64,000 nt of DNA, taken from positions 25,718,001 through 25,782,000 of the forward strand of contig NC_092674.1 in the NCBI RefSeq assembly GCF_964355755.1, given 5' to 3'. Position numbers and translations under genes: made by a program. This document shows positions 1 through 64,000 of the stretch, one piece after another (position 1 is the first letter of the stretch; each line of letters opens with the position of its first letter). The notes under the pieces were generated by a model that ran no database searches, had not been told where the DNA came from, and saw nothing but the letters and a program-made list of their open reading frames with translations. The stretch is from Antedon mediterranea. Taxonomy: Eukaryota; Echinodermata; Crinoidea; Comatulida; Antedonidae.

Positions 1-349
1 ACAGGAAGTACCCCTCACCGCCAGCCATTTTAGATAAATTTACCTGTTTTTCAAAGCTCATAGCAAAGGTGTTCGTAATCAGAATAACATGCAATATACA
101 CTCAAATAATGAGATAGAAATAAACTTTCCAATGGTACCAAACACTTTATTGAAATAAAACTGCAATACCACATAATTGTACAAAGAACTTGGCTCACTT
201 TTAGCACTTTAGGCTCAATCGGAGAACAAAGCAGAGATAATGAGGATTTTAGCCTGGCTGCACCGTCTGTCAGTGTCACGATTCTCAACCTATTCTACAA
301 ACTAGCCTAGGCCAGGCTAGCTAAATTATCTCCAATTATTTATTAAATT
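1..349. other. No recognised feature
   Basis: AT-rich sequence with a few short ORFs in which I see no domain or splice structure. It ends in TAGGCCAGGCTAG-like words around 305-320, similar to the denser block near 39 kb. Confidence 0.5.
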
Positions 350-690
350 TTATAAACCAGATTTAGGTACAATACCATCATCATCTGGGGATAATAAATA
401 ATCATTTTCAGAGTCAGAGTCGGCAAATATTTCTGCAATTGTTTCATCCGCCTTGAGCACATTATGTTGTTTACGGATAGGCCAGCTGGGGTCAATGGCA
501 CTAGGGGTTAATAAAGTATAAAAATATTTGCGGTCCAGATCGATTTGGATGTTGAAATTTCTACATGCGGTCCATATATACCTGATCTAACAAATTGTGC
601 AATAAAAAGCCAAAGACGGAAATTTCCGTCTTTGGCGGTCTGGCGCTGGGCATTGAAAGACGGAGATTTCCGTCTTTGGCGGTGAAAGTG
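350..690 (-). mobile_element. piggyBac-like transposon 5' end remnant
   Basis: Read on the minus strand, the sequence starts at a TTAA (691-694). It then has CACTTTCACCGCC and two near-palindromic subterminal repeats built on GACGGAAATTTCCGTC (about 603-680). This is the layout of piggyBac termini: TTAA target plus repeated subterminal motifs. Downstream, from about 585 to a stop at 350-352, a minus-strand frame is open and includes ADETIAEIFADSDSEND. That acidic stretch is like the N-terminal regions of piggyBac transposases. The element is truncated or runs out of the window, since no second terminus is seen. It interrupts a MITE-A copy at 695. Confidence 0.5.
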
Positions 691-694
691 TTAA

Positions 695-790
695 TATGCT
701 CAAATATGGCAGTGATATGACATCATCATGTCCATTATGGGCACATCACATTTTTTTGTCACATAAAGTTTGATAGTGTAGACAGAGCTT
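695..790. mobile_element. MITE-A copy 1 (left part missing)
   Basis: It contains the family core (ATATGGCAGTGATATGACAT, then CACATTTTTTTGTCACATAA) and the right end GTTTGATAGTGTAGACAGAG. The left inverted repeat is absent because the piggyBac-like end and its TTAA abut at 694. The right end is followed by TA, as in several other copies. Confidence 0.75.
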
Positions 791-1734
791 TAGAATTATT
801 CTGAATTGACAACTGGGGGGTCTTAAATCTAGGTTAAGTTATTCATTTTACATTCATTAAATTTAATGACAGGCTCTATTATATTATTGAATGGCATATG
901 GGGGATCTTGGAGCAAGCATAGGGTGGAATTATAATTGAATTATGGGAATATACACAACAGTATGTATTTATGTTTTGCAGCCTCAATGATATTTTAATG
1001 ACAGCTCCTAAAAATACTTAGAATAATGCAGAGTTGACCATGGGGTCTTCAAGGAAGACAGTCTAGGTAGGGGTAGAAATATTTTCTAGCATGGGACTAG
1101 GTCAAATATATAAATTATAATTCATTATTGTACCAACATAAGAAAAAACATTACTGTTAAATTTTGATGGTGAATGTCAAAGCAATTAAATGACCACCGA
1201 ATTGTAGATGGTTATTAGAAGAAGTACACACCTCAGACAACCACGATTTATGCAATTTTGATGGAAAATTAATAATTCTTTTAATTTTCTTACAGAATAC
1301 AACCATTGGTTTTTTTCTTATCAAACGAATTCTAGAAAAAGACCATCAAAATTCAAATGTAAAATAAAACGTAATATTTCCACATTTTATAGAAAAACCA
1401 ATCAACTTCTAGGCATTTAAACAAAGTTATTATTAATAATTTTAGAAATCTAAACCAATATCAGTTTGCAAAGCTATATTTGCAAAACTAAATATACAGT
1501 ATCATCAGGCACAAATGATATACTGTAGTCATAGTATGCTTAATTATAAACATATCATTGTGCACAAAGATAATTAAAAAATGTTGAAGCATATCAGTAA
1601 GAAAGAACACCTGGTTATGAAAAAATGTACAGGTGTACCCCCAAAACCTTATAATAAAGAATAGAGCAAGGTGAAAAGACTATTGAATTTACTATGAGAA
1701 TTGCTACTACAACATAAAAGAGCAGATGTTATTA

Positions 1735-2860
1735 CACAGTACTTCACTTTGTATCATTTGATATCAAAAATACATTCTCTATTGTATAAATAAAATAGTT
1801 GTATTTTTTAAATGTTTTAATCTTCTCAAAGTCTCCGATATCAATCTAACCCAACAAGGCTCGTTCATCTTTTCTTCTATTAATTCCAACCTTCCCAAAC
1901 ATCTCTGCTCCATGTTCACTCCAAATTCTTCAATTCATTATCATAATACCCGTATTTGTTCAAAATTACATATTCCATCGCATAAAACCAACCACTTTCA
2001 ACACAACATTAGGTATTCCGGACCCACTTTTTGGAACGATCTGCCACTCCCCATCTTAAACTCTGTTTCTAGTAAATCATTTTTATCTAAACTTAAAAGT
2101 CACCTTATTGCCAAATATTAACTTTTCCTCGGTCAATTTTTTTTATTTATTTATTTTTTTATTTTATATTATAAATTTTCATTGTCTGTGTCTGTAATAG
2201 GTACGTCCTCCACAAGATGTGTTTTTCATCTTTCTGGGCGTGTACCTTCTTCTTTCGAAATTTTGTTTACATATTTATTGATCACTGAAATCTATTTTGT
2301 ATATGAAAGGAGAAAATAAATGTTGCTTTGAATTGAATTGAATTGAGGTATAAGTTAGTATTAGAATACTATACACTTATATACCTATTCTACTTGTAGT
2401 ACTGTATCTAAATGCCTTAATATTACTTTACCGTGCATCATTTGATAAAGTATCAAAAATACATTTTCAATGCAGTATAAACAAACTAATTGTATTTTTA
2501 AAATGTTAATACTATACACTTATACCTATTCTACTTGTAGTACTGTATCTAAATGCCTTATTACTTTACTGTGCATCATTTGATAAAGTTGGAAAAATAC
2601 ATTTTCAATGCAGTAAAACAAACTAGTTGTATTTTTAAAATGTTAATACTATACACTTACAGTTACACCTATATTATTTCTTCTTTGTAGTACTGTATCT
2701 AAATACTTCATTACTTTACCTTGCATCATTTGATAAAGTATCAAAAATACATTTTCAATGTAGTATGGAAACAAACTAGTTGTATTTTTAAAATGTTAAT
2801 ACTATACACTTACCTATACTATTTCTACTTGTTGTATAGTAGTACAGTATCTAATCTTTC
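1735..2860. repeat. Tandem repeat of about 140 bp, split by a LINE insertion
   Basis: Units share ATACTATACACTTA, a TACTGTATCTAAATGCC block, and CATCATTTGATAAAGTATCA followed by TTGTATTTTTAAAATGTTA. Unit starts fall near 2366, 2509, 2646 and 2798. A related fifth unit lies at about 1735-1817, before the LINE fragment, so the retrotransposon landed inside the array. Confidence 0.75.
1835..2347 (+). mobile_element. Non-LTR retrotransposon 3' end (5'-truncated)
   Basis: A frame open from about 1848 to 2121 encodes the C-terminal tail typical of LINE reverse transcriptases of the CR1/L2/Jockey type. It has an HNTR motif followed by NIRYSGPTFWNDLP, then a Ser/Lys-rich end. The 3' UTR follows and finishes in a short TTGAA repeat (about 2327-2345), the usual tail of this group. 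Everything 5' of the last roughly 90 codons is missing, as expected for a 5'-truncated insertion. A degenerate relative lies at 31975-32270. Confidence 0.8.
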
Positions 2861-2869
2861 AAGTTTGAT

Positions 2870-4265
2870 TCTAATGTAAAGGAATCCAGGAAAATAGCAC
2901 ACTTGATAGCAGACTTGACAATTAAATTATCTCTATAATAACAAACCGGCGAGAGCAGCATTTCACAACATGAATGAGAGCAAATCGTTTTTAGCGTGCC
3001 GACTATGACGACGATGACATGTGTGATGTTTGCATCAACAGACTTTAGCTGAATATGTTATCCAGGGGATACTGTTGCCTAATGGCTATGTGTGTAATGA
3101 TCCTAGAGAATTTAACTAGTAGAATAGAGTATTAGACTTGCATGCCATTTCACTACATGTCAAAGTAACTGTTTTTTATATGAAGCAGTCACAATAAATA
3201 ATTCACATATTTACGTATGCTTCAAATCACCTGCTTGCATTTAAACTGTATGACAGTACACAATACAAAGTGACAAATTCATACATTTAAAGATAAAATA
3301 CACTTAATTTCTCATCAATTATTAAGTAATTTTAACCTTGTTTGTACCTTTTTCCAAATTAATTTAGGAACGTTAATTTCTTTGTGTAAAAATAAATCAT
3401 ATTTTTCTTTTTTTATTTATTATTAAAATTCTAATGAATTTTATTGTTTTTATATTTTTACAAAAATGTATGTATATAATATATTTGTATAAGGTACCGT
3501 ACAGTATAACAGAATGAATATTGTGGGTGACCCTCACAAAAGAGAAAACAAAAATAAAAACAACATTTAATAACAAAAATACACCAAGAGGAAACGATGG
3601 GTCAATGGCCAAACACAGAAGTGGGAACCTCAAGTTTTTTGCACTTTTCGGAAAGGTAAGATTTCTGCGGAATAGTACTTATTCAGTAAATGTAGATAAC
3701 ATGTTTCCTCAACAGGAAGGGGAGCATTTAATTTCACAAATTGTAATGCAAAAGATAGGACATCAAATTAACCTCAGCCCTTAATTTCACCCTTTTCAAA
3801 TTCCTGGATCCACCAATATTCATGGAAAGTATTTTTATGGCAATTTTCCTAATTGAAACCAATAAACTTGTGCTCAATTGTTATCAAACAGAAGATTACA
3901 AATCGAGTAATTAAGGAGGGAGACTTTATACAAAACATGTTATCAAAGAATACAAACGATATATAATTAGTACAAGTGAAAGAATTCATGACACCTTACA
4001 ATGATTCATAGACATGTCTTCATCTTGCCATTATAAACAAATTTAAATTTATTGAAATACTGTAGGAATTCAGTTATAAGCCCTCATGCATTATATATAA
4101 CCCTACCTTAAAATCTGAAGTTACAAAGATACCACACAAGCCATATTCTAACTGTGAATAAGAATTTATTTAAGATATTTATTGAAGAAATCCACAATAG
4201 GAGCTTTTCAATTCGCATCGACCAATATCAATTGATGTGTTGTCGGTCAGTGTCTGTATTTATGA
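2870..4265. other. No supported gene
   Basis: There is an ORF at 3521-3784 on the plus strand and one antisense to it, but neither has a recognisable domain, codon bias or convincing splice sites. I treat both as chance ORFs. Confidence 0.4.
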
Positions 4266-4269
4266 GTTT

Positions 4270-4439
4270 ATCTCTCTCTACACTATCAAAATAGTGTGAC
4301 AAAAAGTGTGATACTGTATGTCCAAATATGGCAGTGATATGCCTAAATATGGTAGTGATATGACATCATCATGTCGATATATGGAAACATCACATTTTTT
4401 TGTCACATAATGTTTGATAGTGTAGATTCAGTAGAGCTT
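4270..4439. mobile_element. MITE-A copy 2
   Basis: It is bounded by CTCTCTACACTATCAAAA on the left and GTTTGATAGTGTAGATTC on the right. The internal tandem of ATATGGTAGTGATATG is typical of the family. Confidence 0.8.
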
Positions 4440-4984
4440 CAGAGAATGGAAAAAAAATAAAATTTGCAAGTTTAAACCTATGCGTAAGAATACACTGAGT
4501 TACATGAGTTATGTTTTAAGGCTAATAGACACAGTCGTGTACTCTTTAACACTATGCTTACTCTTAATGACGTCAATCCCTGCGTTTTGGATTATAATGT
4601 GTTGTTTAAGTAGACAGTAGTAATAAATGGATTTAGTAATGATCTTTTATCAAGCCCCACAGGCTTGTATTCTAGTATAATTAAAGTAGGTACTATACGA
4701 GCAAGCATAGCTTTACTGCAAAGTGTACTATACAAACATGCGTAAGATGTAATGTTTTATCTTATTTACAAATTAGTTAATCTTGCTTGAACTACAATCA
4801 ATATTAAATACTAGTGGTTCGATGGTTCAGCATCTGTACTGTACATCATGCAATGAGCTTCAGTTCAAGTCTTGGTTGCAGTGACTTGTTTACTCTAGCT
4901 AAAATAGATTTTTTTAGACCTATTGGATTAATTTTTTTTAAATATCACTGAAGAAAATAAACATTTACACTATTATTAATATTA

Positions 4985-5290
4985 TTAAGGGGGCACGTGG
5001 CGCAGTGTGTTGGATTTTGGACTACTGATCGTAAGATCGAGATTCAACTCAACAAGCATTGCTTGTATCTGTAGGCAAGATACTTTACTTTTACGTTTTC
5101 CTCTCTCCACCCAGGTGTATAAATGGGTACCCGGTTAGATCAAGACACAACTTTGCGCTGATTACTAGCTGCATTATGGGAGCATGTTTCCATACGTGTT
5201 TGATAAAAAAAAAAAATGACTGGGGTAATATTGTTCAGCGCTTAGAGGTTTCACAACATTAGGCGCTATATAAATCCAGGATATTTATTA
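4985..5290 (+). mobile_element. tRNA-derived SINE (SINE-1), full length
   Basis: The head has an A-box-like GTGGCGCAGTGTGTTGG and a B-box-like AGATCGAGATTCAACTC, spaced as in a tRNA. The body includes CCAGGTGTATAAATGGGTAC and GCGCTGATTACTAGCTGCAT. The tail has GCGCTATATAAATCCAGGAT followed by a TTATTATT run. Other copies lie at 10488-10655 (minus) and in intron 11 of both MFSD8 genes. Confidence 0.8.
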
Positions 5291-5601
5291 TTATTATTTC
5301 TGAAAAAATCCCTTTAATATCACAAGAATCTACTTACACAAACTCTTAGTATGTGTCAATTATATATTACAGTCACTATTATTAGTTTTACGCCGATCAT
5401 AGATATTTGATATAATCATTAACACAACATAGGAGTAGATGTTTAGTAACTGTTAGCATATGGATTACATAATACTTAATAGTATCAAGTTACCAATAGC
5501 AATAACAAAAGATCAATAGTTACAGTAGCTATTCAAAATGATATAAAATTGCTGTAAGAGCATGAACAACCTCACATAATAAATATTCTCTATAAACTCA
5601 C

Positions 5602-5603
<2 letters not shown>

Positions 5604-5645
<42 letters not shown>

Positions 5646-5710
5646 TTATTAGGAAATGACACCTTTGCATCAGTGGCACACACAGAAGTGGTGCATCCAA
5701 TTTAACATAA
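5604..5710 (-). mobile_element. Non-LTR retrotransposon 3' tail
   Basis: On the minus strand a short unique segment ends in TTTCCTAATAAATTATT and an ATT microsatellite of about 45 bp. This is the usual 3' end of a LINE or LINE-driven SINE. No coding part is seen. Confidence 0.5.
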
Positions 5711-6512
5711 TGCATCAAAACAATACATTATATGACGGATACAGGTTCTTAAACTATTTGCAAAAATATAAAAGAAAAATTATTACCAACATGGTAATAT
5801 AGGTACCGTATTAAATTGTCCTACAGTATCATAGGTTTGAGTTGATAATTTTAAAAGGTATATAAAAATAAACATAAAATATAGTAAAGAGTTTACAATA
5901 CAAACCATTGTGTTTCAACATCAGGTACTGAAGACCTATAGTTGTTATCACAGGTGTATAATATTTACAAATCTAAATACAAATGAAAAACAATCTATAT
6001 ATTGGGAGATTTAAGTTCTGACCGTTTCTCCCATGCAGCTCTTGTGTATTGTTTACAAAACAAATCAAAATCAAATCACAGTAATGTATATTTGAACAAT
6101 TATTGTCTGGTGTATGAAAGCAAAAAAATAGTAATTTAATAAATTTGAAAATGCCAGCATCTGATGGAAAGTGCTAATGTTAATGTTACAGTCTGAAATT
6201 GAGAGTTAACATTTACTTAAATGAACAAAGATAAGATATACTTGAAACTCTATGTTTTTCATGAAATCATTTTTTGTTTTTGTTTTTTTTGGGGTTTTTT
6301 TTTGTATAGTTTTTTTTAATCATATTCATATGTACTGTAAATGATAACTTGTGTAAATGGTTTTGTAGTAAGTAACGGCCTTGTGAAAAACACAAATCTG
6401 GTGATTCAAGTGTTGCATTCATTTTTAAATTAAGTTTTTATTATTATTATTATTATTACTTACAGTACTTCTACAACCTATAGGAGTTATATCGGATTTA
6501 AACAACATGGAT

Positions 6513-6840
6513 AAAGGCTCATTTACACTAGGACAATAACGATCGACGATAAATAGTGAAGAATGCATTTTTCTTAGAAACAAAAGAAATTAGAACAATT
6601 TTCAAATGACGTCATTATTGATAAAAACGATAAAATCGTTGTATTGTCACGATAGATATTATTGATCTTATCAATTTCATGAAGTCATTTGATTGGACGT
6701 GTAAAAATATCATTATTTTCATCAAAGGAAGCATACTGTAGATGGTTATCCTATAGTTATAAGATGAAAACTTGTCCGATTTCTTTGGATTTATGTATGA
6801 AAAATACATATTTATTTATTATATGTGTAAATGGGCCTTT
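6513..6840. mobile_element. MITE-B copy 1
   Basis: The left end is GGCTCATTTACACTAGGACA followed by ATAACGATCGACGAT. The right end is a decayed GTGTAAATGGGCC. The interior matches the copy at 17575-18221, for example TGATTGGACGTGTRAAAATAT and ATCAAAGGAAGCATA. This copy lacks the LINE tail found inside the other, so it shows the empty site. Confidence 0.75.
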
Positions 6841-7208
6841 AAAATTAACCTAAGGTATCACATATTCTACCAAACTTCTGAGATCTGTAGCTACCATTTG
6901 CACATGGCTTTAACCCTGTGCGTTTTGTCATTATTGAATCATAATAAATGTTCAACTTGAAACACTTTCTTCAAATGGACATATGGGAGCTTTAATGTCC
7001 ATCTGATCAACATTCAATATTGATTTCGTACATATTGACGTTTCAACACAAAGATTATACATTCAAATTACAATAGGTAAATTCCAAGTGACATTTTAAT
7101 AACAGGAGATCATATTGATGTTGAATATGACATGCAGAAAACTATAGATAATATATATTTGGATTGAATTACGTTTTTCTAACAACAGATCTTTGAACAA
7201 AAACTAAA

Positions 7209-7361
7209 AGCTCTGTCTACACTATCAAACTTTCTGTGACAAAAAAAATGCCCATATATGGATATAATTTCATATCACTACCGTATTTAGACATATCGCT
7301 ACCATATTTGGGCACATCACACTTTTTTTTTCAAACTAGTTTGATAGCGTAGACAAAGCTT
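7209..7361. mobile_element. MITE-A copy 3
   Basis: The left end is CTCTGTCTACACTATCAAAC. The right end is GTTTGATAGCGTAGACAAAG. It is intact at both ends, about 150 bp, and can fold into one long hairpin. Confidence 0.85.
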
Positions 7362-7609
7362 AGGAGGGGAGGGAAGATTTATTATTGTAATTAAATTTAT
7401 TAGTGTAGGCGAAAAAGATTAATTTATAATAATCAATGATAAATTTAATGGAAGGGGGAGGAAATTCATTGAGGAAAAATGTTTATATTTTTTTATTTCA
7501 TACGCATCCAACAGGGAGTAACTCGCCAATTACAGGATGGATAAACTATTTAATAAATTATCATGCTTATAAACTAAGTCTCATTTGAAGCTTAGGGAGA
7601 AAGATTCGT

Positions 7610-7700
7610 GCGTTACAACCCTGGAACTAGGTCAGGTTTAAACTCTACCTTAGGATTGGAAAGCAAGCATGGTAACCACCAAGCTATAGCTCCACTATGT
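7610..7700 (-). mobile_element. tRNA-related SINE-2 head (relic)
   Basis: On the minus strand GTGGAGCTATAGCTTGGTGG begins a tRNA-like segment that matches the head of the better preserved copy at 59735-59992. The B-box region is degenerate. Confidence 0.5.
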
Positions 7701-7739
7701 TGTTTTATAATGAAATTGAAATAAATTGCTTTCACAGAC

Positions 7740-10480
7740 TTCTATCATTATTCAAGTTGCTTGTCCGTAAAATAAGTAGTGTTATGTTAGCATACAATAT
7801 CGTTAGATTGAAGTAAAACATGTACAAGAATTGTATTGCTGAAAACCGACAATACATGACTGCTTTCACGGCAGCAATAAACAGCTTTGAACGCCTTGAT
7901 GGTAGACATCAAAGGAATTTAATTGACACTCATAAAAGATGATGAATGTATAGAGGTTATAATTTGAACAATTATGATGACATTGTGGTTTAAAGAGATG
8001 AAACATTCAACACCTAGGACTGACTGATCTGAAACTTTGTAATTAAGTTTTAAATAGAAGAAACCAGCTTGTAGTTAGCCCATGGGGAGTACTATGACGT
8101 CACGGGTCAAATTTCTTTTTGTAAATGTAATGCAAGATCAAGACTATTACAGTCTATACAAATGTAATCAAGTTTAAAAATCTGAAAATAAATATCACTA
8201 AATAAAAATGAACAAAACGTTAATTCTCTAAAACAAAAAATCATTAATAATAACCCCCTTTTTACAAGTGCAAGTGCGTCTATGGTTTTAGAATAAGAGT
8301 TTTGAATAGTGAAAATTGGTGTACTATAACTATTTCTGTTACGATCTTCAAATCTCTAGAACACGTACCGGTATATGGAAGAACATTTTGATTTAGTGTG
8401 ATTTTCCGTTTGTTTTGTTTGTTGTATATGGAATTTTTATTCTGAAATAGTGATCAATCAATCAATAACATCTAATATTAATTATCACAATATGGTGATC
8501 TAAATTAAATTGAATTATGTTGTAAAGTAGAATCCATATCTGGAACAGCCCTATTCAAGGCCCGACATTCCTATTTCATTTCATTTTCAAATAAACAGTT
8601 ATTTTCTTCCTTCAACATAATTGGTGATGCCACCATTTTGGAAATAAATGTTAATTTTGATTGATGATATAAAACAAAGTAAACAAATTAGGAGTAGGCC
8701 TACATTTTAAAATGACTGTGAAAGTAGGGAGGAATCAATTAAAGGAATAAGCTAGATGTCCTACAAGGTAAACATCTTGAGTTGGGCCAGCCTAAACAAA
8801 CAAGAGAGCAATATAAAAAAGGGGAAAAATTCCTATAACACAGAGAAAACATGAAGAAATGAGAAAATATGAGAAATATGCGAAATATATGTTGACAAAT
8901 ATACATTGACAAACCTGTAACTAATGGACACGCCTATTAAGGAGAAACTTTGTTTAGTCCTGATGGTGTCCCCCTAATAGAGGTTTTTCTACTGTATTCC
9001 ATTTTAAAATCATAGGTTATCTTTAAAACGATTGTGATGGTATTCAACCAAACCAACATCAATCCATGAGCAGATGTTACCATAATATAACATTTTTGAA
9101 CGTGAAAGAAAAAGTTAAGACACAATATATTACCCATATAGCCTACTTTTCTATGCTACATTTATGCCTTATAGGCAAAACACAGATTGAATACCTACAG
9201 TACTGATTATCTTTCAATACAATCAACCAATCGGTCGCCCTAAGTCTTATTAATAGTTATGAACATTCATTATCTGATGGTTACAACATTTATTATACCT
9301 CTCTATAAATATTAAAGATGATTTATTAAAATTGCTATTTTATTGGGACAATATTGCGACTACAGAATACAAAGGAAAACAAGGCCACTTTGATTAAGGC
9401 AATTTAACAACAGTATGCTGAGCTCTGGTGATCAAAGGGTTTATCTGTGGCTGCGACATGATCAGTTCCCTGCCCATAAACAGACACTGCGCGACGCAGA
9501 GAATATGTACATAGTACTGTACTATTAGTATTTGTTGCAGCCAGACATAAGATCAAAGAACTGTTACAAGTTCCTTTCTTGGCAAGGCAAGCTCAGTGTC
9601 CATGATTGCTTGGCTTTGAATGGCTGGAACATTTTAATAGCATACCTTTATTGTACTTTAAACCTCATTAGTTCAAGAAATATTCAAAATGAAAATCCAA
9701 TATCATAATACTGTATTAAAAAAAATCAGGAAAATAATATACTATATTACTGTAATATTATTAATGTAAAATATCTGATATTGATTTATATTTTATGAAG
9801 TTTATTTAAAATTTATATTTAATTAAAAATATTATATTTATTTTAAAGTAGTTATTGATTTTTAATATTATTAAATTAAAAAAACATTTTAAAGTAAAAT
9901 TATATATTCATAAACAATTGATTAATAAACAAATAATTATTTAATAATTAAAATGTGATTCATTAATAAATATACAATGTTGTTTGTTCATATTGTATTA
10001 AATATAGTTTTGTTATATTATGAGTTTGAATTTATTTAACAAATGTTTGGAAATTTATATTATCAAAACTAATAAAAAATTCTAATACTTGGAATGTACT
10101 ATAGATTGTTAGCAACTAAATGCAATGTTGATTCATAATCTTACTGTACAGTTTAAGTATGACTGCTGTTATTGCAAGAGAAGAGAGCTGTAGTTTACAA
10201 GAGACACACAAGGGTACGGGGAGCATAAATAAATCACATTCATTCTTCACAAAATAAACTTCTACGACTGTGTAGCACATGAAACCTTTAAACTTATTAT
10301 AAACATTTACATATAAATAGCTGCAAGCACTCTGTTATTGATGTACTGTATAGTCGTAACTACTCTAGTATAATTTATCTTTTTTTTTAAATTAAAGAAT
10401 TCACGAAAAGACAAAGTTAAACTAGGTACATAATTTTACTCTGGTCATTTTTGGATCAAAAGATACTAAAATAACGAAGC
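7740..10480. other. No supported gene; very AT-rich around 9700-10100
   Basis: I see no exon with good borders. Positions 9720-10080 are almost entirely A and T with runs of TTTATTTAAAATT type. A GC-richer patch at 9410-9520 has no intact frame with splice sites. Confidence 0.4.
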
Positions 10481-10487
10481 TAGTAGA

Positions 10488-10655
10488 AATCAGTGCAAAG
10501 TTATGTCTTGACCTATTAGGTACCCATTTGTACACCTAGGTGGAGAGAGGCAAACATGCATGTCTTGCTTGAGGATACAAACAATGTGACGAGCGTTGGA
10601 TTCGAACTCTGGATCAGCAGTTAAACGCACTGTACCACACGCCCTTGCATTAAAA
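10488..10655 (-). mobile_element. SINE-1 copy
   Basis: Read on the minus strand it starts GGGCGTGTGGTACAGTGCG, has a good B box (AGAGTTCGAATCC) and the shared body CACCTAGGTGTACAAATGGG. It stops at AACTTTGCAC, so the 3' third present in the 4985 copy is missing. Confidence 0.8.
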
Positions 10656-11876
10656 CAAATCATATTGAAAGTAATACATACCAATACTACAGAAGGTTAT
10701 AGTTGATGAGTTAAATTGCATATAAAAAAAAAAAATATAAATTACCGATATGCAATCAATTTGAAGATTATTCAAATGTATAATACGAATTGTAACACCC
10801 ACACAGACTTCAATATAAAGAAATCAGCCTCTTAAAGAAATCGACCAATCAAAACTAGTAGATTTTATAACAGCAGTTGTATCTGGAATTGTAATAGTAC
10901 AGTAGAGCTGGAGCCGAGTCGGTAGAGCAGAACCAAAGTATTTGATGTTTTGATTTCCATGCCAGCACCTTTCCACATTTAAATCTTTAAATTGTTTAAT
11001 GTTGAAGCCATGAATATTTTAATTTAGAAATGGAAACGAACGATAAACCATCAGGTCGTATACATAAAGGTTACAGAAAAAACATTGAGATTTTGTGTGT
11101 ATGTGTAGTAAACATACGATCATTGAAAGACAATAAGCTATGCTATGCTATAATCAATCCATAGTATCATAACAAAAATAATATAAACAGAAATCAAAAA
11201 CGCTTCAATTCAAAACATCAAAGGCACATCCATGGCGAAATTAATCAAAAGAATTTCAAATGATGCATTATGAGTACCAGCAGTTATCAAAAAAGATGTC
11301 ATGGCCTCTAATTAAAGACCATTTAGAGACAAATATGTAACCATAGCAAAACAAGTTAATCATAATTCCTATGCATCATATATGCAAATTCGACAATAAA
11401 GAAAAAGGTCAATTTCTGCAAACATTCATTCATTCATCAGTGAAAACTACTTCCATTTATTGTCAATTGCATATAAAATATACATAGAAATTATGTTTGC
11501 TCTGAGATACACAAAAACAGAAAAATGAAAAACTAACAAAACATTTATAAAGTGAGTTTCGCCGTAGCCATCATGAGGCGGACGCTGAAATGTTCACTAA
11601 ACACAGCTTGTATTTTGTATACTAGTCTTTTAATAATTATATTTGTCTTTGCATCCGTCTATTTTTAAGCTCTCGCTATGGCCCTAGAGGAGGAAAAAAG
11701 CCACCCTAATAACTTCTTTAAATATTTTTTAGACACTACTATTCTAATGATATTCTCGTTGGATTGGTCAATTTAAAAAATGGCGGGTGACAAACTTGAA
11801 TAAAAGCAAGTACAATAAAAATGTTTTCATCCGCGAGACGTTTTTTTTTTTCGTACACAAAAATGTTTCAAAAAGT

Positions 11877-11900
11877 ACTATTAAACGATCGTTTAATAGT
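11877..11900. repeat. Perfect 24-bp palindrome
   Basis: ACTATTAAAC-GATC-GTTTAATAGT reads the same on both strands without a spacer. Its role is unknown. Confidence 0.9.
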
Positions 11901-11977
11901 GCGTACTATTGCACGCCATGTGACCCACAATCGTCCAATCAAATGACAGGAATTTATTTAGGTGTTGTATAATACAA

Positions 11978-12886
11978 GGCCTTTTCACACAGAACTTCGG
12001 CAATATTGCGGTAAGCAAGCCGGCGTTATTGCCGGTCTAAACCCATTCACACAGAAGGTAATATTACGGTAATTTTACCGTCTTCTGTGTGAAAGGCCAC
12101 AGTGGAAAGGCGCAATATTTAAAGATTACTGTCTTCATAAAATAGAGGTCGCACTTTTTGAGAAAAGAAAATGGCGGGCACCTGCACAAAACATGCCATG
12201 CGCGCACATGTTTGCTGATGTTGTTTTGTGTGTCCGTCGTTTAGTTTTTTTATTTACGATGCATAAAATCTATATTTTTGCCCAACACCACTCCGTGCTA
12301 ATAACTGCCCGATCGTGATGGCCATTCTACAGAAACAAAATCTATTAGGCCTACAAATAGACGCGAATTTAATTATCAGAAGCTGTTATGAGCTAGCACC
12401 GGGAGCGCGCACCGGAGGATGTTCCTGCTAGAACTATGCTAACTAGGGCCTAGGCTTACGTACGTTACAGCAAGTTAAATAATCTTTGGACCAACATCTG
12501 TTATATTTTTATTATTATTGGCCGTATTCTTCCATTGTATTATTTACAAACTAACCTAAAAATATATAATATAATAGATATAATCTAATAATTTGGCCTA
12601 AAGTAATTGCCACAGTCTTTCTCAATCAAGGAAAATGTCCCCAATTTATCCTTGCTCAAAGAATATATATTCTTTGCCTTGCTTCACTGCGTAAGCAGGC
12701 GTTATATCGTGGACTCTTTCACACAGATCAGGCTTACGACCGTGACGGTAATATTACCGCAATTTTACTAGGTCCAGAGGCGGTCTAACGGAAGCCGGCA
12801 TTAAGGGGTTTTTACCCTTTCACACATAAGCCGGCGTTCGCGAATTACCGCAATATTACCGTCTTACAGCTCTGTGTGAAAGGGGC
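11978..12886. mobile_element. Non-autonomous DNA transposon with CACACAG inverted ends
   Basis: The left end GGCCTTTTCACACAGAAC pairs with the right end, whose complement reads GCCCCTTTCACACAGAGC. Subterminal GGTAATATTACGG and TTACCGCAATATTACCG motifs are repeated at both sides in opposite orientation. A second CACACAGAAGG...CTTCTGTGTG hairpin sits just inside the left end. The interior of about 900 bp has no transposase frame. The superfamily is not clear. Confidence 0.65.
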
Positions 12887-13072
12887 TACAGATTAAACAA
12901 TGTGTCCCATATTTTGCAGGCTCATATCATGTTCACAGGAATTTTGGGATCAAAATCTGACAGATTTGGTCTACTACAAATTACTGTAGAAACTTATTAA
13001 AGCTTTTGTATAGTACTGAACCTGAATTTTATGTTTATGACAGAAAAGAAGTCTTTTGGAAGATGGTCTTAC

Positions 13073-13166
13073 TTGGAGGTTGTTATGAAAGAAAACATCA
13101 TGGACTTCATTCGCCTCGAATGATTGCAACCTTTGAACAAATTGTGTGAATTGATTAAGTATTTAT
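13073..13166 (-). other. Tentative sixth exon of the GAF-like gene
   Basis: On the minus strand, 13166-13073 lies between an acceptor-like ACCAAG and a consensus donor (CCAA then GTAAGA). It is open in the phase left by the preceding exon, and an alternative acceptor at 13130/13131 keeps the same frame. The product is Lys/Ser/Met-rich without a recognisable motif. The frame is also open upstream of the acceptor, so this could be a chance ORF. Confidence 0.25.
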
Positions 13167-13460
13167 CTTGGTAATTAAAGAAACTAAATGAACATGGGAC
13201 ACAGTAATTCCACTTCGTATTTGATTTCAACCTTTGATCGGTGCCAGAAATTTTCATATACTGTACAGTACTCACATTAAGTTGTTTTTATAGGTCACTA
13301 CGATAAAATATAATCTGCATACTATAGTACATAGTCTACATGAATGTTTTGAACAGGCTGGAAAATTCAATGAGAACTGTGTGAAAAACCTGTCAAAATT
13401 GTTGAGAAGGTTTCTTGGCAATACTGGAGCGTCTAGATTTATACCACTTTGGAAGGTGTT

Positions 13461-13584
13461 AAGCTCCGTTTACACTATCAAACTTTATGTGACAAAAAAA
13501 TGTAATGATGTCATACCTCTACTATATTTGGGCAGATGACACTTCTATTTGTCAAACTAGTTTGATATAGTGTAGATAGAGATT
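13461..13584. mobile_element. MITE-A copy 4 (short)
   Basis: The left end is AAGCTCCGTTTACACTATCA and the right end is GATATAGTGTAGATAGAG. Flanking GGTGTTAA and TTAACACC extend the inverted symmetry by eight bases on each side. Confidence 0.8.
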
Positions 13585-13751
13585 AACACCTGGTATAAAT
13601 TTACAATTGGGTTTGGCGGGCATAAAACACAGAATTAATCAATGACATGGGAAGGTAAGTGAATATAGGAATGCAAGGCATCAACATAGATGTGACCCAA
13701 ACAAATAAATTATAACCAGATCCTGGATCACCTGTAAGAGTAAATGTAGAG

Positions 13752-13785
13752 GTGGGGGGTGGGGGATGGGGGATAATGGGGGTGG
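13752..13785 (+). other. G-run cluster, possible G-quadruplex
   Basis: Four runs of five or six guanines are separated by short spacers, followed by an A-run. In form this satisfies the usual quadruplex rule. It lies in a presumed intron, or beyond the gene, on the strand opposite to the GAF-like gene. Confidence 0.6.
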
Positions 13786-14474
13786 TAAAAAAAAAAGAAC
13801 AACCGGACTAGAACCAGTTACAGTTCAGTATAGTATAGTATAAATATACATTATAGTACAGTATTATTTGTAAATTAGTAACTTTTTTTAGATCAAACAA
13901 ACAAACAAACAAATGATATTTAATTTGACGGTAAACCTTAGTTACAACCTGGTGCTGTCAATTCTCCTTGACAGGTAGACAAGATTTTCAAATACAGGTA
14001 AGGGTTTTATTTACGTCAATAAATTAATTATCACTATATGTTGTAATAGAAATCAGAATAACAAATAAATGTAAATTGAGCCTCTCAGTCATAAATAACA
14101 TTTTTAGAAAAGCCTTTTGTGCACAAATGTGATATTATTAGCCCAGACGAATGAATTTAAAGCTTTTACGAAAGATTAACACTTTCTTTCTGGCTGTTTT
14201 TATTTATACTATTTTGATTTAGATTTTTGCCAATTTATTTTGTATCTCCATTGAGATCTAGCCACTAATAAAAACAGCACTGTTATTTTTTGAGTGCTTA
14301 TTTTAATTTGTATCGCCATTGAGATCCAGCCACTGATACCCACAGCATTTTCATTTTTTCAGTGCTTATTTTATTTTATCTCCGTTGTGATCCAGCGACT
14401 GATACGCACATCATCAGCTTTTCAGAATTTTCCTTTGCATTTATAAAATATGATATTGCATGTATAGTACTTAC

Positions 14475-17400
14475 ATGTTTTGAAAAAGTAAACAAGCATT
14501 TCTGATGTAACTCTGAAGGTGTAGCACATATAACCTGTGAATAAAATAATACGTTGTTAAATAATAATAAAATGATACGATGATATGAACAATATAGTCA
14601 GAGAAAATGTTATATCAAAGGGGATTAGTTATTGTATACTGCATACCTCAGGAGAAGAATTGAATAATTATAATAAAGAAATATATCAGCGCGTATTGTG
14701 AAAAAAATAATATTAAAACAAATAAACGGTACCCGAGGATAGGCAGCATAATAATAAACAGAATTACAAAATAGGTTTACATAACATTACATGAGATAAC
14801 TACAGGTCGTATGCTGTGTATGGATTTTTGTCTTGTATGCCAATAAGGCAATAATTGTTGAATTTTCCAATTGATTAGTTAAACTAAAATACAATTAGCT
14901 TCAGTGAATTCTACTGATGATTGTATGAATGGTTACTTAATATTACAAAATAAGCAATTGAGGGGGCTATTTAAATGTACCCTGGATCACCATATTATGG
15001 GCTATATTGTTGATACGGCATCATCTAAACGTAGACATGCATCTTTGCATTAACAATCTGCGTCATGATAGCACTTGTGGGTTTTTTTTGCACAAACACC
15101 ATTGGTTTAGAGTCAGCGTCCACTCCATATCTGTCTCCATTATATCTTAAAACTCTGTATACACTATCAAACTTTGTGACATAAAAATGTGATGTGCCCA
15201 TATATAGATTTGATGATGTCATATCACTACCATATTTGGGCAATCACTACCATATCTGGGCAAATCAAACTTTTTTGGTTTGTTAGTTTGATCATGGAGG
15301 TTTATACCTCCATGGTTTGATAGTGTAGACAGAGCTTTTTTTTATGGAATAATAAATTAGGAAATTTTACCACAATGATAGCAAGAACGTTCTTGGATAA
15401 TTCACTGACTGATGGGCAACAAACAACTGAAATGAAACCAGAAAAAAATATATGGATTATTTGATACATTGATGAAATATAATTTAATTTAATAATAAAT
15501 CGTAAAATTTTTTGATAGGTTTGCCATCATCAGCATCCTCAATATAAAGTATGCAAGCTAGACATCCTGAAGTTGGTCATTTGCTATAAGCTATATCTAC
15601 ACTATCAAAACTTTATGTGACAAAAAAGTGTGATGTGCCCATACTGTATATGGAAATGATGATGTCATAGTGTCATTGACAAAAATGGGAACATCAAACT
15701 TTAAAAAAACATCAACAAGTAAAAGGCATTTTTTTCAAACAAGTTTGATAGTGCAGACAGAGCTTTAGTGGTAAATTGAACTGTCTACACTATCAAACTA
15801 GTAGTGGCCATAGTGTTACTGTAAAGTGTCCCATTAACCCATCAAGGCCCAAACATAATTTTATTGTTAATAAAAAATTTTTACCAAGTTTGTATTACTT
15901 ATTACACATACATGAATCAGTTCCATATGTTAATTTGAGCCCTTTTGACCTTTGACCCTGTTTTGGGTAATGGGTCATATATGTCCCAATGGGTTATAAT
16001 AGACAACAAATCATTTTTTTTAACAGCAAAATATTTATTGACATTTCCAAAAAAAGATCAAAAAATCACATCATAAGTTTCAGTAAAAAGATTTGTTATG
16101 CTATTTACAATTTTACACATCCAAATTCTGATTAATAAACAAAAATTGTGATTGTTCTATTGTTATTGTATTGATACAATTATGAAAAGTCTATTTTTGT
16201 GGTATTCTCTAAAGCAATTCCTCTTCTCTGTAAAGCAAAGAGCTACTTTGCATTTTTCAAATGTTGTATCTGTCTTGTTGACTTTACAGATAGCACAACG
16301 ACGGCGTTTTTCATCTTTTAGTGGCCAATGGGCAACCTTATCCAACCTTACATCGTCGTTTGCAAGTGGGCGTTTTTGTTGACGCTTTACAGGTTGAATA
16401 TTAGCTGCAACTGAAGTTGATGGTCTGCATGGTTTTTTAGTGTTTATTTGAATGAGTGTTTGTGCAACTATTGCTTGAAACTTCCTTTGATTCAAAATTG
16501 AGTTCTTTGCGACGCCTACTTCTTTGCATTCCCGGCGATATAGAAGCCAAGCATTCACAAGGGCTATGTACACACCTTGCCAAAACAAATACAGATACCA
16601 ACGCTTTGAAATGATGTGATATTTGTATCTGGCAATGCAAGCATCCATTAAGTCAACTCCTCCCATATGGGTATTATACCGGCTTACAATAGATGGTCTT
16701 GTAACCTCTACAAATTCATTTTTCCCTTTGTCCCAGCCTTGTCTGTTGGTTCAACGCCAGCATAAATTGAAATTAAAGTTACTCGTTTTGTGTCCAACCA
16801 GCTAACAACTACTACATTACTCGACTCTTCTACTCTCCAGTCACATGCTCCCCTTCCTTTTTTTCTGCATTTCCTTTTCTTACATGAGATTGCTACCGGC
16901 AAGACGATTTCCGCGCAAAATTATGTTGGCGATTACTATAAAAAAAAAATATAATAAAAAATGACAATTATAAATTAGACACAATAAAAATAATAATTTT
17001 ATAAGAAAATAATACTTTTTGAAAATGAATAATATGGTGTAGTATTTTTAAAGTCATAATAAGATCTAACATTCTATAAATTATTGACATATGAACTTGG
17101 ATAATTATAACACAATACAAGCATGGTGACCCATTGGGACATATATGACCCATGTTCCACAACATAGAGGGCCATAGGGACATATGTCCCCATTTTTTAA
17201 AACGCCTACCAAATAAAAAATTTAAGTAATATAACTTATTTTTTGTAATAATCATGATCTATAAAGTCTATTGATAATATCTATCTAGTTTTTAAAACAA
17301 ATAACACAATATTTTAGGTGTTATAGGCTTTAGAAGATCCAAAGACAACGAAGCATGCTTACCTGCTTGAAGAAGCCATTGTGTAAACACTGTAACAAAA

Positions 17401-20400
17401 TACTCTAGGCTCAATTGACTTCCTGTTGATCTCAAACTGTGCCTTATCTGTCCCTATGGGTCTTGCAGTGATTTTTTTTGTTAAAACATTTGCCTAGTAA
17501 AATCACATGACTAAGTCATGTGACGGGTCAAATATGACCCCATGGGCCTTGATGGGTTAATAGAGATGTCTTAAGGCCCATTTACACTAGGACGATAACG
17601 ATCGACGATAAATATATAAGCATGCATTTTTTTAACATAAAACAAAAGAAATTAGAAAGGGTTTCGTTCTAGGACTATAGGATAATCATTTATGCTGTCT
17701 TTGATAAAATAATATTTTTAAAATTCCAAACAAATGACGTCATGATACATAAAAAACAATAAAATCGTTGTATTGTCACGATATTATTGCTCTTATACTA
17801 ATAATGACGTCATTTGATTGGACGTGTGAAAATATAATTTTCATCAAAGGAAGCATAGATGGTTATTCTATAGTTCTAGAATGAAAAGGTTTTATATTTC
17901 TTTTATTTTATGTATGAAAAATGCAAATTCATTTTCATTTCATTTCATTTATTTATTTCACTTCACAAATACTGTATATAAATATAAAGTGGAGGAGCCT
18001 AAAAGAAAGCAAAGCTTGTGGTGAATAGGCTCCTCAAAACAAAACAAATAAAATATAAATAATATAACACAATTAGAAACTCCAAAAAAAACAATTTAAC
18101 TACTATCTTTTCTCTAACAGATAAGTTTAACATGTTTAAAACTAAAAAAACAAGTAAAAAATAGATTATATAAATTATTGTCTATTATCATCGATCGTTA
18201 TCGTCCTAGTGTGAATGGGCCTTAAAAGAAAGGATTCTATTTTATATTATATAAAATATAGACAGCAGACAAATACAAGTATATTACTTACTGATAAAGT
18301 TATATGTCAATGTACCTCGAATAATAATTATGATACTGAGTGCAAAGATAAATGTACCTACGTACAGTACCATAGAGTCAATGGTTTATGAAACACAATA
18401 AAAGAGTGATGAATGACTTGTGAACACTTTGTCAAGCTTTAATTCACATAGTTCAACTCAACGTAGAATTTTGACACTTTGACATGGTGTACCTGTATGT
18501 TTACTTTGAATATTATTTTACTTGGCTACATTTTTTTCACTCCCAAAATGCGAGATGAAAAACCATGCTAAAACAGTTGTTTTAATTGAGGAAGTCAATG
18601 CACTTTTATTGCAGTGCCATAGTTTAAGTACATAGACAAGACTAGATAGTTGAACTACTAAGTATTGCAAGAAATAATATTGATAGTTAGCCACACCAGA
18701 TGCTTGAATCTGAGGGAGGTATATGCATATTTTATGTTTACCTTCTTGGTAGAATGTTATAACACATATTTCTATATTTCTGTAGTTAAAATCTCTTTTT
18801 TGACACTACATGTATTTAAAGGGTCTTTCACACCTGTTCTGGCACGGTTCCGGTCTGGTGAATCGAACGTCAATGTTTCGTTTTCACGACGCTCCTCCAC
18901 GCAGCTTTTCGCCAATCGATAAGCGCTTACCCGTGTGAAAACAAAACTTTGAAGTTCGATTGGATTTGCCAGCGCCAAACCGGAACCGTGCCGGAACAGG
19001 AGGAAAAGATCATTTAAGGGGACACTTTCGTGTGAAATGAATGAAGGACAAAATATGTTTTATAACACTATGGTGAAGACCCTATTCTGGGGACAATTGC
19101 TGGCATAGGTTTTGTGTTGTCTATTTGTCCTCTTTAATAAGGCTTTTATTTTCTGTATTCCATGGCTTTTAATCTCACTTAATCATTTAAAAATAAGTCT
19201 TGCTCTCAAAAACTTGTTTAGCCTGCTCTACACATCCACCCCTAGATAAATTTATCAGGGGGTTTTCCCACAGCAAATATAAATTCTTTAGATCAATGCA
19301 CGGTTTCAAATGTATTATTAGAAGAACATTTCATTGAAAAACCTTTTCTTCATAACTAATGGACTTGTGTATTTATTATTCAGAAGATAAGCAGAGATTT
19401 TACAAGGACAATATTTAATTGATTTAAGTAATAGAATTCAAATGAAAAGAGTACAGGCATTTTAAGAATTGTTGAAAAACTGAAATAGACAGTTAGTTAA
19501 AATGAAACTCTATATAATCCTACATTAAAAGTAAAGAAAAAAAATCATTTACACTACAGTCTGTGAGTCACAAATCATAAATGTGATAATAAAAATAAAT
19601 TAAGGAATGATTTTAATTCCATTCAGATAAAGTAATAATTATCAAAATAAATTATCATCTTCACTAAAAGTTCAAGTAAAATCTAGCCTACAGTAGCTCA
19701 ATAGGAATTTAGCAATGACTCCTACCTACAGCAGCAAGTAGGGAAATCTATCTACTTGGCTAAGGCCTAAAATAATCATTTCTTCAGTAGATCCCCTCTT
19801 CCACATTTGGTTTAAAGTCTTTCATTCTCTTTTGCTAAAAAAAGAAGCTCCTTGTAAAAAGCCTGCTTACAGACTTAACTACCTGATACATGTAGATATT
19901 CTACAGAAAGATCTAGTCCTACTAGTATTAAAATTTAATCTGAATATGGTTTTGTCGTGAAAAAGATATTGCACACGCATAAATGCAGTTTCTATAAATT
20001 ATTTAATGTATTTTATAAAGTATTAGAATATTATTTATGACTATGGCAATTCAAGTCATAAATCACATTGGTAAATGTCACAAAATTGATCCGGTTTTTC
20101 ACTTACAAATATTCTATGATCGATATTGCTTGAAAAATATGAATACACTTTTTTTAAATTGAGCTGGGATTGTCTTGGAAATTTTAAGTTAAAAGTGTCT
20201 AGATGTATAGAATGAGAGTATTAGTGGTTAGACTATCCCTGCATGATATCTTACAAGTACTTGCACATTTGTATACTTTTTTAAATGTCACAAATTACAA
20301 TGTGATCTGTTGGCAAAAATTGCGGTGGTGACAACTGCAGCGGTGACAAAGTGGTGAGAATTGCAGTGGTGAGAATTGCGGTGGTAACAATTGCGGTGGT

Positions 20401-23400
20401 GAGAATTGCGGTGGTGAGAATTGCGGTGGTGACAATGCTGTGGTGACAATTGCAGTGGTGACAATTTTAGTGGTAACAATGCAGTGGTGAAAACTGCAGT
20501 GGTGACAATTGCAATGGTGACAATTGCAATGGTGACAATTGCAGTGGTGACAATTGCAATGGTGACAATTGCAGTAGTGACAATTAAAATGGTGACAATT
20601 GCAGTAGTGACAATTGCAGTGGTGACAATTGCAATGGTGACAATTGCAATGGTGACATTTGCAGTAGTGACAATTGCAATGGTGACAATTGCAGAAGTGA
20701 CATATGCAATGGTTAGAATTTCAGTGGTGACAATTGCAATGGTGAAAATTGCAGTAGTGACACAAACGGATTCAACGTAAATTCACCACTGGATGGAAGA
20801 CTAGAGAAACATATTCTGCCTTTATTTTAGTTTTCTGATGCCTGAAATGTTGCACTCCGAAATATCATTTTAGAATTATTGAAGGGTAGAAAGTGAAGCC
20901 AATTTTCCACTAGGCGAATTTGTACGTGCACATCCAACGATTCGATGAGAAAAAAAACGCCTACTCTCTTTCCACTATATGAGCAAATAGCTGCGACGTT
21001 CCTCGCATGGTTGCTGAGCATTTCGATTCGTATGAGTGCTCATGAAAGCGTCATAGTTCATTTCTGCGACGTTCATGTTACTCGCGTGGTTGCTGAGCAT
21101 TTCGATTCGCATGAGTGCTCATGAAAGCGTCATAGTTCATTTTTCTGAGCTCCGATTGGTTGCGCAATATTTTGCTTCGCAAAAAGTAGAAACAATTCGA
21201 ACTAGTAAATTTCGCTGAAGCGAAAAATCAAAGGAACTAGTATTCGTCGAAGAAGGAAGTACAGTACAGGTATGACAGACAGAAACTTGAATACGTACTG
21301 TATGCGCATAGCAGCATGACGCTTTTGATTCGCCTATTGGAAAATCGGCTTTAGTCATGCTCCTGCACATCCAGGTGGGCAAAAATAGCTACAGTACAGT
21401 AGGGAGATCGTTCTGCTGGACCTAGGCACTGGAACATCTACTTTCAAACATTACTGTAGATAGACACTAATTATTATTTGACAACTTTAAGAAGTCATTA
21501 CTAAAATCTCACATATTCTGATCTCTTTTTAGCAATGATAATTGAAATGGTGACTTATACAAATGGAATGATTGATGTTTCTGCTGCATCCTCAAACATA
21601 GTTTTCTTTTTAAATTAACAACCTCATGGCTGTTCCAGTTCTTCTCTTCATTACCCAAAATGATATGCCCTGTTTCTGCTGCCAAATAAAATGTATACCA
21701 GTTTTCGTATAAAAACAACATTTTAAATACTTTATACCGACAGTCGAAACAGCCAAAATGTTGTTTATCGACACAAATGAAGACATAGCAGACTAGAGTG
21801 ATTTTTTTTTACAGAAATCAGGTTAGTAATAATAACTAAATCAAGATAGCGTGCAAGGACAATATATTTTTGCTTAATTTGTTCAAAGTACTAAAATTGA
21901 GCAATTACTATAACAATTTATTTTTTTAATAACGAACAAATCAGTAATTAGTACAAGCAATGCAAATACATACAGCATTTGGAATAAGTTATTATGTGAG
22001 ATAGAAAAAAAAACACATAAATCTTATTAAAACGAACAAAAACTAATTAATCAAAAAAATAACACACACACAGGAGACAATTACATGTACTAATACTAAA
22101 ATAATACACTAATAAATTTTTGTAAACTGACTCAATAAAATCAAAAATTAAACTTTAAAGATGTATTGTCACCCAAAAACATGAAAAATAAAGATGAATA
22201 AAATCAGATTTTAAATTTTTTTTTTTATCCAGTTCTTGGTCAAAGATACAAGATACAAGATACAAGAAAACTTTATTCATCCCAACTTGGGAAATTGTGT
22301 TGCTGTCTAATAACAATGCCGTATTTAAAAGAGAAATGATAGGCCTAATACATAAATTAAAAGAGAAATGATAGGCCTAATACATAAATTAAAAGAGAAA
22401 TGATAGGCCTAATACATAAATTAAAAGAGAAATGATAGGCCTAATACATAAATTAAAAGAGAAATGATATGCCTAATACATAAAAAGTGAAGAACTATTA
22501 TGTGACATTAACATCGCATATTAAAAAAAAACTATTTTATTTTATATCAGATACTTGTCAAATTTTCTCTACAGTTAATTTAAACACAAGCAAACATGTT
22601 TTAAACAAATGTGAACTTTCTACAAAAAAAAACACGGATTTGCTATTAAACACATACAAATGAACGTGGCCGAAACATCTTTAAAAAAGTGAACATCTTG
22701 AATAAAAAAAAGTCAGTGAGTGTGTTGTGAAGCATCATAGCTATTACATCTATTTAAAATGGAGTCTGCATTCTTAAAACATGTCTGGAAGTAAAATTAA
22801 GTCTTATTTTCACCAGGTTCAACCTACTTCTTCGTTTTTGTAATTACTGTAAGTATGGAACATATAAACATCTCATTTTATTTTTCTTTATGCTTGTAAA
22901 ATTCGACAAGACAAATTACTTTACATACGACAGAATGTATTTATATATTTTTTTTCCCACAAAATCTATGAATATTTTATGACTGATTATGTTTGGTATT
23001 ACGGTTTAACTACTCAGACAAAAATACATTAAAAAATGTTCCTATTGAATTTTGGTCTTTCTTGAAAAACTCACAATGAATTTCATGAAGAATGAAACAA
23101 CATCCAATCATGAATTTTTCCATTTAAGACAATGTATTTTTGTCTGAAATATGATTAATTTTGTATGCAAATTTGATACAGAATACTGAAAATGCTTTAT
23201 TATAAAAGTTATCTACTTTTTTATGACTATTTAGAGACACTGTACTCTTGTTAAATGTCGCTATAATTTGATTTGATTTTATTCAGGTTTCAACATAAAA
23301 TTACAAGACAAATATTAAAAATACAAAATGAAACCAGGAATTGCACAGAATACAAGAAACCAAGGATAGCCCATAAAGTTGAAAAAACATCTTATTTCTA

Positions 23401-26400
23401 TTGGGGTCCTATTATTATACAGTAATAATATAATACTGTGAGAGTTTGTCAAGAATGACAAATTTCAAATTGAAAACATTATTGTGAACCTGATAATGAT
23501 ATTAGTATGAATAGTTCATTGTATGACGAGTAAATAATGATTATTAATGCAAATGACGTAATTAGTATCATCAGACCTGCAGTATGATTAGGTGACAATT
23601 CGTACGAGGGAAATTTTGTAGTATGAAAAGTTCATGAGTAAATGTTGATTAATGCAAGTGACGTACATTCTGCAGACTATCATATGGTGTCTGAATACAC
23701 AAGTTAAGTTTTGTAGAAAAAATGAATAATTCTTGTTGGCAATCACATTATTTAGAAGTACCATAGAACCTCTATTAAAGGGACATCTTTGAGACCTAAC
23801 AGAGTATTCCCTGAATAGAATAGGGATTGGCCACAGTGTGAACTCATACAAAAATAATTTGTGTTGACAATTTAAAAATCACATTATTTAAAAGTACCAT
23901 AGAACCTCTATTAAAGGGACATCTTCCAGACCCCACAAAGCGTCCCCTGAATAGGGATTGGCCATAGTGTGAACTCATACAAAATAAATTCTTGTTGGCA
24001 ATTAATTAAAGGAATCACATTATTTAGAAGTACCATACTACCTCTAATAAAGGAGCATTTTTGAGACCCAACAAAGTGTTCCCTCATAGTGTGAACTCAT
24101 ACAAAATTGCTTGTTGGCAATTTAAAAACCACATTATTTAAAACTACTGTACCATAGAACCTCTATTAAAGGGACATCTTTGAGACCACAGAGTATTCCC
24201 TGAATAGAATAGGGATGGCCACAGTGTGAACTCATACAAAAAAAGTTTGTGTTGGCAATTTAAAAATCACATTATTTAAAAGTGTACCATACTGTAAAAC
24301 GTCTATTAAAGCTTGGTTCCCACTAGAACGTAACGCAACGCAAGCGTTTTAACCAATGACAAGCGAAGTTATAGACAGTTTAGCAATCATCAAGCGAATA
24401 AGCCATCGCTTGTGATTGGTCAATTCATTTGCGTTGCGTTACGTCCTTGTGTTGCGTCGCTAGTGGGAACCACGCTTAAAGGAACATCTTTGAGAGAGAC
24501 CCAACAAAGTGTTCCCTGAATAGGGATTGGCCATAGGTGACAATTTAGTCATCACATTATTTAGTACAGTAAGGGGACGCTTTCAGGATCCAACAAAGCA
24601 TTCCTGGGTTTTTCCCTGAATAGGGGTTGGCCACAATGTGAAAACATACATTTTCCTATGTTCATTTCACCGAATATGGGTGTCACTAAAGGAAGGTTTT
24701 TACCGTATTCATAGTGGGATTGTGGCTTGGTAGTATTAGTATGGTTGCCTTCCATTACAAACCCTCAGTCTTTGGTTCAAATCCTGTAGTAAGTAATTGT
24801 ATTCCAATAATAAAAATGAGATTTATTGTACAGCATATAGTTTTCATAACTGTAAATGGTAAGCTAAAAACAGAGATGCACTGCACTGTACGTTTAGGAT
24901 ATTTTTGTACGTGTCGTTCATTGCGTACGGTTAAATTAAATTTAGTTGGATCTGAATCGCATCTTACTCAACCGTATTAGCACTTATTTGTCGACTCTTG
25001 ACCCACTCGACTTGTTGACCCACATATGACATATAGTTCAACAGAACAACGCAGGACATTTAATCTCCAGGAATTGGCATTACCATCAATCATGTCTAAT
25101 TAATTGTAACTTAATCGATTTATCCGATTCTAAACTCAACAACTTTTTCTAAGCATTATAACGTAATGACATTTGATACTATCTATATTCAGCAAAGTAG
25201 TAAAATTAATCATTGTTAATTCTGTCTTTCAATTTGATAAATGTGATGTAATTGAATATGGATTAAAACAAAAAACATGTCCTCAGAGCCCAACAATGTC
25301 ATTTTTTACAAAGAAAGACATTCTCACATTCATGCATTTATGAATACTGTTATAAAGCCAGGAACTACTACAGATGGCGCAATACTACAGTAGCGGAACG
25401 AATAGATTATGACAAATTAAAATGTAATGCCAGTTTTAAGATATAGAGGGCAGTATATTGATTTAAAAGAATATGCAGATTGTAAAACAATAAAACTACA
25501 GTTGAACCCTTCCTTGGGACATCCCTCTATTTATGGGACATCCCTCTATTAATGGGATACCCTCTATTAATGGGACATCCCTCTATTAATGGGACATCCC
25601 TCTATTAATGGGACATCCTTCTATTAATGGGACATCCCTCTATTAAGGGGACATCCCTCTATTAAGGGGACATCCCTCTATTAATGGGACATCCCTCTAT
25701 TAATGGGACACCTCTATTAATGGGACATCCCTCTATTAATGGGAAATCCCTCTATTAATGGGACACCCTCTATTAATGGGACATCCCTCTATTAATGCGA
25801 CATCCCTCTATTAATTGGACATCCCTCTATTAATGGGTCATCCCTTTATTAATGGGACATCCTTCTATCAAGGGGACACTTCTCTATCATGAGGACACCC
25901 CTTTATTAATGGGACATCCTTCTATCAAGGGGACACTTCTCTATTAATGGGACACTTCTCTATCATGAGGACACCCCTTTATTAATGGGACATCCTTCTA
26001 TCAAGGGGACACTTCTCTATCATGAGGACACCCCTTTATTAATGGGACATCCTTCTATCAAGGGGACACTTCTCTATCATGAGGACACCCCTTTATTAAT
26101 GGGACATCCTTCTATCAAGGGGACACTTCTCTATCATGAGGACACCCCTTTATTAATAGGACATCCTTCTATCAAGAGGACACTTCTCTATCATGAGGAC
26201 ACCCCTTTATTAACGGGACATCCTTCTATCAAGGGGACACTTCTCTATCATGAGGACACCCCTTTATTAATGGGACATCCTTCTATCAAGGGGACACTTC
26301 TCTATTAATGGGACACTTCTCTATCATGAGGACACCCCTCTATTAATGGGACATCCTTCTATCAAGGGGACACCCTCTATTAAGGGGACACTCCTCAATT

Positions 26401-29400
26401 AATGAAAACACCTCTCTATTAATAGGACACCCCTCTATTAAGGGGACACTCCTCTATCATGAGGACACCCCTTTATTAATGGGACATCCTTCTATCAAGA
26501 AGACACCCCTCTATTAAGGGGACACTCCTCTATCATGAGGACACCCCTTTATTAATGGGACATCCTTCTATCAAGGAGACACTTTTCTATCATGAGGACA
26601 CCCCTCTATGGGGACAACCTCTATTAAAAGGGACATCCCTCTATTATTAATCGGACACTTCTCTATCATAAGGACACCCCTCTATTAAGGGGACACTCCT
26701 TAATTAATGAAAACACCTCTCTATTAATGGGACATCCCTCTATCAAGGGGACATTTATCTATCATGAGGATACTCCTTCTATTATGGGGACACCCTCTAT
26801 TAAAAGGGACATCCTTCTATCAAGGGGACACTTCTCTATCATGAGGACACGCCTCAATTAATGAAAACACCTCTCTATTATGGGACATCACTCTATCAAG
26901 GGGACATTTCTCTATCATGAGGACACCCCTCTATTAAGGGGACACTCCTCAATTAATGAAAACACCTCTCTATTAATGGGACATCCCTCTATCAAGGGGA
27001 CATTTCTCTATCACAAGGACACCCCTCTGTTAAGGGGACACTATTATTGGGACATCCCTCTATTAAGCAGGCACCCCTATATTTTAATGGGACACTTCTC
27101 TATTAAGGAAAAACTTTACTATACAATGCAGCAAACAATATGAAAGCCCGCTCCATTAATTATTTTGTAACGTAAAATTATAATCTATTTCAGAAATGTA
27201 TTTATTTTTTTATTTATAACAATTTGGAGAAGCCAGATAGTCACATAACCGTTAAGGCTAGTGGCTAATTAAGCGGCCTCTAAACTACAGTATCTTGAAT
27301 TAATACAGAAAAACAGTGGGGCTACTGTAGATGATGGTTTGAATGTTAACAGACACACAAGGCAAAAACAACAAGCACTTAAAATCATATCAGAATTAAT
27401 TGCATTCATGTACAGTATACCTACCAGATTTGTGAACTTTGACACTCCGTTTTAGCAGCTGCGATGACGATGGTATCAACCCACTCAATGGATCTTCATC
27501 AAAGATACTGTCACTTATAACCAGCATCTTCTTCTTCATACAATCTCTGAAAAAAAGAAACAGTTAAAAAAAGCTTGTCAAAATTTCTTTCCATTTTTGT
27601 ACTTTTTGTAGTTAAAAATATATTGTCCTGCAAAAACCTGAAAAATAAAGATTAATAAAATCAGACTTTGAATAGGATATTTTGCAGTTTAATATTAAAG
27701 TTATAACAAACTATTATTTCACTTCTAAAAGGCAAAAGAAACAGTTAATTTTAATTTAGGTATATTTTGCTTACAATTTTTTTTTTCGACCTCGTTTTTG
27801 GTCAAAGTCAATTAATATTATGTGACATTAAAAAAATGGCATATTTAAAAAAAAAATTTTAAAAAGTACTTTTTTAGGAGGACAATACATCTTTAAATAT
27901 TTGCAGATTAGATTGTTTAATTCATTTGCTTTAGACTCTGTGCCCAAATATGGTAGTGATATGCATAAATATGGTAGTGATATGACATCATCATGTCCAT
28001 ATATGGGCAAATCACTTTTTTTTGTCACATAAAGTTTGATAGTGTAGACAAGGCTTTAGACTCTTCTGTTGAATGCCAATCGAAATGAAAATATGCATTG
28101 AAAATAAAACATTATACTACATTGTTGAAATCTTTCTCATTTTTATTACATTTGTAGATGGTTTGTCTGAGAATTAAAACAGAACATGAATACATCCCCA
28201 GTTACTACTACTGTATGTTATGACGTACGTAAAACTGGTGGCGCTTCACCACTCAGATTTAAAGATATGTGGAGTTAAATCAACATTTTATCCGCTCCTA
28301 CACTAATATTAATTATTATAATAACAATAACAATATCATATTAACAATAATTACAATAATTAAAAATAATAACTACTACAGTAGTAGTAGTAATGACTAT
28401 AATTTTTATGTTTAAATTTTAAATGTAAATATGTATAATTATGTTTGTATGATGTAGTAATAGTATGTTTAAGCGGATATTAGCCCTTGATGGCATTTGC
28501 AGCAATAAAGAAATTGAATTGAATTGAACTATTATTTATAGTTTGTTATTCACTTTAGAAACTAGTACTGTACTGTAAATTATTATAATGAATTTCTAAT
28601 GTCATTAGAGCTACTTTAAAAATTCATGGTTATATTGAAATTTTCTAAATTTAAAATTTGGAAATTTTGCAGTACGGCATTTTAAACCGGACGCTCAAAT
28701 TGGACGAATAAATGTTTAATTAATTAATATCATGATAAAACAAGTCTATTGCATATGTTATTACCATAGTTACGACAACAATCAGAAATGATATTACTGA
28801 AAATAATTGCGCACTTTGGTTTTAAAACGCATGTTTGTGATAATGCATCCACCCAGTGGTAATGGATACTAATAACCTTCTATCTAATGTAAATGCTAAT
28901 TGCCACTAAAAGTAGCTTTTGTAGTTGCTAAGAAAGTCTTCTTCATAATCATCATAGTTTTAATGAAAATGTTATTCTTGATTCTCTTCTTCACTCAGTC
29001 TTGTTGTAAAAAGCTTATTTGTATAATTGGTTGGAAAATTCTACATGTTATTGTTAAAAGTATGTACAGTACCATACATTTTATGTATATTTTAAAGAAT
29101 ATTTTCTAAAAGGCTCTGAAACCTTACAATTAGATTGGAATGACACTTTAAACATGTTTAGATCCAGTCGAGGCATGACCTGTTTATACAGTAGTTTCTA
29201 TCTTAAAATCCTGATGTTTTTTTGGGGGAGTCGGAGTGGGGGGAGGGGGGATAGATATATTAAATGTGTAGTAGCAGTAAGGTAGTTTTAATATACAGCT
29301 TTTGCTATGCTACTAATTGCTACACTGGCAAAATTATTCCCTGCGTTAAGCTCTGTCTACACTATCAAACTACAGTTTGACAAAAAAAAGTCTGATGTGC

Positions 29401-32400
29401 CCAAATATGGTAGTTGATATGCCCAAATATAGTAATGATATGACATCATCATGTCCATGGGCACATCACATTTTTTTGTCACATCAAGTTTGATAGTGTA
29501 GACAGAGCTTTACAACACTGGCAATGGTACAAGTCAGGATTGAACCCTGTACCTTGGGGTTGGAAGGCAAGCAGGCCTGCATCATCTTATATGCATGTCT
29601 ACTGCACAGCACATAATATTGAATAAACTGCATGTCGACATTTGATAGGTACTCCATTGATGCTCTGTTGATAAATTAATGTGGAGCCACAGTTAACAAC
29701 AAAGAAAAATTGATCAAAAACCTCTTTTTGTAAGCTGTCATTGTCAATTATTTTCAATTTAAACGTACTGTACTACAGTAGACAATTAAGTCTGCAGAGT
29801 ATGATATTATTACAGTATTTGTATATTATATTAAGTTTCTAAAGCTCTGTTTACACTATCAAACTTGATGTGACAAAAAAATGTGATGTGCCCATAAATG
29901 GACATGATGATGATGTCATATCATTACCATATTTAAGCATATCACTACCATATTTGGGCACATCACACTTTTTTTGATAGTGTAGACAGAGCTTTATGGT
30001 TAAGTTTTATGGAAGGAGACATTGCTAGCTAGCATTTGACAAGGCAATCTGTCAAGCTCATAGCATTATGTTAAGTAAATAATCATGCTAATGCAATGTC
30101 TTACACATGCCAGAACATAAATTACAACGTAAACGTGTAAATCTCAAATTTGGTTCTTCTTTACTGAAATAATGATTGGATTTCTTGTATTAATATGACA
30201 ATTTCTTCAAAAATTAAATAGATAGTAAATATAGAAATAAAATTGAAAATCTCAAAAAGAACGCTCATTTAGACTAGCTTGTTGCTTGCTTGAAAATAAT
30301 TTGTCAAGAAAAAATATTATTAAACATTTTTTTTTATAGTTTTCCTGTGCTGCATTCGCAATTTTATCAGTCGTTTTTTTCTATATTCCGAAATCAGTAA
30401 ATTCATATACACTACTTTATGTAATTTGATATTAGTAAATTGATTTTTTTTTAAATGGTACCATTTACTACAAAAATAAATACCAATGGTTTGTTCAATC
30501 AATAGTATTGTAATTTTGATAATTTAATATATTTATTTATCATTATTGTAAATTAGAAGGCCTAATCAGTCCAAAGAGTGAATGAAAAAGTTGATTAAAT
30601 TAAACATTTGTATAAAAGGAGATTTATAGCATTTGTGGCCAGTGGCGTAACGCAAAGGCCTGAGGCCGTGGTTTAGGAACTCGGTGGCCCTCTAACGCTG
30701 GAGGCCTCGGGCGTTTTACATTTTTTGACATATTTTAATGCCTGTTTTTTTTCCTCTTGGCACTGCTCAGGGAGCCCCATAAGCTCCGGGGCACCACCGG
30801 GGTTTATCCAGTGCCCACTCATAGCCATTATGCCACTGTTTATGGCTGCCACATTACCCCCTTTCCCTCAAAACCATCTCTCTCTCACACTAAAGTGTGA
30901 TACCATTCATTTAACAGGAACTAACTGTCAATACTATTTCACAGTTAATTAATTGATCTGTCCAATCAGTAATCAACTCACTGTACTATTCCACTGCTTG
31001 GTAGGTAATGTTGGACACCTCCTAATCCATCAAGGCTCATTAGTTGACTGGTGCTTGTGTCAATTATATACACTAACGATTCACTCTGAAAACAACCAAA
31101 TATATATTTATATCATTAAAAACCTTTTACACTTAAAATAATACTGCAGATTAGAATTTATTGTTAATTATTAAAAAATCTACATACTTTTTTATTTAAA
31201 TACTTTCTTGGAAATGTATTTTATATTATAGTAAAAAAAACATTCAACATAATTACAACAAAAATTTGCAGCTAATGAAAAAAACAAATATACTCAGCTG
31301 TTTATGTTTACACTATCAAACTAGTTTGACAAACAATGTGATGTGCCCAAATAAGGTAGTGATATGTCATCATTATGTCCTTATGTGCACATCACATTTT
31401 TTTGTCACATAAACTTTATTAGTGTAGAGAGCTTAACATACTGTGATTAAATAACGTTATCACAATTAATTATTCGTTATGTAGTGTAATGTACACAATT
31501 CCAAAGATCAACCAAGGGTCTATAGTACAATACTTTCACTGTAAAACAATATTCACTTGTATACTGTACGTTAAAACACAAGTGATTACAATACATACAG
31601 TAATTGATATGTAAGATTATAATCCTGTTTAGTACGTTACTGTAAAAACAATACAACATAAAATGTACTGTACATGCTCAGAGGAATTATAGTATGTTTT
31701 AATATCTTAAAGTGGTTCAGTTGATATGATTACTGTATTGTAGTCTTATAGCATTCAAGTTGTGGGGCCAAGTCCTATAGTACTCATTTTAAAGACTGCA
31801 TGCTATGATTGCTAGGGCAGTTTTCAAGTTTCCAGCCATTAATTGGCCTTAATGGAAGACTCCCTGATCTTAATATTTGTTTTATTTGTTTTTTGGGTCA
31901 AATAAATAGTTCTTGATTTTGTATTCAAAGTACTGTAAGCCTTAAAAATAACACAGGATCTCATAACAATATTTCTGTACCTATCCATAAAACCAACTCA
32001 TTCCAACACAATATTAGATACAGTACTCCAGACCCACACTATGGAATAATCTGCTATACCTCCTTCCATTTGAAAATCTGCCTCCCAAAATGTATTTCAA
32101 AAAATAAAAAATCATTATCTTCTCTTAATATTAGCCTGTCATGTCTTGACCAGTACCTACAGTACAGTATCTTTTCCATACTTCCTCCTTTTTTAAAACT
32201 TATTTTTCCATTCTATCAATTTTGTCTACTCTGTCTATTACAACTGTATGCACGGATATAATCAGGCAGAGGTAACAGGGAACTCCTGCCTCCAAAGTCT
32301 ACCATCAATAAACTATCTGCAGTACAGTACTTAAGTTAAAGTATATTTTAAGGCCTTCTTCCACCTAGCCTAATCTACTGCAACAACAACCCCCATAACC

Positions 32401-35400
32401 TCTGGGCTGGGTACTAGTGATACAGTAGTAACAATAGAGAGGTTTCGCAATCTTACGAATACGATAACGAAAACGGATATGTCACGCACACGTATTCATT
32501 TTCGTAAGCCATAAAAAAATCTGTTTCGCATGGCAACAAAATATTGAGGCGCGTCCAAAATATGACTGCGGTAAATTTGAGCGAAGCGCAGGTACGTGTT
32601 GCTTGGTGCTTGGCTGCCTACTGTAGGCCTAGCGTAACATCAAAGCGAGTGAGGACTTTAAAAACTGCTATTTATCAAAATTGACTAGTAAATTACTTTC
32701 AATAAATCTATAATTATATTATAATCATGAATCATTCCTGATTCAAATGCAAAATGTGCAAAATAGATCAAAAACTCGTTTTGTAGTTACGAATATGACT
32801 GGTGATATTCGTCAACACGAATACGCTTTACGAATATGAAATGGGGATCAGCTCAAAAGTTTCACAAATGTATGACGTATCCGTTTTCGTTATCGTATTT
32901 GTAAGGTTGCGAAACCTCCCTATTTGCATTTTATTCCAACAAGCAATACTTAGGCCCTATTTCTGCTCCATATCATCGATGGAAAGAGTACAAATACTAG
33001 TGTCACAAAGAAAGATAACGTGTCAAATACAAATCTGAGATTTAAATCAGGAGTTCAGGACATAATAAACTGCATAAAATCAAAGAAATGGAGGTGGGCA
33101 GTACATCTGGCAAGGAGATATGACAACAGATGGACAGTCAGACTAACACAGATTGGACTCCAAGAACCTGCAACAGAGACAGAGGGAGACAAAAGATAAG
33201 ATGGAGGGATGAACTAACAACATATGGTGGCATTGCATGTGGCAACGAGTAGCTAGAGACAGAAGTGAATGGTCAATTGGTGAAGAGGCCTTCGCCCTGC
33301 AGTGGAAAAAAGAAATTCTGTAGGTTAAGAAGAAGAAGATCATCAATGTATGGTACTGCATGATGATATGCTCAACTGGATGACTTGCTTGACAGGATTT
33401 TAGGGATCCGGCCATACCTATCCATCCCTCAATCCATACTTCCAACAAAATGTATTTTGGGTATTATGAAAGTCAACTTTTTTTTAACAGTCCTCCCACA
33501 AGGTAGTTTCAGCAAAAACGGGTCATCAAATTACAGTATATTATTCCTGTTATATTTTAATAACTTGATAAGTTAATCTTTTAACAAATAACAGTTTGTA
33601 TAGTTTATAATATGTACATCATAGAATTTGATAGAATCATTGATTACTAAAATTAAAAAGCATGTCAATTGTTATTCACTGTTTCCCTACCAGCTACTAA
33701 CTAAGAATTTGATGTTTACCTCGCGTTTGTAAATTCACTGTTCCCTACTGTATGATGTTATAGTATATAATACATCATAACATTTGATAGAATCATTGAT
33801 TTTACTAAAATTAAAAAGCATGTCAATTGTCAATTCACTGTTTCCCAACCATGTTTATCTCAGGTTTGTAATAAATTCATATTTGAGCACTTCACTCAGA
33901 ATAGAGTGCAAACTAAACACAAGCGTATTTACAAACTGCAATGCTAATATTAACTAACCCAGGCAATTATTCACCTTCCTAACCTAGGTGTATGTAATCC
34001 ACTCCATACTAATTGCCTTCTGTAGCTGGCCAATTATGGTGCAAGAACTGATGATATAAATAGACAAAAACAATTGAAACAGAGATTACTAACACAGTAA
34101 TTGATTAAAAAGGCACGCCATAGAATAGATGATTGTAATGGAAAAGGATGATTATTGAATTATCAATTCTTTTAGATACAGGCACATTTTGTTTACCTTT
34201 TTTTAGGAATATAGAAGAGATGAATGAATATTATCAGGGTAGGAACCCTTCCCAACTGCACCAACCTCTCTTTTACATTACAAACAAGGTCCTACAGTAT
34301 TTTAGACTTTAGATGTAATATTTCAATCTTCTACTAATCTATTTAGTTATAGTGTATAACTCACATTTGAATTTTTGCTAATGACATCTTTGATTTACTG
34401 TATCTAAGAGCAATTTTGTTTGAAATTAAATTTTGTTTGTTGGTTATCGCTATGCGCAAAAAATAAAGTCCTTCTTTCTACAGAACCCCAAATCTGGATC
34501 CTCTATTGAATTTCTTTGACAACAGACGATATTTAAACATATTACTGTAGGAAATGTTTTAAGCTCTCATGAATATTTAAAAATATTCATGAGAGCTTAA
34601 AATACAGCAGCACTTATTTGCAAGGCGACGCAAAATCGTGGTTTCAGTTTTCAACGATAGGTGGCGCTTCAAAATCGTTAATGCGGAAGTAAGTTGATTT
34701 TACACGATTTAACGGTCAAAACGCGAAGTGGCTTTCCCACTGTAAAGAGTTCTTATTTCAACCAATGTTATAACAGTATGTAAAGCACCGCTGATTGTGC
34801 AATCATTGCAATGTGCGCCATATTATAAATGTTAATTATTTTTGTCTGTGATACTGATAGGTCCACGAATAATAGACACGTTTCGCGCTCGCGACCAATC
34901 AGAAATAGTGGGTATAGATTTGTAAACAAACCGAACACCTCTCGCCTAGTGCGTGTTGAAGCATAGCGAAATGGCTACTGCCGAGTGCTTTTGTTGCAAG
35001 GTGCATCATAAATGTTGTATAAGTTGGATAAATCGTGAATTTAACTACACAAAATCACTGAATAATATTCCTGTTTTTAATTTTCAAACACTTGCTGAGT
35101 GGTTTGCGTCGGCTCCGAGAAGGATAGTGGCGCAAAATCTTGGAAATGTTTCAAGGAAAGGTACGTCCACGATGTGCTCGTGGCTCTCCGCCCGCCCGAT
35201 GGCGTTGCCTGATGCGGTACTTCGTCTACTAGGCCTAGGAGGCTTGGGTGTCTGTTTAAGTGCCGAAGAACACCACATAATACATGGAAGATGCAATAGG
35301 AGCATGAAGAAGAATGAACGATAATAATTAATATATTTACGCAACATTTGTAAATAAAATCAACAGTTAACATGTATTAAATGCACCGTGTCAAACCAAA

Positions 35401-38400
35401 AATGACAATACATAAATAAAGTCGATGATTCCGAACCAAATGCCCAAATAATTCTACAGTGAATATAAAACATAAGTTTAGAAAATAAATAACATCCTTA
35501 CCATGCCATTCCATCAAAAGGCTAGTTTTGACGATTGCTTTTTAAGATGATCATCTTTCAGTTCTCCCATGCTTTAACATACCTCTCGCTGTGTTTGTTT
35601 ACCATTGTATACCCACTAAAAGGTCAAACTGACGGTAACCTCGCGAGCGCGAAACGTGTCTATTCATTTTGTTTTTCATTTATTCACACAGGAGTAATTA
35701 AAACTTTGAATTCAATTAGTTTTCTGTGTCCTACTTACCACATCATCTAATAACATGTTGACAGCCTTGTGCAGAAAATGTCTCAAACTTGCAACATCAA
35801 CCACCGCTGCTAATTCCAACAGTGCCTCCTGAAACCAAAGCAATACTAAATGAGAATGTAAATATAATAAAGTAGGACATTTTAAAAGTAATTTTAATTT
35901 TTGTTGAATGAATTTACCTGAAGATTAAACCTTATAAATAACACCACATACATATGGGTAGTGGTTTGTTCATTTGTGTATTATGTAACAACTGGTTCTA
36001 TACTGTAGGGCTTTCCCAATATTAGAGGATCTTTTTATAATAGGGGGCTCCCCAGATATCAGGGGGCTCTCCCTATATTAGAGGGATCTTCCCATATTAG
36101 GGGGCTCTCCCCATATTAGGAGGCTTTTCTCATATTAGGGGCTCTTCTCATATTAGGGGCTCTCCCTACTGTATATTAGGGGCTCTCCCCATATTAGGGG
36201 GGGCTCTCCCTATATTAGGGGCTCTCCCCATATTAGGGGGCTCTTCCCATATTAGGGGATCTCCCCATATTAGAAGGATCTCACAATATTAAGGGGCTCT
36301 CACCATTAGTGGCTCTCCCAGTATAAGGGGCACTCCCCATATTAGGGGCTCTCTCCATATTATTAGGGAGCTCTCCTTATATAAGGGGGCTCTCCACATA
36401 TAAGGGGGTTCTCCACATATAAGGGAGCTAGCACAGTTTGGTGGTTTCTAGGTTCAAGCAATGAAAGATGACGCAGCAAGACCGATGAGAACAGGAACAG
36501 TGGACAATGGTCAGGGTGCTTTGCACTTGAGACATACCAACCATCCCATACTCAATTTTTCTTTGCTACTACTAGTAATTTTGTTCTTACTACTACAGTA
36601 TAGGTCATACAGTTAGACAAAAATAAACATATCAAAAAGATATACTGTGCCCTGTTGTAGTTAGTAATATTATCTAATTCAACAAATAACATGGAAACAA
36701 ATTTTGGAGAGAAAACTTAAGGAAAATACATTGCTGTATGTAACTCTGAGCCAGAGCTACCTCTTTAAATTGAAAAAAAAAATGGCATTAAACTGAAATT
36801 GTTTCATTAACAATCATAAAATGTTAAAAACAAAAGGCCGGTTATCCAGGTATACTTTAGATAGCTAAAAAGACAATTACACCATAAATATTAGTACAGA
36901 GAACATTTTCGCCAAGGTGTAGCATAGCAAAAATCTATACAAAACAACCTTATTGCTACACATTTCTAAAATTGTGTAGCAAAAAATACAATACAAAACT
37001 ATGTTTCTCGACTTAAAAATCAGTTTGATTAGCAATATTGCTAAACAAAATTTTTAAATGAAATTTTTCCCTGTAGTAACGTACAGTACTGTTTAATTGA
37101 TTATACAAAATACAATACTGTACCTTTTTTCTATAGTGCAAACAGACAGAGGAAACTACTTTTAAATTAAATACTAATATTAATAAAAATTATATATATT
37201 TATATGAAGAATAAAGAATAAAGTACTGTATGAGTTAACTTAATACTGTAGTTTATAGAGTATAGTTACGTGCTTACAAGTTACAATTAATCTTTAATGA
37301 TGTCTTTGAAATTGATTAGAAGTAACCAATTATGAGGTAATTTTGATATTAAAATAACACGTACCTGAAACCGCATTCTCGGTTTTACAAATTTAATGAA
37401 TTCTAAGCTCCAATTCTATAACACTACTTGTCCTTCTAAGTAATTACTTTAAGAACAAGCAAACTAGATGATTTTCAATTTATTTAGCCTCATATAATCA
37501 ATTTTCACTTCATTGAAGGTGATGCTTTTAAATACAGTAAAGACAACACGAGCAGCATCAAACATCACGTTTACAAACTCCAAATACGAACATTAGGCTT
37601 TTACGATGAAATGAAAGAATTAAGAGAATATATCGGTCGGTGTGACAAAAACGGTAAACACAGATGGCAGGAACCAATTAGACTGGTTGTGTTAGATGGC
37701 TAATGTGCATGTGGATGAAAGGTGTATTTGTGAGGATCAGAGAGAGAGATGAATATAAGCGTACTCATGTAAGAATTGTTATGATATTAACCATTGCAAA
37801 CATACTAATGTACGTTAATTATTTAATATTAGAAACTGCCCAGGTGTTATTTAACGAGTTGGCCAACTATAAAAAAAACCTCAAGGTTTTTCTATGATTG
37901 TTGTTGTTGAAGAATATTTATTTTAATAATTTGTAAAATACTAATTATTATAATATAATCATTTTTATTTAAAAATATTGATATATAAATTGCACCTCTA
38001 TGAGCAGATTTGTTATTCTTTCACTCAGATGAGTTTCAACTCTGGTATCTAGCATTTAATTATAGAATTCATTTAAATAAAAATATTAATGGGCACACAA
38101 TACATTAGCCAGTACTGTAGAGTTTATACCCTGCAACAGTATACAAAGAATACAGTGGCATAACAGCTATGAGCGCTCACTCGATATAAACCCAGGGCCC
38201 ACTTGAGTGCAAAAAGACATTAAATTAAAATATATTAAAAAAGGCTAAAAATGCCAGAGGCCTCCAGCGTTGGAGGGCCACCTAACGCATCTCCTTCCTT
38301 GTTTTAGTAGTGTCTTACAGTAAATATATTAACAATTTTTAAATATTTTTATGTAAAATGTACTATGAAATACATTCAAAATATTTTCCTATTGAGAACG

Positions 38401-39528
38401 AAATAAAAAGGGATTTGATTTTGATTTGATCTGTGTAATACGCCACTGACAGAATACCTATCAGATTGTTTGTAAACCCCCAATCTAAGAGTTCCTGTAT
38501 TCAGTGAGATATTACTCTTAGTCTTTAGTTTGTTTTTCCCTGCCTGGGGATATTTATTATTATACTTCAATACTCACAGGAGTTTATAATAACCTCTTAC
38601 GTAGGACACAAAGAACGGGATATAACACACTTGTCCTGCCTAGGGTATCAACTACAATATGCACCGGAGTTTATTTATTTTACAATACAAATGATGAGAC
38701 TTAGTTTTGTGAATTAATATTATTAAAATGATAAAGTTAAGTACTGTACCATGCCGGTGTTGGTCTTGATAGTTCCAATGCAAAATACAATTGTAATTTT
38801 GAATTAATTTTATACAGTAACTTCAAAGTTTAATATTTATTACAAAGACTAAAATGACTAAATTTAAATGAAAAATATTTAAAGAAATAAATTCATCCAA
38901 ATGTAAACTATATGTCACGCGCAGATAAGATAAGAAGAGATAGGCTAGGGCCTAATACTATAGGCCTAGGGCCTAGTATAACTAATAATTTTCATACATA
39001 CTATATTAAGCCTAGCCCTAGCTAGAGACTAAGTAGGCCTAGCCTAGTAGGGTCTTCCTACCTCGCTAGGCCTAGCCAATCTAATTAATAAGGCCTAGGC
39101 CTAGATATTTTTAATAGTTTAACCTTTTATTTTAGCTAGGCTAGCCTCCCTAGGCCTAGCTAGTCAGGGCCTAGCCTACTACTAGCCTAGGCCTACTGTA
39201 GCCTAGGCCTAGCCCTAGGCTAGGCCTAAATTCTAAATATTAAATAATGATTGATTGATACGTTTAATGCCTTTTCTGAAATTAACTTAACACCTTAAAA
39301 ATTTGAACCAACTTTAACAACAATTACTTGTTTTTAACCAGAGGCATGATGATTAGCCAGGCCTACCTGAAAACTCTCTTGATTTAGGAGGATGTGCAGA
39401 TTGTCAGTTTCCAGGCACGGTGTAACTCTGCTGTCAGTGTCAACCTGATTATAGCCTGACAACATCCTAGCCTTCGCTCGAACGAATTGGTAAAAAGAGG
39501 TAAACATATCCCTTATAATTACAGCCAT
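14475..39528 (-). CDS. GAF-domain-like protein, 5' exons (3' part not found)
   Basis: Exons on the minus strand are 39528-39367 (54 codons from ATG), 35828-35739 (30 codons), 31085-30982, 27546-27425 and, with less certainty, 14534-14475. Each has an acceptor such as TTTTCAG and a GT donor such as GTAAGTAG or GTGAGT. Phases 0, 0, 2 and 1 match at every junction, and the joined frame has no stop. The product starts MAVIIRDMFTSFYQFVRAKA. After residue 50 it gives ESFQEALLELAAVV, then VYIIDTSTSQLMSLDG, LPSSGIV and KKKMLVISDSIFDEDP. That order resembles a GAF small-ligand-binding domain: leading helix, first strands with an Asp turn, a G-I-V segment, then a V-SD...DP strand. No phosphodiesterase or other partner domain is seen, because later exons were not located. 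Introns of 3.4-12.9 kb carry most of the window's repeats. The gene is divergent from MFSD8 copy A. The gene model is firm for exons 1-4; the domain call is an inference. Confidence 0.6.
15151..15337. mobile_element. MITE-A copy 5
   Basis: The left end is CTCTGTATACACTATCAAAC and the right end is GTTTGATAGTGTAGACAGAG. A small inserted hairpin (TGGAGGTTTATACCTCCA) lies in the right arm. Confidence 0.8.
15589..15765. mobile_element. MITE-A copy 6
   Basis: The left end is a decayed CTATATCTACACTATCAAAA. The right end is GTTTGATAGTGCAGACAGAG, followed by TA. Confidence 0.75.
15780..15833. mobile_element. MITE-A fragment (left end only)
   Basis: CTGTCTACACTATCAAACTA is followed by about 30 bp of unrelated sequence. 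It stops at the TTAA of the piggyBac element, and no right end appears beyond that element. Confidence 0.55.
15838..17556 (-). mobile_element. piggyBac-superfamily transposon, internally deleted
   Basis: Both ends are intact: CCCATCAAGGCCC on the left and its exact complement GGGCCTTGATGGG on the right. Each is flanked by TTAA (15834-15837 and 17557-17560), the specific target duplication of piggyBac. Repeated subterminal motifs of the type GACCCATTGGGACATATATG occur near both ends. The element is 1719 bp and contains only the C-terminal third of a transposase gene. The missing coding part was lost internally while both termini were kept. Confidence 0.9.
16163..16920 (-). pseudogene. piggyBac transposase C-terminal remnant, frameshifted
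   Basis: On the minus strand the segment runs from about 16920 (GNRLAGSNLM, then a stop) through CDWRVEESSNVVVVSWLD (frame of 16902-16708) to WDKGKNEFVEVTRPSIV and MGGVDLMD (frame of 16666-16163). Family transposases have these blocks in this order, so at least one stop and two frame changes break the gene. The GGVD block carries the family's last catalytic Asp. The intact last ORF of 167 codons ends in a Cys/His-rich tail (CAICKVNK, CKVALCF, then NCFREYH). The N-terminal part and the earlier catalytic residues are absent. Confidence 0.85.
17575..18221. mobile_element. MITE-B copy 2, TTAA-flanked
   Basis: The left end GGCCCATTTACACTAGGACG (continuing ATAACGATCGACGAT) pairs with a right end that is its near-exact complement. 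TTAA flanks both sides (17571-17574 and 18222-18225), so this is likely a piggyBac-mobilised non-autonomous element. It holds a LINE tail at about 17930-18060 that is absent from copy 1. It begins only 14 bp after the TTAA of the piggyBac element. Confidence 0.85.
17930..18060 (-). mobile_element. LINE 3' tail nested in MITE-B
   Basis: On the minus strand a 3' UTR-like segment (GAGGAGCCTATTCACCACAA) ends with AAATAAATAAATGAAATGAA. The homologous position in the 6513-6840 element is empty. Confidence 0.7.
18230..18815. other. No supported feature
   Basis: Unique-looking AT-rich DNA. No exon with paired splice sites was recognised. Confidence 0.4.
18820..19013. mobile_element. TTAA-flanked MITE
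   Basis: The inverted ends contain CCTGTTCTGGCACGGTTCCG on the left and the complement of CCGGAACCGTGCCGGAACAGG-like sequence on the right. Outside them GGGTCTTTCACA and its partner AAAAGATCA extend the match. TTAA occurs at 18816-18819 and 19014-19017. The ORFs here are shadows of the hairpin. Confidence 0.75.
19020..20310. other. No supported feature
   Basis: AT-rich DNA without recognisable genes, inverted repeats or arrays. Confidence 0.4.
20316..20770. repeat. 15-bp minisatellite
   Basis: About 30 copies of GGTGACAATTGCAGT and variants. Because 15 is a multiple of three, both strands stay open for long stretches and give pseudo-proteins such as (MVTIA)n and (HHRNS)n. There is no reason to think either is translated. 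Confidence 0.95.
20896..21351. mobile_element. MITE with a duplicated internal segment
   Basis: The left end GCCAATTTTCCACTAGGCGA pairs with the right end, whose complement is GCCGATTTTCCAATAGGCGA. Inside, a segment of about 80 bp around TTGCTGAGCATTTCGATTCG occurs twice in tandem (near 21008 and 21090). No transposase is present. Confidence 0.75.
21360..22145. other. No supported gene
   Basis: A 70-codon minus-strand ORF (21721-21509) has no recognisable domain and no paired splice sites. Confidence 0.35.
22245..22330 (-). mobile_element. LINE 3' tail (TTGTATC repeat)
   Basis: On the minus strand CCCAAGTTGGGATGAATAAA is followed by GTTTTCTTGTATC and further TTGTATC units. This is a 3' end in the style of CR1-like LINEs. 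It lies within MITE-C copy 1. Confidence 0.7.
22326..22485. repeat. 32-bp tandem repeat, about five copies
   Basis: The unit contains TTAAAAGAGAAATGATAGGC followed by CTAATACATAAA. The copies are nearly identical, with one GGCCTA to TGCCTA change in the last, so the expansion is recent. Confidence 0.95.
23755..24640. repeat. Tandem repeat of about 120-150 bp with a CTCTATTAAAGGGACA core
   Basis: Units share ACCATAGAACCTCTATTAAA, GGGACATCTTTGAGACC, a CCCTGAATAGGGATTGGCCA block and GTGTGAACTCATACAAAA. About six imperfect units are seen. The core recurs in the 25.5-27.1 kb minisatellite and at 60.7 and 62.9 kb. Confidence 0.85.
24311..24475. mobile_element. 165-bp MITE in the tandem repeat, TTAAA duplication
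   Basis: The left end GCTTGGTTCCCACTAG pairs with the right end, whose complement is GCGTGGTTCCCACTAG. It splits the motif CTATTAAAGG, and TTAAA is repeated at 24306-24310 and 24476-24480. Neighbouring repeat units show the uninterrupted site. Confidence 0.9.
24705..24790 (+). mobile_element. SINE-2 head relic
   Basis: GTGGCTTGGTAGTATTAGTA plus a B-box-like TTTGGTTCAAATCCTG, tRNA-like in spacing, related to the 59735-59992 copy. Confidence 0.5.
24800..25505. other. No supported feature
   Basis: AT-rich; no exon or repeat recognised. Confidence 0.35.
25510..27110. repeat. 1.6-kb minisatellite, core CTCTATTAATGGGACATCC
   Basis: About 80 units of 18-20 bp. It begins with a homogeneous CCCTCTATTAATGGGACAT block. 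From about 25860 a higher-order unit of some 56-60 bp appears, alternating GGGACATCCTTCTATCAA, GGGGACACTTCTCTATCATG and AGGACACCCCTTTATTAAT. The 107- and 87-codon ORFs are products of this periodicity. The array lies in intron 4 of the GAF-like gene. Confidence 0.95.
27614..27895. mobile_element. MITE-C copy 2
   Basis: The left end TATATTGTCCTGCAAAAACC pairs with the right AGGACAATACATCTTTAA. A TTAA-like border exists on both sides, but the target duplication is not certain. It is uninterrupted compared with copy 1. Confidence 0.6.
27940..28057. mobile_element. MITE-A copy 8 (left arm missing)
   Basis: It starts at CCCAAATATGGTAGTGATAT and ends GTTTGATAGTGTAGACAAGG. GCTTTAGACTCT occurs at both borders, which suggests a repeat-mediated deletion of the left arm or a target duplication. 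Confidence 0.75.
28400..28527 (+). mobile_element. LINE 3' tail (TTGAA repeat)
   Basis: A 3' UTR-like segment (GCCCTTGATGGCATTTGCAG) followed by CAATAAAGAAATTGAATTGA. The tail type is shared with the 1835-2347 fragment, but the unique part differs. Confidence 0.65.
28540..29340. other. No supported gene
   Basis: A 69-codon hydrophobic plus-strand ORF (28900-29109) reflects AT-rich DNA and has no supporting features. A G-rich run lies at 29224-29252. Confidence 0.35.
29348..29510. mobile_element. MITE-A copy 9 (intact)
   Basis: The left end is CTCTGTCTACACTATCAAAC and the right end is GTTTGATAGTGTAGACAGAG, a perfect 20-bp inverted pair except at the outermost bases. Confidence 0.9.
29525..29610 (-). 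mobile_element. SINE-2 head relic
   Basis: On the minus strand TTGCCTTCCAACCCCAAGGT leads into a B-box-like CAGGGTTCAATCCTG. Only the tRNA-related part is recognisable. Confidence 0.5.
29842..29994. mobile_element. MITE-A copy 10 (intact, TA duplication)
   Basis: The left end is AAGCTCTGTTTACACTATCA and the right is GATAGTGTAGACAGAGCTT. TA occurs directly outside both ends (29840-29841 and 29995-29996). Copies 1, 6 and 8 are also followed by TA, as expected for a Tc1/mariner-type target. Confidence 0.9.
30640..30838. mobile_element. hAT-like non-autonomous element, copy 1
   Basis: Ends are CAGTGGCGTAA and TTATGCCACTG. They are flanked by an 8-bp direct repeat with one mismatch (TTTGTGGC at 30632-30639, TTTATGGC at 30839-30846). 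An 8-bp duplication with CAG...CTG ends is the hAT hallmark. The interior includes CTAACGCTGGAGGCCTCGG, shared with the 38153 copy. Confidence 0.85.
31304..31434. mobile_element. MITE-A copy 11
   Basis: Left ATGTTTACACTATCAAACTA, core AATAAGGTAGTGATATG, right ACTTTATTAGTGTAGAGAGC. The arms are more decayed than in the intact copies. Confidence 0.75.
31975..32270 (+). mobile_element. Degenerate LINE 3' end
   Basis: ATAAAACCAACTCATTCCAA, CACAATATTAGATAC and CCAGACCCACACTATGGAAT align with the coding end of the 1835-2347 fragment. Here the frame is broken by stops and shifts. Confidence 0.6.
32433..32924. mobile_element. 492-bp element with long terminal inverted repeats
   Basis: The left GAGGTTTCGCAATCTTACGA pairs with the right, whose complement is GAGGTTTCGCAACCTTACAA. 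The pairing continues for about 40 bp, including GATAACGAAAACGGATA. No transposase frame is seen. The ORF at 32802-33038 reads partly from the right arm and is not a gene. Confidence 0.8.
33040..33335 (+). mobile_element. LINE 3' coding remnant
   Basis: A broken plus-strand frame gives KKWRWAVHLARRYDNRWT and, after interruptions, DRSEWSIGEEAFALQWKK. These are the RWAGHVAR-type and terminal W-EAF-QW blocks of LINE reverse-transcriptase C-termini. Stops in between make it non-functional. Confidence 0.7.
33620..33870. repeat. Local tandem duplication of about 155 bp
   Basis: AGAATCATTGATT...ACTAAAATTAAAAAGCATGT followed by CACTGTTTCCC occurs at about 33632-33690 and again at about 33790-33848. 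The copies are slightly diverged. Confidence 0.75.
34557..34602. repeat. Perfect inverted repeat, 22-bp arms, 2-bp spacer
   Basis: The left arm includes AAGCTCTCATGAATATTT, then AA, then the exact complement. It would extrude as an almost loop-free hairpin. It lies about 270 bp before the GC-rich inverted-repeat element. Confidence 0.95.
34871..35664. mobile_element. Inverted-repeat-bounded element of about 794 bp
   Basis: The left end AATAGACACGTTTCGCGCTC (continuing GCGA) pairs exactly with the right end at 35641-35664. Weaker pairing continues inward, for example AGTGGGTATA...GTAAACAAAC against its complement and CCTCTCG against CGAGAGG. No target duplication is obvious. The element is GC-richer than its surroundings and carries one plus-strand ORF. 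The superfamily is not identified. Confidence 0.7.
34971..35324 (+). CDS. Unrecognised 117-codon ORF inside the inverted-repeat element
   Basis: The frame from ATG 34971 starts MATAECFCCKVHHKCCISWI, with four early Cys and two His that could form a zinc-binding knuckle. It continues VFNFQTLAEWFASAPRRIV, a plausible helix, and ends basic (SMKKNER). A consensus donor (AAAG then GTACGT) occurs at about 35159, so the real product may splice out after NVSRK. Opposite-strand ORFs overlap the same GC-rich part. I do not recognise a family. It could be a fragment of the element's own protein or a captured host exon. Confidence 0.35.
   Translation: MATAECFCCKVHHKCCISWINREFNYTKSLNNIPVFNFQTLAEWFASAPRRIVAQNLGNVSRKGTSTMCSWLSARPMALPDAVLRLLGLGGLGVCLSAEEHHIIHGRCNRSMKKNER
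36005..36425. repeat. Minisatellite, core ATATTAGGGGGCTCTCCCC
   Basis: About 22 units of 17-20 bp with variable G and C runs. Each unit has GGGG and CCCC halves and so can form small hairpins. It lies in intron 1 of the GAF-like gene. Confidence 0.95.
36430..38150. other. No supported gene
   Basis: AT-rich intron DNA of the GAF-like gene. A 64-codon plus ORF at 37703-37897 lacks motifs and splice context. Confidence 0.4.
38153..38448. mobile_element. hAT-like element, copy 2, with a nested LINE tail
   Basis: Ends are CAGTGGCATAAC and TACGCCACTG, with 8-bp flanks AAAGAATA (38145-38152) and ACAGAATA (38449-38456), one mismatch. It is inverted relative to the 30640 copy; GAGGCCTCCAGCGTTGGAGG is the shared core. 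The 3' half holds a LINE tail ending in GGGATTTGATTTTGATTTGA. Confidence 0.8.
38330..38432 (+). mobile_element. LINE 3' tail nested in hAT copy 2
   Basis: TTTTCCTATTGAGAACGAAA is followed by TAAAAAGGGATTTGATTTTG. This is a 3' end with a GATTT repeat and is absent from the 30640 hAT copy. The 5' limit is approximate. Confidence 0.55.
38940..39230. repeat. TAGGCCTA / CTAGCCTAG dense block
   Basis: Dozens of overlapping AGGCCTAG, TAGGCCTA and GCTAGGC words fill nearly 300 bp, so both strands look alike. It sits 140-590 bp upstream of the splice donor of GAF-like exon 1, within intron 1 close to its 5' end. Confidence 0.85.
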
Positions 39529-40669
39529 CTTTAGCTAAAACTGGCAATACTTCACTTTACAGATTTAACTTTTCTTCATTATACTTAAGGAACTGTAAGT
39601 ACAATGAACAAAAATATCAGTTAACCCTGAAAATGCACAACATTTTATTCACATCACAAGTAATTGTATATTCGCGCTGTATGAGGTTGGAATAATTTAT
39701 ATCGTATTATTAATTTCACTTCAAAACGCCCTCTATTACATTGTGGCAAAAAGTGCATCCTAGATTTTTTTTTTCTTTTAGTTCAATAGGCCTATAGATT
39801 AAATAAATGTTTGTTTAAACAATAAAAATGAATGGGTAGCGTGCTCCATTTATTATCTGTGGTTGGTTGTAGTAACTACTAACGCTAAATAAAATTTTGA
39901 ATCGTTAGTGTCACAAAGCATAATATAACACGCGCGTGCGCGTCCAATTATTGATAAAATTTGGACAATATTCTACGCACGCGCTTTCTACTGTGATTGT
40001 CTTGCCGGTATCCTTGACGTACTGTGGATATCTAAAACTTATACGGTGTTATTTTTTAAATAGGACATGCACCTATATTAACACTAAGAACGAATTTCGG
40101 AAGCTCCATTTATTATCTGTGGTTGGTTGTAGTAACCCTTGTACTACTAACGCTAAAGTTTGATTAAATTATCAGATGTATTTTGATAAATAGATATAAG
40201 TTAGACATTAAATTTATAAATAACTTCGCAAGTCACAGTGAAAATAACTGAACATGTAAATATAGTACTCAGGCCCGTTTATACAACGCACGCGGGGTTG
40301 GGACGCGTTCGGGATCTAACACAATGTGTGTCCTTCCCCCCACCAAAAAAAAAGGACTCTTGTATGCAATTGTCTAGTTTGTAAACCAATTTTCTGTTCG
40401 TTTATTTCTAAAACAAATCAATCCCCTAATGCCTTGCATTTATTCTGGCGCAAGAGTGAAGGTAAAAGCATGTCTCAAGTTTCAAAGTAAGCCTAAGTTG
40501 AAAGTGACTATTTATATTATTTCATGTTTCGAATGTAAATGCATACAACGCCACCCAACTGGCAGAAAACGTTTGTTTACATACAAAAAATATAATAATA
40601 CAAAAATAAAAAATAAATTACACATCGATTAAAACACATGGAGAAAAACAAGGCCATATACATGGCTGT

Positions 40670-40751
40670 AGTCGCGTGCTCAAGTTAGTATTTACCGACC
40701 GACCAACCGACCGACCGACATACTGTAGAGTCGATCGCGCTGCACGCGACT
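40670..40751. mobile_element. 82-bp mini-element with AGTCGCGTGC ends
   Basis: AGTCGCGTGC (40670-40679) and GCACGCGACT (40742-40751) are exact inverted ends around a CCGACCGACC run. The same ends bound the larger element in intron 3 of MFSD8 copy A. Unit B lacks this segment. Confidence 0.75.
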
Positions 40752-41394
40752 AAAAATGTTGAAAATCAGTAGATGAAGGTTGATTCAAATTTAATAATGT
40801 GTGTAATCAACAGTACATCATGTTTGATAGTAAAAAAACATACCAGCCTCAATCATGGTATGTACTAATATGGCAATATGATTGTGTATATATATAATAT
40901 ATATTATTCGTGAAACTTCCTCACATAGTGCACTAGGGCACAATGCCACAACTATCGAGATAACGGCTATTCAAACTTAATTCACTGCACATTGGACTCG
41001 AGATTGGGCGTTTTGAGGTTAGTTATGACTGGTTGGAAATAATGAAACATCAAACCAACTCGATCAAACATTATTATACATTCGTTGTTCTTGTAGGCCT
41101 AGATAACATCTTATCGCACGACGTTTTTTAAATAAGTTCATTTTTCTCATTTAATAACATTTATTTACAAACTTCTCTTTTTTAATCCTTTCATCGAGAT
41201 TTGATTCGGTGTCCAGCATCCAGTAAACCACGAAGTAATATTATTCAATGACTATACAAATCACAGTAATCATAATCGTGCGATACTTCCATAAGTAGAA
41301 TCGGTCCGATTTTTTGTCAATTTCAGATAATAAACATCGTTATCATGGCTTTATTTGAAGTTCTTTCAAACTTGATTTTAATATAAACTTAGCG

Positions 41395-41483
41395 TGATTG
41401 CATTGCACCAGTTATACTTTGTGAAGACTTGAGTACCAACACATATCAAGTGATTTATGGTGGCTGTGACATAAAACTAAAAG
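41395..41483 (+). other. MFSD8 copy A, 5' UTR exon 1
   Basis: GAGTACCAACACATATCAAG and TGATTTATGGTGG are conserved in unit B, and both copies end with AAAAG before a GTAAGG donor. There is no ATG in frame with exon 2. The upstream limit is approximate because no transcription start is visible. Confidence 0.6.
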
Positions 41484-42244
41484 GTAAGGTCATACAGTTT
41501 ATGTTATTATACTTAATTATCTTTTCATAAAATTAATTAATTAAATATGTGAGTTTATTTAGTTATCCTCTGATCACCACTATGATATTTATTATATCAT
41601 TATCATACAACGAAACAGATTTATGTCTGATGTTTAACCAAAGTTATTCATATTTTAAAAAAAATTAAATGTGTAATTCGTTAAGATCGAAACTCGCTAT
41701 GGTAAGGAGGATCAAACAAAAACGTATTTTCTTTAACAAGTTTAAACTGCTTTAAATTCATTGAATCAAGACTTAATTTAAAGACTTCACCAAGTTAAAG
41801 GGAGTTATTAGTGTCTCTTTCCACAATTGAGTGAAAGAAAAAGAAATATGTGATATAAAGTGGTCCACCGCGTGTATGTTCTGAAATAGTTTCTCGACGT
41901 TGCAACCATCAATATACTTCTATCTTCCTCAGGGTGAGAATGTGGGAAAATGCTTCGTAATAAAATAAATGTCTAGAACACAAAAGCCCGAGTTTAAATT
42001 CCTAGATTTTATTTCCTCCATTCTCATGTCATTCAACAAAATTGGGCGAGTTTTGTCACATAAAGCTGAACAAAATTTAGAGATATTGTTGTAGCAACTT
42101 TAATTACCATAATGTCTCTCAAACTTACACGCGAAAATCCAAATGTATTATTAGGAGTGCGTGCCTCATTGATGATCCTACTGGTTCCATATAACTATTA
42201 TCAATTAACAAAGGTGAATTTCGTTCTTTTTTTGTATAGAAAAA

Positions 42245-45200
42245 ATGGCACATCCACGAACAGTGAGTGAATCTCGCTCTAGATCTGCTAGTAAACTGGA
42301 ACAGAACTTGGATAATATAGGAGCTCCGTTAACCTACGGCACTGAACTGTATAATCCAAGAACAACCCATGGAGCTGTATTGCATGAACATGAAGATTTC
42401 GGTGAACTTTCAAGAAGGTAAAAGTACAATATCAAAAAATGTGCATGTAACCAACAGCAGAAAAGAGTGTTAAATTAACAAAGAATGTTTAGTAATTAGT
42501 AGCATCTTCTAAAAAATTATAACTTAAATTAGAACAATCAATGACAACATACATTGAAGCTAATGCTTAATAATGATAGCCAACAAAGAACAAATAAAAA
42601 GAAACAAAGATAATAAATTGAACCGGACATAAATCAAGAACACCTGAATATTCCTCCTCCAAAGTTCTCCATTTACTTCTCTCTAATTTCTCAGTTTGCA
42701 ATTCTCCACCAGTTGTTTTTATATTTCCTCATGTCATCTCTCTATCCCCTCATTCTAGGCTTGCCTATTTTCGTTTTCCATATTCTTGGTTGCCAAACCA
42801 TAGTCCTGCTTATCCTGGAGTCTTCCAACGTAGCCTGCTCATCTCCACTTATTTTGAGCAATTATTGCTGGAAGCAGATCTCTGGTTCTTGATCATTTCC
42901 TCATTAATTTGCATGGAATCTTTTCCATTATTATTTTGATCCATAATAAGTGTATCCATTTGTATTTGTTTATCTTTTCTGAATCATAAGTTTCACCAAA
43001 GTTATTCACCTAAACATTCACGTACATAGCACAAAGTTCACTGGGTGAGGGCAATTCATCCCTGCTATCGCTATCCAAAGATAAGAAGAACTTGGTCATT
43101 CCGAACTTTGTAACATCCTGGAAATACCTACAATTCAATTTTTTTTCAAAAAGAGAAACTAAATCTATATGCCTAAACTTATTTCATACATCAAGTAACA
43201 CATCAGCTTCGGCTGGATGGACCACCCTTTTTAAATATTGTTAAAATTATAATAAAATAAAATGCTATATAAATATAGTGTTAAAGTAGGCCTATATTAA
43301 TAATGATTAATATTTTATTTTATTTGTATGATCTTTGAACTTTGACCCTGTCTACGATAATATCAGTGAATTGAACAAGAAAAAGAAGTAAGTATACTGC
43401 ATTATTTATTTATATTTTATAGTTTCATTCTTGGTTTAATTTTATCTAAAAATGGTTAATCTCGAAAGATAATAATGCGCATGCGCAGTTTATTGAAATC
43501 TGAATCGATTAAAAAAAAGCAAGAATACTATTAGAGATAACTTATCTTAAAGATAAACAACATTTGGATAACATAGAACCATAGCATTGTCTATAATAGT
43601 AATGAAACGCGCTTACTGGAACTTAAGAAAAGTTTTGATTTGCTATTATGTAGAGGGCGCTATTGAATACTTAAGCAAGAACTACATAGTTTTTAGTCGC
43701 GTGGAAGCGACTCTATAGTTCACTAAGTCGGTCGGTCGTTCTGTCTGTCTGTCTGTCTGTCGGTCTGTCTGTCTGTCGGTCTGTCTGTCTGTCGGTCCGG
43801 TATCACTATGCGTTTTGTCGCTTTATGACCTTATCTTGATATCAGTTTAATCTAGCTAAGTCAATTTTTCACAGAATATTCCTTATGGCCAGGAATCGAT
43901 GTGGTTATGTTTTCACGGTGCGCAATAAAAAATTACGCGGTCTACGCACGATTTAACGAAATCACGTTTGTAATCATATCTTAACAACCATGAATCACCA
44001 TTAAATAAAATTTGGTACTCATAAATTTCAGGGCGTAAATCATCATATGGCAATACAATTACGTGCGTAGCGCATGTAACGCATGCGTACGCGCGCTTAA
44101 AATTTTCAAAATTTATTTTCGATGAAATAAGAGTACGTTTCAGGCAATTTTAAGCGTTTACAAAATTGCCATGAGTGCGCAGATTTTTGCGCGCGCACTG
44201 CGCGTTAAATGTTATTGCGCACACTTTTTGCCCGATTTCTGTTTTCTTGACTTACTTTTCAACTCAAAATTACGTTATACGAGCACGTCAAATGTGACAG
44301 GCTACGCACGTGTAAATTAAAAAAATATAAATGTTTTTAAACATTTCAACATTTTTAAACATGTTCAGTAATTTCGGTCAGTATAGTTCACTATGTCGGT
44401 CGGTCCGTCTGTCTGTCGGTCTGTCTGTCTGTCAGTCTGTTTGTCTGTCGGTCCGGTATCACTATGCATTGTAGCACGCGACTTAATGGCTGTTGGCCTT
44501 GTTATTACTGTGTGTACAAATAAATAATTATTGTAAATAAAAAATACTGCAATGTACATAACTTGTATGTATATTAATACATATTTTTTGTTTCAAAAGG
44601 GAAATGGCGATGGCCGAGACTGGAGAGACCTCTGAAGAGTATGATGTCCGATGGCGTTCAATCTACATTACTTATCTCACTGTGTTTTTATCAAGTACTG
44701 GTACGATAACGATTGTGATTGGCCATTTGCTTGTGTCGCGCTTGGTTGTTCAAGCGGCGACACTGTCTTACTATAGTGTTTTATACAAAGCAAGAGAAAT
44801 GAACAGATCCGTAACCGAGAAATCTAATGAAACACTTTTTAAAATGACAAACTTCTTTGCACAAAATAAGTGACTATTAGAAATTAATCTTATTAAAGAA
44901 ATTGTTTCTTTAACCAACTGTATGCCGAATCCATACTTCGCTAACCACTACGTATTTTTGTTTTATTCATTTAGTAACAAATAGTATTGTATTTTTCAGG
45001 TTTTTCATTAGTCTTACCGTCTATATGGCCGTATATACAAAGTGTAAGTCCTACAACTTTATCAGCTACTAGAAATCCATCAACTTTTTTAGGAGATTTT
45101 CAGTAAAACGAATGATTTTAAGAACAGGATTGTAGAGAGACGTTGGGTTTAGACATAATTAATTTCAGGTTAAGTTCCACTAGAAGTATTAGATCTACTA

Positions 45201-48200
45201 TTATATTCTACTGTTATAATTATTTTATACAGGTTAATAGTGACGCTGGACCCGAGATACTTGGTTGGACAATCGCTACATTCGGCTTAGCTCAGTGCAT
45301 AGGTGCACTGTTCTTCGGTTGGTGGGCAGATCGTTTCAAAGTAATCAAGATAGCAATGATAGTCTCTGTTCTACTGACTATCATTGGAAACGTAATATAT
45401 GCCTATGCAGCAGTTCCGAGTAACGTAACCGCCGGAATAGTGATGATAATCATCGGTAGATTTTCTGTTGGTCTTGGTGCAGGTACGTTTGTCAACAGTT
45501 TTGATTAAAGAACTTGATTCTACAGCTGTCGTTAGATAGATCCTAACTGACCATCGCAATTCATTTAGATACAACTAGACTAGTATCTAGACTTGCGATG
45601 GTCAGTTAAGATCTGTCTAATGACAGGAGATTTCCAAAGCTCTTGAAATTTGAAAGATTCGTCCGAACTTTTCCACCACTAAAGTTCATTAATACCTTCT
45701 TATAACATAATGCTTAGTTTTCCAAAACACTTTCTCCTCTTTAGTTTCTTTGCTTCTTCTCCTCTTCATATATTTTCCATAACTGCCTCAATCCATGCAT
45801 ACGTCTCCTCCAATCAGCAATTTCCACACTCTTCTAATTTTTACACTTCTCCACCAATCAGAAACCTACACAATATCTTTCTTTCACCATTCTTTGGAAT
45901 CCTGCCTCATTGACTTCACAAGTATTAAAAAAAAAGGAAAACCAATTGGACAACTTGTGACAAATGCTGTATTTCGTTTTTATTTCTATAGGTGACGTCG
46001 CTTTAGGTAGAACTTATGTATCAGCAGCAACAACAATGACAGAACGAACTAAAGCTGTAGCAACCCTAAGCGCCGCCATTGCTGTCGGCTACATCGCAGG
46101 ACCACGTAAGTTTAAGTTTATTTACTGTGATCTTGTGATTGGTCAAATCACTGCGTTGCGCGTACGTCCTGCTTTGTTTAGTCAATTAGATAAAAAACAA
46201 GGATGATCTTTTAAATTATACGATTGATCTTAGTTTTGCAGACGGTATTTACTAAGATTGGCGAGGAAGGAGTGACATGGGAAGCAATTCAATTTACATT
46301 AAATATGTACACAACACCAGTTTACACTAGCGCCTTTCTTGGTATACTCAACATCATCTTGCTGGCTCTTAGATTTAAGGACTGTCCTCTATCTATTATT
46401 AACGAAAGTGACGACGCAGAAACCGGAGAAAACAAAGAAGGAAACCGTAAGTCTTGATTGGGGCTATGTCGCCTAATTCTATTTATGAGCAATTGTTGTT
46501 GAATTTGTTTACACATTTGGCAGAGCTTGTCCACCGATATCCCATGTTTCTTTGTATTGTGACTTTCTCGGACGGCTACGAAAGAGGATTGATCATAGGT
46601 AGATGACCAGGATACTTTAAGGTTTATAAGGTTCCAGATCATATATATTGTTATTGATAATCGCTGAACACAAACTATTTATTTTCTTAAAGAAACTGTT
46701 GTGGAAGAGGAGAATTTGTTAGATTGGGTAGCAGTGGGGACGACTTGTTTCCTGTTCTGTGTGACAACATTTGTATTCGCTGCCTACGACACGTAAGTAT
46801 ATTGTGACAACATTATGTGTACGGTACTGTACTTCAACTTCAAAATCAGTTTCCATTAGATAAAAGTGACTATTTTGACCCAATATTGAAAAGATAAAAG
46901 TGACTATTTTAACCCAATATTGAAAAGATAAAAGTGAATAACATGACGCAATGTTGACAAGTTAAAATTACGACGTTACGAAATGTCCTCAATTAATTAT
47001 TTCTGTTAATATACAAAAAATAACCCTTTTTCTAAACTTTTAAACCACTTTTGTAATTTTAATAATATTAAGTCAAAACTTCCATATGGGAAATGAAATT
47101 TGATGTTGTTTGTGATATTTATGTAGGATTGGCACAACATTTATAATGGATATGTATGGTTATGAACCGGACACGGCTGTATTTTATCAAGGTCTTCTAC
47201 TTTCGGCTGTTGCCGGTGTGTTTGTAGTTGTTGTCTTCTGCCTGAAGCTTCTGAAAAGGTACGTAGGCCGACATAAGTTTGGCATTACAACTTTATCTTA
47301 CAGATGAAATGGCTATAGCGCACGAAACTGCATACAAATCTAATTGTGTTGTGTACAGCCATTCGACTAGACTTTTTATGTTAGTCGACGTTTCGAGTTT
47401 TGTCTGAAATCACAAGCTCAAGCAAGTAGTATAAGTATGAAACGCCATATGTGCCAAACTATTTATCAAAACTGGAAACAGACTACCATTCGACGTGTAA
47501 TTGCGGAATGCGGGTCAGTATTACCGTACCTTGGCGATTAACGTCCATTTTAGGTGACTCTTAACTGTTTTCTGACGATGACGAAATAAAATTGGTTTAT
47601 AAATCGATGTGATTATTATTCACTATTAAATATAAGGAGGAATCGAATTATATTTCTTTGTTTTAATGATTTTGCTAGGATATTAAGTGAACGTGCTTTA
47701 TTTTTGGCTGGTTTTGTTATTACTCTTGCTGGTGTGTTTATTATGATGCCATGGGGAACTAATACAATGCTGGACGAACAAGGTAAGAAAGAACGCTAAA
47801 GCATGTTCAAACACTCTTTTCTCTTTCGGAGTTATAGTGTTTCAAACGGTTTAACTTTTCGCGTTCGAATAATGCGTGGTAACATCGGATAGGCTCTGAA
47901 CAGTTCATCGATGTTTATATCGGAGGTACATCGCATTGCTTGTATCCTTAGACAAGACACGTTACTTATGTTTGCTTTTTCAACCAAGGTGTACAAATGG
48001 GTACATGGTAAGATCAAAACAAAACATGCGCTGATTACTAGCTGCATTATGGGGCGGTATGTCTCCACGTTTTTGATTTAAAAAAATTCCATGGGGGAAT
48101 TACATTTATAAAAGATTTGTGAATTTAAGAAAACATTATCCTGACTGCGACTCGCGCCCCGGCTGACCTGGACCCTAGAGTTAATTCCTATTCTGAATTA

Positions 48201-49178
48201 TTTTTTCTACAGCAAAGAGAGCAGCAGAAGAGGAAGTTTCTCTTTTCAACACTGTTATCGATACCGGTGGCAATATAACATACAAGATTTGCTATCAGGA
48301 ATACGTTTGGTGCGAAACCACGGCGTTCATTACCTTGCCCCAATACCTGATCGGCTTTATTTTAAACATGGGCATAGGATATGGATTTGCTTTTATCATG
48401 GCGTCGACAATTTACTCAAAAGTTCTTGGCAATTTGAATCAGGTAAGATCATTGCGTTGATGGCTATGGTCACGGTGACCGTCTTTTTAGAGACAGTGAT
48501 AATGAATTTGAAGATCACTGTTTCGATGGCAGTAATGTCCTAAACCAGGAGCCAATTCTTCTGTCATGTCTGTAAGCGTTTATTATTGTTATTATCATCA
48601 TGCCTTTTGTTGTCCATCGAATGCTATTATTGTAGGCAGTCCTTATTCTTATATGAAAAGCCTCCAAAATGGACAACAACAGTTCCCTCAGCTCCTATGA
48701 TGAACAGAATAACCTTATCATGAACAAATAAAGCCCCTATTATCAAAGATGGTATATACGATCTTCGCTATTATACGACAGATTTTACCAACACGGCTCT
48801 GATACCACGCAGGCCTAACGGAGTTACTGTGCACTACAAACAGCTGCGACAATGTTAACAATTGTTCTTTTTACAATTTAGGGTAAAATGATGGGGTGGC
48901 TGACTGCAGCTGCCAGTGTTGCTCGTATCATAGGCCCAATATTCATCTCTCAAGTGTACGAATCTCAAGGCCCTCGTATGGCATTCGGCATCATGTGTCT
49001 TATTGTTATTGTATCTATATTCATGATCGCCATTTTGTACGAGAGGTTTGTACCGTACGGAATGCGAGAAATCTATAAAATACATTTTGAAGATTTGAAC
49101 TCGGAAAGTGACTACGGTGACAAAAGTAAGGACAATGCAGGATTTATCGCAGACGATGAATTAGGAACAAAGTTCTGA
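42245..49178 (+). CDS. MFSD8: MFSD8/CLN7-type lysosomal MFS transporter, copy A
   Basis: Coding exons: 42245-42417, 43367-43387, 44600-44700, 45000-45043, 45233-45482, 45992-46105, 46234-46446, 46693-46792, 47127-47258, 47679-47782, 48213-48442, 48882-49178. All borders are GT/AG and the phases close to 592 codons; human MFSD8 has about 520. The family reads [18 protein letters not shown] (residue 82 on), SIWPY, the MFS loop GWWADR (142-147), [19 protein letters not shown] (about 194), [27 protein letters not shown], TMERxx-like MDMYGY, and [21 protein letters not shown] near the end. The protein is predicted to have 12 membrane segments. The loop before TM7 has EEENLL (310-315), a possible acidic dileucine lysosomal sorting signal. 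The luminal loop before TM10 has an NIT sequon (438) and a CxxxxxxC pair (444, 451) as in MFSD8. The N-terminal 66 residues are a Ser/Arg-rich extension ending in a Lys run. CLN7 is a lysosomal membrane protein linked to chloride conductance and to Batten disease. Exon 8 uses the acceptor at 46233, since the nearer CAG would give a stop. Confidence 0.93.
42655..42900 (-). mobile_element. LINE C-terminal coding relic in intron 2 of copy A
   Basis: On the minus strand the sequence gives [20 protein letters not shown] and then ENENRQA with stops. This is the KWRWAGHVAR block of LINE reverse transcriptases. Only its low-identity edges align to unit B, so most of it is copy-A specific or lost from B. 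Confidence 0.65.
43476..43487. promoter_or_regulatory. TGCGCATGCGCA, NRF1-type site, copy A
   Basis: A perfect match to the palindromic NRF1 consensus, conserved with flanking AATAA in unit B. It lies in the intron before the exon that carries the internal ATGs (MAMAETGE). Function as an alternative promoter is inferred. Confidence 0.4.
43695..44483. mobile_element. 789-bp element, AGTCGCGTG...CACGCGACT ends, copy-A specific
   Basis: AGTCGCGTG at 43695 and GCACGCGACT at 44474-44483 are inverted. Just inside each end is a TATAGTTCACTA(A/T)GTCGGTC block leading into a (CTGT)n run and GGTCCGGTATCACTATGC, here as direct copies. The interior is rich in CGCGCG words. Unit B has no such sequence at the matching site (near 52953), so the insertion followed the duplication. 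No coding potential. Confidence 0.8.
45521..45625. mobile_element. Hairpin MITE-D in intron 6 of copy A
   Basis: CAGCTGTCGTTAGATAGAT... and AACTGACCATCGCA pair with TGCGATGGTCAGTT and TCTAATGACAG. It is shared with copy B at the same place, and a third copy is at 61597-61752. Confidence 0.8.
46858..46970. repeat. 34-bp repeat, three copies, intron 9 of copy A
   Basis: GATAAAAGTGACTATTTTGA followed by CCCAATATTGAAAA is repeated, the third unit being diverged. The matching part of copy B has a single unit, so it expanded or contracted after duplication. Confidence 0.85.
47925..48085 (+). mobile_element. SINE-1 relic, intron 11 of copy A
   Basis: CATCGCATTGCTTGTATCC, AAGGTGTACAAATGGGTACA and GCGCTGATTACTAGCTGCAT match the 4985 SINE. 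The tRNA head is lost. Confidence 0.75.
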
Positions 49179-50454
49179 TGCTACATACATTCCACTTTTA
49201 TAACAAAAAATACAAGAGAAAATAATCTGAATATTATTATTATAGTCAATGTAAAGATTGCCTTGTAAAAGAAATATGATTCCTTCTGGAAATGGCACAA
49301 TTCATTCAATCGTTCCACGTTTTTCTCATCTTTTAGAGTTTAAACGGGTGTTGCGAAAAGAACTATTTTGTAGCTGGTGGAGTTTATAATATATCTTTTA
49401 AGGCGTTTTAAGTAAACTTACTACAGTACTGTACTTATCTATTAAGTGTTAATTTACTAAATACCTTGTTTCTACTGTGATTGTCTTGTTGATATCCTTG
49501 ACGAAAAGGTAACTGGTTGTACTTATAATATTAAAGTCACTGAACGAATTTCAAAAGCTCTCCCATTTATTATCTGTGGTTGGTTGTAGTAACTCCTGTA
49601 CTACTTGTACCACTAACGATGAATAACTTATCAGATGTATTTTTAATAAATAGACATAAGTTAGACATTAAATTATAAATAACTTCGCAAGTCACAGCGA
49701 AAATAACTGAACATGTACATTTAGTATTAGGACTAAGCACGCGGATAGGGGACACCTTCGGGATCAAACAAATTTTTGTCCAATAATGTTGAATATAGTA
49801 GATGAAAGTTGAATAAAATGTAATAATGTATATAAAAATTATACAGTACATCATCTTACGACTGCAATATTGTAACAATTTAAATTATATTGCTAAATAA
49901 ATGTGAATAACAGCAGATAGTAAACAAACATACCAGACTCAATCATGGTATGTACTAATGTGTCAATTTCCTCACATAGTGCACTAGGGCACAGAGTGTC
50001 ACAACTATCGAGATAACGATTATCCAAACCTAGTACACTGTACATTGGACTGGGCGTTTTTTAGGTTAGGTATGACTGGTTGGAAATGATGGAAAATCAA
50101 ACCAACTCGATCAAACATTATTACATTCATTGTTTCTTGTAGGCCTAGATAACGTCGTGATACGTTTTTTAAATAAGTTAATGTTTTCTCAATTCATAAA
50201 ATGTATTTACATACTTTGTATGATCTGATCCCTTGGTCGAGATTTTATACAGTGTCTGCATTTACTAAACCATTACGTAATATTATTCAATGACTATACT
50301 AATCACAGTAACCATAATCGTGCGATACTACCCTAAGTAGAATCGGTCCGATTTTTTGTCAATCTAATAATAGATAATAATAAACAATCTAAAAATAAAG
50401 ATAATAAACACTGTTATCATTGCTTTATTTGACGTTTTTCCAAAATTTATTTTA

Positions 50455-50555
50455 ATATAAACTTATCGTGATATTGCATCAGATATACTTTGTCAAGGCT
50501 TGAGTACCAACACATATCAAGTGATTTATGGTGGAAGTGTCATCAAGTATAAAAG
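50455..50555 (+). other. MFSD8 copy B, 5' UTR exon 1
   Basis: Matches the copy A exon (GAGTACCAACACATATCAAG) and keeps the AAAAG/GTAAGG donor, so copy B has its own promoter-proximal exon. The upstream limit is approximate. Confidence 0.6.
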
Positions 50556-51329
50556 GTAAGGCCATAAACGTATGTTATTACTTAATTATCATTTCATAAA
50601 GTTCATTTATCATTATTTATCCTCTGATCACCACTATAATATTATCGAAACTGACGGATTTAAGTATGATGTTAAACTAAAGTTATTCATCTATTTAAAA
50701 AAAATTAAATGTGTAATTGTTTGGTAACATTCGTTAAAATCGAAAATCCCTTTGGAAAGATCAAACAAAAGCGTATTTCCTTACCAAGTTTAAACTGCTT
50801 TCAATTTATTTAAATAAGACCAACAATTTAAAAACATCACCTAGTTATTTTATAGGACAGCGGGTATTAGTGTCTCTTTTCATTCGAGTGGAAGAAAAAG
50901 AATAAAACATGATATGAAGTTTGTGGTACACCGCGTGTGTGTTCTTAAAACGTTGAGTTTCACGACGTCATGAATATACTTCGATGTTCGTCAGGGTGAG
51001 AATGTGGGGGTGGGGGAGCAAATGCTTCGTAATAAAATACATGTCTAGAACACACAATCCTGAGCTAAATGCAAAAGTTTGAAGTCTTAAAGTTTCCTTT
51101 TATTATTTTAATTGAGATGAATTCCTAGGTTAATATTTCCTCCATTCATATCAACAAAGCTGAAAAAAATTAAGAGATATTTTAGAGCAACATAATTCGT
51201 ATGTCATGATGTCTGTCAAACTTACACGCAAAAATGCAAGCGTATTTAAAAGTTTCTCTCCTATTGGTTCCATTCTATCATCAATTAACAAAACTGAATT
51301 TCGTTCATTTTGTGTAATTTATAGAAAAA

Positions 51330-54300
51330 ATGGCACATCCACGAACAGTGAGCGAATCACGCTCTAGATCTGCTAGTAAACTGGAACAGAACTTGGATAA
51401 TATAGGAGCTCCGTTAACCTACGGCACTGAACTGTATAATCCAAGAACAACCCATGGAGCCGTGCTGCATGAACATGAAGATTTCGGTGAACTTTCAAGA
51501 AGGTAAAAATACAATTTCTAAAAATACAAAATGGGCATGTAACCAACAGAACAATATTGTGATATGTTGTTATATTTGGTAAATACAGTTAAACTTCCGT
51601 GAGTGGCCACCTCCCGTAAGCGGCCACCTAGCTTAACGACACTTTCAAAAGCCCGTTTGTTCTTCCTATCTATACTAGTTAGTGCATTTGGTACCTCGGC
51701 CGCGGCCACTGTTTTTTACTAACAATTTGGTTGATTGTAAAAAAAAAAAATCGTATTAACCTTTGACAACAAAAATACAATTTTGATCATATTGTACCTT
51801 ATATAGGCCTATTAGCTTAATTTCGAAGCGATTTTAAAAACATTTCTGTGAAGAACATTCCTCCTGTGTTTTGTAGATGATGAGAAAACTACACAGATTT
51901 TTACCGATCATGTAAAAGACCGAGATAAAAGCTTTTAAAATTTGTCTGAAAATCATAAATAATACATGTCTAGGCCAGCTGAAATTATTTTTTAGCAATT
52001 TCTTATCTTGATCTTTTCCTTATTACTTTGGATGGAACCTTTCCATTATTATTTTGATCAATAATAAGTGTATTGTTACGTAATCCATTTGTTGTTTATC
52101 CTTTCTGAATAAGTTTCACCAAAGTTATTCACCTAGCTAAACATTCACGTACATAGCCTAAAGTTTACTGAATGAGGGCAATTCATCCCTGCTATCGCTA
52201 TCCAAAGATAAGAAGAACTTAGTCATTGCCATTCTGAACTTTATAATATCCTGCAAATAGTTTTAATTCAATATTTTTTTTTTCAAAATGAGAAGCTAAA
52301 AATATAGGCCTAAAACAAATTATTTTATACATTAAGTAACATATCAGCTTCGGCTTGGATGGACCACCCTTGTTAAATATTGTTGAAATATAGTAATATA
52401 TAAAATGCTATATAAATATAATATTAAGATATATTTATAATAATAATTAATATTCTAATTCATTTTGTATGATCTTTGAACTTTGACCTGTCTATGATAA
52501 TATCAGTGAATTGAACAAGAAAAAGAAGTAAGTACTGCAGTATTTAGTTATTTATATTATATATTTTTTTTTTATTTTTTTTTTCTTTTCTCTTTCTTTT
52601 TTACTGTTAACAAGTCAGTAGAATTTGTGCTGCTTGATATTATGTAATTGTGAACCATTATTAACTTGTTGTACCTGTGTATATATATATTGTAATAACT
52701 GTATGACTTTATTTTGTAAACATTTTGTATGGGTCGAACCTCTTGTTACGAGAGTGTTCCTCCGTTTTAAAGGAGAGTAACCAATAAATATTATTATTGC
52801 TAGTTAGCTAGTTTGGTTATTCTATCTAAATTGTTTATTTCGACAGAAAATAATGCGCATGCGCACTTCTTTGAAATCTGAATCGATAAACTTTGCTTTG
52901 CTTTGCTATTAATTAGAGGGCGCTATTGGATGCTTCGGCAAGAGCTACAAAGTTGTCTATGTGTACAGCTAAATAATTATTATAAAAAAACCTGAAATGT
53001 ACATAATCCGTATTTAAGTTAATACCTATATTTTTTTTAAAAGGGACATGGCGATGGCCGAGACTGGTGAGACTTCTGAAGAATATGATATCCGATGGCG
53101 TTCAATCTACATTACGTATCTCACTGTGTTTTTATCAAGTACAGGTACGATAACACTTAACCTTGGACGAAACGTAGGCACAACCCATGAAAGTTAATAC
53201 ATCCATAATTATTACTCCATGATAAAGTAGTTCGGATGGTTCAATGCGTTTTGATTGGGCATTTGCTTGCGGCGCGCTTGGTTAAGTTGTTAAAGTGGCA
53301 ACACTGCCTTACTATAGTGGGTACTGGACCAGAGAAGCCCTTGATCAATGTTAGGACCAATCAAGGTACTTTAAACAGTCCTGGCTTTATTTGTGTCAAA
53401 CCTACCTGGCGGTAATTATCGCTGTTGGTTTCGATTGAATAAAAAATAAAATAAAGAGAAATTAAGATCCTTAACCGAAAAATCTAATGAAAAACTTTTT
53501 CAAATGATCTTTGCGCACAATAAGTGACTTTTAGAAATTAAACTAATTAAAGAAATTGTTTCTTTAACCAACTTCAGACTTATGCTAAATTCATATTCTT
53601 ATTTATTCATTTATTAAAAAATAGGATTGTATTGTATTTTCAGGTTTTTCATTGGTCTTGCCGTCTATATGGCCGTATATACAAAGTGTAAGTCATACAA
53701 CTTTATCAGCTACTAGAAATTCACCAACATATTATTTTGAAGATTTTAGTAATTTAACCTAATGATTTTAAAAACGAATCGTAGAGAGATGTTAGACATG
53801 TTTTAATTTAATACTAGAAGTATTAGGTCAACTGTTATGATTATTTTATACAGGTAAATAGTGACGCAGGGCCCGAGATACTTGGTTGGACAATCGCTAC
53901 ATTCGGCTTAGCTCAGTGCATCGGTGCACTGTTCTTCGGTTGGTGGGCAGATCGTTTCAAAGTAATCAAGATAGCAATGATAGTCTCTGTTCTACTGACT
54001 ATCATTGGAAACGTAATATATGCCTATGCAGCAGTTCCGAGTAACGTAACCACCGGAGTAGTGATGATAATTATCGGTAGATTTTCTGTTGGTCTTGGTG
54101 CAGGTACGTTTGTCGAAAACTTTGACTAAGAACTTGATTCTTCAGCTGTCGTTAGATAGATGCTAACTGACCATCGCAAGTCATTTAGATACAACTAGAC
54201 TTGTATCTAAATGACTTGCGATGGTCAGTTAAAACCTTTCTAATGACGGGAGATTTCCAATGCTCTTAAAAGTTAAGATTCGTCCACTTTTCCACCACTA

Positions 54301-57300
54301 AAGTTCATTAATACATTCGTATAACATAAACTTTTCCATAGCATTTTCTACTCTTTAGTTTCTTTGCTTCCTTCTATTTCGAATACCTTTTCTATAACCT
54401 CCCCTCCATTCAACATTCATTCAACAATCTCATTTCCCATGCATACGTCTCCTCCAATCAGCAACCTCCACACTCTTTTTTTAACTTTTACATTTCTCCA
54501 CCAATCAGAAACCTACACATCATCTTTCTTTCACTTTTCTATGCAATTCTGCCTCATTACATTACATTGACTTGACAAATCGCTTTAAAACAAAAGAAAA
54601 GTAATATAAATACAAATAAAACCAATCGAAAAAAAATAGAAAAGTACATCAAGTACAATTTATACATTTTATGTAACTTGTCACAAATTCACTGTTTCGT
54701 TTATTTATAGGTGACGTCGCTTTAGGTAGAACTTATGTATCAGCAGCAACAACAATGACAGAACGAACTAAAGCTGTAGCGACACTAAGCGCCGCCATTG
54801 CTGTCGGCTACATTGCGGGACCACGTAAGTTTAAGTTTATCTACTGTGAACTTGTGATTGGTCAAATCACTGCGTTGCGCGTACGTCATGCATTGTTTAG
54901 TGAATAAGTTATATTAGATAGAAAAGAAGAGGTGATATTTTAAAAAATAAGATTTATTTTAGTTTTGCAGACGGTATTTACTAAGATTGGCGAGGAAGGA
55001 GTGACATGGGAAGCAATTCAATTCACATTAAATATGTACACAACACCAGTTTACACTAGCGCCTTTCTTGGTATACTCAACATCATCTTGCTGGCTCTCA
55101 GATTTAAGGACTGTCCTCTATCTTTTAACGAAAGTGACGACGCAGAACCCGGAGAAAACAAAGAAGCAAACGGTAAGTGTTGCTTGGAGCTATGTCGCCT
55201 AATTCTTTTTATGAGCAATTGTTGTTGAATTTGCTTACACAGTGAGCAGAGCTCTTCCACCGATGTTTACGCGCTTGAGTGAAAACTCCCTATACTAAAA
55301 ATATCTCTTTGTATTGTGACTTTGTCCTACTGCTACACGAAAGAGGATTGTTTAAAGGTAGACATAGATATAGCTAGGGAACTTTAAGGTCTATAAAGTT
55401 CAGATCGTAGATATGGTTAGTGATAGTTGATGAACAAAAGCTACTTATTTTCTTGTAAAGAAACTGTTGTGGAGGAGGAGAATTTGTTAGATTGGGTAGC
55501 AGTAGGGGCAACGTGTTTCCAGTTCTGTGTGACAACTTTAATATTCGCTGCCTACGACACGTAAGTATAATGTGACAACATTATGTACGGTACTGTACTT
55601 AAAACATCAGTCTCCATTAGATAAAGGTGATTAATATGACGCACAGTTGAAAAGTTAAAACTTACGACGTTACGAATTGTCTTCAATTAATTATTTTGTT
55701 AATATACATAAAGTAACTATTTTTCTAAACTTTTAAACCACTTTTTTTATAGTTGTGGTTGATTACTGAAGTTAATTAAGGACCATGTGATATTTAGTAT
55801 AGAATTAATTAACGTATATACAAAGCTTTTTTCCATTTGATACTCCTTTAAGATTGTTACCCCTCGCTCATGAGAATTCAACACAGGTAAGATAAAACAA
55901 AGCAAACACAGAGGTTGGAAATGAAATTTTGTTTTTTTTTTATATTGTGTAGGATTGGCACGACATTTATAATGGATATGTATGGTTATGAACCGGACAC
56001 TGCTGTACTTTATCAAGGTCTTCTACTTTCGGCTGTTGCCGCCGTATTTGTAGTTGTCGTCTTCTGCCTGAAGTTTCTGAAAAGGTACGTACACAAGTTT
56101 GGCATTATAAATTACAGATGGAATGGTTGTAGCGCACGAAACTGCGCACACATCTAATTGTGTTGTGTACAGCCATTCGACTAGACTTGCCCAAGTCTGT
56201 ATTTATTGTCTTTTTTTATGTTAGTCGACGTTTCGAGTTTTGTCTGAAAATACAAGCTCAAGTAGTATATGTGAAACGCCATATGTGCTGTTTTTCTGAC
56301 GATGACGAAATAAAATTGGTTATATAAATCGATACGATTATTATTCACTATACAATATAAGGAGGAATCGAATTATCTTTCTTATTTTTCTTTTCGGTTT
56401 TTTTTGCTAGGATATTAAGTGAACGTGCTTTATTTTTGGCTGGTTTTGTAATTACTCTTGCTGGTGTGTTTATTATGATGCCATGGGGAACTAATACAAT
56501 GCTGGACGAACAAGGTAAGAAAGAACACTAAAGCATGTTTCTGCTTTCAAATAACATTACAGGCATTGGAGTTATATCAGAGGTACATCGCATTGGTTCT
56601 ATCTTAGTGTACAATGGATACAAAATTGCGCTGATCATTATATAATACAGCTATAGCTGCAATGTGAGAGTATGTTTCCAGTTGTTTTAAAACAAATGAC
56701 TTGGGTAATATTTTGAAGCGGTTATAGATGCTACACGACAAAATTATCCTGGTTGCGACGCCACATCGGCTGATCTGGATTTTCTTATTCTGAATTATCT
56801 TTTCTACAGCAAAGAGAGCAGCAGAAGAGGAAGTTTCTCTTTTCAACGCTCCTATCGATTCCGGTGGAAATATAACATACAAGATTTGCTATCAGGATTA
56901 CGGTTGGTGCGAAACCACGGCGTTCATTAGCTTTCCCCAATACCTGATCGGGTTTATTTTAAACATGGGCATAGGATATGGAATTTCTGTCATCATGGCG
57001 TCGACAATTTACTCAAAAGTTCTTGGAAATTTGAATCAGGTAAGATCATTGCGTTGATGGCTGTTGATGGCTATAGTTACGGTTACCGTCTTTTTAGAGA
57101 GAGAGTGATAATGACAAAGGTCTTGTGAATTTGAATTAGGTAAGAAGATTGCGTCGATGGCTGTGGTCACGGTGACTGTCTCTTTACGATGTACTGTTAA
57201 GAGACAGTCATGTCCGAAACCACGGTGCCGATTCTTTTATGGTATTATGTCTGCTAGCTGAGTGCCACTAGACCTCCTTATGTGGAAAGCCCACAGAATG

Positions 57301-57827
57301 GACCCAACAACAGCGCCCTCAACCACTATGATGGACAGAAAACCCCATAATGAAAATAGTTTTTATTTAATATAACCAAAGATCGTATATACGATCTTTG
57401 CTATACGACAGATTTTACCAACACGGCTCTGATACCGCACGTATAGGCCTAAAAGAGTTGTTGTGTAGTATTAAACACAGTTGTGACAATGTTTACAATT
57501 TTATTTTATCAATCTTTTTTTACAATTTAGGGTAAAATGATGGGGTGGCTGACTGCAGCTGCCAGTGTTGCTCGTATCATAGGCCCAATATTCATCTCTC
57601 AAGTGTATGAATCTCAAGGCCCTCGTATGGCATTCGGCATCATGTGTCTTATTGTTATTGTATCTATATTCATGATCGCCATTTTGTACGAGAGGTTTGT
57701 ACCGTACGGAATGCGAGAAATCTATAAAATACATTTTGAAGATTTGAACTCGGAAAGTGACTTCGGTGACAAAAGTAAAGAGAATGCAGGATTTGTCGCT
57801 GACGATGAATTAGGAACGAAGTTCTGA
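51330..57827 (+). CDS. MFSD8: MFSD8/CLN7-type lysosomal MFS transporter, copy B
   Basis: Coding exons: 51330-51502, 52507-52527, 53044-53144, 53644-53687, 53854-54103, 54711-54824, 54963-55172, 55461-55560, 55953-56084, 56411-56514, 56810-57039, 57531-57827. All have GT/AG borders and exon sizes identical to copy A, except the seventh coding exon, which is 3 nt shorter (LSF for LSII), giving 591 codons. No disabling change is seen. The GWWADR loop, EEENLL, the NIT sequon and the luminal Cys pair are all kept. About 25 residues differ from copy A. Ten lie in the 76-codon exon 56810-57039, for example NTVIDT to NAPIDS and YVWC to YGWC in the luminal loop, and GFAFIM to GISVIM in TM10. One change puts Gln for Leu in TM7 (CFLFC to CFQFC). 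Likely role: the same transporter function, possibly specialised. Confidence 0.93.
51590..51720. repeat. Dispersed repeat with GTGGCCACC / GCGGCCACC units
   Basis: TAAACTTCCGTGAGTGGCCA followed by CCTCCCGTAAGCGGCCACC looks like the start of a short-period repeat of the same style as the CTCTATTAAGGGGACA family. It is not present in intron 2 of copy A. Confidence 0.5.
52560..52800 (+). mobile_element. LINE 3' tail in intron 3 of copy B
   Basis: A 3' UTR-like segment with CGAGAGTGTTCCTCCGTTTT and AGAGTAACCAATAAATATTA ends in ATT repeats. Copy A has no such sequence between the microexon and the NRF1-type site, so it is a post-duplication insertion. Confidence 0.65.
52854..52865. promoter_or_regulatory. 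TGCGCATGCGCA, NRF1-type site, copy B
   Basis: Identical to the site in copy A, although surrounding intron sequence has diverged. Confidence 0.4.
54144..54250. mobile_element. Hairpin MITE-D in intron 6 of copy B
   Basis: TAACTGACCATCGCAAGTCA followed by TTTAGATACAA pairs almost perfectly with the second arm ending ATGGTCAGTTA. It is better preserved than in copy A. Confidence 0.85.
56578..56725 (+). mobile_element. SINE-1 relic, intron 11 of copy B
   Basis: AGGTACATCGCATTG, GCGCTGATCATTA and TGACTTGGGTAATATT are remnants of the SINE seen at the same intron position in copy A, with internal deletions. Confidence 0.6.
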
Positions 57828-58675
57828 GGCTACATACATTCCACTTTTATAACCAACAATACAAGAGAAAATCTGAATATTACTATATAGTCAAGGTAGA
57901 GATTGATTTGCGAACGACTTGTAAAATAGAAATATGATTCCTTCTGGAAATGGGAAAATCATTAAATCGTTCATATTTATTTCATCTTTGAGAGTTTAAA
58001 CGGGTGTTGCGAAAAGAAATATTACTTAAAGTGTTTTAAGTAAGCTTACTACAGTACTGTACTTATCTATTAATTGTTAATTTACTAAATACATTGGTTT
58101 TCCTTAGAATTGTTTCAGGCGCACCAATAGTAAGAATAATTATTGTCTTGCCTTAATAAAACAGCAGCTGGAAATCAAACCTTTAGGTGACGGCGCCCTC
58201 CTAGCTATATAGGATATATACATACATTAATGATAAAAAAGAAACGATCACGTAATATATATATATATAATCATATAGGCCTAATTCTTGTATATATTGC
58301 TATACATATATTTGCAAACATAAACCGTGGCCTACAGATGATTGAACCTATTGTGCTATTTGAAAATTTCTCTGAACGATTTCAAAATAAATATTAGTAA
58401 TAACATTTTTTCTCTGTTTCTTTCCAAAAGTAGTCTAACGCCATCACATCAATATAACGCGTTTCAAATGTGTTTCAAAGTAACGAATTTAATGCACACA
58501 CACAAAAAAAAATTGAAAAGTTTTCATGTAAGTCATCACATCTCTTAAACTGTAACAATTTGCATGAATCTCTGAAAGTATTCAATCGCCACATACGATA
58601 AATGTGAATTGTCCCCAATGTTATTGTCTTTTTAGTCAGTATTGTCCACCCATGGAGTTATATTATATCTCCATG

Positions 58676-58995
58676 TTTTTTTTGTTTCAAAAATGTGAGC
58701 TCGATAATTATACGTATGAATCGCCATATGTGCCAAAATATTTATCTTTTTACTCATTTCGGTTTCGGAATCTTGACTAACGATAAATGAACCGCCAGCA
58801 ACCAAACCAGCAACCCCACGCCCACCCTTATATTCAGGGGATACATTCATGTATTTGAAACGAGTAAAGGTAATCAAGTGAGGGGTGCATACATACTTTG
58901 TTTAATTGTGATTGTAATTTACATTCATTACGTTCATATTTTGGCACATATGGCGTTTCATACTACATTTTCGACAAAAATCCTGTGATGGTTAC
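58676..58995. repeat. Inverted repeat with CGCCATATGTGCCAAAATAT arms
   Basis: GAATCGCCATATGTGCCAAA at about 58716 is inverted at about 58940-58965 (TTTGGCACATATGGCG). Arms of roughly 60 bp enclose about 200 bp. Single arms occur in intron 10 of both MFSD8 copies (near 47438 and 56272). Confidence 0.7.
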
Positions 58996-59734
58996 CTATA
59001 AAATTTATTTTGCAGATAACTGAAATAAAATACCCAAACACCAATCGATCAATACATAATAATTGTAAGAATCATTTTCATAAAATTATTGTTCCTTGGT
59101 CGTTTTACAAAGGAGTGGTTTTCTATCTTACGGAAAATGTATAGCTTGACGTTTCGTTAAACGTTAAACAGATTTTTCTACCCAATCACACAAAGCCTTT
59201 CTAATAATATCTCAACCGCGAGACGGCCAGATTAGAAGTGTATTTTTCTATGCATGGCAATTACTTGAAACAAATGCGGTATAATTAAAGTCTCGGTGAA
59301 ATTAATGAATTTGAAATTAGTCATTTGCAGAATTGCAATTAGCATTATTTCATCAAGATTGTGTCTCTCTCAGTTTGACGCAATGAAATTGCATCGATAA
59401 GACTTATAGACAATACTAAATATTGTTTTGTATATTATTATCATTATTTACAACGGTTGGATTGTTCATACGGATGAACGACGGGTCAAGAGAGAGGGAT
59501 TTATGAGTGAAGATCTATTTTAAAACCCAATGTGTGAACCGGGGACAACTTCGTCACTCAAAGGGGTGTATTTTACAATACTTAGGAATATTACATATAA
59601 AGATTATATTAATATTGTCTTGTTAATAATACAAATGTATACATTTTTATGATATTATCATTTACGGATGCTTGAATGTATATTTATGACTTAGTTAATA
59701 AGGCCCGTATTCATGAAAGGGGACTAACTTACTT

Positions 59735-59992
59735 TTTTTGTTTTTTGTTTTTTTTGTACCATATTTAATGAGGGTGATCCATCCAGCAATTGCTGATCAT
59801 TAGGGACCCTCAGAAGTTCACAACACAAACATTATACACAAGATGCTCTATATAAACAAAGTCTTATTACAAGTCTTTGGGAGTGGAGTTGTAATTATGT
59901 CCTTAGAAAAAATCCTGACATGTGACGGGACTTGAACCCAGGACCCTTGGAGTGGTAGCCAAGCATCATAACCACCAAGCCACTCCACTCCG
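59735..59992 (-). mobile_element. SINE-2, full length
   Basis: On the minus strand it begins GGAGTGGAGTGGCTTGGTGG (A-box-like) and has CCTGGGTTCAAGTCCCGTC (good B box). The unique body follows, and it ends with GGTACAAAAAAAACAAAAAA. The arrangement is a tRNA-derived head plus A-rich tail. Similar ACTAACT words at both borders may be a decayed target duplication. Confidence 0.75.
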
Positions 59993-60699
59993 AAACTAAC
60001 TAACTAAAGAGGGATTTTTTAGTGAAGATCTATTGTATATACTAAAACCCAGTGTGTGAACAAGGGGACACCCTCGACACCCAACAAAGTGTTTATAATG
60101 GGTTTTTTCTGAATGTGGGTTGAATTTTGTAATAATTAGGAATATTATTTAAAGATATTGTCTACAAATGTGGAATACATAAATGTTTATGATTAAAAAA
60201 GAAATTAAATAGGTGCAAACTTGCAGACAGTACTGTATTGAATTAATACAATATAACAGGCAAATACCAAGATACAGGATCAAATATGAAACACATAGCT
60301 TAGGAAAATCAAAATGTGCACCATCATAAACGACGTGACTTTCGGTTATAAGGTTTTTGGAGTAGATATTTTCAAAGGTTGGTGAATATTAGAGGAATGC
60401 AGGGGCGCACTGGAATCCGGTTTAATCAATATCCATATAAAAATAACGTTAATTTTGCATTAACATTAATATTCATTGAGTGTGCAGTATACAACCAGTA
60501 TTATTTTACTCTTTTCTATGAATATTCATGTCAATTATACCCTCTTTCATTGATCAAGCATCCTTGAATTTATATTGATATACCGACTAAACAGAATATT
60601 CATTCACTCGCGCACGCTTAGACACGGGGGATTCAATCCATGAGTTTTTTCAAAAACATTTTATTAAGCACCGGTGGTAAATAAAAATAATAATACAGT

Positions 60700-60860
60700 T
60701 GATCTCTCCTTTAGGACACCCTGTTTCGGAGCACCCCTAATAAGAAGGTACAGATACTTTCCGAACAAGGAAATATTATAAAATAACACTAAGTACTAGT
60801 CAACCATTAAGGGGACACCTTTTAGACCAAAATGTCTCTTTAATAAGAGTTCTACCATAA
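60700..60860. repeat. Diverged CTAATAAG / GGGGACACC repeat patch
   Basis: GATCTCTCCTTTAGGACACC, CACCCCTAATAAGAAGG and ACCATTAAGGGGACACC are loosely periodic and belong to the same motif family as the 23.7 and 25.5 kb arrays. Confidence 0.55.
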
Positions 60861-61596
60861 CATTGGCTACTGCATGCAATAAGGCCTATACATTATATCC
60901 TATTCATTTAATAAATAATATAATACTTATATTGTCATTCTTCATGCATTAATAACAACGCATCCACGGAGCTGGAAAATCATCGTTTTTATTATGCATT
61001 TGTATACTATGACACTATTTATTACGGTGGTGATGTTGTGTCGTTGTTATTACTATTAGTCATGATAACTATACTCGGTTTGTTTTGATATACATGTTTC
61101 TTTCGAATAAAATAATTGAAACCTGCTGTGATGGAGCAGTTACAGGACTTTCACAAGAATCGTGCATTTTAGCTTACAAAGCATACAACCTGTACAGGCT
61201 TCACATGTGATACAGGTGTCACATATGACACTGTATTACAGAATTTGCCTATGATACTGGACAAATAATGCCATATACTCAGCCGCCACAAAATCGCCGT
61301 TTTTAATTCCATGATGGCTGCCCATAATCAATACGATACATACTAATGTTTTGGTATTGGTACTATAATGATCACTGTTTTATTATTTATTCGCTGATAT
61401 ACATAATTACACAGTTACAGAGACATCCATCATTACATATTAGGTCAAGTATCAAAGTTGAAGAAATATTGTCGTGTTTGGTATCAATTCAAAGCTTATT
61501 TCAAGAAGAATACAATTTCCAATACAATACGTCAATCGTCATAATATTTTAATCAACATGTTTGTATTTTTGTTAAATATTAGTCCTCTCCGATTC

Positions 61597-61752
61597 TGCA
61601 GCTGACACTAGATAATGTACATCTTAACTCAACATGTACACCATCTGGCGACAGAGGCAATATTATCTACTAAAATGATATAGGTATATTATACATCTAT
61701 GCTTGTATCTTAATGAACTGCGATAGTCAGTTAAATTGTATCTAGTGACGGT
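61597..61752. mobile_element. Hairpin MITE-D, third copy
   Basis: GATTCTGCAGCTGACACTAGA at the left and CAGTTAAATTGTATCTAGTG then ACGGTTG at the right match the ends of the intron 6 elements. The interior differs. Confidence 0.6.
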
Positions 61753-62849
61753 TGAAGAATGGAGTGTATATTTATTCTTTTACCTTCGCATTACCAATCA
61801 TTGACACTGGAAAATATTTAGGAAATAAACTGTATAAACATTATCATAACCGTAGCTTAGTTGTTGTTGTTGTTGTTGTTGTTGTAATTGATATTGGAGA
61901 TGCAGGATGTAGGCGTACTTGTTACTTCTCATAAAGTGTCTATTACTGTTTCATCAAGGAACTTTACAATGAATTTGATAACATTAGGCATAATATTATA
62001 GTAACATTAATTAATAGTGAACAAGTTCAAAAATTGTACTTAGAATTAGCTCAAAACACAATGAGTATCATTGTTTTGTTATCATTTCATTCAGGCACAA
62101 TTGCCATTATATAAAGTTATTATATTAAATTATGTAAAGTTTTTTTTCACTGGTGATAGGCCTAATCCATTCACATGACAAACATACGAAATTCATTACA
62201 TAAAGCAAATTTTTAGAGTTGTTTTGTCATGAAAATAATAACATCTGACAACTTGAACCAAATTTTACTGCCTGCGATTGTGTTAAAATTTCCATTATTT
62301 CATGTAAAACAATGTGTGTACCAATGATATCAAAAATGTTGTTCTTTATGACGTATATGACGTATTGCTATATTATAATAAACATGGCCGTGCCATAGAA
62401 TATCAAGAAATGAGAAAGAGCGAAATAATGAAATTTCTGAAAAATGTTCAATTGAATCAATAACAATGGCTTGAACAATATCTGATTCAAGCTTCCAAAC
62501 TAAACTAGAAAAAAAAACATGATCGATCGACTGCGCCCATGATGGATAAATATCATATAATGATTGTTTTGATGCTGTTGTATCCATGGCAATTAAGAAC
62601 GCTCCTTGTTGATACAGTTTCTATGGAAACGATATTGTAGCATTTTACCTTATTATTATTACTACACTAAATCCAGGAAATTTATTTAGTTTAGTTTTGT
62701 ACGGTTCATTGTTACTGAGCTAAATATACATTTGAATATGATAATGCTGCAATGCCTGGTTTCAATAATCTATCAGGATAGTAACTCAGTGAATGTATTG
62801 ATCTATGTAACAAATATATGCCTATCCGAAACTAAACACAATAAGACTC

Positions 62850-63090
62850 CTATTAGAGGACACCACCGGGACCAAAACAGTATCCCAGGTGTCCTTGATA
62901 GGGATTAGCTGTAAGTGTTTTTTTTCTCGTATATTTCGCCTCACTGGAAAATGTTCCCGAAGGAGAGTACCCTCAATACTATATTGTACCCTTAATAGGG
63001 GTGTAGGGGTGCGCTTAATAAGAGTGTACCCTTAATGAGATGTAGCCTTAATAGGGATGTACCCTTAATAGGGGTAGGCCTATAACCTTT
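62850..63090. repeat. Repeat patch, CCTTAATAGGGGTGTA units
   Basis: It starts ACTCCTATTAGAGGACACC, then short tandem units GTACCCTTAATAGGGGTGTA, TACCCTTAATGAGATGTA and GTACCCTTAATAGGGGTAGG. This is the same CTATTAAGGGGACA style in a different local form. Confidence 0.7.
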
Positions 63091-63747
63091 ATAGCGGTGT
63101 TCTACTTTAGTCTAGAAATATACGTCATTATTTTATGTACATCCAAACGATCAAATGGGCAGATCTAGGGATTTAATAAGGACCAAAGGGGAGGTCCGTG
63201 CCTGGAATTATTATTTTCAAGGTCTTACTAAAAGGAGGGTATCGGAAAGTGGGGATGGGGGTGGGGATGTAGGACGCTTTAGATTTGACGTTATTGCAAT
63301 TATTTCATTAATTTTAATTAACGCCGAAATTTATTTAGACATTATTTGGATGGTTTTGATAATAATAATAATAATAATAAACGCAATACGCAGCGCTGAC
63401 CTAATTTAACTACAATATGCGCGTTCGTAAACAAAATATGTATGACGATAATATATCCTGGTTCGATGTATATAATAGCAAAATAAGATATAACGCTGGG
63501 TGTGGTTTTAATATTATTATACCGTTTATAGATAATTTTCATTACAATAGAATGAGATTTCCATAAACAGAAAATGATTATTCGTTATGCGCAAACCAGT
63601 CTGAGTAGTTAAGTATTGCATGATGCGGGGTCGATGAAGCGTATAATGTATGCAACTGCGTCGCCGCACGGCCGATGCTTCCTACCCTCGCCTTTTACCT
63701 GTTGGTACCCGGATTGACCGTGCATACTATATCTAGCAGATAGAACC

Positions 63748-63754
63748 ATGGGAG
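63748..63754 (+). CDS. First coding exon (start codon only) of a gene leaving the window
   Basis: ATAGAACCATGGGAG is followed at 63755 by GTAAGTC, a consensus donor. ACCATGG is a strong Kozak context, and the preceding 120 bp is GC-richer (CGTCGCCGCACGGCCGATGC), as in a promoter or 5' UTR. Only Met-Gly plus one base is coded here, so nothing can be said of the product, though a Met-Gly start would permit N-myristoylation. It may equally be a non-coding 5' exon. Confidence 0.4.
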
Positions 63755-64000
63755 GTAAGTCTATAATTATTATTATTTTCTAGCGTTATAATTACTAAAA
63801 TAATTTATACACACTATTATTCATTAGAGATCATGATTTGGATCAAAATATTAGTTTAGTACATCGAGTTGCATTTGGTCTTTAATCAATGTTATTGTTT
63901 AAACAGCGTTTCGTAGCAAGACTGTTTATGTTTGTTTTATATATTCTTTGGCAGCTCTATATGGCGTTGACATTTTGATCATTTCAGCGCGTCATTAAAA

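Follow-up and report, generated by a model that had tools for sequence, protein, structure and literature searches.

The window analysed here is a stretch of 64,000 nucleotides from the crinoid Antedon mediterranea (contig NC_092674.1, positions 25,718,001 to 25,782,000 of the forward strand), and a pair of neighbouring MFSD8-like genes within it raises the question of whether one complete gene was doubled in place and, if so, whether this is unusual. The original prediction was a head-to-tail duplication of a complete MFSD8 gene with both copies intact, considered notable given that MFSD8 is a single gene in mammals. In this study, the edges of the repeat, the gene models, the divergence of the copies and their place in the gene family were investigated; positions are those of the window unless a contig is named. 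A local duplication of a whole MFSD8-like gene, with both copies retained as genes for MFS membrane proteins, is very probable. The pair is an ordinary expansion of a multigene family, probably real and not unusual.

Extent and edges of the direct repeat

A self dot-plot of 39-59 kb had been proposed as a check, and self-comparison of the window gave a long, co-linear direct repeat in this interval. The length and order of the matches between the two units rule out chance as their source. The units were delimited by the self-comparison blocks and the printed edges, and a search with a 157-base query from near the 5′ edge added a third, shorter stretch:

39985..49468, + strand, unit A of the direct repeat
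49469..58096, + strand, unit B of the direct repeat, adjoining unit A
39843..39889, + strand, partial third copy of this stretch near the 5′ edge, about 95 bases left of unit A

Units A and B lie head to tail with no spacer at 49468/49469, and their edges agree with the predicted outer coordinates (39984-58097) to one base or less. In the printed sequence, no shared bases at the junction or at the edges of the units were obvious by eye. The 157-base query (threshold E ≤ 0.001) had three matches in the genome, all at this locus and one of them the partial third copy; the stretch is not a dispersed repeat. Intron 5 of both copies contains an imperfect inverted repeat (45528-45626 and 54146-54247), seen as an inverted match between A and B. 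It could represent the insertion of a small element that predates the duplication.

Gene models of the two copies

Each unit carries a gene model with 12 coding exons, and intron phases are identical between A and B:

42245..49178, + strand, coding span of gene A, 592 aa (open frame; GT/AG at 11/11 introns; spliced alignment for part of the exons; Pfam MFS_1, 135 bits)
42245-42417, 43367-43387, 44600-44700, 45000-45043, 45233-45482, 45992-46105, + strand, gene A exons 1-6
46234-46446, 46693-46792, 47127-47258, 47679-47782, 48213-48442, 48882-49178, + strand, gene A exons 7-12
51330..57827, + strand, coding span of gene B, 591 aa (open frame; GT/AG at 11/11 introns; phases as in A)
51330-51502, 52507-52527, 53044-53144, 53644-53687, 53854-54103, 54711-54824, + strand, gene B exons 1-6
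54963-55172, 55461-55560, 55953-56084, 56411-56514, 56810-57039, 57531-57827, + strand, gene B exons 7-12
43367..43387 (A), identical at 52507-52527 (B), + strand, predicted 21-nt microexon, coding exon 2 (gene models from sequence only)
41483..41484, + strand, likely end of the 5′ UTR exon and donor GT of gene A, read from the sequence
50555, + strand, likely end of the counterpart 5′ UTR exon of gene B, read from the sequence

Eleven of the 12 coding exons are equal in size, the exception being exon 7 (213 nt in A, 210 nt in B, one codon fewer in B), and 563 of 591 aligned residues of the two proteins are identical. In both copies, every one of the 11 introns that separate coding exons has GT/AG borders, and internal stops are absent; the predicted preservation of every splice site and of an open frame was thereby confirmed. 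The frame is also open without the predicted microexon. The donor of the likely 5′ UTR exon is conserved between the copies, with the acceptors placed just before 42240 (A) and 51325 (B). Adding this putative exon to the 12 coding exons gives the 13 exons of identical phase and near-equal size that had been predicted. Coding introns measure 128-1212 bp, and their length can differ considerably between the copies (for example, 1212 vs 516 bp).

As a control, a provisional human MFSD8 sequence was aligned, with splicing, to unit A. The alignment agreed with the model at both ends of exons 4 to 11, at the exon 3 donor and at the exon 12 acceptor, and added one spurious 27-nt exon. The product of A matched Pfam MFS_1 at 135.4 bits against a cut-off of 33.4 (A was scanned; B is 95% identical to it).

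Divergence of the copies and probable true duplication

Between A and B, dS was 0.112 and dN 0.0215 (591 codons compared; 42 silent changes, 29 replacements). Their ratio, w, was 0.19 and below 1 (p 1.6e-11); it is a value for the pair, and by itself does not prove constraint on each copy. The pair is subject to purifying selection. Gap-free noncoding sequence differed at 575 of 4702 positions (JC 0.133), with a further 574 gap columns; one query stretch lies in two overlapping blocks (48443-48489 and 48443-48505), and both were kept in this count. The description of the pair as apparently functional is supported by a whole gene in direct orientation, two open frames and w below 1, and the term recent must be qualified, silent and noncoding divergence being 0.11-0.13.

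Exon-biased gene conversion was considered and rejected: silent sites (42/403.5) did not differ significantly from gap-free noncoding sites (575/4702; p 0.30), and the contrast between exons and introns mostly disappeared, global intron alignments having exaggerated intron divergence. Noncoding blocks differ mildly in their divergence (p 0.014 over 25 blocks), so gene conversion in small tracts may have occurred.

An assembly artefact, in which diverged haplotypes of a single gene were placed end to end, would account for the exact abutment of the units, as a false duplication could produce it. Elsewhere in the genome, on C1, a second pair of family members in tandem gave a comparable dS of 0.105 (rough models); values so similar may be coincidental, or may stem from a burst of duplication or from a single class of artefact. 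Divergence of the size found between A and B, in silent and noncoding sites alike, is in our judgement far beyond that usual between alleles, by a general yardstick. The introns differ by large insertions or deletions, and the window is free of N. Among the candidates scored (40 of 409 for the left flank of 2441 bases, 40 of 3907 for the right flank of 2506 bases), each flank was fully matched solely at its own place. The remaining matches, 43 of 44 on the left and 41 of 42 on the right, covered short stretches, and neither flank had a second copy among these candidates. Given the silent and noncoding divergence, the intron indels, and the lack of any gap and, among the scored candidates, of a second flank copy, two haplotypes are a far less likely source of the pair than a genuine duplication in tandem, and the artefact is highly improbable. 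It is also very unlikely that one copy is silent or decaying and intact in appearance only. The frames are open and the splice sites present in both, and the 28 replacement differences polarise evenly against other family members: A matched them at 10, B at 9, and neither matched more at 9, so neither looks like a decaying copy.

A true duplication leaves the question of whether A and B are starting to specialise through the second helix bundle and its lumenal loop. Helices 1-6 had 2 replacements at 444 sites and helices 7-12 had 18 at 530 (p 0.001), silent change being equal between the two (p 0.85), and the differences cluster in windows of 50 codons (p 0.0028). However, the helix split was chosen post hoc, with the data already seen, and the clustering lost strength when windows of 20 (p 0.17), 30 (p 0.020), 60 (p 0.012) or 80 codons (p 0.077) were used. 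The C1 pair leans the same way, with w 0.17 over the first 200 codons and 0.54 after (rough models). Among the differences in shared columns, 7 of 23 fall where human MFSD8 and the family gene at C5:29.10 Mb (hereafter C5:29.10) are identical, compared with 233 of 471 columns overall (p 0.086). We read the bias towards helices 7-12 as probable looser constraint there and not as proof of specialisation, which is an unlikely account of the pair. Dosage gain and specialisation had been named as possible outcomes, and both are possible.

The MFSD8-like family and orthology

Protein searches and gene models in the 354-Mb genome put the number of MFSD8-like genes at no fewer than seven: besides A and B, there are C5:29.10, one at C5:26.49 Mb and a group of three on C1 (17.26-17.27 Mb). 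C5:29.10 lies 3.3 Mb from the pair. Two of the C1 genes form the second tandem pair, and the third lies beside them in opposite orientation:

C1:17258727-17268866 (L009, L010), further MFSD8-like pair in head-to-tail order, 84-99% identity in the best blocks

The C1 pair resembles A/B in its head-to-tail arrangement, its family and its rough dS; it differs in belonging to a separate branch of the family (100/100) and in its higher w, 0.47 (rough models). The 11 introns of A were compared with those of four other genes, an intron being counted as shared when it had the same phase and lay within one alignment column; 5 were common to all four genes, 1 to three, 2 to one and 3 to none. On the - strand of C9:21543481-21552904, three MFS_1 matches in open frames of 348-365 codons follow one another at intervals of about 4 kb and hint at a further local cluster of transporters.

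The reasons given for the pair's interest fared less well than its structure. In a 354-Mb genome with coding introns of this size (128-1212 bp), mammals are the wrong yardstick. Nor was the doubling of a single MFSD8 gene established: the family numbers at least seven MFSD8-like members, C5:29.10 is nearer to the provisional human sequence than A and B are, and two of the C1 genes also stand in tandem.

Identity to the provisional human MFSD8 sequence was 48.8% for C5:29.10, 40.2% for A and 39.7% for B; for A, the estimates ranged from about 39% (over 526 columns) to 40.2%. In an unrooted tree of eight rows, the provisional human MFSD8 sequence, C5:29.10, A and B were separated from the other four at 100/100. 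Within this group, the best tree joined the pair to human MFSD8, weakly (67/70), and the union of the pair with C5:29.10 was nearly rejected (p 0.052); in exons 7, 8 and 12, A is at least as near to human as C5:29.10 is. These results favour the pair as the true orthologue of vertebrate MFSD8, C5:29.10 then being a paralogue. Against this are the higher identity of C5:29.10 to the human protein and the sites where two of these three sequences share a residue (105 for human and C5:29.10, 61 for human and A, 31 for A and C5:29.10). The topology uniting human with C5:29.10 was not rejected (p 0.40), and the stem of the pair is long (1.31). We regard orthology of the pair as possible but doubtful. 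Among 82 columns constant in human MFSD8 and three paralogues, 14 differ in both A and B.

Among the open frames inspected by eye, none of the usual neighbours of human MFSD8 was recognised beside C5:29.10 or right of the window. A pirin domain (67 bits; L013:1661-2050) lies to the right of C5:29.10.

Protein features compared with human CLN7

PMC8673761 describes human CLN7 as an endolysosomal chloride channel whose R153, E287, Y438 and R465 mutants carried less current, and whose lysosomal targeting requires an N-terminal dileucine. The pair resembles human MFSD8/CLN7 (518 aa, lysosomal) in the MFS fold indicated by Pfam and in the conservation of R153 and R465. At the four pore positions, A and B both have R, D, S and R, so that two residues are kept, one is replaced conservatively (E287D) and one is changed (Y438S); C5:29.10 has R, E, F and R.

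Unlike the human protein, the pair has a longer N-tail that lacks the dileucine motif [DE]xxxL[LI]. In either copy this motif is matched once, by an EEENLL that lies between helices 6 and 7 (residue 310 in A, 309 in B). The missing N-terminal signal leaves the location of A and B uncertain and a lysosomal role not secured. The positions aligned with human N371 and N376 lack N in the pair, and NIT is present at residue 438 of A. By a simple hydropathy count, A and B each have 12 helices; human MFSD8, for which 12 are described, scored 10, so the count is a rough guide.

A single-sequence search of solved structures with A gave no matches at 1e-5 and two weak ones at 10; a four-protein profile retrieved 19 sequences at 1e-3, chiefly NorA, MFSD10 and VMAT2. 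Judged by the four pore positions, the products of the pair would most naturally be anion-conducting membrane proteins.

Other elements in the window

A fragment of a DDE transposase (PF13843, 36.4 bits, 150 residues searched), of the type named piggyBac-like, lies at 16166-16750 on the - strand. Minisatellite arrays occur at 25515-27106 (19-base units), 20318-20762 (15-base units) and 36037-36429 (19-base units); the first two contain long open frames that are apparently translations of the repeat only. An interspersed repeat of about 250 bases (59723-60008) is 90-98% identical at no fewer than 39 further places (40 of 3907 candidates scored).

Origin and significance of the pair

A local duplication at the DNA level, of about 9 kb, would have copied an entire MFSD8-like gene together with its 5′ flank and 3′ end. 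The joining may have followed a non-homologous or replication-based route, as suggested by the lack of a shared repeat seen at the unit edges, an argument weakened by 12% later change. Both copies would then have been retained as genes that encode an MFS membrane protein of 12 helices, would both be transcribed, and may serve CLN7-like anion conduction in an internal membrane. Their retention may reflect dosage, or the second helix bundle may have diverged mildly.

It is improbable that the pair is an ancient MFSD8 side lineage, lost in mammals, which kept the pore arginines, changed the pore tyrosine, lost the N-terminal sorting signal and was then duplicated. If that were true, one genome would hold a natural series of CLN7-like channels differing in location and gating.

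A published survey reports 11 MFSD8-related proteins, none within the human cluster, named MFSD8L1-L11 (PMC5627054). They resemble the present family in that several MFSD8 relatives stand beside or outside the human cluster; the passage that names them gives neither species nor gene arrangement. A literature search on MFSD8 with tandem duplication or family expansion gave no account of such a pair among the matches listed. That relatives of MFSD8 exist outside the human cluster has been published before.

As an ordinary family expansion, the pair adds one more genome with a multigene family of CLN7, a human neurodegeneration gene, and cautions against assuming one-to-one MFSD8 orthology with invertebrate models. 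Otherwise a routine tandem duplication, it supplies naturally occurring variants of pore residues that have been probed by mutation in human CLN7.
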